DNA of 64,000 nt from Streptomyces sp. NBC_01317 (GTDB lineage: Bacteria; Actinomycetota; Actinomycetes; Streptomycetales; Streptomycetaceae). Shown here one piece after another: positions 1 to 64,000 of this stretch (position 1 is its first letter; the number at the start of each line of letters is the position of its first letter). The notes below the pieces were generated by a model. That model ran no database searches and was not told the DNA's origin. It saw nothing but the letters and a program-made list of their open reading frames with translations. Location: contig NZ_CP108393.1 of NCBI RefSeq assembly GCF_035961655.1, forward strand, positions 3,083,501 to 3,147,500, written 5' to 3'. Both the position numbers and the translations under genes were made by a program.

Positions 1-1
1 C

Positions 2-511
2 GCCGACGTTCTCTTCCCCGTCCGGCAGAAGCACCAGGACCTGCTCACCCAACTCGCCGTCTGCGCACAGGGATACCTGGCGATGGACCTCGTGCGGCGC
101 AACAACGACGAGCTGATCAAGGGCGTCGACCGCGCGGCCACCACCACCGTCTCCGCCCTGCGGATCGCGGTGATGCTGGCCTCGGCGCTGGAGAACCAGC
201 GCAAGGTGACCGAGCAGGTGACCGTCCTGCGGGCGACGACGGAGGACCTGATCCGGGGCAACGCGGAGATGCTCGCCACCCAGAGCGGCGAGATCCAGCG
301 CCTCGCGGCGGAGCCCGCGGTGGGCGCGGAGACGCTGCGCGCGGCCTTCCAGCAGATCTACACCACGCTCGACGCGATCGACACGTACAAGATCCAGGCG
401 ACGGAGTCGATGGCGGCGACCGTGGAGTCGCTCACGACGGAGTTGCAGAACGCGAGCGCGCACCTGGAGCGGACCCGTTCGGCGGGCGTCCTGGAAGGCG
501 GCTCGCGATGA
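2..511 (+). CDS. TelA-like toxic anion resistance protein, C-terminal part
   Basis: This is the C-terminal 169 residues of a protein whose start lies before the window; the reading frame is open from base 2. The sequence is highly charged, helical and coiled-coil-like, with the pattern typical of the TelA/KlaA family (for example DLVRRNNDELIKGVDRA and the ALRIAVMLASALENQRKV stretch). TelA proteins are linked to tellurite and other stress responses, but their biochemical role is poorly defined. The stop overlaps the next start in an ATGA arrangement, so it is translationally coupled to the VWA lipoprotein gene. The family call is made by recognition; only part of the protein is visible. Confidence 0.75.
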   Translation, partial: ADVLFPVRQKHQDLLTQLAVCAQGYLAMDLVRRNNDELIKGVDRAATTTVSALRIAVMLASALENQRKVTEQVTVLRATTEDLIRGNAEMLATQSGEIQRLAAEPAVGAETLRAAFQQIYTTLDAIDTYKIQATESMAATVESLTTELQNASAHLERTRSAGVLEGGSR

Positions 512-2169
512 GACGACTCTCGGTAGGACAAAGGGTATTGAGACGAAAGCTCCTCCGCGCCACAGCCACGATCGCCGCCCTCCTGGCGACGCTCACCGCC
601 TGCTCCTCCGACACCACCCCCACCCGCCCGAGCACCACGAACCAGCCGGGCGGCACGAACGGAAGCGCCGCGGACACCACGTACCAGAAGGGCACGCTCC
701 GCGTGCTCGCCTCCAGCGAACTGTCCGACATGCAGGGCGTGTTGGACCTGGCCGAGAAGCAGACAGGAGTGAAGGTACGGCCCACCTGGACCGGCACCCT
801 GGACGCGGCTGACCTCATCGCCTCCGGCGGCGCCGACGGGAAGTACGACGCGGTGTGGCTGTCGTCCAACGACTACCTGCGGCTGAGCCCGGGGGTCTCC
901 CGGCGCCTCACCAACGAGACCCCGGTCATGTCGTCGCCGGTCGCCCTGGGCGTCAAGGCGGCGACGGTGAAGCGGCTCGGCTGGCAGCCGGACCGGGTCA
1001 CCTGGTCCCAGGTGTACGAGGCGGTCGCGGCCGGCCGGCTCACCTACGGCATGACCGATCCCGTACGTTCCAACTCAGGCTTCTCCGGCCTGATTTCGGT
1101 GGCCTCCGGGCTGTCCGGCGCGCAGGCGGCACTCACCGACGCCGATGTGCGCGCAGCGACGCCGAAGTTGACGGAGTTCTTCGCGGGCCAGAAACTCACG
1201 TCCGGTTCGTCGGGGTGGCTGGCCACCGCGTACACCCGCCACCACACCGTCGACGCCCTGGTCAACTACGAGTCGGTCCTGCTGTCCATGAACCGCGACA
1301 GCCACACCGGACTCACCGTGATCCGCCCCAGGGACGGGGTGGTGACCGCCGACTACCCCTTTACGCTGCTGACGTCGGCGCCCCGGGAGGCCAAGGAGGC
1401 GGGGCAGGCACTCACCACGTACCTGCGGAGCCCGGAGGCCCAACAGGCCCTGACAGACCAGACGTTCCGCCGCCCGGTCGTCCCCTCGGTGAAGCCCGCC
1501 GAGGGCCTGGCGACCGACAAGCGGCGCGAACTGCCGTTCCCCGGCACACGATCGGTCGCGGACGGGCTGCTGAACGCGTACGAGAACAAACTGCGCCGGC
1601 CCTCGCGCACGGTGTACGTGCTGGACACCTCCGGCTCGATGGAGGGCGGACGTCTCGACCGGTTGAAGGCCGCGCTGACCACCCTGACGGGTACGGGCAA
1701 CTCGCCGACCGGCGACCGTTTCCGCGACCGGGAGGAGGTGACCTTCATGCCGTTCGGCGCGGAGGTGAAGGAGGTCACGAGCCATACGGTCGCCCCCGGC
1801 GACCCGTCGGCGGCGCTGGACGCGATCCGCGCGGACGCCGCGTCCCTGACGGCGTCCGGCGAGACGGCGATCTACAGCAGCCTGGAGGAGGCGTACTCCC
1901 GTCTGGGACAGGGCAGTTCGGACACCTTCACCTCGATCGTGCTGATGACGGACGGCGAGAACACCACGGGTGCGAGCGCCGGGGACTTCGACACCTTCTA
2001 CGCGCGGCTCCCGGCCGAGCGACGTACCACACCGGTCTTCCCCATCGTCTTCGGCGACTCGGACCGGGGGGAGCTGGCCCACATCGCGGAACTCACCGGC
2101 GGCCGGCTCTTCGACGCGACGCGGGGTTCCCTGGACGGAGCATTCGAGGAGATCCGTGGCTACCAGTAG
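508..2169 (+). CDS. Substrate-binding/VWA domain lipoprotein
   Basis: A 553-residue exported lipoprotein. The N-terminus is arginine-rich, then hydrophobic, and ends in the lipobox LTAC, so it should be acylated and held outside the membrane. Residues about 60-330 look like a periplasmic solute-binding fold (it opens with a GTLRVLASSEL strand). Residues about 365-550 form a von Willebrand A domain with an intact MIDAS (DTSGSMEGG) and a later MTDGENTTG loop, so metal-dependent ligand or protein binding is expected. The start overlaps the TelA stop by 4 bp. The TelA, VWA lipoprotein and small membrane protein series looks like one operon. The ligand cannot be read from the sequence. Confidence 0.8.
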   Translation: MRRLSVGQRVLRRKLLRATATIAALLATLTACSSDTTPTRPSTTNQPGGTNGSAADTTYQKGTLRVLASSELSDMQGVLDLAEKQTGVKVRPTWTGTLDAADLIASGGADGKYDAVWLSSNDYLRLSPGVSRRLTNETPVMSSPVALGVKAATVKRLGWQPDRVTWSQVYEAVAAGRLTYGMTDPVRSNSGFSGLISVASGLSGAQAALTDADVRAATPKLTEFFAGQKLTSGSSGWLATAYTRHHTVDALVNYESVLLSMNRDSHTGLTVIRPRDGVVTADYPFTLLTSAPREAKEAGQALTTYLRSPEAQQALTDQTFRRPVVPSVKPAEGLATDKRRELPFPGTRSVADGLLNAYENKLRRPSRTVYVLDTSGSMEGGRLDRLKAALTTLTGTGNSPTGDRFRDREEVTFMPFGAEVKEVTSHTVAPGDPSAALDAIRADAASLTASGETAIYSSLEEAYSRLGQGSSDTFTSIVLMTDGENTTGASAGDFDTFYARLPAERRTTPVFPIVFGDSDRGELAHIAELTGGRLFDATRGSLDGAFEEIRGYQ

Positions 2170-2761
2170 AGCGCTCGCGTTCCTCGAATCGCGCAAGAAC
2201 CTGACCGGCAGCGCGTCCGCGCTGGTCGGCCTGGTGGCCACGTTCACCGGAGTGGCGGGCACGTACTGGCCGTTGGTGGTGGCGGGTTTGTACGGTGCGG
2301 GCGCCCTGATAGCACCACCGGAACGCCCACCGACTCCGGCCTTCGACACGACAGAACAACTAACAACTCTGCGCGCCGACTTCACCACCCTGACGACCTA
2401 CCTCACGGAGGTGGACCTCCCCCCGGCGGCGGCCGGCCGCCTGACGGAACTGACCGAGGTCCTGGCCGCCCTCCTGGAACCCGGCTGGGTCGCGGACGCC
2501 CTGACCCAGGACCCGGAGGCGGTGCACACGCTGTCGAGGGCGATCCGCCAGGACATCCCGGAGTCGGTGGACACGTACGTACGCACTCGCTGGTGGACCC
2601 GCCTCCAACCCACCACGGACCCACCGGAACGCCACCTGGAACGCCAACTGACGGTGTTGTACGACGAGTCCCGCACCCTGGCGACGGCGCTGCGCGAGGC
2701 GGAATCCCGCCGCCAGGAGACCCATACGCGCTACTTGGAGGACCGCAACAAGTCCTCGTGA
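2156..2761 (+). CDS. Membrane-associated hypothetical protein of the TelA/VWA operon
   Basis: A 201-residue protein, not recognised. I chose the GTG start at 2156 because AGGAG lies just upstream and because it overlaps the VWA gene's stop, continuing the pattern of coupled translation; longer readings would run deep into the VWA gene. Residues about 15-45 form one or two hydrophobic segments (SALVGLVATFTGVAGTY). The rest is soluble, helical and rich in Thr, Arg and Glu, with coiled-coil character towards the C-terminus. It probably sits at the inner membrane face and works with the two genes upstream, but that is inferred only from position. Confidence 0.65.
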   Translation: MATSRALAFLESRKNLTGSASALVGLVATFTGVAGTYWPLVVAGLYGAGALIAPPERPPTPAFDTTEQLTTLRADFTTLTTYLTEVDLPPAAAGRLTELTEVLAALLEPGWVADALTQDPEAVHTLSRAIRQDIPESVDTYVRTRWWTRLQPTTDPPERHLERQLTVLYDESRTLATALREAESRRQETHTRYLEDRNKSS

Positions 2762-2773
2762 CGGCCGGGGGGC

Positions 2774-3027
2774 GTCCATGGTCTTGTCGCCTGGTGAAAC
2801 CAGCTCGACCACGAACTGCACGGCCTCGGCATCGACGCTCACAGCGTCCTCCGCGTGGCGTCCAGGGCGACGTGCAGCCGGTATGAGGCGCCCTGACGGC
2901 ACACCCCCGGAGCCGGCGACATCGCCAGGGACTCACCGAGCAGCTCGTACCGTACGGAGCGGCCCTCGGGCAACCCGAGCACGTCAGCGACGGTCCAGGA
3001 GCCGGTGCGGTCCATGGCGCCCCGCAT
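2774..3027 (-). pseudogene. Decayed Uma2-family (DUF820) endonuclease-like gene
   Basis: The start and ribosome site are intact (GGGAGGTGAGC before ATG at 3027). The first about 62 codons read like the N-terminus of an Uma2 protein: WTVADVLGLPEG, VRYELLGESLAMSPAP, YRLHVALDA. This frame stops at 2839. The characteristic next block, FVVELVSPGDKTMD, continues in another minus-strand frame at about 2774-2833, and then all similarity ends. A frameshift and internal deletion have therefore removed the second half of the nuclease-like domain. Streptomyces genomes carry many intact Uma2 genes of about 190 residues; this one is a remnant. Confidence 0.7.
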
Positions 3028-3135
3028 TGCTCACCTCCCCGTGCTGCCGGACTGACGGGGCCACAGATCCCCACCGTGCCGACTCGCGCCGTCTCCTGGG
3101 GCCGAGCATGACCGTGCGCACACCCGGACGCACCA

Positions 3136-3603
3136 TCACCCCTCGTCCAGCGGCACGCTGCCACCCAGCCCCAGCAACACCCGCTCCAGCAGCCGCCGAT
3201 AGGCCGACTCCGGCGGATCGGCCGTCAGCGTGAAGATCAACCCCTTCCCCGTCATCGTCGTGACGACGGCCCACCCCGGCGCGAGGAGGTCGAGTAACTC
3301 CAGCCCGCGCCCATGGCTGTCCAACGCCGCGTGCGGGCGCCGCTTGGGCTCGGCCTGGCTCCGGTCGTGCACCTCGATCTGGACCGAACCCCGCACCGGC
3401 GAGTGACAGATAAGGTCGAACCCGCCGCCGCCCGCATGCAGCACGGCGTTGGTGGCCGTCTCGCTCACCAGCAGCTTGACGGTGTCGCGATCCACCCACG
3501 GGTACGGCGCGTAGACGCGCCCCGCGAGGGCCCGCGCCTCCCCGACCGCGAGGGCGGTACAGGGGTACCGCTCGACCGCGAGTACGTATCCACGCTGATC
3601 CAT
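3136..3603 (-). CDS. ATP-binding protein, HATPase_c_2 (anti-sigma/AbaA-like) family
   Basis: A 155-residue GHKL-type ATPase. The N box is visible as LLVSETATNAVLHA (residues about 43-56), followed by the G-box region SHGRGLELLDLLAPGW. This single-domain form belongs to the RsbW/SpoIIAB-like proteins that are abundant in Streptomyces, where some act on sigma factors and others sit beside DUF397/HTH pairs (whiJ and abaA loci). GGAGG lies at a suitable distance from both GTG 3606 and ATG 3603; I use the ATG. It is divergent from the HTH gene and shares with it a 220-bp control region that contains a perfect palindrome. The partner is inferred, not shown. Confidence 0.8.
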   Translation of the reverse strand: MDQRGYVLAVERYPCTALAVGEARALAGRVYAPYPWVDRDTVKLLVSETATNAVLHAGGGGFDLICHSPVRGSVQIEVHDRSQAEPKRRPHAALDSHGRGLELLDLLAPGWAVVTTMTGKGLIFTLTADPPESAYRRLLERVLLGLGGSVPLDEG

Positions 3604-3705
3604 CACTCGTACCTCCGGCAGTAGAGGTCATGACAGCCGTCGGGCACGCATGACCCAGGGATACGCATCCCGGGCGTCTGGCGCCGGTGCGCGCCACCCA
3701 GCATG

Positions 3706-3726
3706 AGTCGCGCGACTAGTCGCGCG
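3706..3726. promoter_or_regulatory. Palindromic operator candidate between divergent regulator genes
   Basis: CGCGCGACTAGTCGCGCG at 3709-3726 is a perfect 18-bp palindrome centred on ACTAGT. It overlaps a second 12-bp palindrome, AGTCGCGCGACT (3706-3717). It lies in the shared control region of the HATPase gene and the HTH-DUF5753 gene, about 100 bp from each start. This is the expected place for an autoregulatory operator of the HTH protein. Confidence 0.5.
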
Positions 3727-3822
3727 CAAGCTGATCGCGGGAAGCCGCTCGGAAGAGTCGCTCGCGCTGCCCTGCGCGCTACGCTGCTGCCATCGGACGT
3801 CATGCCACCCGGAGGGACACCG

Positions 3823-4698
3823 GTGCCCGTCAGCGTCAACACCAACGCGATCTTCGCCATGCGGAAGGTCGGCGGGGAGCTTGCGCGACTGCGTGAGCAC
3901 GCGCGCCTCCGGCAGGACGACATCGCGGTGCGCCTGGAGTGCTCACGGCACAACATCAGCAAAATCGAACGCGGCAAGGCGTTCCCGAGCCCTGACCAGC
4001 TCGAAGAGATGCTGGAGGCGTACGGAGCGAGCGTCCACGAACGCGCCGCCCTGAGGGCCGCGATCGACCAGGGCCGGTCGTTCGGCCGTGCGTGGTACGA
4101 ACGTCCCGAGATCCAGGCCGTGTTCACGGCGGACTCGTACCGCTACCTCTACCTGGAGGACGCGGCCGAGAAGATCTTCTGCCACGGCGGCACGTACGTA
4201 CCAGGGCTCCTCCAGACCAGGGACTACGTGGCCGCCCTTGTCGAGTTCGGGCAGCAACACGAAGCCACGGAACACCGCGAGATCTTCATCGACGTACGGC
4301 AGAGGCGTCAGGGCGTGCTCATCGGTGAACACCCGGCCACCCTGGACGCGTTGTGCCTGGAGTCAGCCCTGAGGGCTGTCGTCGGCGGGCGGGACGCCAT
4401 GCGGGCCCAGCTGGACCACTTGCTGACGTCGGTCAAACGACAGCACGTCAACCTGCGCGTGATCCCGTTCGAGGCGGGCGCGGCCAGCGTCTCCAGCACA
4501 CCGTTCACCATTCTCGACTTCCCCGGCGTCGAACACCGCAGTGTGGTCTCGTCCGAGATGCAACGGGGAGACTCCGTAACCGACGAAGCGGCAGCAGTCC
4601 GGCATTCACGACGGAGGTACGCCGACCTGGCGGCCTTCGCCCTGAGCCCCGTACTCACCGTTCAGCTCATCGAAGACATCAGGAAAGAACTGTCGTGA
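3823..4698 (+). CDS. XRE-type HTH regulator with DUF5753 domain (WhiJ-like)
   Basis: A 291-residue regulator. The HTH covers about residues 15-70 (LARLREHARLRQDDIAVRLE, then CSRHNISKIERGK), and the rest is the DUF5753 domain (YVPGLLQTRDYVAAL, VIPFEAGAA, FTILDFPG), the standard architecture of the large Streptomyces WhiJ-like group. GTG 3823 is preferred over the far upstream ATG because GGAGG sits 8 bp before it and the resulting length fits the family. It is coupled by a 4-bp overlap to the DUF397 gene. In the studied members the DUF397 partner antagonises the HTH protein and both affect development or antibiotic production; applying this here is by analogy. Confidence 0.85.
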   Translation: MPVSVNTNAIFAMRKVGGELARLREHARLRQDDIAVRLECSRHNISKIERGKAFPSPDQLEEMLEAYGASVHERAALRAAIDQGRSFGRAWYERPEIQAVFTADSYRYLYLEDAAEKIFCHGGTYVPGLLQTRDYVAALVEFGQQHEATEHREIFIDVRQRRQGVLIGEHPATLDALCLESALRAVVGGRDAMRAQLDHLLTSVKRQHVNLRVIPFEAGAASVSSTPFTILDFPGVEHRSVVSSEMQRGDSVTDEAAAVRHSRRRYADLAAFALSPVLTVQLIEDIRKELS

Positions 4699-4949
4699 CA
4701 GCCGAATCGAAGTCAGACCTGTACGAACAGCCTCTCCACGGGGAGTGGGAGAAGTCCGCGTTCAGCAGCGGTTCGAGCGAGAATTGCGTCCTGGTCATGC
4801 CGATCAACGGCGGCGTCGCCTTCGGCGACTCCAAGCACCGCGACCGCGACGGCGCGCTCCGCTTCACGGACGAGGAAATGCTGGCGCACATACTCGCGGT
4901 CAAGGCGGGCCAGTACGACCATCTCATCCCCCAAGGAACCGAGCTCTAG
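4695..4949 (+). CDS. DUF397 domain protein (partner of the HTH-DUF5753 regulator)
   Basis: An 84-residue protein starting with GTG inside the stop of the preceding gene (GTGA). It shows the DUF397 signature: W-x-KSAFSSGSSENCVLV, then a Gly-rich turn followed by FGDSKHRD, and a C-terminal LRFTDEEMLAHI. DUF397 proteins are small acidic partners encoded next to WhiJ-like DNA-binding proteins, usually one per cognate regulator. The conserved Cys and the DSK motif are both present. The strict coupling argues for a stoichiometric complex with the HTH protein. Confidence 0.85.
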   Translation: MTAESKSDLYEQPLHGEWEKSAFSSGSSENCVLVMPINGGVAFGDSKHRDRDGALRFTDEEMLAHILAVKAGQYDHLIPQGTEL

Positions 4950-4959
4950 GCCGACCGGC

Positions 4960-5538
4960 ATGAACCCAGAAACCCGCGACCCAGCCGAGTTCACCGCCCT
5001 CCGCGAAATACTCGGGTCCCGATCCGAGGCCGTGGCGCCGGCCGGTTGGGAGGCGGTGCGGTCCTTCGAGGCGGAGCACGGCATCGTACTCCCGGAGCCG
5101 TACCGCACGTTCGTGGCGGAGATCTGCGACGGACTGCGCGCGGGACCGCCCCACTACGGTCTGCTGCCCTTCGCGCGCACGCCCTCGGACTGGGGCTCGG
5201 ACCGCCCCGAGCGCCTGCTCGCCGAGCCCTTTCCGCTCACGGCGGCGTGGTTGTGGGAGGAGGAGGGCGACGAAGCGGCGCTGTCGGACGAGGAGTTCGA
5301 GGCCCGGACAGCCCCCGTCTTCGACCACGGCTCGCTGCTGCTGGGCACCGACGGCTGCGGTATGTACTGGCACTTGATCATCACCGGCCCGCAGCGCGGT
5401 CACGTCTGGTTCATCGACGAGTACGGCGCGGTGCCCTTCGGCACCCGGCCGGACACCTCGTTGATGCCGGGGACGCCCGGTTTCGCGGGGTGGGTGACCC
5501 GCTGGGCCGAGGGCCGCTCCTTGTTCGCGAGCACCTGA
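4960..5538 (+). CDS. SMI1/KNR4 (SUKH) family protein
   Basis: A 192-residue acidic protein with the SUKH-type opening: a helix ending WEAVRSFEAEHGIVLPEPYRTF, then FVAEICDGLRAGPPHYGLLPF. Later segments (GSLLLGTDGCGMYWHLIITG, GHVWFIDEYGAVPF) match the beta strands of SMI1/KNR4 domains. In bacteria this superfamily includes many immunity proteins of polymorphic toxins, but also standalone housekeeping members. No toxin gene is adjacent on this strand, so an orphan immunity or a regulatory role are both possible. It begins 10 bp after the DUF397 stop and may be co-transcribed with it. Confidence 0.75.
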   Translation: MNPETRDPAEFTALREILGSRSEAVAPAGWEAVRSFEAEHGIVLPEPYRTFVAEICDGLRAGPPHYGLLPFARTPSDWGSDRPERLLAEPFPLTAAWLWEEEGDEAALSDEEFEARTAPVFDHGSLLLGTDGCGMYWHLIITGPQRGHVWFIDEYGAVPFGTRPDTSLMPGTPGFAGWVTRWAEGRSLFAST

Positions 5539-5569
5539 CGCGGAGCGGTCCCCCGGCCAACGCGACCTG

Positions 5570-6430
5570 TCAGTCCTGACGGACGACGTTCTTCCCGGCG
5601 CCGCCGGAGAGCGTGTCCTTGCCGGCGCCGCCGTACAGCTTGTCGTTCCCGGTGTTCCCGTACAACACGTCGGCACCGCTGTTCCCGTACAGGACGTCAT
5701 TGCCCTTGCCGCCGTACAGCGAGTCGTTGCCGTTCCCCCCGTACAACGAATCATTGCCGTCGTCGCCGGACAGGGACTGGGCGCCCGCAGCACCGCGGAT
5801 CACGTCGTTCCCTTTCCCGCCCTGCACGATGTTGTCGCCGCCAGTGGCGGAGAGCGTGTCGGCGCCGTCACCGCCCAGGATGGTCCCGTACTTGCCGACC
5901 GTGATGGTGTCGTTGCCGGCCTGACCCGAGACGTGATTGCCGTCGATCCCGCTGTTGCCGGTCAGCTTGTCGTTGCCGGGGCCCAGGTCGACGCTGTTGA
6001 AGAGGAAGATCTGACCGGTGGTGTTGTTGATGCTGACGGTGTCGTTGCCGTCACCGAGGCGCATCTCCAACGCGGCGTACGGGTCCTGGCTGTCCACACC
6101 ACTGACCGTGCAGACGACCTTGGTGCGGTCCGTGCCGACGGGATGGACGCAGCCACGCCCCGCGCTGATCGGGATGACGTCGTCGATCACATAGCTGACC
6201 TCCGTACTGCCCTTGACCAGCGACTCCTTGACGGCGGGCTTGTTCGTCTGTCCGGCGGCGGCCGTGTAGGTGAGCTGCCAGCCGTACGAGTTGACCTCGG
6301 CGGTGGCGGAGGGCGCCGCGGCAACGGCGGCGGGGGCGAGGGCGGCCGGAACGGCAAGTCCCGTGCCGAGGACCAGAGTCAGCGCCGAGGCTGCACGCAG
6401 GTATCGGCGACTGATGAGATACGAGAGCAT
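5570..6430 (-). CDS. Secreted calcium-binding protein with RTX-like repeats
   Basis: A 286-residue exported protein. The start is ATG 6430, behind GGAGG. The signal peptide runs to about residue 38 (ASALTLVLGTGLAVPAALA, then Ala-rich). The C-terminal half is a run of nonapeptide repeats of the type GGxGxDxLx (GNDSLYGGNGNDSLYGG, GADVLYGNTGNDKLYGG), which form a calcium-stabilised parallel beta roll in RTX proteins. The 27-bp DNA units are visible as near-identical repeats at about 5620-5790. No enzymatic domain is seen, and a type I secretion system is absent, so export is by Sec or Tat. The gene converges on the SMI1/KNR4 gene. Confidence 0.8.
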   Translation of the reverse strand: MLSYLISRRYLRAASALTLVLGTGLAVPAALAPAAVAAAPSATAEVNSYGWQLTYTAAAGQTNKPAVKESLVKGSTEVSYVIDDVIPISAGRGCVHPVGTDRTKVVCTVSGVDSQDPYAALEMRLGDGNDTVSINNTTGQIFLFNSVDLGPGNDKLTGNSGIDGNHVSGQAGNDTITVGKYGTILGGDGADTLSATGGDNIVQGGKGNDVIRGAAGAQSLSGDDGNDSLYGGNGNDSLYGGKGNDVLYGNSGADVLYGNTGNDKLYGGAGKDTLSGGAGKNVVRQD

Positions 6431-6582
6431 GTCGCGGCCTCCATAAGGCAGTTGTGGTCTCTTGCTCTTGCACACCACAAACATGACTTCCGGCGCGAGA
6501 AATTGGTTGCCCTCAATGGCGAATCCCCAAGGGAACCAAATAGACAATCAACAAAGAACGGAGAATGAACAGCCGCACGCAC

Positions 6583-6624
6583 CGGCCGCCAAATACCCAG
6601 GGAACCCATAGCATTTGGCGGCCG
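6583..6624 (-). terminator. Inverted repeat downstream of the secreted GATase-like gene
   Basis: Perfect 12-bp arms (CGGCCGCCAAAT at 6583-6594 and its complement at 6613-6624) are separated by an 18-base loop, 22 bp after the stop of the gene at 6647. There is no T run, so this would be a U-tract-less hairpin terminator of the type common in Streptomyces. Confidence 0.5.
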
Positions 6625-6646
6625 AGAGGCGCAAACGAACCTTCGT

Positions 6647-8122
6647 TCAGCTGACGTTGAGCGCGGTGTCGTCCACCACGAACGACGTCTGGAGCTTGGA
6701 GCCTTCCGTGCTGGTGAACTTCAGCGTCACCGACTGGCCGGCGTAGGCGCTGAGGTCAAGGGTGCGCTGGGTGTAGCCGGTCGCCGCGTTGACGTTGGAG
6801 TACGTCGCGGGGGTGCCGAGGACGGTGCCCGAGGAGTTCAGGACCTGCACCTTGAGCGTGTCGTACGCCGTCGTGCCGGTCTCGGCGGTGTCGATGTGCA
6901 GCCAGAAGCTCAGCGAGGCGGAGCAGTTGGCCGGGATCGTCACCGACTGGGAGAGCGTCTCCGTACCTGCCGTACCCGCGCCACCGAGCCACGCCTTGTA
7001 CGAACCGGAATGGGACGCCTTCGCGGTGCTGGAGGTGATCACGCCGGACGTGGCGCTCCACCCCGAAGTGCCCGACTCAAAGCCGGGGTTGGCGAGCAGC
7101 TGGCCCGACGTGGTGCAGGTGCCGCCGCCACCCCCGCCACCGGTGCCCGTACCGGACAGCCACGCCGTCGCGTTCAGGGCGAGCGCGGCGTTGGTGGCCG
7201 ACGAGTCGTTCCAGCCGTCGTAGAGGGTGTCGCCCGAGGCGCCCGTACCGTCGTCGACCGGCGAGCTGTCACCCCAGATCGCCACCCGGCCGCTGCCGAA
7301 CGTGCTGGTGACGAAGAAGGCGCCGGTGGTGCCGGTGGTGCTGTAACCGGAGCGCCAGAGAAGGCCCTTGACGGCCGGGTTGTCGGCCGGCTTGAGGGTG
7401 AAGGTGGTGCCGTTGGCGATCAGGCTGCCGGTCACCTTGCCGAAGGAGCCGTTCAGGACCGGGTTCGAACTGTCGCTGATCGCCTTCGGGTTGCCGGAGG
7501 CGACGTTGAGCTTGTCGACCGAGAAGCCGAACGGGTTCGTGTTGTCCACCCCGTTGCTGGTCATCAGGTCGTTGATGATCATGGGCGAGTCGTAACCGTC
7601 GTTGTTGCGGTCACTGACGTCGTGGTCGGAGATCAGGAAGAGCCCGCCACCCGCCTGTACGAACTTCATGACCGCGGTCTTCTCCGCCGTGCTGAGCCGG
7701 ATGTTGGGCTCGGGCAGGACGAAGGTGTCGAAGTTCTTGAGGTCGAGGGCGCCGGAGCCGCCGTAGGTGATGGTGTTGCCGGCCGGCAGGGTCTTGAGCG
7801 AGTAGTCACCGGTTCTCTGGAGCGCGACACCCCACGCGGAGAGGCCACCGGTCCAGTCGGTCTCCTTCGTGGGGGTGGAGTCCTGGCCGAGCGGGTCAGG
7901 CTGGCTGGAGCCGATGACCCAGTCGGCGTTGCCGGCCTGCTCGGCCTTCGAGTTGTCGAAGAGCACGCGGTGCGTGGCGGCAGCGGCGGCGGGAGCTGCG
8001 GGGACAGCGGCGCGGGCGGCCGGGCCGGCCGCCTGGGCGGAGTAGCCGGCGCCCGCGGTGACCAGACCGAGGGACGCCGTGGCGGCGATGAGCAGGCAGC
8101 GGGACTTCACGGATCCAAGCAT
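6647..8122 (-). CDS. Secreted protein: DUF4350/GATase-like domain plus C-terminal jelly-roll domain
   Basis: A 491-residue exported protein behind GGAGG. It has a signal peptide (LLIAATASLGLVTAGAGYSAQAA) and an Ala-rich spacer. Residues about 50-320 look like the class I glutamine-amidotransferase/DUF4350-like fold (LDLKNFDTFVLPEPN, VQAGGGLFLISDHD, SGRVAIWGDSSPVDDGTG). After a linker of consecutive glycines, residues about 340-490 form a beta-sandwich of the carbohydrate-binding or P-domain kind (NPGFESGTSGW, SLSFWLHIDT, FVVDDTALNVS). No Cys-His-Glu triad is visible, so glutaminase activity is unlikely. A substrate-binding surface protein or an uncharacterised hydrolase is more likely. The order is signal, catalytic-like domain, flexible linker, binding domain, as in many secreted Streptomyces enzymes. 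Confidence 0.65.
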   Translation of the reverse strand: MLGSVKSRCLLIAATASLGLVTAGAGYSAQAAGPAARAAVPAAPAAAAATHRVLFDNSKAEQAGNADWVIGSSQPDPLGQDSTPTKETDWTGGLSAWGVALQRTGDYSLKTLPAGNTITYGGSGALDLKNFDTFVLPEPNIRLSTAEKTAVMKFVQAGGGLFLISDHDVSDRNNDGYDSPMIINDLMTSNGVDNTNPFGFSVDKLNVASGNPKAISDSSNPVLNGSFGKVTGSLIANGTTFTLKPADNPAVKGLLWRSGYSTTGTTGAFFVTSTFGSGRVAIWGDSSPVDDGTGASGDTLYDGWNDSSATNAALALNATAWLSGTGTGGGGGGGTCTTSGQLLANPGFESGTSGWSATSGVITSSTAKASHSGSYKAWLGGAGTAGTETLSQSVTIPANCSASLSFWLHIDTAETGTTAYDTLKVQVLNSSGTVLGTPATYSNVNAATGYTQRTLDLSAYAGQSVTLKFTSTEGSKLQTSFVVDDTALNVS

Positions 8123-8409
8123 CCGTCAACCTCCGTGTGGGGGTGGAGTGATGGGACGAGAGGCGGTGCGAGGGACCACTCTGCGCGCGTAGACCCCGGC
8201 TTGGAAGACCTTTTTGCCAAAGCTCGATGAACGTTGTACGTCCCCCGGGCACCAGACCGTACCGAGAAGGCCGTACCGGACAATCCGGCCCGCCCCTTGG
8301 CCTCGCTACGATCTCGGGACGATCCCCACGACCCCGCCCAACGCTCAACTTGCGGACCTGAGAAGGCCAATATCACCTGCACGCGCCAGCACGGGAGGAA
8401 CTGACCACG

Positions 8410-8875
8410 TTGTCCACCAAGACCCGGTCCTCCGAACGCCGCACCACCCTCCCAACCCGCTGCCTCAAGTCGCTGAAGCACCACCACGAACAGCAGCAGC
8501 GTGACCGTCACATGGTAGGCACCGAGTGGCTGCACAACGGGCACGTGTTCACTACGCCACAGGGCAGGACCATCGACCGACCAACCCCACCCGCGCCTTC
8601 ACCACGCCCCTCCGCAAGGCCAGGCCCGTCACATTCCTTTCCACGACGTCCGGCATTCCATTGCCCACCCTGCCCCTCGAGCAAGGCGTCGAACTCGTCG
8701 TCTCCAAGGAACTACTCGGCCGTACCCACATCGGCGCCACCGCCACCGTCTTAGCGCATGTCCGACTTCGCCTCCCGCGCGCACCATCAGTACGGCCGTT
8801 GATGGTCCCGTCAACAATGAATCGGCCCACGACGACGGTAACGACCCGGCGCAGTGCGGAGCCACCGTCCACTGA
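8410..8875 (+). pseudogene. Decayed tyrosine recombinase (integrase), C-terminal part
   Basis: Similarity to actinomycete phage or ICE integrases is spread over three plus-strand frames. Frame one gives KTRSSERRTTLPTRCLKSLK and then HNGHVFTTPQGRTID (8410-8580). A second frame encodes FHDVRHSIA, the HxxR active-site box, near 8640-8670. The third gives NPTRAFTTPLRKA and then LEQGVELVVSKELLGRTHIG, ending at 8875. At least two frameshifts are present. The nucleophile position is also lost: the expected TATVYAHV block reads ATVLAHV, with a TTA codon in place of the tyrosine codon. The N-terminal half is missing. This marks an old integrative element beside the Rhs toxin island. Confidence 0.8.
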
Positions 8876-8907
8876 CCTTGCCGCCGACGAGTGCCGACAC
8901 TGCAGCC

Positions 8908-8942
8908 AGGAGGCCCGCCAGGCCCCGCCTGGCGGGCCTCCT
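8908..8942. terminator. Strong bidirectional hairpin terminator
   Basis: A perfect 16-bp stem (AGGAGGCCCGCCAGGC and its complement) with a 3-base loop. It lies 32 bp after the integrase remnant and 57 bp after the stop of the immunity gene transcribed towards it. It would isolate the two convergent units. Confidence 0.85.
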
Positions 8943-8999
8943 TGTTCACTCCTGCGAATACCGCTCGGGCTCTACGGCCGCCCGCTCCGGAAGGATGCC

Positions 9000-9341
9000 C
9001 TAAAGAAATGTCTCGAAGTCATCAAGTGCATCCTGCGCCCGCCCTTCAAACCCCGGCACTTCCGTCATACGTTTCACCTGCATCACTGTACGAGGATTAC
9101 AGATTTCCCCATGAATTCGGGCTAGATGCCCGAAGCAGGTGACTGCAAGGAGTTTCACTTGATCGTCGAAGTCCCCATCAAGGCAATCCAAGAGAACACT
9201 CTCCACCCAAGCGCCGTCCGGGTCATTGAACGTCAACGACAAGAGCGCCTCCGTCGCTTGATCCACTGAACCGTTAGCAATTACGGCCAGCATTTCAGCG
9301 CGCCACTCTCGATCAGCCCGTGCAGAATCTTGTGACCTCAC
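9000..9341 (-). CDS. Immunity protein for the adjacent Rhs toxin tip
   Basis: A 113-residue helical protein whose GTG start overlaps the Rhs stop (GTGA), with GGAGAGGGAGG in front of it. Position, size and translational coupling are those of a polymorphic-toxin immunity gene. The sequence (LSLTFNDPDGAWVESVLLD, DDQVKLLAVTCFGHLARIHG) has the helix-turn-helix-repeat look of HEAT-like immunity proteins. I cannot assign a numbered Imm family with certainty. It should bind and block the about 108-residue C-terminal tip of the upstream Rhs protein. The local GC is lower than in the flanking core genes, as is usual for swapped toxin-immunity modules. Confidence 0.75.
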   Translation of the reverse strand: MRSQDSARADREWRAEMLAVIANGSVDQATEALLSLTFNDPDGAWVESVLLDCLDGDFDDQVKLLAVTCFGHLARIHGEICNPRTVMQVKRMTEVPGFEGRAQDALDDFETFL

Positions 9342-12300
9342 CCTATGACCCTCCCTCTCCTGTCGACGAGACCCGCTCGCCTCAGGGAATTCTGCATGTC
9401 AATATGGAGATCGCCCCATCCGCGGACGTGCCCGTGATAAATATCATTCGTTCCTCCGCCACCACACTTGCATGGCCGCTGGACCGTACGATCCAGGACA
9501 ACAATCTCTCCGTTTTCGACGTCGACCCCGACTCTCCGAGGAGAGGTCCCCTTTACCGGGACTGAGTTATCCAAGGCAGCCTGGCCATTCTGCGGCTCAG
9601 CGCTATTTGTTCCCCTGGAGCTTCCGCGGGCCGAAGCACCGTGCTTCCCACCAGCTTCATAGAGAGATCCACCGCAGTTGTGAACGAGGACCGGCGTGGC
9701 CCCCGCCAGAACATAGTATGTGTGGAGGTCGGCGATCGTGAGGTTGTAGACCGTTGCAGGTCGGGTCTGGCGCTCGAGGGCTGTGATCTGGACGCGTGCT
9801 CCACCAGTGCTGGTCTGGAGGTGCTGTCCCGCACGGAGATCGGTGGCGTCGATCCACTCGTGGAGTTCGGGGACCCAGAACGGGTGACCGTCGGTTGCGG
9901 TGACGGTTGTCGTGCTCGAGCCGCGCTTGTTGCTGATACGGAGAGCGATCTTGACGAGATTCTTGAGGCCCTTCCCCTTGATCTCGGCTGTGACCTTTTT
10001 CGGTGTGGTCTTGCCGGTTTCCGGGTCAGTGGCGAGCACCTTGTCGCCGACCTTGAGGTCTTCGATGGGCTTGGTGGTGCCATCCTCGAGAAGAACCTTC
10101 GTGCCAGGAGTGAAGCTGTTGCACTGGCCCTTAGTTGCCCCCGCCGACCATCTGCCGACGCTGCCCTCTCCACCGCCTGCCGCTATCTGCGCAGAAACGC
10201 CGGCGAGCACAAATGCTTTCGCGGAGCTAATCGACTTCGGGCAGCCGTCTACTTTTCCGCAGATTATGAATGAGAGACGCTGGATATCCTCTGCGGCTTT
10301 TTCGGGCTGGTCTTCAAATTCTGGGTTGGTGATCCAGCTTGACGTCTGCCCTGGCCGGAGGTCGTTTCTGGTGATTGCTTCGTTGAGCTTTGTCTTGTAG
10401 TCGTCGGCGTATTTCCAGTCGGCAGGTACGTGAATATTGGGGAAGACCATGACCGTACCGGGCTTGATACTGGGACTGATGGGTGCCGCGCTCCAGCCGC
10501 TGCTCTCCCACCAGCCGTCGTCGTAGCTGTCGCCGTCGCAACCGGGGCAGCCCCAGGAGGGGTCGTTGAGGGGTTTTCCGCTTTGGGCTGCCGGGCTGTT
10601 GCCGTACTGGAGGCCGCCGCCGCATTCAGCCGGCGAGGCGCAGGCCATGAGGCCGCTGGGGTCGCTCTGGGTGATGGGGCTGTTCTCCGCGTAGGAGTAG
10701 CCGTTCATCTGCTGGGGGTTCGCCGTGTCGAGGAGCGGGTCGACGGAGAGGAAGCGGCCCGTGCTGGAGTCGTATTCGCGGGCGCCGAGGTGGGTCAGGC
10801 CGGTGGAGGTGTCGTTGGTGCCGCCGACGAAGTTCTTGGTTCCGGGCCAGGTGGTGGGTTGAGTGCCGCGAGGGCTGCCGAAGGGCTGGGTGCGGCGCTG
10901 TGTGAGGGTCTGGCTGTTGGAGGTAACGGCGAGCTGGCCAGTGCCTTGGTGGTCAGCGATGGTGAAGGAGACAGCGCCGTTGTTGTCCTGGACAGCCTGG
11001 TTCCCTTCGCCTATGTCGATGTAACGGGTGGCCTTGGGGGTGGTGGTGCCCTTGGCGACGGTGATTTCGGTGTGTCCGAGGTAGAGAGTGGTCTCGGTGG
11101 GAGTACGGGCGATCAGACGGTTGCCGTCGGCGTCGTAGAGGTAGTCGGTGACTTTGTCGCCACCTTCGCCCGCTTCGGTGACCTTGGCGAGGTGTCCTTC
11201 CACGTCCCACAGGAGGCTCTGCGTGTCTCCGGAGACGGTGCGGGTGGTGGTGTTGCCCGTCTCGTCGTACGTGTAGCTGTCCTGCGAGGTGACGGTCGGA
11301 CCAGTGGTCGTCACGGAGTCCAGGGCATGGGGCCGAGGCTGTCCCGCGTCGGGGTAGTCGTAGGTGCTCTTGAGATCCTTGCTGCTGTCACCGGCGGTGT
11401 CGTGACGAGTCTCGGTGAGCCTGTTGCCGGTCTTGTCGTAGGTGTAGCTGTTCCAGTACGGAGCCGGTCCGGCGATGGTCTGGCCGACCGGTGTGGTGGC
11501 GCAGGCGGTGTCGGGTTCGGTCCAGGCCTCGGTCAGGCGGCGCAGATGGTCGTAGGTGTAGCACTGGTTGTCCGTGCCCGACCGGGAAACGTCCGCGGCG
11601 GAAAGGATGTTGCCGATCTGGTCGTACCGGTACGTGAGGTACTTGTCGACACCGGGGATGGGCAGTCGGTCGACCCGTGTGTTCGCCAGCCGTCGGGTTC
11701 CCCGCTCGTACTCATTGGTGATCACCGTCCTGGTGCCGTCGCTGTTGTCGCCGAGTTCGTGAACGAGCGGCTTGCCGGTGAGGCTGTAGGAGGTGGTGGT
11801 GCTGTACCCGTTCCCGATCATGGCAACGGGACGGAGCGTGTTCGTGTCGTAGGTGAGGCTGTAGCTCCCGCCGGGCAGGGCGCCCGCGGCCGAGTAGCTC
11901 ACTCCACCCACCACTCCGGAGGGCTTGTACGAAACTCCGGTCTGATACGTACCGGCGAGGCCGCTCCGGGCAGCCCAACGGATCTCCGCGCCGAAGAAGG
12001 CTGTGACCAAGGACTGGCGCCTCACTGATCCGGCGCCCAGCGGGAGGCCGCCGTCCTCCACGAGGTACCACCGGTGCCCGCAGCGTCCGTGCGCCCAGCG
12101 TTCCAGGATGAGCGTCGGTGTTGTGCTGTCCACCGCAGCTCGGGCCGTCACCTCTGTCCAATACCCACCGTCCGCGGGACGAGAGACAGTCGGCTCCTCC
12201 TCTTCCTCTGCCCAGGAGGGAACCCTCACCGGATACAACCCCATCTTCTCGATCTCCGTCAGAGATCCGAGCGCACTCTCCTGAATCTGCACCGCCAGGT

Positions 12301-12493
12301 AGAAATCCGTATCAACCCCTATCCGCAACACATCGCCGCTCTCCAGCCAGGCCACGTTCGTGCCGTCGCGCAGGTTTTCCCTGAGCAGTCGCAAGGCAGC
12401 CGCCAGGTCGATCACCCGGCCGTCGTACGCCACTCCGAGCCATGAAGGCCCGGGGACATTCAGGATGACGTGCCGCAGGGTGAAACGATCCAC
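9338..12493 (-). CDS. N-terminally truncated Rhs protein with PT-HINT domain and toxin tip
   Basis: A 1051-residue product. Residues from about 178 (SGLAGTYQTG) onward are the last part of an Rhs/YD-repeat shell (DHLRRLTEAWTEPDTAC, YDADGNRLI, HLGAREYDSSTGRFLSVDP). Next come a PT-HINT self-cleaving domain (CNSFTPGTKVLLEDGTTKPI to VLVHNCGG) and a toxin tip of about 108 residues (TSPRRVGVDVENGEIVVLD, YHGHVRGWGDLHIDMQN), reminiscent of a polymorphic-toxin RNase-like class. There is no signal peptide and most of the shell is missing compared with the 2287-residue Rhs at 32990-39853. The first about 177 residues are not Rhs but the back half of an orphan immunity-like gene. It is probably a silent cassette, or exported only after recombination. 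Confidence 0.8.
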   Translation of the reverse strand: MDRFTLRHVILNVPGPSWLGVAYDGRVIDLAAALRLLRENLRDGTNVAWLESGDVLRIGVDTDFYLAVQIQESALGSLTEIEKMGLYPVRVPSWAEEEEEPTVSRPADGGYWTEVTARAAVDSTTPTLILERWAHGRCGHRWYLVEDGGLPLGAGSVRRQSLVTAFFGAEIRWAARSGLAGTYQTGVSYKPSGVVGGVSYSAAGALPGGSYSLTYDTNTLRPVAMIGNGYSTTTSYSLTGKPLVHELGDNSDGTRTVITNEYERGTRRLANTRVDRLPIPGVDKYLTYRYDQIGNILSAADVSRSGTDNQCYTYDHLRRLTEAWTEPDTACATTPVGQTIAGPAPYWNSYTYDKTGNRLTETRHDTAGDSSKDLKSTYDYPDAGQPRPHALDSVTTTGPTVTSQDSYTYDETGNTTTRTVSGDTQSLLWDVEGHLAKVTEAGEGGDKVTDYLYDADGNRLIARTPTETTLYLGHTEITVAKGTTTPKATRYIDIGEGNQAVQDNNGAVSFTIADHQGTGQLAVTSNSQTLTQRRTQPFGSPRGTQPTTWPGTKNFVGGTNDTSTGLTHLGAREYDSSTGRFLSVDPLLDTANPQQMNGYSYAENSPITQSDPSGLMACASPAECGGGLQYGNSPAAQSGKPLNDPSWGCPGCDGDSYDDGWWESSGWSAAPISPSIKPGTVMVFPNIHVPADWKYADDYKTKLNEAITRNDLRPGQTSSWITNPEFEDQPEKAAEDIQRLSFIICGKVDGCPKSISSAKAFVLAGVSAQIAAGGGEGSVGRWSAGATKGQCNSFTPGTKVLLEDGTTKPIEDLKVGDKVLATDPETGKTTPKKVTAEIKGKGLKNLVKIALRISNKRGSSTTTVTATDGHPFWVPELHEWIDATDLRAGQHLQTSTGGARVQITALERQTRPATVYNLTIADLHTYYVLAGATPVLVHNCGGSLYEAGGKHGASARGSSRGTNSAEPQNGQAALDNSVPVKGTSPRRVGVDVENGEIVVLDRTVQRPCKCGGGGTNDIYHGHVRGWGDLHIDMQNSLRRAGLVDRRGRVIG

Positions 12494-12676
12494 GCCGACG
12501 GCCTTCGCCAGCAGCTCGACCGCCGAGATCTAGAGATCCTCGGTCCGTTGATACTCCTCGGCGGTGAGGACACGGCCGTCGAACGATGCTCCGATGTCGT
12601 CGTACGACATCCAGTCGTCGACCTCACCACGGCGTCTCGCTTCGTCGTACTTGGAGATGAGCAGGAAAGCAGTCAC
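11963..12676 (-). pseudogene. Orphan immunity-like gene split by an amber codon and fused to the Rhs fragment
   Basis: A GTG start at 12676 with GGGAG upstream opens a frame reading FLLISKYDEARRRGEVDDW, then GRVLTAEEYQRTEDL, and stops at TAG 12530-12532 after 48 residues. The same frame resumes directly after the stop (SAVELLAKAVGVDRFTLRHV) and runs without a break into the Rhs fragment at about 11962. Read through, the first about 238 codons look like one soluble protein of a type often seen next to Streptomyces toxin genes. It is therefore a leftover immunity-like gene with one nonsense mutation and a 3' end replaced by Rhs sequence. The family is not formally identified. Confidence 0.7.
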
Positions 12677-12740
12677 GGGCGGATTCTCCCCCGGACGCGG
12701 GACGAGTCCCTCGGCAGAGGCAGGGATCCCCACGACATGG

Positions 12741-12788
12741 AAAAGCCCCCGCCGGCCGTCGGGGTCACGCAGGCCGGGCGGGGGTTTC
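12741..12788 (-). terminator. Hairpin terminator of pckG
   Basis: A long GC-rich inverted repeat (AAAAGCCCCCGCC at 12741-12753 pairs with the GGCGGGGGTTT segment ending at 12787, with an inner GGCC pair) begins just after the pckG stop at 12796. On the minus strand the stem ends in CTTTTCC, giving a short U tract. Confidence 0.75.
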
Positions 12789-12795
12789 GGCGGCG

Positions 12796-14670
12796 TCAGG
12801 ACAGGCGGTTCACCAGGGCGTCGTACTCGTCCCAGAGGGCCTTCGGGGTGTGGTCGCCGAAGGTGTTGAGGTGGCGGGGGATCAGGGATGCCTCGTCGCG
12901 CCAGACCTCCTTGTCCACCGTCAGGAGGAAGTCCAGCTGAGTGTCGGTGAGTTGCAGGCCCTCCGTGTCCAGGGACGCCCTTGTGGGCAGGATGCCGATG
13001 GGGGTTTCCACGCCCTCCGCCGTGCCCTCCAGGCGTTCCACGATCCACTTCAGGACGCGGCTGTTCTCGCCGAAGCCGGGCCACACGAAGTGGCCCTCGT
13101 CGTCCTTGCGGAACCAGTTCACGTAGTAGATCTTCGGCAGGGCCGCCGGGTCCCGGCCCTCGGCCACCTCCAGCCAATGGGCCATGTAGTCACCCATGTT
13201 GTAGCCGCAGAACGGCAGCATCGCGAAGGGGTCGCGGCGCAGTTCGCCGACCTTGCCCTCGGCCGCCGCCGTCTTCTCCGACGCCACGTTCGCGCCCAGG
13301 AAGACGCCGTGCTGCCAGTCGAACGACTCCGTCACCAGGGGTACGGCGGAGGCGCGCCGGCCGCCGAAGAGGATCGCCGAGATGGGTACGCCCCGGGGGT
13401 CCTCCCACTCGGGCGCGATGATCGGGCACTGGCCCGCCGGGACGGTGAAGCGGGCGTTCGGGTGGGCGGCCGGGGTGTCCGACTCCGGTGTCCAGTCCTG
13501 GCCCTTCCAGTCCGTGACGTGCGCGGGCGCCTCCTCCGTCATGCCCTCCCACCAGATGTCACCGTCGTCGGTGAGCGCCACGTTCGTGAAGACGGAGTTG
13601 CCCCACAGCGTCTTCATCGCGTTGGCGTTGGTGTGTTCGCCCGTGCCGGGCGCGACGCCGAAGAAGCCGGCCTCGGGGTTGATCGCGTACAGCCTGCCGT
13701 CCTCCCCGAACCGCATCCACGCGATGTCGTCGCCGATGGTCTCCACCGTCCAGCCGGGGACGGTCGGCTCCAGCATCGCGAGGTTCGTCTTGCCGCACGC
13801 GGACGGGAACGCGGCCGCGACGTACTTCGACTCCCCCCGGGGCGGGGTGAGTTTGAGGATCAGCATGTGCTCCGCGAGCCAACCCTCGTCGCGTGCCATG
13901 ACGGAGGCGATGCGCAGCGCGTAACACTTCTTGCCCAGCAGGGCGTTGCCGCCGTAGCCGGAGCCGTACGACCAGATCTCGCGGTCCTCGGGGAAGTGCG
14001 AGATGTACTTGGTGGAGTTGCACGGCCACGGCACGTCCGCCTCGCCGGGGGCGAGCGGCGCGCCCAGCGTGTGGACGGCCTTGACGAAGTCGCCGTCCTC
14101 GCCCAGCTCTTGGAGTACGGCACTGCCCATGCGGGTCATCGTGCGCATCGAGACGGCGACGTACGCGGAGTCCGTGATCTCGACGCCCATGGCCGCGAGC
14201 GGCGAACCGATCGGGCCCATGCAGAACGGCACGACGTACATCGTCCTGCCGCGCATCGCGCCCCGGAAGACGCCGTCCTCACCGGCGAAGACGGCCCGCA
14301 TCTCGGCGGGGGCCTTCCAGTGGTTGGTCGGGCCCGCGTCCTCCTCCTTCTCGGAGCAGATGAACGTACGGTCCTCGACGCGCGCCACGTCGGACGGGTC
14401 CGAGGCGGCGTAGTACGAGTTCGGCCGCTTGACGGCGTCGAGCTTGGTGAACGTGCCCTGAGCGACCAGCTCCCCGCACAGGCGCTCGTACTCCGCCTCG
14501 GATCCGTCGCACCAGACCACCCGGTCCGGCTGGGTGAGAGCGGCGATCTCCTCGACCCAGCGGTTCAGCTCACGGTGGGGGGACGGAGAGGAAGAGACGA
14601 GAGGGGCGAGGGGCGTGGTGCTGGGGGCCGTTGTCGGGAAGGGGGAGGGAGCCGCGATGTCGCGCGCCAC
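12796..14670 (-). CDS. pckG: Phosphoenolpyruvate carboxykinase (GTP)
   Basis: A 624-residue cytosolic enzyme that converts oxaloacetate and GTP to PEP, CO2 and GDP, the first step of gluconeogenesis. Family landmarks are clear: the kinase-1a P-loop [13 protein letters not shown], the metal/OAA region [16 protein letters not shown], the [10 protein letters not shown] segment, and the GTP-binding [22 protein letters not shown]. The length is close to the usual about 610. GTG 14670 is chosen because AGGAG lies 6 bp upstream; the longer reading adds an unconvincing Arg-rich tail. The first about 30 residues are low-complexity Ser/Pro/Thr. A palindrome in the promoter region is a possible control site. 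Confidence 0.95.
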
Positions 14671-14805
14671 GATTGCTCCTAAATGAGGGATTTGAGGTTG
14701 TCTACCCCGTGGGGGCCTCGACCCGGACGCCTTCGTAGCCCGCTCATCCGGTGCCGACCACACTCATTTGATCATCCGACGATAGCGCCCATCTGTCCAT
14801 AGGGC

Positions 14806-14817
14806 CTCACATGTGAG
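14806..14817. promoter_or_regulatory. Palindrome CTCACATGTGAG upstream of pckG
   Basis: A perfect 12-bp palindrome 136 bp upstream of the pckG start, in the 258-bp divergent region shared with the hemolysin-III-type gene. It has the size and symmetry of an operator (possibly for a GntR-type protein). The function is inferred from position only. Confidence 0.3.
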
Positions 14818-14899
14818 CATGACCACTGCCGCGCGGCGGCCACCGGCACCCGCGAGCCACCTCCCGGTCACCCACCCGCCCGCTTTGTACTGAAACGTA

Positions 14900-14917
14900 A
14901 CCTACGGTGGCGTAGGT
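14900..14917. promoter_or_regulatory. Inverted repeat ACCTACG-GTGG-CGTAGGT just before the hemolysin-III-type gene
   Basis: Perfect 7-bp arms with a 4-bp spacer lie 11 bp upstream of the ATG, covering the place where the core promoter or leader should be. ACCTACG/CGTAGGT arms resemble TetR-type operators seen in front of actinomycete lipid genes (from memory, not verified). Binding here would block transcription. A TetR-family gene lies directly downstream of the target gene. Confidence 0.45.
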
Positions 14918-14928
14918 AGCATGACCGT

Positions 14929-15645
14929 ATGACTCCCGCCGCACCCGACTCCTACGCGAACCCCCCACAGCCCGCCGAAGGGGGACCGGTCGAGATCCAG
15001 CTGCCGAGCCCGGTCAAGCCCAAGCTGCGCGGCTGGCTGCACGCGGGCATGTTCCCCGCCGTCCTGGTCGCGGGAGTGACCCTGATCGTCCTGACGGACT
15101 CGGTACGGGCCCGGGTCGCCTGCGGGATCTACGTCCTGACCGCCTGCCTGCTCTTCGGCGTCAGCGCCATATACCACCGGGGTACGTGGGGGCCGCGCGG
15201 CGAAGCCGTACTGCGCCGGCTCGACCACGCCAACATCTTCCTCATCATCGCGGGCACCTACACCCCGCTGACCATGCTGCTGCTCCCCGACGCGTCGGGC
15301 CGTGTCCTGCTCTGGGCCGTCTGGATCGCCGCGCTGGCCGGCATAGCCTTCCGGGTGTTCTGGGTCGGCGCCCCGCGCTGGCTGTACACCCCCTGCTACA
15401 TCGCGCTCGGCTGGGCCGCCGTCTTCTTCCTGCCCGACTTCATGCGGGCCGGTGGCATCGCCGTCCTCGTCCTCGTGGTCGTCGGCGGTGTCCTCTACAG
15501 CGCGGGCGGCGTCATCTACGGACTCAAGCGCCCGAACCCGTCACCGCGCTGGTTCGGCTTCCACGAGGTGTTCCACTCCCTCACCCTGGCCGCCTTCATC
15601 GTGCACTTCATCGGGATCTCGCTGGTGGCGTACGAGTACTCCTGA
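14929..15645 (+). CDS. Hemolysin III / YqfA (PAQR superfamily) membrane protein
   Basis: A 238-residue integral membrane protein with about seven hydrophobic segments. The PAQR/HlyIII signatures are present: SAIYHR in the first conserved block, RRLDHANIFLIIAGTYTP in the second, and FHEVFHSLTLAAFIVHF near the end. These supply the Ser, His and Asp residues that in the PAQR superfamily form a zinc-binding, hydrolase-like site. The bacterial members are not proven haemolysins; roles in membrane homeostasis have been proposed. Good length match to the family. It is followed by a TetR-family gene on the same strand, and a strong inverted repeat sits before its own start. Confidence 0.9.
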   Translation: MTPAAPDSYANPPQPAEGGPVEIQLPSPVKPKLRGWLHAGMFPAVLVAGVTLIVLTDSVRARVACGIYVLTACLLFGVSAIYHRGTWGPRGEAVLRRLDHANIFLIIAGTYTPLTMLLLPDASGRVLLWAVWIAALAGIAFRVFWVGAPRWLYTPCYIALGWAAVFFLPDFMRAGGIAVLVLVVVGGVLYSAGGVIYGLKRPNPSPRWFGFHEVFHSLTLAAFIVHFIGISLVAYEYS

Positions 15646-15669
15646 GCCACGCACACCCATCCTCTGCCC

Positions 15670-15699
15670 GGCAGCCGCTGTCATTTGACAGTGGCTGCC
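15670..15699 (+). promoter_or_regulatory. 30-bp inverted repeat upstream of the TetR gene
   Basis: GGCAGCCGCTGTCA and TGACAGTGGCTGCC are complementary except for one G-T position and are separated by TT. The element lies 24 bp after the hlyIII-type stop and 21 bp before the TetR ATG. It contains a TTGACA hexamer. With no T run after it, an autoregulatory operator is more likely than a terminator, but either is possible. Confidence 0.5.
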
Positions 15700-15720
15700 G
15701 AAGAATCGCTGTGCCGGACA

Positions 15721-16353
15721 ATGGGGATCATGGCCGCCCCCTCACCTCACCCGCTCCAGGACCCCCCGCCGCGCCCCGGCCTCCGCGAGCGCAAGAAGCT
15801 CAGGACCAGGACCGGGATCCGCCGGGCCACCTACCGGCTCATCGCCGAACAGGGGTACGAGGCGACCACCGTCGAGCAGATCGCGCGGGCGGCCGAGGTC
15901 TCCGCCTCCACGGTCTTCCGCTACTTCCCGGCCAAGGAGGACATCGTCCTCTGCGACGCGTACGACCGCGTCCTGGCTGCCGGGTTGCGCTCGCGGCCCG
16001 CCGGGGAGTCACCCCTGGACGCGCTGCGGTTCACCCTCACCGACGCCCTGCGCACGCTCCTGGCGGAGGAGCACGACGAGATCGTCCAGCGCACCCGGCT
16101 GATGGTGGAGGTCCCCGCGATCCGCGCCCGGACGGCCGAGACCAGGGCGGTGACGGGCAGCCTGCTCACCACCGTGCTGGCCGAGCGCACCGGCCGGGAG
16201 CCCGGGGACCTGGAACTGCGCGTCCTCACGGCGGCGGTCCTGGGCGCGCTGGGCGAGGCGGCCCTGTACTGGGGCGAGCACGGCTGCCGCGACGATCTGC
16301 TCACCCTGGTCGGCCGCGCGTTCGACACGCTGGAGAGCGGGCTGCGGCTCTGA
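15721..16353 (+). CDS. TetR/AcrR family transcriptional regulator
   Basis: A 210-residue regulator. The N-terminal HTH is typical: RRATYRLIAEQGYEATTVEQ, then IARAAEVSASTVFRYFPAKEDIV (residues about 28-70). The C-terminal ligand domain is helical, with no recognised specificity. ATG 15721 and ATG 15730 are both possible; neither has a strong ribosome site, so a leaderless transcript is conceivable. The 30-bp inverted repeat immediately upstream suggests autorepression. Its neighbours are the HlyIII-type gene (same strand, upstream) and a convergent aldehyde dehydrogenase gene 31 bp downstream; either could be a target. Confidence 0.9.
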   Translation: MGIMAAPSPHPLQDPPPRPGLRERKKLRTRTGIRRATYRLIAEQGYEATTVEQIARAAEVSASTVFRYFPAKEDIVLCDAYDRVLAAGLRSRPAGESPLDALRFTLTDALRTLLAEEHDEIVQRTRLMVEVPAIRARTAETRAVTGSLLTTVLAERTGREPGDLELRVLTAAVLGALGEAALYWGEHGCRDDLLTLVGRAFDTLESGLRL

Positions 16354-16384
16354 GGAAGGCAACCGCAACCGGACGTAAGACCCC

Positions 16385-17815
16385 TCACCCGAACCGGGGC
16401 GTCAGCCGTACCCGCGCCGTGATCGTCTTGGGCCGCTGGTACTCGTGCAGCGCCAGCGTGCTGAGGTCCGTACCGTGCCCCGACGCGCCCCGGCCCCCGT
16501 GCGGCAGCTCCGCCGTCTGGACCAGGTGGCAGTTGAGCCACGCCTCCCCCGCGTTCAGCCGGGCCGCCAGGTCCAGCCCCGCCGCGATGTCCCGCGTCCA
16601 CACACTCGCGGCCAGCGCCTGCGGCACCCCGTTCGCCAGGGCGACGGCCGCGTCGACACTCTCCGCCGCCTGTACGGTCAGCAGCGGGCCGAACACCTCT
16701 TCCACCACGGCCGGATCGTCGTCGGGCAGCTCGGAGAGCACCCGCGCCGGACGCCAGTAGCCGCCCTCCTCCCCTTCCGCCGGGACGAGTTGGCCGGCCG
16801 CCGACACCTTCGCCGCCGAGCGGGCCACGATCCGGTCGTAACGCGCCGCCTGGTCCGCGTTGTTGAGCGGACCGAAGTCCCGCCCCGCCTCCCGCTCGCG
16901 CATCGCCCCGGCCAACTGGGCGACCACCGAAGCGTGGTTCTCGCGCAGGGTGATCACCCGGGCGGGTACGGCGCAGCTCTGCCCGGCGTTGTACGTGGTC
17001 GCCTCGGCCAGTTCCTTCCAGGTGTCCTCCGGGGCGTCCGGCAGGACAACTACCGGGCTGTTGCCGCCCAGTTCGAGGCTGACGCGCCTCGTGCCGGCCC
17101 GTGCCGCCACCTCCGCCCCGGCGACCGCGCTGCCGGTGAAGGCGATCAGGTCCACGTCCGCCGCCACCAGCAGCCGCCCGGTGTCCCGGTCGCCCGGCAG
17201 CGTCTGCACCACACCGTCGCCGAGCGCCTCGCGCGCGTGCTCGGCGAGGAGCAGCAGCGAGTCGGGGGTGGTCTCGGCGGGCTTGACGACCACCGTGTTC
17301 CCGGCGGCGACGGCGGGGGCGCAGCGCCAAGCGGCCATCATCAGCGGGTAGTTCCAGGGCACGACCACGGCGGCGACCCCGAGCGGCTCCCAGCGGACCC
17401 AGCTCTCGTGGCCCGCGACCAGGCCGCCCGCCGCCGGGGACGCCTGGGTGCGCGCCGCCCAGGCGTAGAAGCGGAAGAGGTCCGCCGCGTTCTCCACCTC
17501 GCCGGCCGCCTCGTGGAACGGCTTGCCCGTGCCCGCCCGTTCGGCGGCGACGTACCGTTCCGCGTGCTCCTCGATCAGGCCCGCCAGCCGGTCCAGGCGC
17601 CGGGAGCGGTCCCTCGGGGTCAGGGCGCGCCAGCCCGCGTGGGCGAGGCGGCCGGCGGCGACCACGGCGGCGACGCGCCGCTGCCGCGCGGCGGCGGAAC
17701 TGCCCCGTACCTGTCCTGTACGGGGGTCGAGCAGCGGGACCGGTTCGGCGAAGTCGGTGTCGGCGAGGCCGGCGTGACCGAAGTCGCTGTCCGCGAAACC
17801 CTGAGTGGCATCCAT
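16385..17815 (-). CDS. NAD(P)-dependent aldehyde dehydrogenase
   Basis: A 476-residue ALDH-superfamily enzyme. Catalytic features are in order: the oxyanion Asn region VVVPWNYPLMM, the cofactor loop FTGSAVAGAEVA, the general base Glu in VSLELGGNSPVV, the nucleophile Cys in YNAGQSCAVPARV, and the EEVFGPLLTV motif. The closest general type is the betaine/aminobutyraldehyde dehydrogenase-like branch, but the substrate is unknown. ATG 17815 has GGAGG in front, unlike the longer reading. It follows the asparagine-synthetase homologue by only 11 bp, so the two are co-transcribed and may act on the same metabolite. It is the last gene of the six-gene minus-strand cluster. Confidence 0.9.
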   Translation of the reverse strand: MDATQGFADSDFGHAGLADTDFAEPVPLLDPRTGQVRGSSAAARQRRVAAVVAAGRLAHAGWRALTPRDRSRRLDRLAGLIEEHAERYVAAERAGTGKPFHEAAGEVENAADLFRFYAWAARTQASPAAGGLVAGHESWVRWEPLGVAAVVVPWNYPLMMAAWRCAPAVAAGNTVVVKPAETTPDSLLLLAEHAREALGDGVVQTLPGDRDTGRLLVAADVDLIAFTGSAVAGAEVAARAGTRRVSLELGGNSPVVVLPDAPEDTWKELAEATTYNAGQSCAVPARVITLRENHASVVAQLAGAMREREAGRDFGPLNNADQAARYDRIVARSAAKVSAAGQLVPAEGEEGGYWRPARVLSELPDDDPAVVEEVFGPLLTVQAAESVDAAVALANGVPQALAASVWTRDIAAGLDLAARLNAGEAWLNCHLVQTAELPHGGRGASGHGTDLSTLALHEYQRPKTITARVRLTPRFG

Positions 17816-17826
17816 CGTGTCCTCCG

Positions 17827-19587
17827 TCAGCTGATGTCGTAGGCCCGCAGCCACAGTTCGAGGGTCAGTACGAGCCAGAGCTTGCCGCCCTGCCGGGGCA
17901 GCAGCGCGCCCTCGCCCCGCATCCACGCGCGGACGGTGTCCTGCCGGAAGAGCCCCCGGGCGCGCGCCTCCCGGCCGAGCAGCAGGTCACCGGCCAGTTC
18001 GCGCAGCGGCCCGCCGAGCCACTGCTGGACCGGGACCCGCATGCCGCTCTTGGGCCGGTCCACGACCGTGCCGGGCAGCAGGTCCCGTACGGCCTCCTTG
18101 AGCACCCACTTCTCCACCGCCCCGTTCAGTTTCCACCGGGGCGGCGTCGCGAAGGCGTGGTCCACCACGCGGCGGTCGAAGAGCGGGGAGCGGCCCTGGA
18201 CGGACTGCGAGGAGGTCAGCCGTTCGACCTTGGTGAGGATGTGGTGGGCGCCCTTGGTCCGCAGGTTGCAGTGGAGCAGCTGGTTGAGGAGGTGGTCCAT
18301 CCGGCCGTCCCCGGGCGCGGGCCGCAGGTAGGGCGTGACGAAGCGCTGCGGCGCGGGGGCGGTGGCCAGGGCGTCCAGCGCGCCGGGGGTCAGCAGGTCG
18401 GGCAGATCGGTGAAGCACTTGCGGTACGAGCGCAGATACGCCGTCTCGCGCGCGTCCTCGGCTTCCCCGCCCGGCAGTTGGCGGCGGTGCATCTCGTTCA
18501 CCAGCATCGGCAGGTTCTTCGGGCCGCCGAACACCGGGTCGCCGCCCTCCCCGTTGAGGACAACCCGCAGTCCGTCCCCCGCCACAGCCTCGGCGAGCAT
18601 CAGATTGGGTACGGTCAGCGGATCGCCCACCGGGCTGTCGAGCAGGGCCGCCGCCTCCGCGAGACGCGCGGCGACCGCGTCGCCGGACACCGAGAGCACC
18701 CGGTGCCGGGTCCCGCAGTGGGCGGCGACGAGGCCCGAGTACCCGAGTTCGTTGGGGAGTTCGGCGCCGAAGCTGATGGAGTACGTGTGCACGGGGTGGG
18801 AGTGCAGCTTGGCGGCGAGGGCGGTCACCAGCGAACTGTCCACACCACCGGAGAGCAGCACCCCCACGGCCTCGGCGTCGGGCAGCCGCATCGCGGTCGC
18901 CTCCTCCAGCAACTCCCGTAGCCGCAGGGCGTACGACTCCCCCGAAGCCCCACCGGCGCCGAGTTGTTCCGCCGGCTCCCAGTAGTGCTCCTCCGACACC
19001 GAGCCGTCGACCGCGAGGCGCAGACAGCGGCCCGGCAGCACCTCCCGTACCCCTCGCAGCAAGGTCTCCTCGCCGGGCAGGTAGGCGAAGGTCAGGAACG
19101 ACCGTACGGCGGCCAGTTCGAGGCCCGTGCCGAGCGCGGGCCACCGGCGCAGGGCCCGTAGCGAGGTCGAGGCAGCCCAGCAGTCCCCGGCGCGGGCGTA
19201 GAAGAGGGTACGGGCACCCACCTGGTCGCGGATCAGGACGAGATGGCCCTCCTCCTGCACGGCCAGCGCGAACATGCCCTCCGCCGCGAGGATCCCCGCC
19301 GCGCCGAGCCGTACCCAGCAGCGCAACAGCAGCTCCCCGTCCGGGCAGTCGGGCGGGGCGGGCGAACCGGCCGTGGCGAGGGCGGCGAACAGCACGGGCC
19401 GGTTGTGGAGCGTGACCTCGCCGACGGCGGTACGCCCGTACGCGCTGAACGGCCCGGTGGCGTAACCGGGTTCGTCCTCGATCAGCGCCAGCGGGGGCGC
19501 GCCGTCGCGCACCGGGAGGCCCATCGCCGCCAGTTGGTCCCTGGCCCGTCCGGGCTCCGCCGCCAGGCAGGCGCAGAAACGCGCCAT
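17827..19587 (-). CDS. Asparagine synthetase-like ATP-dependent amidoligase lacking the N-terminal Cys
   Basis: A 586-residue AsnB homologue. The C-terminal synthetase half is intact: the PP-loop LLSGGVDSSLVTALAAKL binds ATP, and further motifs include VVLNGEGGDPVFGG and the final KWVLKEAVRDLLPGTVVDRPKSGM. True AsnB starts with MCGI, and the Cys after Met is the glutaminase nucleophile. Here the start is MARFCAC, so the Cys lies at residue 5 or 7, and the usual RGPD and RLAI motifs are also absent. The glutaminase half is therefore probably inactive, as in beta-lactam synthetase-like relatives. An ammonia- or amine-dependent ligation, or intramolecular amide formation, is more likely than asparagine synthesis. 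ATG 19587 has GAGAGG upstream. Confidence 0.85.
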   Translation of the reverse strand: MARFCACLAAEPGRARDQLAAMGLPVRDGAPPLALIEDEPGYATGPFSAYGRTAVGEVTLHNRPVLFAALATAGSPAPPDCPDGELLLRCWVRLGAAGILAAEGMFALAVQEEGHLVLIRDQVGARTLFYARAGDCWAASTSLRALRRWPALGTGLELAAVRSFLTFAYLPGEETLLRGVREVLPGRCLRLAVDGSVSEEHYWEPAEQLGAGGASGESYALRLRELLEEATAMRLPDAEAVGVLLSGGVDSSLVTALAAKLHSHPVHTYSISFGAELPNELGYSGLVAAHCGTRHRVLSVSGDAVAARLAEAAALLDSPVGDPLTVPNLMLAEAVAGDGLRVVLNGEGGDPVFGGPKNLPMLVNEMHRRQLPGGEAEDARETAYLRSYRKCFTDLPDLLTPGALDALATAPAPQRFVTPYLRPAPGDGRMDHLLNQLLHCNLRTKGAHHILTKVERLTSSQSVQGRSPLFDRRVVDHAFATPPRWKLNGAVEKWVLKEAVRDLLPGTVVDRPKSGMRVPVQQWLGGPLRELAGDLLLGREARARGLFRQDTVRAWMRGEGALLPRQGGKLWLVLTLELWLRAYDIS

Positions 19588-19678
19588 GGTCACCTCTCCC
19601 GCTCGTCGTTCTGTACATCTCCGAAGGCCACTGCGAACTCGCCTTGCCGCAAGGCGCGTTCAGGGGGGACCGGTCGGC

Positions 19679-20230
19679 TCACCCGAAGTCGTCGTCGTTC
19701 CAGCCGTCGCCGTCGTCGGAGTCCCAGTCGCCCGTGTCCGCGTATCCGCCGCCCGAGTCCCCGCCCGACGAACTCTGCGCGGCCTCCTGCCGCTGCCGCA
19801 GTTCCTCTTCCTCTTCCGGGGTGAGGGTCGACGGCGGGTAGTGGGCGGCCGTGATCGCGAGGGCGGCGAGGCCCAGTCCGCCGAGCACGACACCGACGCG
19901 CCCGCCGAAGGAGGTCCGGTTGACCATGACCGTCTCGCCCTGGCCCCAGACCGTGCGGCCGTAGCCGATGTCCCGGCCGTAGGTCACCCGCCCGTCCTCG
20001 TGGACCCGTTTGATGATGCGCTCGCCGAGGAGTTCGTCGGTGCCGGAGGCGCCCCGGTTGTCGCGCCAGCGCACCTTGCCGCCGTCGCGCCGCCGCCACT
20101 CCTCGCGCCCGCGCCGGAAGTCGCCGTCAGGGTCCGCGTCCGTGTCCGTGTCCGCGTCCGCGTAGACGCGGTGGACGGTGCCGTCGGCGAGCAGGTCGTC
20201 TCTGTACGGGATTTCGCGTGGCCGGTTCAT
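19679..20230 (-). CDS. Acidic single-span membrane protein, unrecognised
   Basis: A 183-residue protein, not recognised. The N-terminal two thirds is charged and contains an Asp-Thr/Ala repeat (YADADTDTDADPDGDF) and the motif DGRVTYGRDIGYGRTVWGQG. One hydrophobic segment (GVVLGGLGLAALAITAAHY) lies near residue 125, and the C-terminus is low-complexity Ser/Gly/Asp ending DDGDGWNDDDFG. It would be a membrane-anchored protein with an acidic tail that could bind cations. It sits between the second Toprim-like gene and the asparagine-synthetase homologue, in the same orientation and with gaps of 61 and 91 bp. Confidence 0.7.
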   Translation of the reverse strand: MNRPREIPYRDDLLADGTVHRVYADADTDTDADPDGDFRRGREEWRRRDGGKVRWRDNRGASGTDELLGERIIKRVHEDGRVTYGRDIGYGRTVWGQGETVMVNRTSFGGRVGVVLGGLGLAALAITAAHYPPSTLTPEEEEELRQRQEAAQSSSGGDSGGGYADTGDWDSDDGDGWNDDDFG

Positions 20231-20291
20231 CGTCTCTGGTCCTCGGTTCGCCTGGTCCTCGGTGTGCCTGCTCGGTTTTCTGCCGGGGCGG

Positions 20292-21200
20292 TCAGTTCGC
20301 CGGCCAGGTCATGAATCCCGCCGTACGGAGTTCCCGCAGGCCGGTCCACACGGAGTGGGCGGGCGTGCGCGGTCCGCGCACCAGGCGCTGGACCGTACGG
20401 AGCAGCCGCGCCGGGTGTACGGCCTCCACCTCGGCCGTACGCCCCCGCGCCAGCCAGTCCCGCTCACGCCGGTCGAGCCCGGCGGGAAGCGTGGCCTCAC
20501 CGGGCGAACGCGCCGGATCGCGCGCCGCGTTGAGCCGCATCGCGATCGCGTGGCGCGGGACGAGCCCGAGCGAGGCCACCCGTACCCCCGGATGGTCGGC
20601 GCGCAGGCGTGCGGTCAGCGCGATCCCGGCCACGCTCGCGTCGTGCAGGACATGGACCGTGGCGCCCTCCACCCGCGCGAGCCCGGCCAGCAGCCGGGGG
20701 TCGAGCGGCAGGTCGTCGGCGGCGAGCACGGGGCACGCGGCCTCCAGGTGCAGGTCGTTGGCGAGGAGCATGCGGGCCACGGAGCGGCTCTGGCAGACGA
20801 GCAGGCGGGGCAGACCGTAGTCGTAGAGGTCGGGCTCGGGGGACCCACCGTCCGGCGCACCGAAACCCGGCGCCGGGTCCGGCCCCAGCAGCCCCGGCAG
20901 CCCCGGCAGCCCCGGCAGCCCCGGCGCCTCACCCCGCCGCCGCGCCAGTGCCTCCTCGAACCGTCCGTACGGTACGGGCGGGGCCGGTGTGAACGGGAGC
21001 GCGCGCGGCAGCCGGCCGACGGGACGTACCACCCGGCACAGCTCGTAGTACAGCTGACGCTCGGTGAACCGGATCCGCCCGGGCGCCCCGGCGCGCGCGA
21101 CGGCGGTTTCGAGCGCCCGGCCCAGGAGCCGCCCGCGCACGCCGGGCGCGCCACCCCCTCCCCGTACGCCCCCTACCCGTACCTCTCCTCCCCCTGTCAC
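20292..21200 (-). CDS. Winged-helix plus Toprim-like protein, paralogue of the gene at 22053
   Basis: A 302-residue protein of unknown function. Residues 45-54 read FTERQLYYEL, similar to the winged-helix motif that opens Spo11/topoisomerase VI A-type proteins. After a Gly-Leu-Pro repeat linker (residues 93-105) comes an alternating beta/alpha region: LLVCQSRSVARMLLANDL (133-150), VHVLHDASVAGIALTARLR (182-200), VRVASLGLVPRHAI. This order resembles a Toprim fold, with DASVAG at the place of the DxDPxG loop, but the catalytic acids are replaced. It ends GFMTWPAN, like the paralogue (GFLTWPDA). GTG 21200 overlaps the cupin stop. The fold assignment is inference. Confidence 0.7.
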   Translation of the reverse strand: MTGGGEVRVGGVRGGGGAPGVRGRLLGRALETAVARAGAPGRIRFTERQLYYELCRVVRPVGRLPRALPFTPAPPVPYGRFEEALARRRGEAPGLPGLPGLPGLLGPDPAPGFGAPDGGSPEPDLYDYGLPRLLVCQSRSVARMLLANDLHLEAACPVLAADDLPLDPRLLAGLARVEGATVHVLHDASVAGIALTARLRADHPGVRVASLGLVPRHAIAMRLNAARDPARSPGEATLPAGLDRRERDWLARGRTAEVEAVHPARLLRTVQRLVRGPRTPAHSVWTGLRELRTAGFMTWPAN

Positions 21201-21994
21201 CGCGGCCCCTCCAGCGCCGACGCCACCCGCCGCAGCCCCGCCGCCAGGCGCTCGCGCCCGGTGGTGGTGCCCACGCCCTCGACCCGCTGGACGCGTTCGA
21301 TGTCCCGCAGGGCGGCCGCGAGCAGCCCGAAGTCCGTCCCGACGCGGCTGACCGTCCCCACGGCCCGGCGCGGCTCGCGCACGATGTCCTCGGTGGCCCG
21401 GCGTTCGGCCTCCGACGCGGTGATCGCGTAGTCCTCGTGGTCGATACCGAAGCCGGTGTTGGCGGCGAGGATGTTCAGCGGGCGCCCGCCCCGGTTGGCG
21501 AAGGAGTGGGGCATCATCTCCGGGATCCGGATCATCGCCCCCGGGACCAGCCGGATCTCGGTGACCCGGCCGCGAGCGGCGTCGTACAGACCGCAGGACG
21601 CGTGGCCGAGGCTGAGGACGACGTGCTCGCCGCCGTGCGCGTGCGGGGTGAACGCGCTGCGCGGGCCGACCACCCCGAGTTTGAAGGTGGCGTTCGACGG
21701 GCGCTCCGGGGACGTCCCCGCGTCACCCACGAGATAGTGGGCGAACTGCCCGGCGTCGATGAACGGCAGGAACTCCTCACGCGGGCCCAGCTCCCGCGCC
21801 CCCTCCCGGTCCGCGAACAGCACCCGCCCGTCGGCGCCGAGCCGGAACACCTCCACGCCGAAGGGGAGCCGCTGGGAGAGCCGCTCCATGTCCCGCACCG
21901 CACCGCGCACCCAGCCCCGCGGTCCCTGTCCCTGTCCCTGCCCGTGGCCGTGCCCCTGCCCTTGCCTGCCGGGGCCGGCGTCCGTGTGGGACAT
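21197..21994 (-). CDS. Cupin-domain protein
   Basis: A 265-residue protein. After a Gly-Gln-His repeat at the N-terminus, residues about 95-185 hold a cupin barrel. Motif 1 is present as FTPHAHGGEHVVLSLGHAS and supplies two His and one Glu. Motif 2, RIPEMMPHSFAN, supplies the last His. A metal-dependent dioxygenase, isomerase or ligand-binding role is possible; the substrate cannot be inferred. The C-terminal about 70 residues are helical (FGLLAAALRDIERVQRVEGV). The start has GAGAGGGGG upstream, and the stop overlaps the next gene's GTG, so it is tightly coupled to one of the two Toprim-like paralogues. Confidence 0.8.
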   Translation of the reverse strand: MSHTDAGPGRQGQGHGHGQGQGQGPRGWVRGAVRDMERLSQRLPFGVEVFRLGADGRVLFADREGARELGPREEFLPFIDAGQFAHYLVGDAGTSPERPSNATFKLGVVGPRSAFTPHAHGGEHVVLSLGHASCGLYDAARGRVTEIRLVPGAMIRIPEMMPHSFANRGGRPLNILAANTGFGIDHEDYAITASEAERRATEDIVREPRRAVGTVSRVGTDFGLLAAALRDIERVQRVEGVGTTTGRERLAAGLRRVASALEGPR

Positions 21995-22052
21995 CAGCGC
22001 CCCCTCTCGCTCAGCTTGCCTGGTTCGGTACGAAGCTCATGCCGCGCCCCCG

Positions 22053-23096
22053 TCATGCCCGGCCCGCGTCCGGCCACGTCAGGAAGCCGAGCGCCTCGGC
22101 CTTGCGCCGGTCCGGGTCGCCCCCGGGGTCCGTGACCCGTTCCAGGACGGCCGAGACGGCCTTCAGGAGTGTCGCGGGCCGCGCGCCGACCAGCGGGCTC
22201 CACCAGCCGTCGAGCAGCCACATCAGCTCCTCGGACGTCAGCGTGCCGGCGGCTCGCAACCGCCGGATGGCCCCCGGCTCAGGGGCGGTCCCGTGGGCCA
22301 CCACCGCGCCCGGCGCGTGCATGACGACGCGCGGGCGCAGCCCCGCGTCGACCACCCGCCGTCCCGGGAGCGCGTCCCGGACGGCGAGCACCTGCACGCT
22401 GCCGATCGCTCCCGCGTCGTGCAGCACGACGACGGGCACGTCGTTGGGCAACGCCTGGACGGTGGTGGCGATCTCGACTCCGTACCGCGCGGGAATGTCG
22501 TTGGCCGCCAGGAAGGACGCGACGGCCAGGTCCGCGCAGAGGAGTGCGGCCCGGGGCCGTTCGGGCCGGGGCGTGCGGCGCAGGGTCGCGTCGTCCACGA
22601 CGCCGGGGGGCAGCTCTCCGTACGCGAACTTCCAGCGGGCCATGGCCTGTTCGCGGAAGGGGCTGAGCGGAAGCGTGTCGTACCGCTTCCTGCCGTCCCG
22701 TACGTTCCCCACCGCCGCGATGAAGGCGCCCACGACAAGGAGCGCGCCGAGCGCGGTCAGGATGTACCCCTCCCCACCGATGGCGACTCCCGCGACGCCC
22801 AGCCCGCCCCCCACCGGCAGCCCGAACGCCACGCATCCGATCGCCGAGGGGACCCCGCTCCCGGGGCCGCGCACGGAGTGCAAGGTCTTGCGGGACAGCG
22901 CGAACCAGAGCTGGCTCTCGGTGATCTTCATTCGGCCGTTGTCGGTCAGCTTCGTGGCCACACGCAGGAAGCGGGCGTCGTGGAGCCGCAGGGAATTGGC
23001 CCTGGGCTCCAGGGCGAACGCCTTATGGCACTTGGAGCAGGTGTAGGAGGGGCGTTCCTTGTAAAGGACGTTCTCCTGGCAGTGCGGGCATATCAC
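22053..23096 (-). CDS. Zinc-ribbon membrane protein with winged-helix and Toprim-like regions
   Basis: A 347-residue protein, probably the first gene of the cluster. It opens with a zinc ribbon (Cys3, Cys6, Cys20, Cys23: CPHC and CSKC). Next comes ITESQLWFALSRK (58-70), matching the winged-helix motif of the paralogue at 20292. Two or three hydrophobic segments (85-130) follow, then a beta/alpha region, ALLCADLAVASFLAANDI (184-201) and VVVLHDAGAIGSVQVLAV (222-239), equivalent to the Toprim-like part of the paralogue. The C-terminus is LGFLTWPDAGRA. GTG start with GGGGGACC upstream. The two proteins probably form a pair with different membrane attachment; the role is unknown. Confidence 0.7.
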   Translation of the reverse strand: MICPHCQENVLYKERPSYTCSKCHKAFALEPRANSLRLHDARFLRVATKLTDNGRMKITESQLWFALSRKTLHSVRGPGSGVPSAIGCVAFGLPVGGGLGVAGVAIGGEGYILTALGALLVVGAFIAAVGNVRDGRKRYDTLPLSPFREQAMARWKFAYGELPPGVVDDATLRRTPRPERPRAALLCADLAVASFLAANDIPARYGVEIATTVQALPNDVPVVVLHDAGAIGSVQVLAVRDALPGRRVVDAGLRPRVVMHAPGAVVAHGTAPEPGAIRRLRAAGTLTSEELMWLLDGWWSPLVGARPATLLKAVSAVLERVTDPGGDPDRRKAEALGFLTWPDAGRA

Positions 23097-23265
23097 CGAG
23101 GTCCCCCCGTCGGTCCGTCGATCACGGCCACACCCTCACGGTGTCAGGGTCACGGGCCACGATCGCCGCCCCATCGTAGATCCGTTGCGGGAACGCGGCC
23201 AGAGTCGGACGTACGACTCTCCGTGGAAGCCGTCATGAACAATTCGCCGGAGGCGCCGGGCATAC

Positions 23266-23309
23266 GGGTGCCCGCCACAGCCGCGGGGCGGCGGCTGTGA
23301 CGGGCGCCC
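23266..23309 (-). terminator. Hairpin terminator after the GlxA-like gene
   Basis: Arms of 19 bp with two mismatches (GGGTGCCCGCCACAGCCGC against GCGGCTGTGACGGGCGCCC) and a 6-base loop, 29 bp after the stop at 23338. It marks the end of the four-gene glycan operon. Confidence 0.7.
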
Positions 23310-23337
23310 GGGACGTCGAAGCGCACCGGCCCCGGTC

Positions 23338-25806
23338 TCAGGACCTCGTGCTCTTCACATCTCCCTTCCCGCACGCGGAGCCGTCCCTGTTCGGGTCGAG
23401 CCTGAGCGGGTCGTCCTTGCCGTTGACCTTCAGCCGGCCGTACTCGTTCGCCGCCAGCCAGTCGCAGCGCGCCTTCGTCGTCGCCTTCACCGTGTCGGGG
23501 AAGACCGTCGGGACACAGACGTTCGCCGAGCCGTAGTGCCGGTCGCAGCCAGCGATCTGCTTGCTCACCGGCGCCGAAGTCCGCTTCTTCTGCGGCTTCT
23601 TGGCGGGCTTCGCCAGGTCACCGGCGAAGTCGTGGACGTGGGCCGAGTCCGCCGCCTTCGCGGCGAGCGCCGGCGGGCCGCCCAGGTGCACCCACTTGGC
23701 AATCGAAGGAATGCCGTTGGCGTCGACCGCGAACAGCATGTACCAGCCGGGCGGCGCCAGGTTCGGGTTGCTGGTGACGTTGAGGTCGACGTTGTTGCCG
23801 TCGACAGTCAACGGCAGGTCCACGAACCGCTGGTTGGGGTCCGACGAGTGCGTCACCGCGGCCGGCCGGATCAACTCCGCCTTGGCGATGGGCCGGTCGA
23901 CCGTGATGCGCTGCGTGTCGCCGTACAGCCACTCGGTGTCGATCAGCGAAGTGATCCGCGGGCGCGGGCCCTTGAGCAGGTACGGCGGGGTGTAGAGCGA
24001 AACGGCTTGGTTCCAGGTGCCGTTGCCGGGGTTGTCGCCCGTCGTCATGACGCGGCCGTCGGGGAGCAGGAACGCGGACGAGTGGTAGCCGCGCGCCTCC
24101 GGGTCGGCCGTGACCGGGTCGAAGGTGTTGGTCACGGGGTCGAACAGGGACGACTCGTACACCGGGTTGGCGCGGTTGTGCAGCGCCCCGCCCGTCTCCA
24201 GCACCTTGCCGTCGGGCAGCAGCACGGCGGAGCCGTACATCTTGCCCTGGCCGCCGGTCTGCGGCTGCGGCCCCGCGCCGAGGTCGACCGTGCCCTGGGG
24301 CAGCGGCGGTCCCGCGACGTACTGCGGGCTGGGTGCCTTGAGGTCGATCAGGTCGGTGATGCGGTTCGCCTCCGGGTTGGAGTCGATGTTGCCGCCGCCG
24401 ATGGTCAGCACCCGCTGGTCCTGCGCGGGCGGCAGCAACACGCTGGCCGACTGGTCGCGTTCGTCCTTGTTCCGCAGGCCCGGGATGTCCGTGACGGTGT
24501 TGGTGTCGTAGTCGTAGATCGCGGATCCGGTGCCCGGGGTACCGTTGCCGAAGACATGGCTGCCGGAGTAGAAGAGGCGGCCGTCCTGCATGAGGATCAT
24601 CGACGGGTACAGGCCCCAGTACGACCAGGTCTGGTTGACCTGCCAGAGCGGCAGCCACTGGTTCTGCGCGGCCGACCAGCGCTCGGCGGTGACCGATCCG
24701 CTGGAGTCCTCGCGCAGCCCGCCGAACGACAGCACGTCACCGTTGCCCATGACCGTGGCGGACGGGTACCAGTGGCCGTCGTTCAGGTCGTTGGTCCTGG
24801 TGTACGCCTCCGTGTCGGGGTCGAAGATGTACGAGTCCTTGAGCCCCTGGTAGCCGATCGTGCCGTCCGCCGACGGGTAGCCCTTGTTGCCGCTCATCAC
24901 CAGCACCCGGCCGTCGGCCAGTTGGACATGGCCGGAGCAGAACATGTCGTCGGGGGTGGGGATCGTACGGTAGGTGCCGGTCTCGGGGTTGTAGACCGCC
25001 GAGGTGAACGTACCGGCCTCGAAGTTCTCGGTGCTGTTTCCCGAGCCCGCGATCAGCAGGACCTTGCCGTTGTTGAGGACCACCGAATGCATCGAGCGCA
25101 CGGGGTTGTCGGTGGGCAGGACCTCCCACCGGCCGTCGGCGCACTCCACCGTCGTGCCGGTGCAGGTCGGCTCCAAGGTGGGCGGGGCGACCTCCTCCAT
25201 CACGTAGTCGTCGGTGGTCACACTGCCCGTGCCGTACACGGAGACACCCCAGGTGATCCGGTCGGTGCCGGGCGGGATCTCGGGGGTACGGACCTCCGCG
25301 CGCTGGTAACCGGCGCTCAGGTCAAGCGTCTTGAGGTCGGTCCAGTACTGCCAGCCGGCCGTGGTGTCGTGCCGGAAGAGCGTGACCGACACATCGGGGG
25401 TGGTGGACTTGTACCAGAGCGAGAGGTCGTACTGCTTGCCGGGCGCCACGGCCGGGGCGCACGCCGCCGTCTCCGTGATCAGCGCCTTGCGGTCGCCGTC
25501 GGCCCGGCGGGTCAGCTCGACCTTCAACGCCTTGGTGCCGGAGTGGGCGTCCGCGACGGTGGCGAAGGTGAAGTCGTTGTCGCCCCAGCCGGACTGCTCC
25601 CAGCAGTACGGCATGGTGTCGCCACCGGTCCCGGCGGTCTCGAAGCCGGGGTTCTTGATGAGGTTCGTCCCGGCCGCCGCCGGCTGCTGGGCGCTGAGGA
25701 ACAGCCCGGCGGTCAGGGCGGCGACGGCGAGCAGGGCGGTACGGCGCCGGGGGCGCGGGGGCGTACGAAATCCGTTACGGACACGGCTCGTTCTCAGAAA
25801 TCTCAC
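23338..25806 (-). CDS. GlxA-like secreted radical-copper oxidase with N-terminal binding domain and Excalibur-like tail
   Basis: An 822-residue exported protein. The signal peptide (ALLAVAALTAGLFLSAQQPAAAG) is followed by a galactose-binding-like module (NLIKNPGFETAG, residues 48-205), then the kelch/DUF1929 galactose-oxidase fold (about 225-690). The copper-radical residues are recognisable: Cys290 in DDMFCSGH with Tyr347 in HWYPSA (the Cys-Tyr crosslink), Tyr-His in RGYHSSAFLLPDGRV, and the His in VTHSSDPNQR. The tail ends with an Excalibur-like calcium motif (RLDPNRDGSACG). GlxA is needed for deposition of the CslA-made glycan at hyphal tips; the same role is inferred here. GTG 25806 overlaps the upstream stop. 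Confidence 0.85.
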   Translation of the reverse strand: MRFLRTSRVRNGFRTPPRPRRRTALLAVAALTAGLFLSAQQPAAAGTNLIKNPGFETAGTGGDTMPYCWEQSGWGDNDFTFATVADAHSGTKALKVELTRRADGDRKALITETAACAPAVAPGKQYDLSLWYKSTTPDVSVTLFRHDTTAGWQYWTDLKTLDLSAGYQRAEVRTPEIPPGTDRITWGVSVYGTGSVTTDDYVMEEVAPPTLEPTCTGTTVECADGRWEVLPTDNPVRSMHSVVLNNGKVLLIAGSGNSTENFEAGTFTSAVYNPETGTYRTIPTPDDMFCSGHVQLADGRVLVMSGNKGYPSADGTIGYQGLKDSYIFDPDTEAYTRTNDLNDGHWYPSATVMGNGDVLSFGGLREDSSGSVTAERWSAAQNQWLPLWQVNQTWSYWGLYPSMILMQDGRLFYSGSHVFGNGTPGTGSAIYDYDTNTVTDIPGLRNKDERDQSASVLLPPAQDQRVLTIGGGNIDSNPEANRITDLIDLKAPSPQYVAGPPLPQGTVDLGAGPQPQTGGQGKMYGSAVLLPDGKVLETGGALHNRANPVYESSLFDPVTNTFDPVTADPEARGYHSSAFLLPDGRVMTTGDNPGNGTWNQAVSLYTPPYLLKGPRPRITSLIDTEWLYGDTQRITVDRPIAKAELIRPAAVTHSSDPNQRFVDLPLTVDGNNVDLNVTSNPNLAPPGWYMLFAVDANGIPSIAKWVHLGGPPALAAKAADSAHVHDFAGDLAKPAKKPQKKRTSAPVSKQIAGCDRHYGSANVCVPTVFPDTVKATTKARCDWLAANEYGRLKVNGKDDPLRLDPNRDGSACGKGDVKSTRS

Positions 25807-27047
25807 CGGCTGATCCTCTCCGTACGAGCACGCGTCACGGCCACCCGGCTCCGCGCCACCGTCCGCCCCGCCGCGGCGGCACGCCGCTCCCGCTTGGGCA
25901 GATAGACCAGCGCCTCCGTGCCCGCGAACCGCAGGACGAACGTCGCCAGCAGCGCGCACGCCGTCGCCGTCAGCACCCCCATGGAGAACTGCGAGACGAA
26001 CAGCGCGATCAGCGGGATGCGCAGCAGCAGGTCGGCGTTGGCGAGCAGCGCGAAGCGGCCCACCCGGTCCGCCCAGTGCCGGTGGACCCGCCGGCTGCGG
26101 AAGAGCAGCACCTCGATGAGGACGAAGTTCCATATCACGCCGAACTGGTTGGCCAGCACCTCGGCAGGCAGGTAGTGCAGCCCGGCCGCCGTCAGTCCGG
26201 CCAGCGCGAGCAGGTTCGGTACGAAGCCGGTCAGCCCGATCAGTCCGAAGGCCAGCATCCGGGCGACCGGCGAGGCCGTCCGCAGCTCCACCAGGTGGCG
26301 CAGGAAGCGCAGGCCCTCCTTGGCGGACGACTTGGACTCGCCGGCGAACCGGTCGCGGAAGACGAACGGCACCTCGGTGGGCTGCTCGGGCCGGCACCGT
26401 ACGGCCAGCTCCAGCAGGATCTTGTAGCCGAGCGGCCGCAGCGCCTCGGAGGTGACGGCACTGCGCCGGATCGCGAAGAATCCGCTCATCGGGTCGCTGA
26501 TGCCGCGCAGGCGCCCCGGGAAGATGCCCTTGGTGAGCCAGGTCGCGGCGCGGGAGACGGCGACGCGGTAGCCGCCGGCCAGTCCGGCCCGGCTGCCGCC
26601 GTCGATGTAGCGGCTGGCGACGACGAGGTCCGCGGACTCCCGCTCGCCCGCCGCGACCAGGTCGGGCACGAGGGCGGGCGGGTGCTGGAGGTCGGCGTCC
26701 ATGACGACGATCCACTCGGAGCCCGCGGCCTTGAGGCCGACGACGACGGCTCCGCCGAGTCCGCCGTCCGGGGTCTCCCGGTGGATGACGCTGACCGGGA
26801 AGGGGCAGTCCTGCGCGGCGGCGGTGATCACCGCGGGGGTGTCGTCCGTCGAGTCGTCGACGAAGAGGACTTCGCAGGGCAGTCTGGCCGGGACGGCGTC
26901 GGTGAGCTGGCGGAGCAACTCCCGTACGTTCCCTGACTCGTTGAAGGTCGGGATGATGACGGTGACGGCTCCGGGCTCGGCCACGGCCGTCGCTTCCAGC
27001 TCCGGGTCGCCGAGCTCGCCGGCTCCGACGGGGGGAAGAATGCTCAT
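25803..27047 (-). CDS. Dpm1-like GT2 glycosyltransferase fused to a GtrA membrane domain
   Basis: A 414-residue protein. Residues about 25-270 are a GT-A fold of the dolichol/polyprenyl-phosphate mannosyltransferase type: VTVIIPTFNESGNV, EVLFVDDSTDDTP, VMDADLQHPPALVPDL. Residues about 280-400 are a GtrA-like domain with four hydrophobic segments (FGLIGLTGFVPNLLALAGL, LIALFVSQFSMGVL). It should load a sugar from a nucleotide donor onto polyprenyl phosphate at the cytosolic face and help it flip, giving the donor for the GT39-type gene upstream. The ATG has GGAGG in front and overlaps the previous stop by 4 bp (ATGA). Confidence 0.9.
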   Translation of the reverse strand: MSILPPVGAGELGDPELEATAVAEPGAVTVIIPTFNESGNVRELLRQLTDAVPARLPCEVLFVDDSTDDTPAVITAAAQDCPFPVSVIHRETPDGGLGGAVVVGLKAAGSEWIVVMDADLQHPPALVPDLVAAGERESADLVVASRYIDGGSRAGLAGGYRVAVSRAATWLTKGIFPGRLRGISDPMSGFFAIRRSAVTSEALRPLGYKILLELAVRCRPEQPTEVPFVFRDRFAGESKSSAKEGLRFLRHLVELRTASPVARMLAFGLIGLTGFVPNLLALAGLTAAGLHYLPAEVLANQFGVIWNFVLIEVLLFRSRRVHRHWADRVGRFALLANADLLLRIPLIALFVSQFSMGVLTATACALLATFVLRFAGTEALVYLPKRERRAAAAGRTVARSRVAVTRARTERISR

Positions 27048-28726
27048 CGCTTGCCTCCCACGATCTGCCGGATCTCGATCCGGTCCTCGCCGGCGCCGAA
27101 CACGGCGACGGCGGTCGAATGGTTGAGGGCGTCCCGGACGTTGGGCAGGTCGCGGGCGTCGCGCCGTACGGTCGGGGAGGCGACGACGTAGTCGAGGTCG
27201 CGCCACCCTCCCGGCATGGTCTTGGTCACGGCGGGGTCGAGGTCCGCCTTGTAGAACCAGATCGCGCCCAGACCCGGTTCATACCCGGCGTGGACCAGGT
27301 CGAGCCACAGCGCGTCGTCGACCAGCACCCGGGCCGAGGACGGGTCGGGCACTTCCTTCGCCATCCATGAAGCGGCCGCCCGGTAGGGGGCGTTGGCGTC
27401 GGCGGTGATCGCGGTGTGGTTGCCGTCGTACCACCGCGGTACGACGTACACGAGCGAGGTCGCGGCGAGCACGCCGAGGGCCGTCCAGCGGGCGACGGTC
27501 AGCGTGCGGCCCTCCTGGGGCCCGCGTCGTTTGCGGAGGATCGCGTGGGTGATGCTCGCGGCGCCGCCCGCCAGCACCAGGGCGAGGAACGGCAGCCCCT
27601 GGATGACGTACATCGCGGGCAGGTAGCCGGTCGGGCGCAGCGCCACGAGGGTGAGGATCACCACGGCGAGGGCCGGTCCGGCGAGGGCGCGGGCGGTGAC
27701 GGACCAGCGCAGGGTGAGCATGAGCAGGACGGCGCCGGCGATCCCGCCGAGCGGCAGGATCCGGTCGTAGTAGAGCCAGGAGCGCAGGACGCCGTTGGAG
27801 CCCGTACCGCTGTCGAGTACAAAGCCGGAGCCGGGGCGGCTCATCTGGTAGACGATGCCGTCCCACAGCGACACGTGGCCGGCCCCCGCCAGCAACTCCC
27901 CTTTGAGCAGGGCGAAGAGGGGGTACGACAGGCCGATCAGCGCGCAGGCGGTGATGGCTCCCGTCACCGCGAACTTACGGGTGTCGCGATGGCTGTGCCG
28001 CCACATGGTCACCAGCAGCGCGGGCAGGATGACCAGCATGGTCTCCTTGGTGAGCACCGCGACGGCGGCGGCGAGACCGGCGGCGAAGTGGTGCCAGAGA
28101 TGGCGGTTGGGCGAGGCCGCGAGGCAGAACGCCAGCAGCATCCACATCACGGCGATGTTGTCGAGGAAGATCTCCCGCTGGAGCACCACGGACAGCGGGG
28201 ACAGTCCGAACAGGACCATCGCCAGGCCGGCCGCCCAGCGCGGCAGCCACAGCCGGCGGGCGAGTATGTAGAGCAGTACGGCGCTGGCCGCGCTGACGAC
28301 CAGCATCGAGAAGCGCATCGGCGCGACGGTCATCGACTCGGGTGAGATGAGCGACGGCAGCCAGGTCAGGAACGCGATCTGCATCCAGCCGAGCGGCGGA
28401 TGGTCGTACCAGTACGTGTAGTGGGCGAGGCCCTTGCCTTCCTGGACCGCCCAGGCCTGGGCCAGGTAGGTGCCCTCGTCGTCGCTGAGGGTGGGGTAGT
28501 GCTGGATGTTCCAGCCCTGGACGATCAGGATCGCGACGAGCAGCACACCGCACAGCAGCAGATCGGACCGCGAGCTCCTGAACCGCACCACCGGGCGGAC
28601 CGTGAGGTGCCGCTTGTCCTTCTTCCTGCCGCCGTCGTGCTTTCCGCCGCCGTGTCGTCCGGGGGCAGGGCTTCGCTGCGCGGGGACGGCCGTTTCGGTC
28701 GTCACCGCGGGGAGGGTGGAGGTCAC
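27044..28726 (-). CDS. GT39/ArnT-like polyprenyl-phosphate sugar transferase
   Basis: A 560-residue polytopic membrane protein with about ten or more hydrophobic segments. The first extracytoplasmic loop carries the GT-C acidic motif region LSDDEGTYLAQAW followed by YWYDHPPLGWMQ, characteristic of the PMT/ArnT/GT39 group, which use lipid-linked sugars on the outer face. A soluble C-terminal region (ADANAPYRAAASWM, VVASPTVRRDARDLP) follows the last span. The donor is presumably the lipid-sugar made by the next gene; the acceptor may be the polymer of the first gene or a secreted protein. It overlaps both neighbours by 4 bp. The N-terminal about 45 residues are charged and cytosolic. Confidence 0.85.
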   Translation of the reverse strand: MTSTLPAVTTETAVPAQRSPAPGRHGGGKHDGGRKKDKRHLTVRPVVRFRSSRSDLLLCGVLLVAILIVQGWNIQHYPTLSDDEGTYLAQAWAVQEGKGLAHYTYWYDHPPLGWMQIAFLTWLPSLISPESMTVAPMRFSMLVVSAASAVLLYILARRLWLPRWAAGLAMVLFGLSPLSVVLQREIFLDNIAVMWMLLAFCLAASPNRHLWHHFAAGLAAAVAVLTKETMLVILPALLVTMWRHSHRDTRKFAVTGAITACALIGLSYPLFALLKGELLAGAGHVSLWDGIVYQMSRPGSGFVLDSGTGSNGVLRSWLYYDRILPLGGIAGAVLLMLTLRWSVTARALAGPALAVVILTLVALRPTGYLPAMYVIQGLPFLALVLAGGAASITHAILRKRRGPQEGRTLTVARWTALGVLAATSLVYVVPRWYDGNHTAITADANAPYRAAASWMAKEVPDPSSARVLVDDALWLDLVHAGYEPGLGAIWFYKADLDPAVTKTMPGGWRDLDYVVASPTVRRDARDLPNVRDALNHSTAVAVFGAGEDRIEIRQIVGGKR

Positions 28727-29979
28727 GCGTGGACGTCCTCTCGGATGAGGTGCGCGCCGACATGACTGGTCAGCTCCCAGTCGCTGCGCCCCCGCTGCTC
28801 GCGGTAGACGGCCCGGATCGCCGCGCCGGCGAGGAGCACCTGGTAGAAGGGGCCGCCGACGACGAGCTTCAGGTAGTGCCAGAAGCGGACGCGCAGCCCG
28901 TACTGCTTGCCGAAGTCGTGGAGCCCGACCACCTCGAAGACGAAGGTGACCATGGCGGTGACGAGCGGCAGGAAGGTGATGAAGGCGATCGCCACGGATA
29001 CGTCGAGGAACAGCGCGATCGCCACGTTGAGCGGGATGACCACGCCGGTGAACGCCTGGAGGAACGGGGTCATCAGGGTGTAGCGGGCGAGCATCCGCTG
29101 CCCGGCCGTGGGGAGTTGCTTCCAGTCCTTCTTGCGGTAGACCTGAAGGAAGCCCTGGTTCCACCGGGTGCGCTGCTTGAGCAGGGACATCAGGGAGCCC
29201 GGGGTCTCCTCGCGGGTCACCATGTCCGAGTCGTACGCGACGACGACCTTCTTGCCGACGCTGGAGAGCCGTACGCCCAGGTCGCAGTCCTCGGCCAGGC
29301 AGTTGGGATCCCAGCCGCCGGCCTCGCGCAGGACGTCGGTCCGTACGAAGACGGTGTTGCCGCCGAGCGGGATGAAGCCCTTCTGGGCGTGCAGGTGGAG
29401 CCTGCTGCGGAACCAGAAGAAGTATTCGAGGCAGTTGCGCAGGCTGTACCAGCTGGAGTGGAAGTTGATCAGCTGGACACCGCCCTGGACCACGTCGGCG
29501 CCCGTGGTGCGGAAGGCGTGGTCGACGTGGGTGAGCAGCTCGGGATGGACCTGGTCCTCGGCGTCGAAGACCCCGACGACCTCGCCGGTGCAGTACGGCA
29601 GCGCGGTGTTGAGCGCCTTCGGTTTGTTCTTCGCCTCGTGGGTGTCGACGACGACCCTGACCCGCCCGGGGTCGCGGGCCGCGGCGCGCTCGGCGACCTC
29701 GGCCGTCTCCGGGTCGTCGTGCCCGACGATGACGATGATCTCGAAGTCGGTGTGGCTGGACTCCAGCAACCGCTTGATGGTCTGCTCCAGCACGGCCTGT
29801 TCGTGACGGGCGGGCAGGAGCAGCGAGAACGAGCCCGGCCGGCCGCCGTCGGGCCGGTCGAAGCTGGTCGAGGCCAGCGTCTCCGGCGTTCTCCAGGCAT
29901 GCATCTGCCACCACAGCGTGAACGCGGCCATCCAGAAAAGTGCAAGTGAAACGGTGGCAATGAACACGGACGTGACCAC
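28723..29979 (-). CDS. CslA-like processive GT2 glycosyltransferase
   Basis: A 418-residue membrane enzyme. One N-terminal span (VFIATVSLALFWMAAFTLWW) is followed by a GT-A domain with the processive beta-glycan synthase signatures: a first Asp region at HDDPETAEV, DAEDQVHPELL, NCLAEDCDLGVRLSSVG (TED-like), and QRTRWNQGFLQV (QxxRW). Two to four spans follow. The family makes cellulose-like or N-acetylglucosamine polymers from UDP-sugars at the inner membrane. Together with a GlxA-like oxidase in the same operon, it suggests a cellulose-like surface glycan. GTG 29979 is chosen for the GAGGGGG site 5 bp upstream. It is the first gene of the operon. Confidence 0.85.
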   Translation of the reverse strand: MVTSVFIATVSLALFWMAAFTLWWQMHAWRTPETLASTSFDRPDGGRPGSFSLLLPARHEQAVLEQTIKRLLESSHTDFEIIVIVGHDDPETAEVAERAAARDPGRVRVVVDTHEAKNKPKALNTALPYCTGEVVGVFDAEDQVHPELLTHVDHAFRTTGADVVQGGVQLINFHSSWYSLRNCLEYFFWFRSRLHLHAQKGFIPLGGNTVFVRTDVLREAGGWDPNCLAEDCDLGVRLSSVGKKVVVAYDSDMVTREETPGSLMSLLKQRTRWNQGFLQVYRKKDWKQLPTAGQRMLARYTLMTPFLQAFTGVVIPLNVAIALFLDVSVAIAFITFLPLVTAMVTFVFEVVGLHDFGKQYGLRVRFWHYLKLVVGGPFYQVLLAGAAIRAVYREQRGRSDWELTSHVGAHLIREDVHA

Positions 29980-30191
29980 ACGGCCCCCCTCGGCCTGGGC
30001 GCACCGCGGCAAGGCCCCCCTTGGCCGCCTGCTGCCCGTCAAACCCCCTGGGACGCAGGTCCCCCCTGCGTACCCCTTGTGTCTCTCGTGAAGAGACTAG
30101 GGGGGACCTGTGACGGTCGGAGGGCTGTTTTGGTGAATACTGCGTTTCAGGCCGATTCGCGTCGCGTCACAATCCGGCCACGGCCGGGGGC

Positions 30192-32258
<2,067 letters not shown>

Positions 32259-32420
32259 GCCCCCATCCTGCCCGAGGGCCGCGCCGCGAACGGTTTCCCC
32301 ACACCCGTTCGCAGGCTCGGTCAAGCGCCGAAGGCCCCGGTGGCCCGGTGATCGCCACACTCAATGGCACCCCAGGCCCCCAGGACGGCTTCCACCTGGT
32401 CTAGCGCCCCCACGACATGG

Positions 32421-32993
32421 TCACAGCGTGGCCCGCGTCGCCAACCGGTCAGGAAGGGCGGTGAAATCGTTCACCGGACGGAACTGATGCAGCCGCCCTG
32501 CCGTATCCCTGCCCTCTGAATAGTCGGCCGTGAAGCACTCGTACTTCCCCGGAGGCAGGGGAAGTTCCAACATTTCACTCGCTTCCAACGTTTCACCAGA
32601 AGCTGCGGCGTCGAACATAACCACCCGATCACGAATATCGAACACAGGCCCGACCTGCCAATCCAGGACACCTTCGATAGAACGTCGCGCAGCTGATACA
32701 AGCGCACTCTCGGACGGTGCATATTGCCATTGCAAGACACACTTCAGATCCGGAATATAAACTGCTGGCAGGGGCTCGTCTGCGACAACCAGTCCCGTCG
32801 CCTCCAACTCTGGGGCCCCCACCCGAACGAGTCCGAGATATTCCTCTACCTCACAGGCCGCTTCATAGTCCGACCCATTACTCCCGAGCCAATGGGTCAA
32901 GCGTGAAGCAGGTAGGACCACGAACGGCCCCCCAGATGATTCGATCCACCGAAGCTCTTCCCCATCACGGCGGACTTCGCTGTCGCCCGTCAT
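32421..32993 (-). CDS. Imm21-family immunity protein
   Basis: A 190-residue acidic protein matching the Imm21 pattern: RWIESSGGPFVVLPASRL near the N-terminus, DYEAACEVEEYLGLVRVG, VVADEPLPAVYIP, and the C-terminal YECFTADYSEGRD. ATG 32993 overlaps the stop of the Rhs toxin gene (ATGA) with AGGGGAA in front, the standard toxin-immunity coupling. It should neutralise the zinc-nuclease-like tip of the upstream Rhs protein. The gene is visibly richer in A and T than its flanks, consistent with acquisition of the tip-immunity pair as a unit. Confidence 0.85.
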   Translation of the reverse strand: MTGDSEVRRDGEELRWIESSGGPFVVLPASRLTHWLGSNGSDYEAACEVEEYLGLVRVGAPELEATGLVVADEPLPAVYIPDLKCVLQWQYAPSESALVSAARRSIEGVLDWQVGPVFDIRDRVVMFDAAASGETLEASEMLELPLPPGKYECFTADYSEGRDTAGRLHQFRPVNDFTALPDRLATRATL

Positions 32994-35900
32994 TTCCCCT
33001 TCAATTCGTATAGTGGTTTCATGATTGGGGCTAGTTGCCGGGCCCAACCTGCCTGCTGTCGACTACATGGCAAACACTGAGGGTAAAGGCGCTGAGGCGT
33101 ACCATTGGGAACCCACGAGCTGATCGGCTGATGGTCCGGAACATAGTGTCCACTCTTTGTGAATGGGTCAATGGAGCCACATGTATGACAGCCGAATGCC
33201 TGACCGATTTCATCGATTCGGCGCCGCTCTTCAGGTGTGAATTTCTGAGACTTACTTGCGGCAGGGATCGACTCCTGCGCAAAATTCCCAAGCGTGCAAA
33301 CGACTTCGGGGTCGCTACGACCGCCAGCATTGTGAACGAGGACTGGCGTGGCCCCCGCCACCACATAGTACGTATGGACGTCGTCCACCGTGAGGTCATG
33401 CGTGCGTTGCCGCTTCGCGTAGTGCACGACCTTGGCGATCTGGACGTGGGTGCCGACGCTCGTGCGTAGTGTCTGGCCCGGCTTGAGGTCTCCCGCGTTC
33501 ACCCACGCCTTGAGCGCGGGAACCCAGAACGGGTGGGTGTCCGTCGCATCGAGGGTCGATGCACCGTCCGGGGTAGCGACCGTCAGCCTGGTGAACTGCT
33601 TGTCGTCCTCGGTGGTGATGGTCGCGACGACCTTCTTCTTCGTCGTCCTCCCCGTATCCGGATCGGTGACCACCACGACGTCACCCGTCTGAACGTCCTC
33701 GATCGCTTTGGTCGTTCCGTCCGCCAACAGCACCCCCGTCCCCGGGAGGAAGCTGTGCGGGACCGCACAGCTTCCTCCCGATTCCAGGATCTGATCAGCC
33801 CACTTCTGCTCCTTGCGCCATTTCCTGATGGCTTTGGCTATCTTCCAGGCGGACTTGGTGAGTTCGAGGGCCTTCTTGGGCCCTGCCGTCCATGGAATGA
33901 CGCCGATCAGAAGACTCCCGCACCCCGCCACACTCCCGCTCACGCAGCTCTGAATGTCATCCAGGCCGATATACGACTTGAATAGATCCCAGCCCACCTT
34001 CTGGATGACCTCAACAACCGGAGTCTTCTTGACCGTCTGGGCACGGACGGTGTCCCGCTTCTGCTGTTTCACCGCTGCTTGCCCGGCCGCCGTGAGTTTC
34101 GGCGGTTTGGCCGCGTGGCCGGGCGGGTTGTTCTCGCAGTTCGCGCACGGGCGGGTGGGGCAGTCGATGTTCGGGCACGCGCCGGAGGGGTCGGCGTGGG
34201 TCAGCGGGTTGTTGCTGCCGTACGCGTAGCCGTTCATCTGCTGCGGATCCGACGTCACCATCACCGGGTCGACGGAGAGGAAACGGCCGAGGGACGGGTC
34301 GTACTCGCGTGCCCCCAGGTGCGTGAGGCCGGTGGTGGTGTCCTTCGTCCCTCCGACGAAACCATTTTGGCCGGGCCAGCTCGTAGGGGACGTACCCCGG
34401 GGATCCCCGAACGGTGTGGAGCGGCGCTGCTGCATCGCGCCGTCGGCGGCGTTGACGGCCAGTTCGGAAGTGCCGTTGTGGTCGCCGATGAGGAAGCTCA
34501 GCTTGTTGTCGTCGGTACGGATCGCCTGATTCCCGTCACCGATGTCGAAGTACTGGGTTCCCTTGGGAGAGGTCGTACCCTTCGTAAGCCTGATCTCGGT
34601 GGAACCGAGGTACAGGATGGTCTCCGACTCGGTGCGCTGGATCAGGCGGTTGCCGTCGGCGTCGTACACGTAGGAGGCGAGGGTCTTCGTGCCCCCGGCG
34701 CCGTCCGGAACCGTGACCTGCTGGAGATGCCCCTCGGTGTCCCAGGCGAGCGTCTGGGTGTTGCCGCCCAGGGTCCGGCTCTTCGTATTGCCCGCAGCGT
34801 CGTACGTGAAGTTGTCGCTCGACGTGCCTGTCGGGCCCGCGGTGTCGACCTGGGTGACCGCATGCGGCCGCACGCCGCCCGGGTCGGGGTACGAGAACGT
34901 ACGCTTGACGTCCTTGCTCGCGTCACCGGATAGGTCGTGGTTGGTGTCCGAGAGCCGGTTGCCGCCGGCATCGTACGAATAGGACTGCCAGTACGGAGCC
35001 GGGCCGCCGAGAAGACCGGCGCCGGGTGTCTCCCCGCAAGTCTGCGTCCCCTGGGTCCACGCCTCAGTCAGCCGGCCCAAGTAGTCATAGATGAAGCACT
35101 GGTTGTCGGTGCCGGCCCGTGAAACGTCCCTGACGGACGTCACGTTGCCCGCCTCGTCGTAGCCGTAGGTGGCGGACTTGTCCGTACCGAGGACGTTCTC
35201 CCGGTTCACCGCGGAGTTGGAAAGTCGCTGCGTCCCAAGCTCGTACGTGTTGTTGACCTGCGTCTTCGCACCGCCGTTGCGGTACGTGTAGGTCAGGGGT
35301 TTGCCGGTGAAGCTGTAGATCGTGCCATCGATGTACGTGGACTGGGTGAGCGACCCCGCGAGCCGGACAGGACGCAGTACCTCGTCATACGTGGGGACGA
35401 CGGTCTCGGCGGGGAGGTTGCCCACCGCCGGATAGCTGACGGACTGGACCGTTCCGTCCACGTTGTACTTGGTATTGCTCTGGTACGACCCGGCCAGCGC
35501 CTCCTCACCCTTCACCGAGGGGATGTTCGTCGTGACCCGGTTCGGCCGGTAGAGCGTGTCGTACTGGCTGTAGGACGTCGTGTAGGCGACTCCGCTCGCT
35601 CCACCGATGTAGCGGCTCACCGAGTCGAGCTGCCCCTCGGCGCCGGACGGATCCCACGTCCGCTTGGTCAGGAGCGGCCCGGAGGCATCCCCCTCGTGGG
35701 TCTCCGTCTCACGGCCGAGACCGTCGTAGACGTGGGTGATCGTCTTCTGGTTGGCGTCCTTGGACCAGATGAGCTGGTCACGGTCGTCGTAGAAGGAGGA
35801 GGAGTCACCCTTGTCGGGATCGTGCGAGCTGATCCGGTTGCCGCGTTGGTCGTAACCGAAGGTCCACTTGTTGGCCGACGGGTCGGTGACCTCGATCAGT

Positions 35901-38900
35901 GCGCCGGCCGAGTTGTACTCGTAGTGCGTGGTGTCGAAACCGACGCTGGGCGTCGGCCGGTGCTGGAGCAGGTCGGTCGTGTTTCCCCGCGCGTCGCTGA
36001 CCGTAGTGGTCGGCGTGGCACCCTTCGGCGGAATCATGGTGATTCGGTCGCCGCGGTACGTCGTACTGGTGGTGGAGGTCACCCGTGCGCCGTCGTCGTC
36101 ACCCGCGATCTGCTGGGATTTGACCGTGCGGCCGAGCCCGTCGAACGTGTTCCAGGTCTGGGTCTCGACAGAGAGCGAGTTGTCCAGTTTGACGGCGGCC
36201 GTGGAGGGCGCCGAGGGGTTGTAGTAGGGCGCGAATGCCTTCTCGACCAGTCCCCGCTCGTCGTAGAACGTGTCCGTGACCAAGCGGCCGCCCTTCGGCC
36301 CGGGGGCCTGTGTCTGGCGGGGGCGCAGGAATCCATCGAGGAGTTCGTAGCTGGTCAGCTGGCCAGTCCCAGCGAGGGTCCTCGTGCCGACCGCGACGGG
36401 GTTGCTGCCGTCGACGGTGTAGGTGAATTCGAAACTGGCGACCGGAAACGAGCTCCTGGGACGATTGGGCAGCCAGATCCTCAGGTTTCGGCCGAGTGCG
36501 TCGTACGTGGTCTCCGTACGCTTGAGGTTCGTGTCAACGACGATGGTGGGCTGACCCCTAAGTGGGTCATACGTAGTCGTCACGACCTGCGCCGTGGCCG
36601 CGTCGCCCGCCGTCGCGGGCGGCGTCGTCACGGTCGATGTCTTGGCGAATCCGGTCGCCGGGGCGTACGCGGTGGTCGTGGTCCTGCCGTCGGCGCGGGC
36701 CATCCGCACGGGCGCGGTCGTCTCTGTGGCAGTGACCGTCGCGGAGATGTCCTTCTCGCTGAGCTGGCGACCGTAGGTGTCGTAGCCCGACTCCGACTCC
36801 AGGTAAGTGGCGGTGGTGCCGTTGTGGGAGCTCAGCTTCGCCTCGCGTGTCGCATCGCCCTTGGTGGGTGCCTTCCCGTAGTCCTGCCCGTCGTATGCGG
36901 TCCGCACGTCCGAGATGACGTCCTTGGCACGCTTGGGGGTGTCGGCGCACTTGCCGGCGACAAGCTCGGCGCGGGACGGGGCGTCGAAGATCCAGGCCGA
37001 GTCGTTGTCGACGTACGTGGTGCGGGTGCACTGGTTGTCGGCAGAGGTGGACTCGTCCCCGAAGTCGTCGGTCTGGATGACCCGGCCGGCTTTGGTCTCC
37101 AAGATGTTGACCCGGTTGGTCGTCCGCCAGGAGGTACCAGCCCCGTCGTCGAGAGAGGTCCAGGTGCGGGCTGAGGCTATGCCGGTCAGGTTGGCGGTGG
37201 TGGTGCCCCAGGAGCGGACTCGCTTCGCCGTCTCGTGGTGCCAGGGCGTGCTGACGGTCTTTTCGAGGACCTTCCCGCCGGGGCCGTCGTATTGCTCGGT
37301 CCGGTACTCGAAGCCGACCGCGGAGTCGTGGTCCGTGATCGTGCCGCCGTTACCGTCGGACACGGTGACCGTCTTCGTGCCACCGGCGGGCGCCGCCTTG
37401 TCGCCGTCCATTCCGCGCAGGAAGTAGTGGTCAGTCTGGGACTTCATGCCCACCGGGTCCGCACCGCCTGTCTGCACCCGGACGTGGCCGTAACCGCGCC
37501 AGGTGGACCAGGTCTTGTACTTCTCCTTGGTCAGTCCGTCATCGTCGTCGTAGTGCCAGGCCGCGCCGTCGAGGTAGCTGTACCGCGTGGTCATGTCCGG
37601 CGAAAGCTGGGCGCGGTCCTTCTGCGTCACCAAGTCAACGACGTACTTGTTGAACCACTGGAGGCTCGGATCGGCGTCTCCCTGCCGGGTGAAGAACACT
37701 GGGTAGCAACGGGTGGAGTTGGTCTGCGGAGTCGGCAGGTTCGCGGCGTCGCAGGGCGCGGTCGAGTAGTTGACGACTACCCTGCCTCCGGACTCGTCCT
37801 CCACCACGTTCAACCGCTCCTTGATGAACGGAGAAGTATCGTCGCCGGGCAGGTCAAGGCGATTGGCACGCTGGTCGTAACCGAAGGTCACCTTGGGGAG
37901 CGTGATCGCCGGGGCGGCAGAGGATCCGGTGTGCTCAACGGAATCGAGGAGCAGTTGACGGTCGATGTCCGCCATGCCCCAGTGGTGAGCGAGCTTCCAG
38001 GAGTCGACCGCGTCGTACGCACCGTCGGTGCCCAGGACACTGGTGGTGACGTCGGTCAGACGCTTGCGCGTCCAGAACGTGGGCGCCGCGGAGTTCGTGC
38101 AGTCCTTGCCCGCCACGCAGTTCAGGTCCCACGGCGTGTCGTACCAGTAGGACGCCTTGTCGTCGATCGTGGCGGCCGCGCAGGTCACGCCCGCCTCGGG
38201 CAGGCATCGTTCGGACGAGGTGAAGTCCGCCGTGGCCAATGCCTTGGCGCTGTAGACCGTCGTGGACCGGAGGCCATACTCGATACGGTCCAGCGTGCCG
38301 CCGCGGGTGTACGCGGTCTCGTCAGCGGGCTTCAGGTTCCGGCCGTAGTAGTTCGTCTCTTTGTCGTAGTAATAGGCGATCGCGTTGCCGCGGGGGTCGA
38401 CGGCGTAGTCGAGATTCCAGCGCCAGGCCTGCTGGCACCAGGAGTCGGCGAAGGCGGCGGCGTGGCACTTCTCGCCCGTGTCGTTGCCGTACACCGGCAG
38501 CGTCCAGGTCGAGTCGGTGGTCTCGTTACCGGACTTCCAGCCGGGCAGTTTGTGATAACCGAAGTAGTACTGGACCCCGTCGGTGGTGGTGACGCGCCAG
38601 TACTCCTGGTCGTTGTCTCCGTTGTCACGCACGTCGGTCGCCGAGCCGTAGATCCGCTCGACCTTGGTGCCGTCGTCGCCCTTGACCTTGAAAGCGTCGG
38701 TGCCGTCGGGGATGAGCTCGCCCGAGTGCCCGTTGAAGGACAGCGTGGCGTTGTCGTAGCCCCAGCACATGTCGCCCGGCTTGAGCCCGTCGGCGTTCTT
38801 GACACCCTCGTCGACGCAGGACTTGTAGCTGCGTTCGATGAAACCGGGCGACAGGTCGAAGCCGTCACCAGCCCAGGACGACTGGTTGTTGGTGCTGGAG

Positions 38901-39853
38901 GTACGCCCGTCGACGCCGGCCGACGAATACGTCAGACCCACCTGCGGGACGAAGCCTCCGGGAACCTGAGGCACGGGCATGTCGTACGACCACGAGAAGT
39001 CCCCCGTGTTCAGGTTCGTCTGCCAGGCCGACGAGGCGGACAGCTGGCTGGCCGTGTAGTCGCCGTGATCGCTGGAGGCCGCGGTGGTGACCGCCAGCAG
39101 TATCGGCTCGTATGCGCCGTTCTCCTCGGCGGGCAGGGTCAGACCCGTGGCGGTGAGGGTCTGCGTCACCGAGTTGTTGCGTGCAGCGACGGGCTCGGCG
39201 GCCGAGCACTCGCGCGCGCCGGGACGGGTGGCCGCACAGGCCGGCAGCTGTACGAGCCTGAGGCGGGTCGCGTAGGCACCGCCGTAGGCTTGGGCGAACG
39301 CCGCGTAGTCAACGCCGACGCCGAACGCTTCGCCGTCTGCGCCGGGCACGCGCTGGACGGAGAAGAGCATGCCCTCCACACCGGCGCGCTCGGCCGTCTT
39401 CCTGTCGAGCACCCGGACTGTGGCTCTGCCCGACAGGGGAGTGTCCGTTCCAGCAGAAGCAGCGGAGCCCGTCGAGCGTCCCTTGGAGGACATCGTCTTC
39501 GTTGCTGAAGCGGTCAGGGTGATCGGCAGCTTTCCGGCCTTCACCCATGGAGCGGATTCGGCCGCGCCGGCGGACGGGAGCGAGACCGTGGCGGATCCCA
39601 CCCCGGGCCAGGCCTCCAGAGGCGCCTCGGCCGGTGTCTTCGGCCCCTTTCCAGTCGTACGGGGAAGTGCCTTCACCCCGTGCCCCGACAGCGCCTTCTC
39701 CGAAGCGGGAACCTTCGGCAGCGTGCTCCTCGCCTCCGCCGGACTCATCGTGACGGCCTGCACCAGCGTGCAGACCATCACCGCCGCCAACGACAGCGCG
39801 ATCCTGCGCCGCGTCCGGGTCTGCCCTCTCCCCGCCATGCCCCGCTCCATCAT
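32990..39853 (-). CDS. Full-length Rhs polymorphic toxin with PT-HINT and zinc-nuclease-like tip
   Basis: A 2287-residue secreted protein. An Arg-rich start and signal peptide (IALSLAAVMVCTLVQAVTM) are followed by a beta-rich N-terminal region (VGLTYSSAGVDGRTSSTNNQ) and a long series of YD repeats forming the Rhs shell (YDALGRNLRIWLP, YDQRGNRISSHDPD), closed by GAREYDPSLGRFLSVDP. A PT-HINT domain (HSFLPGTGVLLADGTTKAIE to VLVHNAGG) should release the last about 110 residues. That tip has CHTC, then VPDHQP, then CLPC, an HNH-like zinc-binding nuclease arrangement. The cognate Imm21 gene overlaps the stop. The companion LamG protein gene lies 105 bp upstream. Confidence 0.9.
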   Translation of the reverse strand: MMERGMAGRGQTRTRRRIALSLAAVMVCTLVQAVTMSPAEARSTLPKVPASEKALSGHGVKALPRTTGKGPKTPAEAPLEAWPGVGSATVSLPSAGAAESAPWVKAGKLPITLTASATKTMSSKGRSTGSAASAGTDTPLSGRATVRVLDRKTAERAGVEGMLFSVQRVPGADGEAFGVGVDYAAFAQAYGGAYATRLRLVQLPACAATRPGARECSAAEPVAARNNSVTQTLTATGLTLPAEENGAYEPILLAVTTAASSDHGDYTASQLSASSAWQTNLNTGDFSWSYDMPVPQVPGGFVPQVGLTYSSAGVDGRTSSTNNQSSWAGDGFDLSPGFIERSYKSCVDEGVKNADGLKPGDMCWGYDNATLSFNGHSGELIPDGTDAFKVKGDDGTKVERIYGSATDVRDNGDNDQEYWRVTTTDGVQYYFGYHKLPGWKSGNETTDSTWTLPVYGNDTGEKCHAAAFADSWCQQAWRWNLDYAVDPRGNAIAYYYDKETNYYGRNLKPADETAYTRGGTLDRIEYGLRSTTVYSAKALATADFTSSERCLPEAGVTCAAATIDDKASYWYDTPWDLNCVAGKDCTNSAAPTFWTRKRLTDVTTSVLGTDGAYDAVDSWKLAHHWGMADIDRQLLLDSVEHTGSSAAPAITLPKVTFGYDQRANRLDLPGDDTSPFIKERLNVVEDESGGRVVVNYSTAPCDAANLPTPQTNSTRCYPVFFTRQGDADPSLQWFNKYVVDLVTQKDRAQLSPDMTTRYSYLDGAAWHYDDDDGLTKEKYKTWSTWRGYGHVRVQTGGADPVGMKSQTDHYFLRGMDGDKAAPAGGTKTVTVSDGNGGTITDHDSAVGFEYRTEQYDGPGGKVLEKTVSTPWHHETAKRVRSWGTTTANLTGIASARTWTSLDDGAGTSWRTTNRVNILETKAGRVIQTDDFGDESTSADNQCTRTTYVDNDSAWIFDAPSRAELVAGKCADTPKRAKDVISDVRTAYDGQDYGKAPTKGDATREAKLSSHNGTTATYLESESGYDTYGRQLSEKDISATVTATETTAPVRMARADGRTTTTAYAPATGFAKTSTVTTPPATAGDAATAQVVTTTYDPLRGQPTIVVDTNLKRTETTYDALGRNLRIWLPNRPRSSFPVASFEFTYTVDGSNPVAVGTRTLAGTGQLTSYELLDGFLRPRQTQAPGPKGGRLVTDTFYDERGLVEKAFAPYYNPSAPSTAAVKLDNSLSVETQTWNTFDGLGRTVKSQQIAGDDDGARVTSTTSTTYRGDRITMIPPKGATPTTTVSDARGNTTDLLQHRPTPSVGFDTTHYEYNSAGALIEVTDPSANKWTFGYDQRGNRISSHDPDKGDSSSFYDDRDQLIWSKDANQKTITHVYDGLGRETETHEGDASGPLLTKRTWDPSGAEGQLDSVSRYIGGASGVAYTTSYSQYDTLYRPNRVTTNIPSVKGEEALAGSYQSNTKYNVDGTVQSVSYPAVGNLPAETVVPTYDEVLRPVRLAGSLTQSTYIDGTIYSFTGKPLTYTYRNGGAKTQVNNTYELGTQRLSNSAVNRENVLGTDKSATYGYDEAGNVTSVRDVSRAGTDNQCFIYDYLGRLTEAWTQGTQTCGETPGAGLLGGPAPYWQSYSYDAGGNRLSDTNHDLSGDASKDVKRTFSYPDPGGVRPHAVTQVDTAGPTGTSSDNFTYDAAGNTKSRTLGGNTQTLAWDTEGHLQQVTVPDGAGGTKTLASYVYDADGNRLIQRTESETILYLGSTEIRLTKGTTSPKGTQYFDIGDGNQAIRTDDNKLSFLIGDHNGTSELAVNAADGAMQQRRSTPFGDPRGTSPTSWPGQNGFVGGTKDTTTGLTHLGAREYDPSLGRFLSVDPVMVTSDPQQMNGYAYGSNNPLTHADPSGACPNIDCPTRPCANCENNPPGHAAKPPKLTAAGQAAVKQQKRDTVRAQTVKKTPVVEVIQKVGWDLFKSYIGLDDIQSCVSGSVAGCGSLLIGVIPWTAGPKKALELTKSAWKIAKAIRKWRKEQKWADQILESGGSCAVPHSFLPGTGVLLADGTTKAIEDVQTGDVVVVTDPDTGRTTKKKVVATITTEDDKQFTRLTVATPDGASTLDATDTHPFWVPALKAWVNAGDLKPGQTLRTSVGTHVQIAKVVHYAKRQRTHDLTVDDVHTYYVVAGATPVLVHNAGGRSDPEVVCTLGNFAQESIPAASKSQKFTPEERRRIDEIGQAFGCHTCGSIDPFTKSGHYVPDHQPISSWVPNGTPQRLYPQCLPCSRQQAGWARQLAPIMKPLYELKGK

Positions 39854-39958
39854 GTCCGCCTGTCTCCCGCTGCGCGCGCAGCTCTCACCCCGGCCTGCCG
39901 GCCCGCGGGACGCTGTCCTGAAAATGACCTCGGTGATGCCGTGACCGCTCTCCGGCGG

Positions 39959-42900
39959 CTACCTCGGCCCGGGCGTGGTGGGGATGTCCTGACCGCTGGC
40001 CAGTGCCGCCACCTGTGTGTCGCTCGCCGCTCCCGCGAAGGCCCACACGTCGTCGACGGCTCCGCTCCAGTACTCGCCCCAAGTGGTGGCACTGGTCTTG
40101 ACGCGCCCCAGTTGGAGGCCCTTGGCGGCCGTGAACGGCAGTACCGAGGAGTTCCACGGCACCGATTCCGTACAGCCGGGTTCGTCGGGATTCCCGTCTT
40201 CGTCATCGTCGACACACAGCGCCGGAATCAGTTGCCCGTCGACGTACAGCCGCATCTGTCCCGCGTAGGCGTCGTACACGACCGCGAGGTGGTTCCAGGA
40301 ACTGTTGATCTGGAAGTTGGAGCTTTCGGCCGTCGCCGTCGCCGCCGTGGCACTGTCGCCGCTCGCCATGACGAGCTGCCAGCGTCCGGCGTTGGCCGGG
40401 TCCGCCTTGTCTGGGACATAACGCACCGCGAAACCGCTGGTGTTGGTCCCAGCCATGCTCATCACCGTGACCGGCTTGGTGGGCCGGGACGGCGCTGTCA
40501 CCCACGCGCTGACGGTGAAGCTGCTGGCCGTGTCCACCGGCGAGGTGGTCGTGGAGGCAAATCCCGTACTGGTTCCGCCCAGGAGCAGACCGCCGGTGCC
40601 CACCATCGTGTTGGACGCGTCGATACGCGCACCGCTTCCGAGGGAAAGCGCCCGCGCGATGTGGTCCTCACGGGTGAGGTCGTCCGGACTCGTGAGGGGT
40701 GTGCCCGAACTGGCGTCCAGCTTCCAGCGCCCCTCGATGCTCACCTGCGCGTCGAACAGTTCGGCGATCTCCGGTGCGGAGAGAGCGCGATCGTACAACT
40801 GAACACCGGAGATCTGCCCCGGGAACAAACTGTCCAGCGCGCCGTTGTACGAACCGGCTCCGATCTGGACGGCGCCTCCCGCGTAAAAGGGGGAGTCGAA
40901 CTTTGTGGTCGACACCCACTTGCCTTGCACATAGAGCCTGAGATCGTTGGTGACCGCGTCGTAGGAGCCGACGACCTGGGTCCACTCACCCCCCGGTGCC
41001 CTGTTCGGGTCTCCTTGTGCGGCACGGACAGGAGCGCCGTCGGCGGTGTCTGCCGAGTACTGGTTGAACGCCCAGCCGTACGTAGGTGAGTAGTAGAGCT
41101 CGAAGCCCGGCTTCACCGTCCCCGCCTGGGTGGCAATGATCGCGGCGTGGGTGGGCTTGGTCTTGGGGAGTTTCGCCCAGGCCGCGACCGAGAAGCTGCG
41201 CTGGTTGTTCAGATGCGGAACTCCGGCGGTGGCGTAGTCGTCGATCCCGTCCAGGCTGAGCGCCTTGCCCGCCCGGCCCGGCTGGCCCGGCTTGGCCCCG
41301 CCCTTGAACACCGCAGGAGCGACCTCCGCCCGTCCGGCCACCTGTGTGGTCGGCTCACCCTGGTCGTCGGTGGCGGGATCGTCGAGGGGTATCACTGCAC
41401 GGGCCGGGCGTCCGATGCCTGACTGCTTGGTGTAGAGACGGCCGACCTCGGTGGCCGACAGGGGTTTGTCGTAGAGGCGGACATCGTCGACCGTCCCGGG
41501 GAAGAAGCTGGCCTGCGCACCGGCGTAGGAACCCGCGCCGATCTGTAGTCCACGACGTGCGCTCCAGGGCTGTGTGTACGGCACTGAGCCGGCCACGGCC
41601 CCGTTGACGTACAGCGAAAGCTCGTCGGTCCCGGAGTTGTAGGTACCCGCCAGGTGCACCCACTCCGACGCCTTGACTCCGCCGGCGGTTGCCTGCATCA
41701 CGCGTACGGGGGTCGCGTTGGGCGTGTCTGCGACGTACTGGTTGAACGCCCAGCGGTCGAAGGTTTTCGAGTAGTACAGCTCAAAGCCGGGTGCGTTGTT
41801 GCCGGGCTGTGCCGCGATGACGGCGGCCGCGTCGGGCACCTTGTCCAGCTTTGCCCAGGCCGAGACCGAGAATCCGGAGGACGTGTCCACCGTGGGAATG
41901 TCGGACTGCGCGAAGTCGTCCGTGCCGTCGAGGGACATCGCGGTGCCACTGACGCCGGGAACGCCAGGGGCACCGAGCACCGGTCCACCGTGGAGGTCCA
42001 GCGTCCGCTCTCCGCCCGAGCCGACCGCCTGGGTCGCCCCCGTGTCCTCGTCCAGGCTCCACTGGGCGCGGACCGGCTGCCCGGCCTTCACGCGGAAGCG
42101 GTAGGACACCGGCTCACTCGCGTTGCCCGCAGCGTCGAAGCTCTTCGCGAAGACGAAATTGGTCCCCGACCTGGTGGGACGGAAGCTGACCGTCCTGGCC
42201 GCACCACCGGTCGTCGTGAGCTGATTCGCCGACGAGGGTTCCTCGTTCACACCGAACCAGTACTTCGTGACGGTCGTGTCCGTGGATGAGATGGTGAAAG
42301 TGCCGTACTGGCCGACCCCGTCGTACGAGGGATCTTTCGAGTCACTGTCGTCCACGGCTGGATAGTCACCGGACGCCACGGTCGGGCCGGGCGGCACGCT
42401 GGTGTCCCAGACGAAGTAGCAGCCGGTGGCGGACCCCGCAGCAGACCATGGCGAGTAGCTGTAAGACTTGCCCTCGTCGTAGTCGACGGCCCGGACGAAC
42501 CACGCCACCGTCTTGTTCTTGGGAATCTTCTTCCCGTTCGACAGCGTCTCGGTCAGGCGGGTGGAGAAGTTACTGCCAGACTTGTCATGGGCCATCTTCG
42601 CGGACGTCCACTGCGCGGCAAAGCCACTGCCCGAGTCCCACCACACCTGGAACTGGACGCTCACCTCGTCGCCATCAGGATCTTTGACCCCGTTCGCCGT
42701 GATCTTCGGGAGGGATCGAATGGAGATCTTGTTCTCGGGCTTCTTGCAGGACCCGCCCGGTTCCATCACCAATTGCGACATCGCGACCTGCTTGGGCGAC
42801 TGGTTGAATTTGACCCGTAGATAGGTGTCGTCCGTGAACCGCTTCCAGCCGTATTTGTCGTCCTCGTTCGACGCGCGCAACCCGAAGGAGGTGGTGGACG

Positions 42901-44311
42901 AGCCGTGCGTCGCGGCGTACTTCACGCCGGACGTTGCGTCGAACTCCACGTCCCCTGCGGGGCAGGACGAACTGTTGCCCTTGGCCACATCCCGTGTGTC
43001 GAGTTTCTGAAGCCAGTTGTCGCTGGAACTGTTCCATGTCGTCGACGAGTTGAAGCCCTTCGTCCGCCAGAGCTCCACCGATCGCCCATCACACGACCCC
43101 GACCAGGTCTCGCGTGCGACGAAGGTGGCACTGAGGATCGACTTACCACCGAAGTCGGCCGTCGGGAAGGTGTAGAAGATCCGCTTCACGTCGAACGGGG
43201 CGCAGTAGTCCCATCCGCAATAACCCACGCCCGCGTCCGGGTCACCATTGAACCGCCACTGCGGCGACGACGCCCAGTACCGGGACACCATCGTCCACTC
43301 CCCCGCCTTGGGTGTGTGGGTGGTCGGGTCGATGTAGACCGGGAACGTCGTGTTGGAGTCCTTCAGCATTCCCTGGTCGGGCGTGAGGGTCAATTCACTT
43401 CCGTCCGGGGACACATCGACCCCGATCGGCGCCACATTGGCGGCGTCGCCGATGCCGACCCCAGCGCCGGGTGCGGCCGAGGGGGTATTCACGAGCGCGG
43501 CCTTCCGCTGTGCGCCCTGCGCGGGAGAAGCCGACAGGGCCGAGTCCCACATGTACGGCTTCGGTGCCTGGAACACCACGCCCCCGGCACTCTTGTCCAC
43601 TGCCTCCAGGCCGCCGGAGGTCGACTCCGTCAGATCCAGCCCCGGCGAGTCCACCCTCAGTTTGAGCGTGGCGAGCCGGGGATCCTTCGCCGCCTCGGGA
43701 GTGCGAACCACCAGTAGTTCGGAGAAGCCGTCGGTGGCCGAGGTCACCTGGAGATCGATGTCGGGCAGTACGTTCGCGTACGTGGCCGTGTCACCGGCGA
43801 GGGACGGCGTCGGCAACGTTGTCGGCCAGGTGAACGACAGTCGCTTTCCGGCGCGTTCCAGCGTCGCCACGGGGGTAGTGCCACCCCCGGAGAGCACAAG
43901 ACCCACGGCCGCCGCGTTCGGCGTCACGGTGCCGTCCTGACGCCGTGCCAGGGTGTTGTCGATGGTCTTCCACCGCCCGTCGAGCCTGGTCCGTACCGGC
44001 TTGAGGTGCTGCACGGCCTCCAACTGACCGTCGGGAGTGGCGTACACCTCGCTCGACTCGGTGCGCAGGGAAGTGATCTCGACATTCGCGCCGCTGGAGC
44101 GGGCGGCGCTCGCGGCCGCGTCCGAGGGGTCCGACGTTTTGCCGCCCTCGGCCGCGCCAGCGACTGTGGAGGTGGCCGCCTCTGCGGCGCCCGGAGCTGC
44201 GAAGTGCGTCGGCGCTCCGAAGGCGGCCGACGGTAGGGCGCCGACGGCGATCGCCACAGCGACGGCGATCGCCGGCAATCTTCCGGTACCGCGCCCCTGA
44301 CCAGCCTTCAT
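39959..44311 (-). CDS. Secreted LamG-like jelly-roll / DNRLRE protein, Rhs companion
   Basis: A 1450-residue exported protein. The signal peptide (AIAVAVAIAVGALPSAAFGA) is followed by an N-terminal DNRLRE-type beta region (WRFNGDPDAGVGYCGWDYC, SILSATFVARETWSGSC), fibronectin-like linkers, and three LamG-type concanavalin folds at about residues 775-960, 985-1180 and 1190-1430 (FSVSAWAKLDKVPDAA, FSVAAWAKLPKTKPTH, FTVSAWVTAPSRPTKP). Such proteins often precede Rhs genes in Streptomyces and may bind glycans or help present the toxin shell. ATG 44311 is used; GTG 44314 is equally possible. It is transcribed 105 bp ahead of the Rhs gene and is probably in one operon with it. Confidence 0.85.
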   Translation of the reverse strand: MKAGQGRGTGRLPAIAVAVAIAVGALPSAAFGAPTHFAAPGAAEAATSTVAGAAEGGKTSDPSDAAASAARSSGANVEITSLRTESSEVYATPDGQLEAVQHLKPVRTRLDGRWKTIDNTLARRQDGTVTPNAAAVGLVLSGGGTTPVATLERAGKRLSFTWPTTLPTPSLAGDTATYANVLPDIDLQVTSATDGFSELLVVRTPEAAKDPRLATLKLRVDSPGLDLTESTSGGLEAVDKSAGGVVFQAPKPYMWDSALSASPAQGAQRKAALVNTPSAAPGAGVGIGDAANVAPIGVDVSPDGSELTLTPDQGMLKDSNTTFPVYIDPTTHTPKAGEWTMVSRYWASSPQWRFNGDPDAGVGYCGWDYCAPFDVKRIFYTFPTADFGGKSILSATFVARETWSGSCDGRSVELWRTKGFNSSTTWNSSSDNWLQKLDTRDVAKGNSSSCPAGDVEFDATSGVKYAATHGSSTTSFGLRASNEDDKYGWKRFTDDTYLRVKFNQSPKQVAMSQLVMEPGGSCKKPENKISIRSLPKITANGVKDPDGDEVSVQFQVWWDSGSGFAAQWTSAKMAHDKSGSNFSTRLTETLSNGKKIPKNKTVAWFVRAVDYDEGKSYSYSPWSAAGSATGCYFVWDTSVPPGPTVASGDYPAVDDSDSKDPSYDGVGQYGTFTISSTDTTVTKYWFGVNEEPSSANQLTTTGGAARTVSFRPTRSGTNFVFAKSFDAAGNASEPVSYRFRVKAGQPVRAQWSLDEDTGATQAVGSGGERTLDLHGGPVLGAPGVPGVSGTAMSLDGTDDFAQSDIPTVDTSSGFSVSAWAKLDKVPDAAAVIAAQPGNNAPGFELYYSKTFDRWAFNQYVADTPNATPVRVMQATAGGVKASEWVHLAGTYNSGTDELSLYVNGAVAGSVPYTQPWSARRGLQIGAGSYAGAQASFFPGTVDDVRLYDKPLSATEVGRLYTKQSGIGRPARAVIPLDDPATDDQGEPTTQVAGRAEVAPAVFKGGAKPGQPGRAGKALSLDGIDDYATAGVPHLNNQRSFSVAAWAKLPKTKPTHAAIIATQAGTVKPGFELYYSPTYGWAFNQYSADTADGAPVRAAQGDPNRAPGGEWTQVVGSYDAVTNDLRLYVQGKWVSTTKFDSPFYAGGAVQIGAGSYNGALDSLFPGQISGVQLYDRALSAPEIAELFDAQVSIEGRWKLDASSGTPLTSPDDLTREDHIARALSLGSGARIDASNTMVGTGGLLLGGTSTGFASTTTSPVDTASSFTVSAWVTAPSRPTKPVTVMSMAGTNTSGFAVRYVPDKADPANAGRWQLVMASGDSATAATATAESSNFQINSSWNHLAVVYDAYAGQMRLYVDGQLIPALCVDDDEDGNPDEPGCTESVPWNSSVLPFTAAKGLQLGRVKTSATTWGEYWSGAVDDVWAFAGAASDTQVAALASGQDIPTTPGPR

Positions 44312-44417
44312 CACAACGCTCTCCCCCCGACCCGCAGCATCCTCACCATGGGGTCACATGATCTTCATAAGCGTCTCGATCTATTCACTTTGCGAGCGAA
44401 CACGTCAAGGGCAACTC

Positions 44418-44434
44418 TGTCCGATAAACGGACA
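44418..44434. promoter_or_regulatory. Inverted repeat in the 375-bp divergent promoter region
   Basis: TGTCCG and CGGACA with a 5-bp ATAAA spacer lie in an unusually A/T-rich stretch between the LamG/Rhs operon and the STAND ATPase gene. Position and symmetry suggest an operator or promoter-proximal site. Nothing else recognisable was seen in this gap. Confidence 0.35.
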
Positions 44435-44685
44435 CCAGTACGCGTTATCGGCCGCCACACGTCACCGCCCGATAGCCACACCTGCACCATGCGTCACTTT
44501 TTGCACGGAAGTTCTCGCGGCCCAATCCGGGCATGTCGGGTCCTCGACTTCGGTCCAGCGCCGAATCGATCACGCCATCCACCACCTCAGCCTTTACCGT
44601 TCCTTGACCCTGGCCCGGCTCCCTCGCGCTCTCGCTGTGTGCGCAGGACAATGGCCCCTTCGTGGCCATCCGGAGGGGGACGTTC

Positions 44686-47600
44686 ATGCGGGAGAGTCAT
44701 CGGGCTGAGGCTGAGCGGCTGTTGGTGCGGGCCGTGGAGGAGGAGGTGCGGCGGTCCGGGGGGCGGGTTGACGCGGGGGGTTTGTTGACGCGGGGGCGGG
44801 GGGCGCTCGACTCGTTGGCCGCCGGGGCCGGGGAGGAGTACGACGCGTACGTGCGGGCCCTTGACGCGGAGCGGCAGGGGCGGGCGGAGTTGTCGGCCCG
44901 GCTCAGTTGGCAGGCGCTCGGAACTCCCGTGCTCGTCACCGCCGTTGCCGCGGCCGCCGCCGTCGGCGCCGACGTCGCGCTCGGTACCGCCGCCGCCACC
45001 GCGCTCGGTGCGGGAGCCGCCGTCGCCGTCGCCGGGGCCGCGACCACCGCCGCCCGCGTCACCGCCTCCCACTGGCCCGCCGCGCACCGGCGGGCCGGCG
45101 CGGCCGGGCAGCCCGGCGGGGCCGAGCAGCTGCGGCTCCAGTGGCTGACGGCGCTGGAGGTACGGTCCATCCGGCCGTTCCTGGACCAGCAGCGCGTCCT
45201 GACCTCCGCCACCCGGCGCACCACGAAGCAGCCGGCCGTGGCGCCCCAGCTGCGCGGCGGGGACCGCAGTGCCGCCGCGCGCCGCCGCAGTGTGCTGGAG
45301 CAGTCCTTCGGCCATCTCCCGGAGCCCGAGGGACCGTTCACCGGGCGCCGCGCCGAGATGGCGCGGATCGCGCAGTGGGTGCACGCCGCCCGTGTGTCCA
45401 CGGAGACCAGGCCGACCGTCGTGGTGCTCCACGGCGAGCCGGGTTCCGGACGTTCGGCGCTGGCCGTACGGGCCGCGCACCAGCTCAAGGACCAGTTCCG
45501 CGGCGCGTGTGTCGTCGACCTCCGGGGCGGCGACGGGGGTGAGCCTCCCCTGTCCACCCGGGACGCGCTGCTCCACCTGCTGAACCGGCTCGGCGCGCCC
45601 CGCGAGCAGCTGCTGTTCCGCGAACGGTCCTCCCCGGAGCAACAGGTACGGCGGCTCGCCGAGTTGTACCACCAGCACCTGACCGGCCTGCCCGTCACCG
45701 TCGTCCTGGACGACGCCTCCGACCCCGAGCAGATACGCACCCTCGTCCCCGAACGCTCCGACAGTCTGGTGTTGGTGACTGCCCGTCAGCCGGTCGAGCT
45801 GGCCGCCGATGTGCCCGCCTGGGTGCATCAGCTGCCCGTCGAGGCCCTGGACGCGGTCGGTGCCGAGGAGTTGCTGCGGGAATCCGCCGAACACTCCGCC
45901 GAGTCCGCCGCTGCCCCCTACGACAGCCAGTCGACCGACCTGGTACGGGAGTTGTGCGCCGGCCTGCCCCTCGCGCTGCGCATCGCGGGCTCCTCCCTCG
46001 GCGCCCGCAGCACCCAGCAGCTCGCCGCCGAACTCTCGGTCGCCGGACGCGGGGTCGGGGCCGTGGAACGCGCCTTGTGGCTGCGCTACAACGACCAGAA
46101 CGAACAGACCCGCAGACTGCTGCGCCGCCTCGCCCTCGCGGGCCGCGCCTCCCTGGGCGCCGCCGCCGCGGCGGCCCTGCTGGCGACGGACGAGCAGGAG
46201 GCGGGACAGCGGCTCGCCGCGCTGTCCCGCGCCGGCCTGATCGACCACGTACGGTCCGGCCGCTACCGGCTCCACGACGCCGTACGGGCCTTCGCCCACG
46301 CCCGCCTCCTCGACGAGGAGGAGGACGCCGACCGTACCGCCGCACAGGAACGCCTCATCAGGAACTACGGCGAGCTGGCCGGCTCCGTGATCCGCATGGT
46401 CGACGGCAAGACATCGACCCGCGCCGACCTGTTCAGGACCGCCGCCGGCGGCCACGGCTTCACCTCCCTGGACGCGGCGCTGCGCTGGCTGGACGACGAG
46501 TCGAGCTTCATCACCGCCACGCTGCGCCACGCCGAGGGCGTCGACCAGCGGGCCGTACTGAACCTGCTCGGCGCGCTCTGCGACTACTGCCTGCTGCGCG
46601 GCGACCTCTACCGGCTGGGCGAGATCAGCGAGTTGACCCAGGCCGTCGACCAAGGACTGCTGGTCCGCTCGGTCCAGTGGCGAACGGGCATCGCCGCCCG
46701 CCAGCTCGGTGAGCTGGACAAGGCCCGTACGACCCTGACCTCCGTGGTCGACCTCTACCGGGAGGCCCAGCACGACGCCGGGGCCGCCCTCGCCCTCTGC
46801 TCCCTCGGCATCACCCTGCACCACCAGGGCAATCTCCCCGAGGCATCGGCGAAGCTGCGCGAGGCGCTGGACCTCCAGTCGGCGAAGGAACTGGCCGGCG
46901 ACCGCGCCTGGACGCTCCACGCGCTGGCCGCCGTCGAGCGCGACCGCGCCAACCTCGCCGAGGCCCTCACGCTGCTCGCCACCGCGCTGGTGCTCCACCG
47001 CGAGAACGAGTCGGTGCACGGCGAGGCCTGGTCCCACTTCCAGCTGGGCCAGGTGTGCCTGCGCATGGGAGACGTCCCGCGCGCCGAGTCCGAACTGCGC
47101 ACCGCCTCCGACCTGTACGGCCGCACCCAGGACCGCCGGGGCGAGGCCTGGGCGCTGACCCAGCTGGCCAGGGCCCGGCTGGTGGACGGCGAACCCGCCC
47201 CGGCCGCCGGGCAGTTGCGCGAGGCGCTCGCCCGCCACCGCGAGAACGAGGACGCCCGGGGCGAGGCCTGGACGCTGTACTACCTCGGCCAGGCCCTGGA
47301 GGAGAGCGGCGAACCGGGCCAGGCCGTAAGGGAGTTGGAGCGGGCGCGCACGATGTTCTCCCGCATGCGGGACGTGTACGGGCTGGCCTGCGCCCGGCAC
47401 CACTCGGGCCGGGTCACCCGCGACCAGCAGGCCGACCGGACGGGCAACCTGCGCAACTCGGGCTTCGCCCGCCAGCTGCTGGTCGACGCCCGCGCGGACT
47501 TCCGCCGCATCGGCGTGGCGCACGGCGAGGCCTGGACCTGTCTGGAGCTGGCCGTCATCGACGCGGGCAACAACCGCGCGGCCCAGGCGCTCCAGCTGTG

Positions 47601-47928
47601 CGACGAGGCTACGGCGCTCTTCACGTCGTACGAGGACCGGCGCGGCGCGGACTGGTCACGCTTCCTGCGCTGCACGCTGCTGCCGTACGCCTCACCCGGC
47701 GGCGTCGAGGTGGGGTCCGTGGTCGCCGAGCAGGAACTCGCCGAACTGGCGGCCGCACGCCACACGACCCGGGACGGCAAGCTGGAGGACTGCGCGGAGG
47801 CGTTCGCGGTGGTGCTGGACCGGGGCATCACGCTGGAGGACGGCTGGCAGGCCTGGCGCCTGGGCATGATCCCGAACCGCCACGCGCGCGAGGTGATGGG
47901 CGTCCCGGTGGGGGTGGAGCAGCCCTGA
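44686..47928 (+). CDS. Membrane-tethered STAND NTPase with TPR repeats
   Basis: A 1080-residue signal-transduction ATPase. Residues about 80-125 form two Ala/Val/Gly-rich membrane segments. After a linker comes an NB-ARC-like NTPase: P-loop HGEPGSGRSALAVRAA (about residues 249-264), Walker B VTVVLDDASDPEQI, sensor VLVTARQP, and the winged-helix GLPLALRIAGSSLG region. The C-terminal half is TPR repeats (GAALALCSLGITLHHQGNLP, EAWSHFQLGQVCLRMGD). There is no DNA-binding domain, unlike AfsR-type relatives. STAND proteins act as ligand-triggered oligomeric switches, including in antiphage defence; no effector domain is recognised here. ATG 44686 has GGAGGGGG upstream. It is divergent from the Rhs operon. 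Confidence 0.85.
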   Translation: MRESHRAEAERLLVRAVEEEVRRSGGRVDAGGLLTRGRGALDSLAAGAGEEYDAYVRALDAERQGRAELSARLSWQALGTPVLVTAVAAAAAVGADVALGTAAATALGAGAAVAVAGAATTAARVTASHWPAAHRRAGAAGQPGGAEQLRLQWLTALEVRSIRPFLDQQRVLTSATRRTTKQPAVAPQLRGGDRSAAARRRSVLEQSFGHLPEPEGPFTGRRAEMARIAQWVHAARVSTETRPTVVVLHGEPGSGRSALAVRAAHQLKDQFRGACVVDLRGGDGGEPPLSTRDALLHLLNRLGAPREQLLFRERSSPEQQVRRLAELYHQHLTGLPVTVVLDDASDPEQIRTLVPERSDSLVLVTARQPVELAADVPAWVHQLPVEALDAVGAEELLRESAEHSAESAAAPYDSQSTDLVRELCAGLPLALRIAGSSLGARSTQQLAAELSVAGRGVGAVERALWLRYNDQNEQTRRLLRRLALAGRASLGAAAAAALLATDEQEAGQRLAALSRAGLIDHVRSGRYRLHDAVRAFAHARLLDEEEDADRTAAQERLIRNYGELAGSVIRMVDGKTSTRADLFRTAAGGHGFTSLDAALRWLDDESSFITATLRHAEGVDQRAVLNLLGALCDYCLLRGDLYRLGEISELTQAVDQGLLVRSVQWRTGIAARQLGELDKARTTLTSVVDLYREAQHDAGAALALCSLGITLHHQGNLPEASAKLREALDLQSAKELAGDRAWTLHALAAVERDRANLAEALTLLATALVLHRENESVHGEAWSHFQLGQVCLRMGDVPRAESELRTASDLYGRTQDRRGEAWALTQLARARLVDGEPAPAAGQLREALARHRENEDARGEAWTLYYLGQALEESGEPGQAVRELERARTMFSRMRDVYGLACARHHSGRVTRDQQADRTGNLRNSGFARQLLVDARADFRRIGVAHGEAWTCLELAVIDAGNNRAAQALQLCDEATALFTSYEDRRGADWSRFLRCTLLPYASPGGVEVGSVVAEQELAELAAARHTTRDGKLEDCAEAFAVVLDRGITLEDGWQAWRLGMIPNRHAREVMGVPVGVEQP

Positions 47929-48021
47929 GCGAATCCGGTACGGGAAGAGTCCTGAGCAAATCCGGTACGGGGTACTGAGCGGAGCCGCTACGGGCAGGAT
48001 CCTGAGCCGAGCCGGTACGGG
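47925..48021 (+). repeat. Four degenerate tandem repeats (about 22-27 bp)
   Basis: Units starting CTGAGC and containing TCCGGTACGGG or a near variant begin at 47925, 47952, 47975 and 48002. The first unit includes the stop codon of the STAND gene. They lie between convergent genes and could affect termination, or be a replication-slippage product. Confidence 0.65.
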
Positions 48022-48060
48022 GCCGGTACGCGCCGCACGCACAGCGCGGACCGGCTCCGG

Positions 48061-48372
48061 CTATTCCTTCTTGCCCGGCACCCGGTCCGCCGGCGCACCG
48101 GTGGCCGCCCCCGCGCCCACCGCGTCCGCCGGGGCAGAAGCCCCCGGCGCCTCGTCCGAAGCCCCCGAAACCTCGTCCGAAGCCTCCGGCGCCTCCTTGA
48201 AGTCGACCTTCCCCATGTGCCGGTTCATCGACTTCATCAGCCACCACAGCCCCGCCGCCATCACCGCGAAGACGACAAAGCCGAGAACGCCGGGAGTCAC
48301 CTTGTTCTCGTCGAGCTCCTGCGCGAGCGGAACGACGTGTGTCACTGCCTGGGTCGCATACATATCAGGCAT
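48061..48372 (-). CDS. Small membrane protein encoded next to mca
   Basis: A 103-residue protein (100 if ATG 48363 is used). The N-terminus MYATQAVTHVVPLAQELD is followed by one membrane span (GVLGFVVFAVMAAGLWWLM), a basic stretch and a low-complexity acidic Ala/Pro/Ser tail. I recognise this as the small conserved hypothetical that accompanies mca in Streptomyces, but no function is known. The longer start overlaps the mca stop by 8 bp; the shorter leaves a 1-bp gap. In both cases it is coupled to mca. Confidence 0.75.
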   Translation of the reverse strand: MPDMYATQAVTHVVPLAQELDENKVTPGVLGFVVFAVMAAGLWWLMKSMNRHMGKVDFKEAPEASDEVSGASDEAPGASAPADAVGAGAATGAPADRVPGKKE

Positions 48373-49246
48373 TGTCGCGGATGCCCGCGAAGAGGTCGCT
48401 CTCGGGGAGGGAGGTATCGACGAGCGACTTCGCGAGCTCGTACTCCTCGGTCGGCCAGACCTCCCGCTGGAGATCCATCGGCACCCGGAACCAGCCGCCG
48501 TCCGGGTCGATCTGCGTGGCGTGCGCGATCAGCGCCTTGTCCCGGATCTCGAAGAAGTCCGCGCACGGGACGTGCGTGGTCAGCGTCCGCGCCTTGCGCT
48601 CGAACTCGTCCCAGCGCGCCAGCCAGTCCCCGTACGGCGACTCCAGGCCACGGGCCAGCAGCGCCTCGTGCAGCGCGACCGTGCGCTGGAGGTTGAAGCC
48701 CTGGTTGTAGTAGAGCTTCCGCGGCTGCCAGACGGGGCCGAACTCCGCCTCGGGGTACTTCTCGGTGTCCGTAGCGCCCTCAAAGGCGACCACCGAGATG
48801 TTGTGGGTCATGATGTGGTCCGGGTGCGGATACCCGCCGTTCTCGTCGTACGTCGTGATGACCTGCGGCCGGAACGAGCGGATCAGCCGGACGAGCCGCC
48901 CCGCCGCCACGTCCACGTCCTCCAGCGCGAAGCACCCCTCGGGAAGCGGCGGCAGCGGATCGCCCTCGGGCAGCCCGGAGTCGACGAACCCGAGCCACTC
49001 CTGCTTCACACCGAGGATCTCGCGCGCCTCGGCCATCTCCTTCTTACGGACCTCGTGGATGTGCTCCTCGATGTAGGAGTCCCCCTGGAGCTTGGGGTTG
49101 AGGATGGAGCCGCGCTCGCCTCCGGTGCAGGTCACGACCAGCACGTCCACCCCCTCGGACACGTACTTGGCCATGGTGGCCGCACCCTTGCTCGACTCGT
49201 CGTCGGGGTGGGCGTGGACGGCCATCAGTCGCAGCTGGTCAGTCAA
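48365..49246 (-). CDS. mca: Mycothiol S-conjugate amidase
   Basis: A 293-residue zinc metallohydrolase of the MshB/LmbE family. It cleaves mycothiol conjugates to release mercapturic acids for export, which detoxifies electrophiles and antibiotics in actinomycetes. The metal-binding motif is VHAHPDDE (His13, Asp16), with the later YPHPDHIMTHN region supplying the remaining His. TTG 49246 gives the canonical N-terminus TDQLRLMAVHAHPDD and has GAGG 8 bp upstream; longer readings add residues not seen in the family. It is divergent from the DUF4307 gene, with about 97 bp between the starts. Confidence 0.95.
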   Translation of the reverse strand: MTDQLRLMAVHAHPDDESSKGAATMAKYVSEGVDVLVVTCTGGERGSILNPKLQGDSYIEEHIHEVRKKEMAEAREILGVKQEWLGFVDSGLPEGDPLPPLPEGCFALEDVDVAAGRLVRLIRSFRPQVITTYDENGGYPHPDHIMTHNISVVAFEGATDTEKYPEAEFGPVWQPRKLYYNQGFNLQRTVALHEALLARGLESPYGDWLARWDEFERKARTLTTHVPCADFFEIRDKALIAHATQIDPDGGWFRVPMDLQREVWPTEEYELAKSLVDTSLPESDLFAGIRDNA

Positions 49247-49343
49247 GACTCGATCCTCAGTGATTCGTCGCATCAGGCGGCTTCTATAGTGACGGATATC
49301 GGGGGGAGGAAATTCCGGCCGCCCGACTCCGGGAGGAACGACC

Positions 49344-49745
49344 ATGGCTGTGGTACGCGAGCAGCTCCCCCAGGGACGCTACGGCCGTTCGGCCGACCAG
49401 CGCGCCGACCGCCGCCTGAAGATCACCGGCGCCGTCCTCGGAGCGCTCGCGGTGGTCCTGCTCGGCTGGTACGGATACCACTCCATCGCCGGGCAGAGTG
49501 TCTCCGGCGAGCTCATCAAGTTCAAGCGGGTTTCCGCCACCTCCGTAGAGGCGCACCTGGAAGTCCGCAAGAAGCGGGACGCCACCGGCACCTGCACCCT
49601 GCGCTCGCTCGCGGAGAGCGGCGCCGAGGTCGGCCGCAAGGAGGTCCGCTTCACCAAGGGTGAGACGCGGGTCGACGAGGTCGTCACGATCAGGACGACC
49701 GAGAGCGCCACCGCGACGGAACTCGTGGGCTGCACGACCGACTGA
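49344..49745 (+). CDS. DUF4307 single-pass membrane protein
   Basis: A 133-residue protein. A basic N-terminal tail (RYGRSADQRADRRL) leads to one membrane span (ITGAVLGALAVVLLGWYGYH), followed by an extracytoplasmic domain of beta character (SGELIKFKRVSATSVEAHLE, GTCTLRSLAESGAEVGRKEV, and a final Cys in ELVGCTTD). Two Cys residues could form a disulfide. It is the conserved actinobacterial protein found between mca and greA; the function is unknown. GGGAGG precedes the ATG. Confidence 0.85.
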   Translation: MAVVREQLPQGRYGRSADQRADRRLKITGAVLGALAVVLLGWYGYHSIAGQSVSGELIKFKRVSATSVEAHLEVRKKRDATGTCTLRSLAESGAEVGRKEVRFTKGETRVDEVVTIRTTESATATELVGCTTD

Positions 49746-49972
49746 CCCGTGGGCCGCGCGAGCGACTGAGGCACCAGGGCCGGCGGCCCCGCGACCGCCC
49801 GTTCCGACCCACCGCACCTTACGGCTCTGACCTGCGGTGACGTATTTCTGATGGCATTCGTCCTCCCCCTTACGCCCTGAAATTGTTAGGCTCGTGGTTT
49901 CGCCCCACCGAGAAGGCACAATCTTCTGGGTAGGGCGTTGCTTTGTATTCCCAGTACCTACGAGGAGCACCT

Positions 49973-50470
49973 GTGACCCAGACCAGCGAGAACGTGACCT
50001 GGCTCACCCAGGACGCGTACAACCAGCTGAAGGCCGAGCTGGACTACCTGTCTGGTCCCGCCCGCACCGAGATCGCCAAGAAGATCGAGGCTGCTCGCGA
50101 GGAGGGCGACCTGCGGGAGAACGGCGGGTACCACGCGGCCAAGGAAGAGCAGGGCAAGCAGGAGCTCCGGGTCCGCCAGCTGACCCAGCTCCTCCAGAAG
50201 GCGAAGGTCGGCGAGGCGCCCGCGGACGACGGCGTGGTCGAGCCCGGCATGGTGGTGACCATCGCGTTCGACGGCGACGCCGACGACACGGTGACCTTCC
50301 TCATGGCGTCGCGTGAATACGCGAGCGCCGACATCGAGACGTACTCCCCGCAGTCCCCGCTGGGCTCGGGTGTGAACGGCAAGAAGGTCGGCGACGACGC
50401 GGAGTACGAACTGCCCAACGGCAAGAAGGCCGCGGTGAAGATCCTCGCGGCCAAGCCCTACCAGGGCTGA
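49973..50470 (+). CDS. greA: Transcription elongation factor GreA
   Basis: A 165-residue factor that reactivates backtracked RNA polymerase by stimulating transcript cleavage. The N-terminal coiled coil (LTQDAYNQLKAELDYL) carries the tip acidic pair in EEGDLRENGGYHAAKEEQ. The C-terminal FKBP-like domain ends SPLGSGVNGKKVGDDAEYEL, the family signature. GTG 49973 has GAGGAG upstream. A TAGGCT hexamer at 49887-49892 could be the -10 element. It is separated from the convergent ABC genes by a terminator hairpin. Confidence 0.95.
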   Translation: MTQTSENVTWLTQDAYNQLKAELDYLSGPARTEIAKKIEAAREEGDLRENGGYHAAKEEQGKQELRVRQLTQLLQKAKVGEAPADDGVVEPGMVVTIAFDGDADDTVTFLMASREYASADIETYSPQSPLGSGVNGKKVGDDAEYELPNGKKAAVKILAAKPYQG

Positions 50471-50486
50471 GCCCGACACGAACGCG

Positions 50487-50533
50487 AGCAGGGCCTTACC
50501 GCGTCACACGAGGTGACGGGGCGAGGCCCTGCT
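50487..50533. terminator. Bidirectional terminator between greA and the ABC permease gene
   Basis: AGCAGGGCCT (50487-50496) pairs with AGGCCCTGCT (50524-50533), with partly paired inner sequence. It begins 16 bp after the greA stop and lies 28 bp after the end of the convergent permease gene. Confidence 0.75.
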
Positions 50534-50561
50534 GTGCGTACGGGATCAGCTGTACGTGGCG

Positions 50562-51425
50562 TCAGACCGACGCCGACCGGTACTTCCGTACCGCCAGCGT
50601 CCGGAACACCACGATGATCAGGACCGACCAGACCACCGACGCCCACACCGGATGCTCCATCGGCCACGCCGTGGACGTCGAGACCCCCGGGTTCCCGAAC
50701 AGCACCCGGCAGGCCTGCACGGTGGCGCTGAACGGATTCCAGTCGGCGATGTGCCGCAGCCAGGGCGTCATCTGGCTGGAGTCCACGAAGGCGTTCGAGA
50801 TGAACGTGACGGGGAACAGCCAGATGATCCCGCCGGAGGTCGCCGCCTCGGGCGTCCGCACCGACAGACCGATGAGCGCGCCGATCCAGGTGAAGGCGTA
50901 CCCCAGCAGGAGGAGCAGGCCGAAGGCGCCCAGGACCCGCCCGAAGTTGGTCGGGTCGGGGGTGCCGGTGCGCCAGCCCACGATCACGGCGACGATCGCG
51001 AGGACGAGGAGCGTGATGCACGTCTGTACGAGGTCGGCGACGGTACGTCCGGTCATCACCGCGCCCCGTGCCATCGGCAGGGAGCGGAACCGGTCGACGA
51101 GCCCCTTCTGCATGTCGTCCGCGATGCCGGCCGCGGAGCCCGCGGTGGCGAACGTGACGGTCTGCGCGAAGATCCCGGCCATCAGGAAGTCCTTGTAGAC
51201 ATTGGCGTTGGTGGTGTCGCCGACCCGGATGGACCCGCCGAAGACGTACGTGAAGAGGACCACGAACATCACCGGCTGGATGATCCCGAACAGGACCACC
51301 TCGGGGATGCGGGTCATCCGGATCAGGTTCCTGCGGGCGATGACCAGGGAGTCCCCGGCCGACTGGATGATCCCGCCGCGCGGCCGGGGGGCCGTGGTCC
51401 GCGGTGCGTCGGTGGTGGCGGTCAC
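50562..51425 (-). CDS. ABC-2 type permease (DrrB-like)
   Basis: A 287-residue membrane protein with six hydrophobic segments. The ABC-2 signature is present: an N-terminal RRNLIRMTRIPEVVLFGI amphipathic start, QPVMFVVLFTYVFGGSI, a conserved DRFRSLPMARGAVMTGR loop, and FPVTFISNAFVDSSQMTPWL. This is the DrrB-like drug/lipid exporter subfamily. GTG 51425 overlaps the stop of the ATPase gene (GTGA). With the upstream ATPase it would form an efflux pump; the substrate is unknown. Confidence 0.9.
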   Translation of the reverse strand: MTATTDAPRTTAPRPRGGIIQSAGDSLVIARRNLIRMTRIPEVVLFGIIQPVMFVVLFTYVFGGSIRVGDTTNANVYKDFLMAGIFAQTVTFATAGSAAGIADDMQKGLVDRFRSLPMARGAVMTGRTVADLVQTCITLLVLAIVAVIVGWRTGTPDPTNFGRVLGAFGLLLLLGYAFTWIGALIGLSVRTPEAATSGGIIWLFPVTFISNAFVDSSQMTPWLRHIADWNPFSATVQACRVLFGNPGVSTSTAWPMEHPVWASVVWSVLIIVVFRTLAVRKYRSASV

Positions 51426-52450
51426 TTCCCGGCCTCCTTGGTGGTGTGGTCACTGCTCGTGTGGTCACTTCTGGTGCTGCCCGTGCCGTCGCCGCCGGTG
51501 GCGTCACTCGCGTGGCCGGTGAGCGAGATGAAGACGTCGTCGAGGGTCGGCCGGCGCAGCCCGATGTCGTCGATCTCGACGCCCCGGCTGTCCAGTTCCC
51601 TGATGACCTCGGCGAGCAGCTTGGCCCCGCCGGTGACCGGGACGGTCAGCTTGCGGGTGTGCTCGGCGACCGCGACGAGTTCCTCGCCGCCCTTGCCGAA
51701 GCCGGCCAGGACCGTGCGGGTGGGCCCGATCTGGTCCTGTTCGTGTACGACGACCTCGACGCGCTCGCCGCCGGTCTGGGCCTTGAGCTGGTCGGCGGTG
51801 CCGCGCGCGATGACCTGGCCGTGGTCGATGACGCAGATGTCGTGGGCGAGGTGGTCGGCCTCCTCCAGATACTGCGTGGTGAGCAGCAGGGTCGTCCCGC
51901 CCGCCACCAGCTCCTGGATGATCCCCCACAGCTGCTGGCGGTTGCGCGGGTCGAGCCCGGTGGTCGGCTCGTCCATGAACATCACGGGCGGCGAGACCAC
52001 GAGCGCGGCGGCGAGGTCGAGCCGCCTGCGCATACCGCCCGAGTAGGTCTTGGTCGTACGGTCGGCCGCGTCGGTGAGGTTGAAGCGCTCCAGCAGCTCG
52101 TCCGCGCGGGCCTTCGCGGCCTTGGAACGCATCTGGTAGAGCTGCCCGACCATCCGCAGGTTCTCGCGGCCCGTCAGGTATTCGTCGACCGCCGCGAACT
52201 GCCCGGACAGGCCGATGGACCGGCGGACCTCGTTCGGATACTTCACGACGTCGATGCCCGCGACCTCGGCACGGCCGCTGTCGGGCTGGAGAAGCGTGGT
52301 GAGGACCCGTACGGCGGTGGTCTTGCCCGCGCCGTTCGGTCCGAGGAGCCCGAGGACCGTGCCTTCGGGGACGTCGAGATCGACGCCGTCCAGAGCTCGT
52401 ACGTCGCCGAAAGTCTTCACCAGGCCTTCGGCGTAGATGGCGCCTGGCAT
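51422..52450 (-). CDS. ABC transporter ATPase (DrrA-like)
   Basis: A 342-residue ATPase. Walker A is GPNGAGKTT at 37-45, the Q-loop is in GLSGQFAAVDEYLTGRENL, the signature is YSGGMRRRLDLA, Walker B is VMFMDEPTTGLD, and the H-loop is in LLTTQYLEEADHLAHD. The C-terminal extension (DIGLRRPTLDDVFISLTGHA) is that of DrrA-type daunorubicin-resistance ATPases. The low-complexity His/Ser/Thr tail is unusual. ATG 52450 has GGGAG upstream. Two perfect palindromes lie in its 266-bp promoter region, but no regulator gene is adjacent. Confidence 0.92.
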   Translation of the reverse strand: MPGAIYAEGLVKTFGDVRALDGVDLDVPEGTVLGLLGPNGAGKTTAVRVLTTLLQPDSGRAEVAGIDVVKYPNEVRRSIGLSGQFAAVDEYLTGRENLRMVGQLYQMRSKAAKARADELLERFNLTDAADRTTKTYSGGMRRRLDLAAALVVSPPVMFMDEPTTGLDPRNRQQLWGIIQELVAGGTTLLLTTQYLEEADHLAHDICVIDHGQVIARGTADQLKAQTGGERVEVVVHEQDQIGPTRTVLAGFGKGGEELVAVAEHTRKLTVPVTGGAKLLAEVIRELDSRGVEIDDIGLRRPTLDDVFISLTGHASDATGGDGTGSTRSDHTSSDHTTKEAGK

Positions 52451-52482
52451 GTGGGTTCTCCCGAGTGGAGTGAAATGTCGGT

Positions 52483-52500
52483 GCTCTGCGTACGCAGAGC
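52483..52500. promoter_or_regulatory. 18-bp perfect palindrome in the ABC operon promoter
   Basis: GCTCTGCGTACGCAGAGC lies 33 bp upstream of the ATPase start and directly abuts a minus-strand TAGGCT hexamer (52497-52502) that fits a -10 box. A repressor bound here would block the promoter. Confidence 0.6.
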
Positions 52501-52578
52501 CTAGGGCGCCCGGGCCTCCCGGCGCCCGGAATATCACCACCGGGCCCGGACAGGATCGAGTCAGAGCCGGAACACTAA

Positions 52579-52592
52579 CGCGATATATCGCG
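52579..52592. promoter_or_regulatory. Second palindrome CGCGATATATCGCG in the ABC operon promoter region
   Basis: A perfect 14-bp palindrome with an AT core, 79 bp upstream of the 18-bp palindrome. Palindromes of this shape often precede PadR-type regulated genes in Streptomyces (from memory, not verified). It may be a second operator or an unrelated site. Confidence 0.45.
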
Positions 52593-52716
52593 AGTCACAA
52601 GCGGTTCCGGCCCATCCGGCGCATCCGGAACGTCCGGCACATCGGTGCAGCACATCTCCGACAGGGGAGCACATCTGTGGACCGGGATCGGGGAGTTCCC
52701 GGGAACTGCGCGGCGG

Positions 52717-53958
52717 TCAGCCGAGAATGGTGTACCCCGCCGACCGCAACGCCTGCGCGACCGCCGCGCAGTGCGCGGGCCCCTTCGTCTCCAGGTGCAC
52801 CTCGACGTCCGCCTCCGTCAGCCCCAGCTTCGGATCGGTCCGTACGTGACTCACGTCGAGGACGTTCGCGTCGGCCACCGACAGCACCCCGAGCATCGTC
52901 GCGAGCGCCCCCGGGCGGTCCGTCACCCGCAGCCGCAGACTCAGATAGCGCCCGGCCGCCGCCATGCCGTGCCGCAGGATCCGCTGCATCAGCAACGGGT
53001 CCACGTTGCCGCCCGACAGCACCGCGACCACCGGCCCCCGGAACGCCCCGGGAGCGCTCAGCAGCGCCGCCACCGGGCTCGCCCCGGCCGGCTCCACCAC
53101 CATCTTCGCCCGCTCCAGGCACAGCAGCAGCGCACTGGACAGCTCGTCCTCGGAGACCGTACGGATCTCGTCCACCAGCTCCTGGACCAGCGGGAACGTC
53201 AGATCACCGGGGCGGCCCACCTTGATGCCGTCCGCCATCGTCTGCTGCGACCCGATCGACATCGGGCGGCCCGCCCTCAGCGAGGGCGGGTACGCGGCCG
53301 CGCCCTCCGCCTGGACACCGATCACCTTCACGTCGGGGCGCAGCGCCTTCACGGCCAGCGCGATGCCCGCGACGAGCCCGCCGCCGCCCAGGCCGACGAC
53401 GATCGTCCGTACCTCCGGGCACTGCTCCAGGATCTCCAGGCCGACCGTGCCCTGCCCGGCGATGATGTCCGGGTGGTCGAAGGGATGGATGAAGACCGCG
53501 CCGGTCGCCTGCGCGTACTCCTCGGCGGCGGCCAGCGTCTCGTCCACGACCTGGCCGTGCAGCCGCACCTCCGCGCCGTACTCCCGGGTGGCCGCGACCT
53601 TCGGCAGCGGCGCCGCCAGCGGCATGAACACCGTCGAGCGCACCCCCAGCAGCGTCGAGGCCAGGGCGACACCCTGCGCGTGATTGCCCGCGCTCGCCGC
53701 GACCACCCCGGCCGCCCGCTCCTCGGGGGAGAGCCCGGCGATCCGTACGTACGCGCCCCGCAGCTTGAAGGAACCGGTCCGCTGGAGGTTCTCGCACTTG
53801 AACAGGACCGGGCCACCGACCAGCTCGGTCAGGTGCCTGCTGCCCTCGACCGGGGTGGTCCTGGCCACCCCCGCGAGCATCTTCCGCGCCCCCCGGACGT
53901 CGTCGAGGATCACGGCGCGCGCGGGGCCTGCGGTGAAGCGGGACGGACCGAAGCTCAT
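52717..53958 (-). CDS. ilvA: Threonine ammonia-lyase (threonine dehydratase)
   Basis: A 413-residue PLP enzyme converting threonine to 2-oxobutanoate and ammonia, the first step of isoleucine synthesis. The PLP lysine is in GSFKLRGAYVR (Lys65), with the substrate loop ASAGNHAQGVAL and the phosphate-binding VGLGGGGLVAGIA. One C-terminal ACT-like domain (LRVTDRPGALATMLGVLS, about residues 330-413) suggests allosteric control, as in the single-ACT class. ATG 53958 gives the canonical length. The upstream leader contains the direct repeat GTGTCAGGTCCCG twice. It is divergent from a MarR gene. Confidence 0.9.
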   Translation of the reverse strand: MSFGPSRFTAGPARAVILDDVRGARKMLAGVARTTPVEGSRHLTELVGGPVLFKCENLQRTGSFKLRGAYVRIAGLSPEERAAGVVAASAGNHAQGVALASTLLGVRSTVFMPLAAPLPKVAATREYGAEVRLHGQVVDETLAAAEEYAQATGAVFIHPFDHPDIIAGQGTVGLEILEQCPEVRTIVVGLGGGGLVAGIALAVKALRPDVKVIGVQAEGAAAYPPSLRAGRPMSIGSQQTMADGIKVGRPGDLTFPLVQELVDEIRTVSEDELSSALLLCLERAKMVVEPAGASPVAALLSAPGAFRGPVVAVLSGGNVDPLLMQRILRHGMAAAGRYLSLRLRVTDRPGALATMLGVLSVADANVLDVSHVRTDPKLGLTEADVEVHLETKGPAHCAAVAQALRSAGYTILG

Positions 53959-54161
53959 GCGGGCCAGTCTCGCAGCTCCCCGGCGCGCGAGTGTCAGGTC
54001 CCGCCGGCCCGCGGGTGTCAGGTCCCGGCCGGTCCCCGGGTGCGGGGTCCCGTCCCGGAACCTGCCCCCGATGACGGGTTTCCGCAGGACAGGTACGGTC
54101 CGGGGTGTTGCCGCGTACTCTGTCCCCCACCAACCGACCACCGCACGAGAGAGCCCAGGCC

Positions 54162-54740
54162 ATGCCCCCCATTCAGGACATGACTTCCGCTGCGTCGGCC
54201 TCCCGGGAGACGGTCACCGAACTTTCGGGCGACGCGAGCCTCCTGGATGCCCTCCAGCACCAGGTGGCCGTCTTCGCCCGCCGCGCCGAGCAGACGCGCC
54301 TCGGCGGCATCGGGCAGGTCCGCAACTCGATGGACCGCGCCGCCTATCTGCTGCTCAACCGGCTCCACCAGGAAGGCCCGATGGGCGTCAAGGCCCTGGC
54401 CGCCGGGATGGGCATCGACTCCTCGACCGTCACCCGGCAGGTGGCGCCGCTCGTCGACACCGGTCTGGTCAAACGCACCTCGCACCCGGAGGACGGCCGC
54501 GCGGTCGTGCTCCAGCTGTCGGCGCGCGGACAGGCCAGGCTCGAAGAGGTCCGCTCGTCACGGCGTGAGCTGATGGCGCAGGTCACGGACGGGTGGGCGG
54601 CGGAGGAGCGGGAGGCCTTCGCCACGCTGCTGACCCGCTTCAACGCCGCCCTGTCGGCCCGGCAGGCGGGACTGCCGCCCGGGGAGGGCGGCCCGGCCGT
54701 CGAACCGGACGAGACGGGGCAGGGACCGACGGCCCGCTGA
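54162..54740 (+). CDS. MarR family transcriptional regulator
   Basis: A 192-residue regulator. The winged-helix DNA-binding domain is clear: AYLLLNRLHQEGPMGVKALA, the recognition helix region GIDSSTVTRQVAPLVDTGLV, and the wing KRTSHPEDGRAVVLQLSARG (residues about 60-125). The N-terminus is Ser/Ala-rich and the C-terminus is a Pro/Gly-rich tail; both should be flexible. ATG 54162 has a weak GAGAG site. It is divergent from ilvA, with 203 bp between starts. No obvious target is adjacent, so the regulon is unknown. Confidence 0.9.
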   Translation: MPPIQDMTSAASASRETVTELSGDASLLDALQHQVAVFARRAEQTRLGGIGQVRNSMDRAAYLLLNRLHQEGPMGVKALAAGMGIDSSTVTRQVAPLVDTGLVKRTSHPEDGRAVVLQLSARGQARLEEVRSSRRELMAQVTDGWAAEEREAFATLLTRFNAALSARQAGLPPGEGGPAVEPDETGQGPTAR

Positions 54741-54859
54741 CGCCCGGCCGGGTCAGCGCCTGACCCGGCCTCCGGCACGACCCCGCCCCCGCCGCGACCC
54801 GGCCTCCGGCCTGACCCGCCCTCTTGACCGTGGCCCCCCGGCGGGCCTCATATGAGGGC

Positions 54860-55408
54860 GTGCGACAGCGGCAGGCGGCCATGGACCGTCGGCGGGCCCG
54901 GGAGTTCGAGGCGTTTGTTGCGGGCGCGGCCGGCCGGCTTCTGCATGCGGCCACCCTGCTCACCGCCGAACCCGCCTCCGCCGCCCCGCGCGCCCAGCGG
55001 CTGCTGACCGCCGCCCTGGCCCGTACGTACGCGCGCTGGGACGAGCTGCGCGGCGAGGACCCGTACGACGTGACCCGCCAGGATCTCGCGCTGCGGTACG
55101 TCCATGGGGCCTGGCGCACCCGGCGCCACACCGAGGGGACTCTGGGGCCGCTGCGCCCGCAGGAACGGGTGGTGCTGATGTTGCGCTTGTACGAGGGAGT
55201 CGCCGAGGAGCAGACCGCCGCGCTGATCGGGCTGCCGCCGGAACGGGTGCGGGTGATCTGCGCGCGGGCGGTGGCGCGCATACGGGAAGCGGCGCGGGTA
55301 CGGGAAGCAGCCCGGGTACGGGAAGCCGCATCGGTACGGGAAGCCGCACGGCCCCCGGAAGCGCCACGGCCCCCGGAAACCGCACCGATCCGGAAGGCAG
55401 CGAAATGA
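54860..55408 (+). CDS. Degenerate SigE-type ECF sigma factor-like protein
   Basis: A 182-residue protein. Residues about 10-65 resemble a reduced sigma region 2 (FEAFVAGAAGRLLHAATLLT, then ARTYARWDELRGEDPY). Residues about 95-145 match region 4 (LRPQERVVLMLRLYEGVAEE, QTAALIGLPPERVRVICARA). The C-terminus is a run of REAAR/REAAS units from an 18-bp DNA repeat (55278-55340). The start is uncertain: GTG 54860 or ATG 54881. It resembles the SigE-type gene at 56336 but is more diverged in region 2, so promoter melting may be lost. It overlaps the next small membrane gene by 4 bp. Confidence 0.65.
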   Translation: MRQRQAAMDRRRAREFEAFVAGAAGRLLHAATLLTAEPASAAPRAQRLLTAALARTYARWDELRGEDPYDVTRQDLALRYVHGAWRTRRHTEGTLGPLRPQERVVLMLRLYEGVAEEQTAALIGLPPERVRVICARAVARIREAARVREAARVREAASVREAARPPEAPRPPETAPIRKAAK

Positions 55409-55656
55409 CGCGCTACGACCGGGAGGAGGCCGAGGTCAGACAGCTGCTGGACACTCCGCACCCCGTCGTCCCCGCCGATCTCGCGCCCCGGGCCCTCGCA
55501 CGCGGCGCCCGCCTGCGCCACCGGCGCCGTACCGTACGCCGACTGCTGTGGCTGACACTGATCGCCGCCGTGATCGTCCTCGCGGTCTGGGCCTCGGTCA
55601 CCGAACCGTGGTCGCCCCCGCCGATGCGGACGACCCCGCCCCTGGAGGGCGGCTGA
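55405..55656 (+). CDS. Small membrane protein coupled to the sigma-like gene
   Basis: An 83-residue protein starting inside the stop of the sigma-like gene (ATGA). The cytosolic N-terminal about 50 residues are charged (REEAEVRQLLDTPHPVVPAD) and are followed by a basic stretch and one membrane span (LLWLTLIAAVIVLAVWASV), then a short Pro-rich external tail. Size, topology and coupling fit a minimal anti-sigma-like partner, but no zinc motif or known anti-sigma domain is seen. Confidence 0.7.
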   Translation: MTRYDREEAEVRQLLDTPHPVVPADLAPRALARGARLRHRRRTVRRLLWLTLIAAVIVLAVWASVTEPWSPPPMRTTPPLEGG

Positions 55657-55668
55657 CCCCGGGGCCGG

Positions 55669-56343
55669 TCACTTGGTCAGGTCCTTCCGGGCGAGAACGT
55701 TCCCGGCGTCGTCGTACAAGGTGAGGCTCCGCGGGATCCGGGCCGAGGGCTTCACATCGGCGTACCACGCGCCCCAGCCCGGGTCACCGGCCAGCGTCAC
55801 CACCGTGCCCTCGTACGTTCTGCCGGCATCGCGCACCACCATCCGCGCCACGCCCCGCGCCGTGAACTCACCGATCCAGTGCTGCCGGGCGCTCTCCTCC
55901 GACGAACCCTCCGTCGATGCCTGGACCAGGCCCACCGACGGCTTGTCCGTGGTGTAGGTGTCACATGAGTCGAAGCGGACGAGGCGGGAGCACTGACGGC
56001 CGTCCTTCGTCAGCCACACCGTCAGCTTCGCCGACACCTTCACCTTCTCCAGCGGCGCCACGACCTTCACGACGCCCTTCCCGGTGGGACTCGGCGTCGC
56101 GCCCGTGACCGGTCCGGCCGGGAGAGGCCGTACGGTCCCGGAGGTGTCGGCCGGGGCGGTCAACAGCAGCGTCACGGCCGTGAGCGCGGCGCCGCAGGCC
56201 GCGACGCCCCCGGCACGACGCCGGATCCTGCGCCGCCGTACCGCGTCGAGGATCGCCCCGGTGGGCGCGGGGGTGGGGGCGACGGCACGGGCGTACCCGT
56301 CCAGGGCGTGCCGCAGTTCTTCGGCCTGCGTGGGGTCATTCAT
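55669..56343 (-). CDS. Membrane protein, probable anti-sigma partner of the SigE-type factor
   Basis: A 224-residue protein. The cytosolic N-terminus (AEELRHALDGYARAVAP) leads, through a basic patch (RRRRIRRRAG), to one span (GVAACGAALTAVTLLLTAPA). The external domain has two Cys (GRQCSRLVRFDSCDTYTT), which may form a disulfide, and a beta-rich C-terminus. ATG 56343 overlaps the sigma gene stop by 8 bp and has GGAGGA upstream. The organisation is that of a sigma/anti-sigma pair. It converges on the second pair, with a 12-bp gap. Confidence 0.7.
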   Translation of the reverse strand: MNDPTQAEELRHALDGYARAVAPTPAPTGAILDAVRRRRIRRRAGGVAACGAALTAVTLLLTAPADTSGTVRPLPAGPVTGATPSPTGKGVVKVVAPLEKVKVSAKLTVWLTKDGRQCSRLVRFDSCDTYTTDKPSVGLVQASTEGSSEESARQHWIGEFTARGVARMVVRDAGRTYEGTVVTLAGDPGWGAWYADVKPSARIPRSLTLYDDAGNVLARKDLTK

Positions 56344-56854
56344 CACGTTCTCCTCCGGCACTTGCGTAGGCGGCCAGGGCGGGGTGGGTGCGCAGGACGG
56401 CCAGGGCCCGGCGGGTGTGGACCTTGACCGTGCTGGTCGAGCAGCCCAGGACGAGGGCTGTCTGCTGTTCGGTCATGTCCTCCCAGAACCGGAGGACGAC
56501 CGTGGCGCGCTGGCGTACGGAGAGCATGTTCAGGGCCTCCGCCACCGCGAGACGGGTCTCGACCGCGTCCGCGTGCCCGCGCAGCGCGCGGTGGGGCACG
56601 AACGGGGTGAGCAGCTGCGCCACCCGTCTCCTGCGCAGACGGCCGCGGTGGTTGTTGACCAGCGCGCGGCGTACGTACGTGTCCGCCTCGCCGGCGGGCA
56701 GGTGCCGCCACCGGGCGCACACCTTGACCAGCGTGGTCTGCACCAGGTCCTCGGCCTCGTGGAAGTCACCGGTGAGCAGGTGGGCGAAGCGCACCAGCCG
56801 GGGCCACCGGGCGTCGACGAAGCGGGTGAAGTCGGCGTCCTGGTCGGTGGTCAC
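56336..56854 (-). CDS. SigE family ECF RNA polymerase sigma factor
   Basis: A 172-residue sigma factor of the SigE-type (ECF) group common in actinomycetes. Region 2 is FTRFVDARWPRLVRFAHLLT, then AEDLVQTTLVKVCARW. Region 4 is LSVRQRATVVLRFWEDMTEQ, then TALVLGCSTSTVKVHTRRAL, with a typical HTH. GTG 56854 is the best fit to the usual N-terminus; no strong ribosome site is seen, and longer readings pass into an implausible leader. A large stem-loop lies about 100 bp upstream. It is coupled to a membrane partner downstream, implying signal-dependent release. Confidence 0.85.
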   Translation of the reverse strand: MTTDQDADFTRFVDARWPRLVRFAHLLTGDFHEAEDLVQTTLVKVCARWRHLPAGEADTYVRRALVNNHRGRLRRRRVAQLLTPFVPHRALRGHADAVETRLAVAEALNMLSVRQRATVVLRFWEDMTEQQTALVLGCSTSTVKVHTRRALAVLRTHPALAAYASAGGERDE

Positions 56855-56950
56855 GAGCACGTGGACGTGGACAAGGGCGGGCTTGGTGCGAGGGCGGGTG
56901 CGGGAGGTCTGTTCGTCCGCTTCATCTCTGGGGTGCTCCTTGTCGGCGCG

Positions 56951-57007
56951 GCGGAGTTGAGGAGGGCGAGGGACGGTGCCGCCGTCCCCCACCCTCCTCA
57001 ACTCCGC
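56951..57007. repeat. Large perfect stem-loop upstream of the SigE-type gene
   Basis: A 16-bp perfect stem (GCGGAGTTGAGGAGGG at 56951-56966 and its complement at 56992-57007) encloses an inner GGGACGG/CCGTCCC hairpin. It lies between the sigma gene start and the cystathionine gamma-synthase stop at 57142, so it may be a terminator for the latter or a leader structure of the former. Confidence 0.6.
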
Positions 57008-57141
57008 GCCGCCCAAGGGCGGGTGACACGTCCGACGCGGTTCTTCCGGAGCGGGCCCCACGCCAACCGGGCCCCACGCGAACCGCCTCCCGGGCCGAGG
57101 GGCCCGGGAGGCGGTGAAAAGTCAGCGGTGAAAGATCAGGC

Positions 57142-58302
57142 TTACCCCAGCGCCTGCTGAAGGTCCGCCAGCAGGTCGTCCGCCGACTCCAGCCCCACCG
57201 ACAGCCGCACCAGGTCCGACGGCACCTCCAGCGCCGAGCCCGCCACCGACGCGTGGGTCATCCGGCCGGGATGTTCGATCAGCGACTCGACCCCGCCCAG
57301 GGACTCCCCCAGCGTGAAGAGCTTCGCGCGGTCGCAGACCGCGACCGCCGCCTCCTCGCCGCCCTCGACCTGGAAGGAGACCATCCCGCCGAACGCCTTC
57401 ATCTGCTTCGCGGCGACCTCGTGGCCCGGGTGGTCGGGCAGGCCCGGGTAGAGGACCTTGCTGACCCGGGGGTGGCTGACCAGCATGTCCGCGATCCGGG
57501 TCGCGTTCTCGCTGTGCCGGTCCATCCGCACCGCGAGCGTCTTGACACCGCGCAGCACCAGCCACGCGTCGAACGGCCCGGCGATCGCTCCCATGGCGTT
57601 CTGGTGGTACGCCAGCTCCTCCGCCAGGTCCGCGTCGTCCACGACCAGCGCGCCGCCGACCACGTCCGAGTGCCCGCCCATGTACTTCGTGGTGGAGTGC
57701 ACGACGACGTCCGCGCCCAGCGCGAGCGGCTGCTGGAGATAGGGACTGGCGAACGTGTTGTCGACGACCAGCTTCGCGCCGGCCGCGCGCGCGACGCCCG
57801 CGAGCCCGGCGATGTCGCTGATGTTGAGGAGCGGGTTCGAAGGGGTCTCGACCCAGATCGCCTTGGTACGGGGGGTCAGCGCGGCCCGCACCGCCGCCGG
57901 GTCGGACGTGTCCGCGACGGACCATTCGACGCCCCAGCGCGAGACGACCTTCGCGAAGAGGCGGAACGTACCGCCGTACGCGTCGTTCGGGATGACGACG
58001 TGGTCGCCGGGCGACAGCAGCGTACGCAGCAGGCAGTCCTCGGCGGCGAGCCCCGACGCGAAGGCGAGCCCGCGCCGGCCGCCCTCCAGGGCCGCCAGGT
58101 TCTCCTCCAGCGCGGTACGGGTCGGGTTGGCGCTGCGGCTGTACTCGTAACCGCCCCGCAGGCCGCCCACCCCGTCCTGCTTGTAGGTGGACACCTGGTA
58201 GATCGGGGGGACGACCGCGCCGGTGAGGGGATCAGCGGTGTTGCCCGCGTGGATGGCGACGGTTTCGAAGTTGCGGTGCTCGCCGCTGTGCTGGTGGCTC
58301 AT
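57142..58302 (-). CDS. Cystathionine gamma-synthase
   Basis: A 386-residue PLP enzyme of the Cys/Met metabolism family. It condenses an activated homoserine with cysteine, or cleaves cystathionine, in the transsulfuration pathway; the two activities cannot be separated by sequence alone. The PLP lysine is in HSTTKYMGGHSDVVGG (Lys206), and other signatures are YEYSRSANPTRTALEE and ASGLAAEDCLLRTLL. ATG 58302 gives the canonical N-terminus SHQHSGEHRNFETVAIHAG. It is divergent from a TPR-like gene, with 130 bp between starts. Its nearness to mca and msrA suggests a local cluster of sulfur and thiol genes. Confidence 0.92.
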   Translation of the reverse strand: MSHQHSGEHRNFETVAIHAGNTADPLTGAVVPPIYQVSTYKQDGVGGLRGGYEYSRSANPTRTALEENLAALEGGRRGLAFASGLAAEDCLLRTLLSPGDHVVIPNDAYGGTFRLFAKVVSRWGVEWSVADTSDPAAVRAALTPRTKAIWVETPSNPLLNISDIAGLAGVARAAGAKLVVDNTFASPYLQQPLALGADVVVHSTTKYMGGHSDVVGGALVVDDADLAEELAYHQNAMGAIAGPFDAWLVLRGVKTLAVRMDRHSENATRIADMLVSHPRVSKVLYPGLPDHPGHEVAAKQMKAFGGMVSFQVEGGEEAAVAVCDRAKLFTLGESLGGVESLIEHPGRMTHASVAGSALEVPSDLVRLSVGLESADDLLADLQQALG

Positions 58303-58432
58303 GAGGACCGAGGGTAGCGCCCGTACGGCCGCCCCTCGTGTACGCCGCCCGGCGCACCCCGTGCCCGGAACGCCCTTGCCGCCCGGCACACCCCGTACCC
58401 CGAACGCCCCCGCCGTCCGGGACAATGGGGCC

Positions 58433-59536
58433 ATGGAGATGCTCTGGTTCCTGTTCGCGATCGGCCTGTTGGTGTTGGCCTTCAGCCCCTATCTCAGGCG
58501 GCGGCGCGGCGGTCCCCGCCTGGTCGCGCCCGGTTCGCCGGACGCGGCCGACCCGGCGGCGTACGGATTCGTCCGGCAGGAGGAGCTGGACATCCGGCTG
58601 CCGGGCCCCGACGAGGAGCTGCTCGACGTGCTCGACGTCGTCCAGGCCACCCAGGACTGGCGCCCCGCCTCCCGGCTGCTCGCCGCGACGCCCAAGGAGG
58701 GTGAGCCGCGCTGGCAGCGGGTGCAGGCGTTCGCGGGCGCCGCCTCGCTGGAACTCCAGCAGCGGCCCGGCGCGGGCGGCACCTGGCTGCGGACGTGGCG
58801 GTCGGAGTCGCCGAAGGACGCGGGGGCGGCCGCCGTGTACGCGGAGTTCCTGGTCCAGCAGGCGTGGCGGACCTCCACCGTCGGCGCGGACGACTTCCGG
58901 ATCATCCTGGAGGAGGCCCGTACGCTCTGCGGCGAGGCGGCCCTGCTGGCGCCCGGCGACCCCGTCCCCTATGTCATCGAGCTGGCGGTGGCCCGGGGCC
59001 TCGGCTACACCCACGAGCAGTTCGACCAGGTGTGGGCGAAGGTCATCGACCGCGCGCCCGCGCACATGGGGGCGCACCTGGCGGCGCTCCGCTACTGGTC
59101 GGAGGCGTGGCACGGCTCCCGCGAGGAGGCCGACCACTTCGCGACGACCGCCGCCGCGCGGGCCCCGCAGGGTTCGCTGCTGGCCGCGCTGCCGCTGTTC
59201 GCGGTGTACGAGCACCTCCCCGAGGTCAATCTGGTGCAGGGCTTCTACCGGAGCGCGGTGGTGCGCAAGGCACTGGAGGGCGCCCTGTTCGCGGTGCACG
59301 CGGCACGTCACGACGACCCGATGCTGTCGCACGTACGGCACCTGCTGGTCCTCTTCCTCGTCCGGTCGGAACGCTGGTCCGAGGCGATGAACCAGCTGGT
59401 GGGGGTGGACGGGCACGTCGGCGCGCTGCCCTGGACGCACACGCCCGACCCGGCGGCGGAGTACACGGTGTACCGGGCGCTGGCGGTGGCGGGGTTCGAG
59501 GCGAACGGCGGGACGACGGCGTCACTGCCGGGGTGA
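58433..59536 (+). CDS. Membrane-anchored TPR-like protein
   Basis: A 367-residue protein of a conserved actinobacterial type with no known function. One N-terminal span (MLWFLFAIGLLVLAFSPYL) anchors a cytosolic helical-repeat domain: QATQDWRPASRLLAATP, AEFLVQQAWRTSTVGADDF, YVIELAVARGLGYTHEQF, HVRHLLVLFLVRSERWSEAM. The pattern resembles a degenerate tetratricopeptide solenoid. ATG 58433 begins the conserved protein; no strong ribosome site. It lies between cystathionine gamma-synthase (divergent) and msrA (same strand, 94 bp downstream). Confidence 0.75.
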   Translation: MEMLWFLFAIGLLVLAFSPYLRRRRGGPRLVAPGSPDAADPAAYGFVRQEELDIRLPGPDEELLDVLDVVQATQDWRPASRLLAATPKEGEPRWQRVQAFAGAASLELQQRPGAGGTWLRTWRSESPKDAGAAAVYAEFLVQQAWRTSTVGADDFRIILEEARTLCGEAALLAPGDPVPYVIELAVARGLGYTHEQFDQVWAKVIDRAPAHMGAHLAALRYWSEAWHGSREEADHFATTAAARAPQGSLLAALPLFAVYEHLPEVNLVQGFYRSAVVRKALEGALFAVHAARHDDPMLSHVRHLLVLFLVRSERWSEAMNQLVGVDGHVGALPWTHTPDPAAEYTVYRALAVAGFEANGGTTASLPG

Positions 59537-59630
59537 CGACGGCCCCTGCCGCCCACCCGCCGGAACGGAATGTCCCGGGCCCCCCGCACGTTGTGAAGGG
59601 CAGGACCCCACAGCCGAGGAGACCTGAAAG

Positions 59631-60296
59631 ATGTTCGTGTCACGCCGTACCCCCGTACTCCCCACCCCCGAGCAGGCCCTGCGCGGCCGTCCCGAGCCCG
59701 AGTACTCGGTGCCGGCCCGCCACACGGTCCTCGGCAATCCCTTGACCGGCCCCTACCCGGAAGGCCTGGAGGTCGCCGACTTCGGCCTGGGCTGCTTCTG
59801 GGGCGCGGAGCGCAATTTCTGGCAGACGGAGGGCGTCTGGACGACGCTCGTCGGCTACCAGGGCGGTTTCACGCCGAATCCGTCGTACGAGGAGGTCTGC
59901 TCCGGCCTCACCGGTCACACGGAGGCCGTGCGGGTCGTCTTCGACCCCAAGATCGTGTCGTACGCGGAGCTGCTGAAGCTCTTCTGGGAGTCGCACAACC
60001 CCACCCAGGGCTTCCGCCAGGGCAATGACGTGGGCAGCCAGTACCGCTCGGCGATCTACACCCACTCGCCCGCCCAGGAGAAGGCGGCGGCCGAGTCCCG
60101 CACGTCGTACCAGCGGGTCCTGACGGACTCCGGGTACGGCGAGATCACGACGGAGATCGAGCCGTCGGAGGGCCGCCACTTCTATCCGGCGGAGGCGTAC
60201 CACCAGCAGTACCTGGACAAGAACCCGTCCGGCTACTGCGGGATCGGCGGCACGGGCGTCTCGTGCCCGATCGGCGTGGCCCCGGCCAGGAGTTGA
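59631..60296 (+). CDS. msrA: Peptide-methionine (S)-S-oxide reductase
   Basis: A 221-residue enzyme that reduces methionine S-sulfoxide in proteins. The catalytic motif [11 protein letters not shown] holds Cys55, the nucleophile. The family blocks [31 protein letters not shown] and [20 protein letters not shown] are intact. C-terminal Cys residues ([14 protein letters not shown]) supply the resolving pair. The N-terminal 45-residue extension is usual for the long bacterial form. GGAG lies before the ATG. Confidence 0.95.
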
Positions 60297-60343
60297 CCCC
60301 ACAGGTGTGAGGCCCCGCCCCGGGCGCGCGGGCGCGCCTTACC

Positions 60344-60533
60344 GATGTCCTCAATCGCCGGACGGGCTGAGTTGCGTCCGGGTGGTGTCGTCCGGTGCGT
60401 GTCAAGGATGTCCTCAAACGCCGGACGGGCTGGAGTGTGCCCCTGCGCGGTACGCGGGCGCGGCTTACCGATGTCCTCAAACGCCGGACAGGCTGGATGG
60501 TGCCCCCGGTGCCCTCCAACGCCGGGGCGGGCC
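60344..60533 (+). repeat. Cluster of Streptomyces-type intergenic repeats
   Basis: Three near-identical 25-bp copies of GATGTCCTCAAACGCCGGAC followed by GGGCT or AGGCT (60344-60368, 60407-60431, 60470-60494; the first has CAATCG in place of CAAACG), plus a diverged fourth copy at about 60509-60533. This is a widespread Streptomyces intergenic repeat. Spacings are unequal (38 bp), and the intervening DNA is not spacer-like. Confidence 0.8.
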
Positions 60534-60566
60534 GGTTTTGTCTTGAACGCGGGCGTGGAAGGGGGA

Positions 60567-60682
60567 CGGGCAGGGGTCGTGTCCGGAACGTAAAGCGTGT
60601 TTTGTGTCGCAAGGCCCCGGTGAACTGAACGACCCGCCGAACGCGACGTAAAACATGCAGTGCAGGACACGACCCCTGCCCG
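60567..60682. mobile_element. MITE-like element with 18-bp perfect terminal inverted repeats
   Basis: CGGGCAGGGGTCGTGTCC (60567-60584) is repeated as its exact complement at 60665-60682. The inner parts are also partly complementary (the GTAAAGCGTGTTTTG region against the CGTAAAACATGCAG region). At 116 bp with no coding capacity, it looks like a miniature transposable or hairpin-forming element. It is flanked by the intergenic repeat family on both sides. No target duplication was identified. Confidence 0.55.
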
Positions 60683-60734
60683 GCCCCCGGCAACAACCCG
60701 CACCATGGCCACCGGCCCGCAGCGGGCACAACCA

Positions 60735-60757
60735 AGCCCGTCCGGCGATTGAGGACA
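60735..60757 (-). repeat. Inverted copy of the intergenic repeat
   Basis: AGCCCGTCCGGCGATTGAGGAC reads on the minus strand as the same unit as the copies at 60344-60494. It closes the repeat-rich gap in opposite orientation, so the whole block can fold into a cruciform or long hairpin. Confidence 0.8.
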
Positions 60758-60801
60758 ATCAGTAACCCGCACCCACCCGCACCGGGCAGACGCACGACCC
60801 C

Positions 60802-61332
60802 TCACTTCGTCAGAACATTCGCCGCCACGATCACCAGGCCGATCAGGACATCAACCGCGCCCACCCGGCACGCAGACCACCAACCACGGCCCGCCGTCCT
60901 CGCCGCCCAGAGCCCCCAGCCGAACAAGGCCGCCGTATTGATCGTCAGGGCCGCGTCGATCGCCGCGTTCTCGCCCCACCAGCCCCAGTACGAGCCCAGC
61001 AGAACCGCCCCGGTCGGGAGGGCCGCCGCGACCAGGGGCCATTCCGTCAGCACCGAGCGGACCGTGCTCGCCGTGACGGGTTTCTCGTCGGCCGTACGGT
61101 GGGCGATCGCGTGGGCGTATCCGTGGCCGGTCGCCGAGACCAGCGCCGCGACCATGATCCACAGGGCGTCGTAGCCCGGGTCGTCGGGTCCCGTGTCGTG
61201 GTCGAGCGCCGCGGCCAGGGCACTGGCCAGGACCGTTCCGTACACACCGCCGAACAGCAGCCGCTGGAGCGGTTCGTCGCGCCGGCCCGGAGGCTCGGGG
61301 GCGCTCTCGGGGGCACTGACGGGGTCGGACAA
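60802..61332 (-). CDS. Integral membrane protein of unknown function
   Basis: A 176-residue protein with four predicted membrane spans (VYGTVLASALAAALDHD, ALWIMVAALVSATGHGYAHA, WPLVAAALPTGAVLLGSYWG, ALFGWGLWAARTAGRG) and a short charged N-terminus. His/Tyr-rich loops around SATGHGYAHAIAHRTADEK could bind metal. The start is TTG 61332 with GGGAGG 8 bp upstream. It is an unrecognised but conserved-looking Streptomyces membrane protein. It ends in the repeat-rich region, and nothing nearby suggests a pathway. Confidence 0.7.
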   Translation of the reverse strand: MSDPVSAPESAPEPPGRRDEPLQRLLFGGVYGTVLASALAAALDHDTGPDDPGYDALWIMVAALVSATGHGYAHAIAHRTADEKPVTASTVRSVLTEWPLVAAALPTGAVLLGSYWGWWGENAAIDAALTINTAALFGWGLWAARTAGRGWWSACRVGAVDVLIGLVIVAANVLTK

Positions 61333-61702
61333 GGTGCCACCTCCCGGGACGAGGACGTCGTTCCACTCCGGAGATGTAACCGCACACCGGACATATCACC
61401 CGCGAACCCACACCCGGCCGTCGTGGCGCCCTCCATGGCGCCCGCCGTGGCGCGCGCGGCCCCGCCGCCGTACCGCCCGACCGGCGGTTTCCGGCCCTCC
61501 AGGCCCTCCAGGCGCCAACTGCGTTATTTTGAAAGGCATTTACCCCTCCCGAACCGCCCCAAATGCTAGCGTTCACGCGCCCGTCGCCCTCCCGACAGGT
61601 TCACGTCACCCCGTGGGCCGGGTGGGATGAATGGATGTCCGCGCCCCCCGCAGCGCCGCTCCCGTGCGGGTGCGCGCTCACGCCGAGACAACTGGAGACC
61701 GT

Positions 61703-63187
61703 ATGAGCGGCTCGTCCCGTACGCCGTCCACGCCCCACGGAGCGAGAGGCCTCAGCGGCGGTCTGGCGGCCGGAGCCCTGGTGCTGGGCACCGTCCTCGC
61801 CGGCGGCGGCCCCGCCCTCGCGGCGAGCGGGCCGACGGCGACCACGACCACAACGGCGGCGGCGGCGAACAGGGCAACCACGACCACAACGGCGGCGAAC
61901 ACGGCCCGCTGCGCCGGGCCAAACGCGGCGGCGCTCTGCGCCCAGCCCGGCGACCTGCTGGACGTGACCCTGGATCAGCTGCGCCCCACCCAGCCCGCCA
62001 TCGGCTTCGACCAGATCTACTACAAGCTCGGCCGCTACAGCAGCCCCAAGGACGAGCAGGCCGGCGACCTCAACAAGCGCTTCGACGACTGGTGCGAGAC
62101 CAACGGCCAGGAAGAGGCCGCGTCGGCGCGGCCCGGCGCCCGGATCTCCGACCCGTCGAGCTTCACCTGCACGGTCGCGGTCGGCGACGAGACACCCGAC
62201 ACGCTCGCCCAGATGAAGACGGTGGTGGTCGGCCCCGGCGGCGCGCTGTACCTCACCGACGGGCACCACACCCTGACGTCCTTCCTGGAGACGCCCGACG
62301 GCGGCCCGAAGACACACATCCGGCTGCTGGTCACGGGCAACCTGAGCGCGCTGCCCACCGCCGCGTTCTGGAAGACCATGCAGGACAACAAATGGGTCTG
62401 GCTGCGGGACGAGAACAACGACCCGATCACCGTGGACCAGCTCCCCACCCGTCTCGGCCTGGCGTCCTTCCACGACGACCCGTACCGGAGTCTCGTCTAC
62501 CTCACCCGTGACATCGGCTACCAGGCCCCGGCCGAGGCCGCCGAGTTCCTGGAGTTCTCCTGGGGCACCTGGCTGCGCGGGCGCCTGGACCTCGCCTCGT
62601 ACGACCTCCGCGACCCCGCGTCGTACCTCTCCGCCGTCCGGACCGCCTCCGAGGCCATGTCCGCGACCCCGGGCGACACGGAGATCACTCCCGGGCTGAC
62701 CGCCGACCAGGCGGGCCGGATGGCCGAGTGGAACGACGGGAAGAAGCCGACCGGCGGCGAGTTCGCGAAGCTGGGCCTCCCGCTCTCCGACAAGAAGCCC
62801 GGCAAGCTGGCCTTCGCGCTGGACTACCGGGCCAAGGTCGCTGTCCCGCCCGCCTGCACGAAGACGCTGACCGGCGCGTACACCGGGCCGCTGGTGGTCG
62901 CCTCCGGCGTCACCTGCCTCGACCGCGCCCGGCTGACCGGGCCCGTCGTGGTCCGCGCGGGCGCCTCGCTGGTGTCCAGGGGCGCGGACATCACCGGTCC
63001 CGTCCAGGCGGTGGGTGCCCGTACGGTCAGCCTCTGCGGTACGCGGCTGACCGGGCCACTGTCCGTCGTGAACACGACGGAGCGGCTGACGCTTTCGGGC
63101 CCCGGCTGCACCGCGAACGCCCTGAACGGGCCGGTCCAGCTGGTCGGCAACCCGGTCGAGGCGCCGGTGCCGGCTCTCGTCCCGTAA
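61703..63187 (+). CDS. Secreted ParB/Srx-superfamily-like protein
   Basis: A 494-residue exported protein. The signal peptide (GLAAGALVLGTVLAGGGPALA) is followed by a Thr/Ala low-complexity linker. Residues about 80-230 have the ParB/sulfiredoxin arrangement: DVTLDQLRPTQPAIGFDQIY near the start, VVGPGGALYLTDGHHTLTSF (the GxH-type loop), and a FWKTMQDNKWVWLRDENN helix. The C-terminal about 130 residues (KTLTGAYTGPLVVASGVTCL, VVRAGASLVSRGADITGPVQ) look like a short right-handed beta-helix. ParB-fold nucleases are normally cytosolic, so an extracellular role differs. ATG 61703 has GGAG 6 bp upstream. Confidence 0.7.
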   Translation: MSGSSRTPSTPHGARGLSGGLAAGALVLGTVLAGGGPALAASGPTATTTTTAAAANRATTTTTAANTARCAGPNAAALCAQPGDLLDVTLDQLRPTQPAIGFDQIYYKLGRYSSPKDEQAGDLNKRFDDWCETNGQEEAASARPGARISDPSSFTCTVAVGDETPDTLAQMKTVVVGPGGALYLTDGHHTLTSFLETPDGGPKTHIRLLVTGNLSALPTAAFWKTMQDNKWVWLRDENNDPITVDQLPTRLGLASFHDDPYRSLVYLTRDIGYQAPAEAAEFLEFSWGTWLRGRLDLASYDLRDPASYLSAVRTASEAMSATPGDTEITPGLTADQAGRMAEWNDGKKPTGGEFAKLGLPLSDKKPGKLAFALDYRAKVAVPPACTKTLTGAYTGPLVVASGVTCLDRARLTGPVVVRAGASLVSRGADITGPVQAVGARTVSLCGTRLTGPLSVVNTTERLTLSGPGCTANALNGPVQLVGNPVEAPVPALVP

Positions 63188-63302
63188 CCGGGTCGGGCCG
63201 GCCGGACCATCCCCGGCCGGCCCGACACACAGCTTGGCCCGCGTCGCCCCGCCGCGTCTAATTCGGTGGGCGCCGCGGGGCGGCGCCGCTAGCATCGGCG
63301 TC

Positions 63303-63329
63303 ATGTTCGCCCCCTACTTCTTCGTCTGA
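63303..63329 (+). CDS. Leader peptide MFAPYFFV before the ABC-F gene
   Basis: A 9-codon ORF (ATG to TGA, 8 residues) in the 199-bp gap between the secreted ParB-like gene and the ABC-F gene, ending 57 bp before the latter. Aromatic residues near its end could favour stalling when antibiotic is bound to the ribosome. No strong ribosome site is seen; a leaderless start is possible. Support comes from its position and from the hairpins that overlap it, not from homology. Confidence 0.55.
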   Translation: MFAPYFFV

Positions 63330-63360
63330 TTCCGGACCCGCACCCCAGGTCCGAAGAATC
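63318..63360 (+). promoter_or_regulatory. Attenuator-like alternative hairpins upstream of the ABC-F gene
   Basis: GATTC-C-GGACC (63328-63338) can pair with GGTCC-GAA-GAATC (63348-63360). As an alternative, TTCTTCG (63318-63324), within the leader codons, can pair with CGAAGAA (63352-63358), which overlaps the same downstream arm. The two structures exclude each other, and a ribosome on the leader would mask the first. No poly-U follows, so control could be at termination or at translation. Confidence 0.5.
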
Positions 63361-63386
63361 CACCCGCCATCAGGGGATGAAGAAGC

Positions 63387-64000
63387 ATGCGCGAACGCGC
63401 CCAACTCGCGATGAAGGACGTCTCGAAGGGGTACGGCGACCGGCCGGTCCTCGATCAGGTGTCGCTGACCGTACGACCCGGCGAGAAGGCCGGGATCATC
63501 GGGGAGAACGGCTCCGGGAAGTCCACGCTGCTCAGGCTGCTCGCCGGGGTGGAGCGACCGGACGACGGTGAGATCACGGTCCGTTTCCCGGGCGGGGCGG
63601 GCCATCTCGCCCAGACCCTCGACCTCTCCCGGCCCCTGGGCCGGGACCGTACCGTCCAGGACGCCGTCGACACCGCCCTCGCCGGCCTGCGCGACCTGGA
63701 ACGGCGGCTGCGCGCCGCCGAGGCGGCCCTCGGGTCGGCCGGACCCGCCGAACTGGCCGCGTACGGCAACCTGTTGACGACGTACGAGGAGCGCGGCGGC
63801 TACCGGGCCGAGGCCCGCGTCGACACCGCCCTGCACGCGCTGGGGCTCGCCCACCTGACCCGCGACCGCGCCCTGGACTCGCTGTCCGGCGGTGAGCGGT
63901 CGCGGCTGGCGCTGGCCTGCGTCCTGGCGCCCGCGCCGGAGCTGCTGCTCCTGGACGAGCCCACCAACCACCTGGACCTCCGGGCCACGGCCTGGCTGGA
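63387..64000 (+). CDS. ABC-F ATPase (antibiotic-resistance type), N-terminal part
   Basis: The first 204 residues of an ABC-F protein; it runs off the window end. The first ATPase domain is complete up to Walker B: Walker A GENGSGKSTLLRLLAGV, signature DSLSGGERSRLALACVL, and LLLLDEPTNHLDLRA, the diagnostic ABC-F end. No membrane segment is seen, as expected for soluble ribosome-binding ABC-F factors that displace antibiotics or resolve stalling. ATG 63387 follows a short AGGGGATGAAG site. A leader ORF and alternative hairpins upstream suggest drug-inducible expression. The drug class cannot be read from this part. Confidence 0.85.
   Translation, partial: MRERAQLAMKDVSKGYGDRPVLDQVSLTVRPGEKAGIIGENGSGKSTLLRLLAGVERPDDGEITVRFPGGAGHLAQTLDLSRPLGRDRTVQDAVDTALAGLRDLERRLRAAEAALGSAGPAELAAYGNLLTTYEERGGYRAEARVDTALHALGLAHLTRDRALDSLSGGERSRLALACVLAPAPELLLLDEPTNHLDLRATAWL

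Follow-up and report, generated by a model that had tools for sequence, protein, structure and literature searches.

The window, meaning the whole 64,000-nucleotide stretch analyzed here, covers positions 3083501–3147500 of an 8.07-Mb single-contig genome, and among the matches listed its closest database proteins come from Streptomyces. The first-pass annotation described six minus-strand open reading frames (ORFs) separated by short gaps or a 4-bp overlap, and all six were found. We named them, in transcription order, ZnTM, CUP, PAR, TM, ASN, and ALDH, with the following features in window coordinates:

22053–23096, minus strand: ZnTM, 347 aa, with a zinc ribbon, a winged-helix-like segment, a membrane hairpin, and a Toprim domain; core
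23019–23093, minus strand: ZnTM zinc ribbon CPHC...CSKC (Cys 3, 6, 20, and 23), from sequence
22128–22583, minus strand: ZnTM Toprim domain, residues 172–323, from predicted-model comparison
21197–21994, minus strand: CUP, a cupin of 265 aa with a conserved HAHGGEH...PHSF; accessory
20292–21200, minus strand: PAR, soluble winged-helix-like/Toprim paralogue, 302 aa; core
20373–20855, minus strand: PAR Toprim domain, residues 116–276, with Gln137 at the Glu position and DxS for DxD
19679–20230, minus strand: TM, 183 aa, with a conserved N-terminal domain, one hydrophobic span, and an acidic variable tail; core
19682–19693, minus strand: C-terminal DDFG of TM, from comparison of TM copies
17827–19593, minus strand: ASN, Cys-less AsnB-like synthetase, 588 aa (586 from the second Met); core
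18514–18552, minus strand: ASN motif GEGGDPVFGGPKN, with Pro/Pro at the Glu-Tyr dyad of amide-forming relatives, from alignments
16385–17815, minus strand: ALDH, 476 aa, with the catalytic Cys and Glu motifs kept; accessory

ZnTM and CUP are 58 bp apart, CUP and PAR overlap by 4 bp (21197–21200), and gaps of 61, 85, and 11 bp follow between PAR and TM, TM and ASN (91 bp if the second Met is the ASN start), and ASN and ALDH. The original ORF call for ALDH (513 aa) begins within ASN; a start at 17815 gives 476 aa. A scan of 15600–23700 found no sigma-70 promoters or terminators, a result that is uninformative because shuffled sequence is expected to yield just 0.1 and 1.3.

Distribution of the gene set

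We compared 49 non-duplicate loci besides the window, after dropping duplicates L073, L098, L104, L105, and L107. ZnTM, PAR, TM, and ASN occur together in 43 of the 49, and the remaining six are affected by contig ends or contig splits (L058 and L059 of one genome, L074 and L076 of another, L093, and L106). Two of the 43 have an incomplete ASN: in L075 the gene is cut by the contig end, and L087 has broken copies of both ASN and TM. Judging from sequence comparison, we hold firmly that ZnTM–PAR–TM–ASN forms a conserved four-gene core of unusual make-up that is kept together. The proposal of one conserved unit was thereby borne out, as homologues were co-localized and not scattered singly. Besides the cluster's own genes, no family recurs in more than 10 of the 49 neighborhoods.

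Among 150 Streptomycetaceae genomes, strong PAR matches (E < 1e-51) were present in 16, the window's genome included; a 17th genome (G074) was left out of the count, its match covering 45 residues at E 1.7e-4. ASN orthologues (E < 1e-190) occupy exactly the same 16 genomes and lie near PAR. Their full-length matches are 70–79% identical, the window's own excluded, and the best E in the next genome is 4.6e-56. CUP was matched in 16 of the 150 genomes; leaving out a weak match in G131, the 15 strong ones all fall within the PAR/ASN set. A Nocardia ZnTM query matched 4 of 296 class-level genomes, again counting the window's own.

The genome scan gave 33 named loci, and loci occur in Streptomyces, Kitasatospora, Nocardia, Rhodococcus, Amycolatopsis, Dactylosporangium, Virgisporangium, a Frankia MAG, and a Solirubrobacteraceae MAG; the TM homologues listed include sequences named Streptomyces venezuelae. 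The two MAG contigs, L098 (the same as L075) and L106, have three flanking gene families in common, probably through cross-binning of one organism. Because both contigs may belong to one organism, we count five families and a doubtful sixth.

Gene order in most CUP-containing loci is CUP, one or two ZnTM, PAR, TM, and ASN, mostly followed by ALDH, and in Nocardia it is ZnTM–PAR–TM–ASN–CUPB, where CUPB is a second, dissimilar cupin. The window differs in that ZnTM precedes CUP. The two loci closest to the window's ASN, L101 and L108, each have, after CUP and before PAR, an additional short ZnTM ORF (95 and 144 aa) that seems to have been lost in the window. Many adjoining genes overlap by 4 bp or lie no more than 60 bp apart, with starts taken from a simple ORF caller. 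Pairwise identities are correlated for ASN and PAR (Spearman 0.84, 741 pairs), ASN and TM (0.69, 861 pairs), and PAR and TM (0.61, 741 pairs), which is partly a reflection of shared ancestry.

The Toprim paralogues and the TM protein

ZnTM and PAR had been read as Spo11/Toprim-like paralogues, and this reading stood up. Profile–profile comparison linked them with a probability of 99.6 (E 5.5e-25) across the winged-helix-like and Toprim parts, and predicted models of the two reached pTM 0.76 and 0.80. With VIA-align, TopoVI-A, MksG, JetD, and Spo11 took ranks 1–8 for PAR and 1–9 for ZnTM. Plain Foldseek against the PDB returned no match below 0.001 for either Toprim model (best E 3.9e-3 for PAR, to JetD, and 0.12 for ZnTM, to an unrelated structure), and the TopoVI-A alignment fell in the expected register at a non-significant E of 2.7. 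The fold assignment thus draws on VIA-align, the agreement of two separate models, and this non-significant alignment. Pfam, NCBIfam, and PADLOC returned nothing above a curated cut-off, or nothing at all, for PAR, ZnTM, and TM. The zinc ribbon is also well kept, its four Cys being present in 56–58 of 59 aligned ZnTM rows.

Members of the Spo11/TopoVI-A/JetD Toprim lineage are known as DNA cutters. With the acid positions placed by the non-significant TopoVI-A alignment, Gln replaces the Toprim Glu in 60/60 PAR rows (59 of the 120 matches listed, out of 404, plus the window), and 55 of the 59 ZnTM rows (all 58 matches plus the window) have a residue other than Glu there. ZnTM keeps DxD in 26 rows and Glu in 4 but never both, so the full acidic triad is absent from all 119 rows; the partial retention makes a residual metal site in ZnTM possible. 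ZnTM and PAR have the shape of DNA-cutting enzymes yet apparently cannot cut. The suggestion that a Toprim pair implies a nucleic-acid reaction loses its footing here, since the catalytic Glu is gone from all PAR and most ZnTM rows. Tyr51, a candidate counterpart of the catalytic Tyr in the winged-helix (5Y-CAP) domain of TopoVI-A/Spo11, is invariant in the 60 PAR rows and lies in a segment that the fold match does not cover. In their predicted models, ZnTM and PAR share the Toprim fold type of TopoVI-A, Spo11, JetD, and MksG, whereas ZnTM adds membrane spans and the zinc ribbon and the acidic triad is lost. Wadjet/MksBEFG systems have SMC-type ATPase and kleisin genes next to the Toprim gene; among the gene families compared in the neighborhoods, no ATPase or SMC-like partner family recurs.

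TM was confirmed as a single-span acidic protein: a conserved region at the N-terminus is followed by one hydrophobic span and then by an acidic tail 45–98 residues long. Its C-terminus is FG in 44 of 45 non-duplicate ORFs and DFG in 43 of 45 (window's included), the sole copy without FG being the broken frame in L087. Background ORFs from the same loci end in FG in 2/480 cases and in DFG in 0/480. Such constancy at the very end of aligned TM copies argues that the free terminus is recognized, as a substrate or as a docking end; the acidic tails of SSB type are a parallel for a recognized C-terminal end. TM directly precedes ASN in all 45 loci where both were called. In 44/44 copies the side before the span is the more positive, which under the positive-inside rule places the tail probably outside the cytoplasm.

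The AsnB-like synthetase and the accessory enzymes

ASN matches Pfam Asn_synthase above its cut-off (2.3e-75). In 43 non-duplicate full rows, the window's included, the SGGxDSS ATP loop, RPKSGM, and GEGGDPxFGGPKN are kept throughout, and Cys2 is present in just one (L089, VCHG), in line with the first-pass reading of a Cys-less AsnB homologue. The usual AsnB-family motif is DE(V/L)F(G/A)GY, onto which we placed the Glu-Tyr dyad by residue spacing from the description in the consulted part of PMC13060819. According to that part, the dyad is common to the five AS-like enzymes compared, and PesC lost all activity as Y368F and part of it as E363A. AsnO/TIGR03104, TsrC, ScdTA, and PesC share with ASN the two-domain AsnB fold and the ATP loop, whereas ASN is without the N-terminal Cys in 42/43 rows and has Pro/Pro in place of the dyad, as placed from that description, in 43/43.

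Beta-lactam synthetase and CarA also have the AsnB fold, with altered substrate motifs (TGYGADIPLGGM and LTGYGSDLLFGG) and, as in ASN, no dyad. These two enzymes form amides without glutamine. Their similarity to ASN is weak (E 2e-15 and 1.2e-13), and motif and partners differ. From the missing glutaminase Cys and Glu-Tyr dyad we infer that the ASN acceptor would be an amine other than glutamine-derived ammonia. ASN could also be altered beyond adenylation.

ASN does not reach the cut-off in any of the NCBIfam models listed for it. The best-scoring curated model is TIGR03104 (N-acetylglutaminylglutamine amidotransferase, NAGGN), where ASN has 240.8 bits and the cut-off is 570.1; as positive controls, five genuine members from the same bacterial family scored 928–976, and they keep an M/V-CGL start and ADEVFAGY. 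ASN scored 213.7 against 267.1 bits on TIGR01536 (glutamine-dependent asparagine synthetase) and, although AsnB-like as is the XrtA/PEP-CTERM amidotransferase, far below the cut-off of that model (TIGR03108, 225.5 against 816.9). The lasso peptide cyclase model NF033535 was likewise rejected (113.7 against 525 bits). Among the nearest other relatives of ASN, five are NAGGN amidotransferases and a sixth (L115) is an ordinary asparagine synthetase, so these gave no clue to the substrate.

The accessory genes sort the 43 complete loci into types: 27 carry CUP, 14 carry CUPB, none carries both, and neither cupin was detected in L075 and L092. CUPB follows ASN in 12 of its 14 loci and is upstream and divergent in L054 and L085. 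ALDH had been counted as part of the set; it is present in 22 of the 27 CUP loci and absent from all 14 CUPB loci, which removes it from the core. Its identity is secure (Aldedh 1.9e-107, above the Pfam cut-off), and the 21 ALDHs located immediately downstream of ASN retain NAGQSC and SLELGGN. The window's CUP scores below the Pfam cupin cut-off (17.8 against 27.2 bits), but all 28 CUP rows keep HAHGGEH...PHSF, the cupin ligand motif. The CUP and CUPB profiles showed no similarity to each other, and neither matched a solved structure. In the ASN tree a single clade (98/95) takes in all CUP loci together with L076 and L092. L054 and L085, both from Streptomycetaceae with CUPB, lie outside it, a placement in the tree that suggests transfer. 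On a Rhodococcus opacus plasmid (L137:7998–13010), a CUPB homologue (66%) precedes AMP-binding, TauD, and aminotransferase genes with the core absent, perhaps as part of another biosynthetic cluster.

A related locus lies in a second phylum, on a conjugative plasmid of Gloeothece verrucosa PCC 7822. Its ASN homologue (43.4% identity over 88%) groups with the ASN clade (99/97), but on a long branch and with unlike composition; it has Pro/Pro at the dyad position and no Cys2. Convergent to it is a 429-aa ZnTM relative (hhalign 99.1%, E 4.5e-19, residues 1–405) whose Toprim positions read Cys-Gln and Asn-Ala-Asn and which ends in FG; the viral contigs searched held no relatives of it. A TM homologue was not found in this locus. 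The single case suggests that ASN and ZnTM are the oldest pair. Neighboring genes encode a PLP decarboxylase and another AsnB-like protein, a setting that fits small-molecule chemistry at this one locus and presumably parallels XrtA clusters. The second AsnB-like protein (L135:13151–14878) also has no Glu-Tyr dyad (GDQLFAGW).

A proposed amide-bond-forming module

Our preferred reading, to which we assign a probability of roughly 45% for the full mechanism, is that the conserved, putative operon encodes a membrane-associated amide-bond-forming module with a retired Toprim scaffold. ASN would bind ATP and adenylate a carboxylate, and the amine that accepts it, in the same molecule or in a second one, would not be ammonia derived from glutamine. 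Earlier or later steps on that small molecule would fall to the metal cupin and ALDH. ZnTM, anchored and carrying the zinc ribbon, and PAR would be retired relatives of topoisomerase VI-A/JetD, their Toprim and winged-helix-like domains serving putatively as a protein–protein scaffold and not as a nuclease. TM may anchor the assembly, with its free Phe-Gly C-terminus as the recognition end.

This mechanism is supported by the co-occurrence and order of the core, the correlated identities, and the Toprim fold with its lost acids, together with the ASN ATP loop kept in the absence of dyad and Cys2 and the conserved cupin and ALDH motifs. The Gloeothece PLP decarboxylase and second AsnB-like gene point to small-molecule chemistry, and the Rhodococcus plasmid genes next to the CUPB homologue point the same way. 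Against it stand the predicted outside location of the TM tail, which would be beyond the reach of a cytosolic ASN after insertion, the lack of a TM homologue in the Gloeothece locus, the possible residual metal site of ZnTM, and the weak plain Foldseek matches.

Under a tentative alternative, which we consider unlikely, ASN would act on TM itself. TM would then be a RiPP-like precursor, or a carrier, directed to the membrane; ASN would adenylate the carboxylate of its free C-terminal Gly or Asp side chains in its tail, amidation, conjugation, or cyclization would follow, and the cupin and ALDH would do the tailoring. The near-constant FG end on a tail of such variable length and the invariable position of TM before ASN speak for it, as does the FG end of the Gloeothece ZnTM relative, a rarity among background ORFs. 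According to the consulted part of PMC13060819, AsnO, TsrC, ScdTA, and PesC take the C-terminal carboxylates of peptides as substrates, but the dyad described there for five AS-like enzymes is Pro-Pro in ASN. The outside prediction for the tail also weighs against TM as substrate, as does the Gloeothece locus, where TM is missing and FG is a single case. Similarly doubtful is the more specific idea of a novel type of system for protein C-termini, in which an AsnB-fold enzyme activates or recognizes the strictly conserved TM Phe-Gly carboxylate and Spo11-family Toprims, now off DNA, act as peptide-handling scaffolds.

The first-pass annotation had called a conflict system plausible. Improbable, in our estimate, is a conflict or DNA-related system in which a Wadjet/Gabija-like nuclease derivative or its regulator would be accompanied by enzymes making a signal or toxin. 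JetD and MksG are indeed its Toprim kin, the family-level distribution is patchy, and the diverged Gloeothece copy sits on a conjugative plasmid. Against this, the Toprim Glu is lost as described above, and E236A and D279A variants of MksG were drastically impaired (consulted part of PMC10123090); no further gene family recurs in most neighborhoods. The idea gained no support from PADLOC, which matched none of the six proteins or nine neighboring window proteins, or from 50,697 phage records, which held no PAR match at E 1e-3. Ordinary osmolyte or amide metabolism, with a NAGGN-type amidotransferase beside unrelated genes, was already disfavored and merits hardly any weight: TIGR03104 is the best-scoring model, but ASN falls far short of the scores and motifs of true members, and four genes are kept together.

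Returning to the amide-bond-forming module, its appeal is that two co-inherited Toprim branches, their cutting residues lost and one of them in the membrane, share a putative operon with a probable amide-bond enzyme. If confirmed, it would represent a new use for the Spo11/TopoVI-A/JetD Toprim fold and a new AsnB-family reaction that dispenses with the ammonia domain and the Glu-Tyr dyad; an unknown natural product or type of protein modification may come with it. We call the gene set new because its parts do not qualify as members of the known systems they were compared with and the open-access literature searched held no description of it, in agreement with the earlier remark that no described pathway has this set.

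Several other genes deserve mention. The window's genome encodes another AsnB-like protein (L148, C1:1839190–1840332) with GHGGDVVLES at the substrate motif, unlike standard asparagine synthetase. Upstream of the cluster (23338–29931, minus strand) lie nearly abutting genes for a galactose-oxidase-like protein (GO-like_E_set, Kelch), a GtrA-type glycosyltransferase, a PMT-like protein, and a family-2 glycosyltransferase; except for a relative of the galactose-oxidase-like gene in L091, these do not recur with the cluster elsewhere. Convergent genes downstream (14929–16353, plus strand) encode an HlyIII-family membrane protein and a TetR regulator with an MftR-type C-terminal domain. At 9338–12493 on the minus strand, a 1051-aa ORF carries a pretoxin HINT domain (PF07591, 7.3e-23), a domain that occurs in polymorphic-toxin-like proteins.
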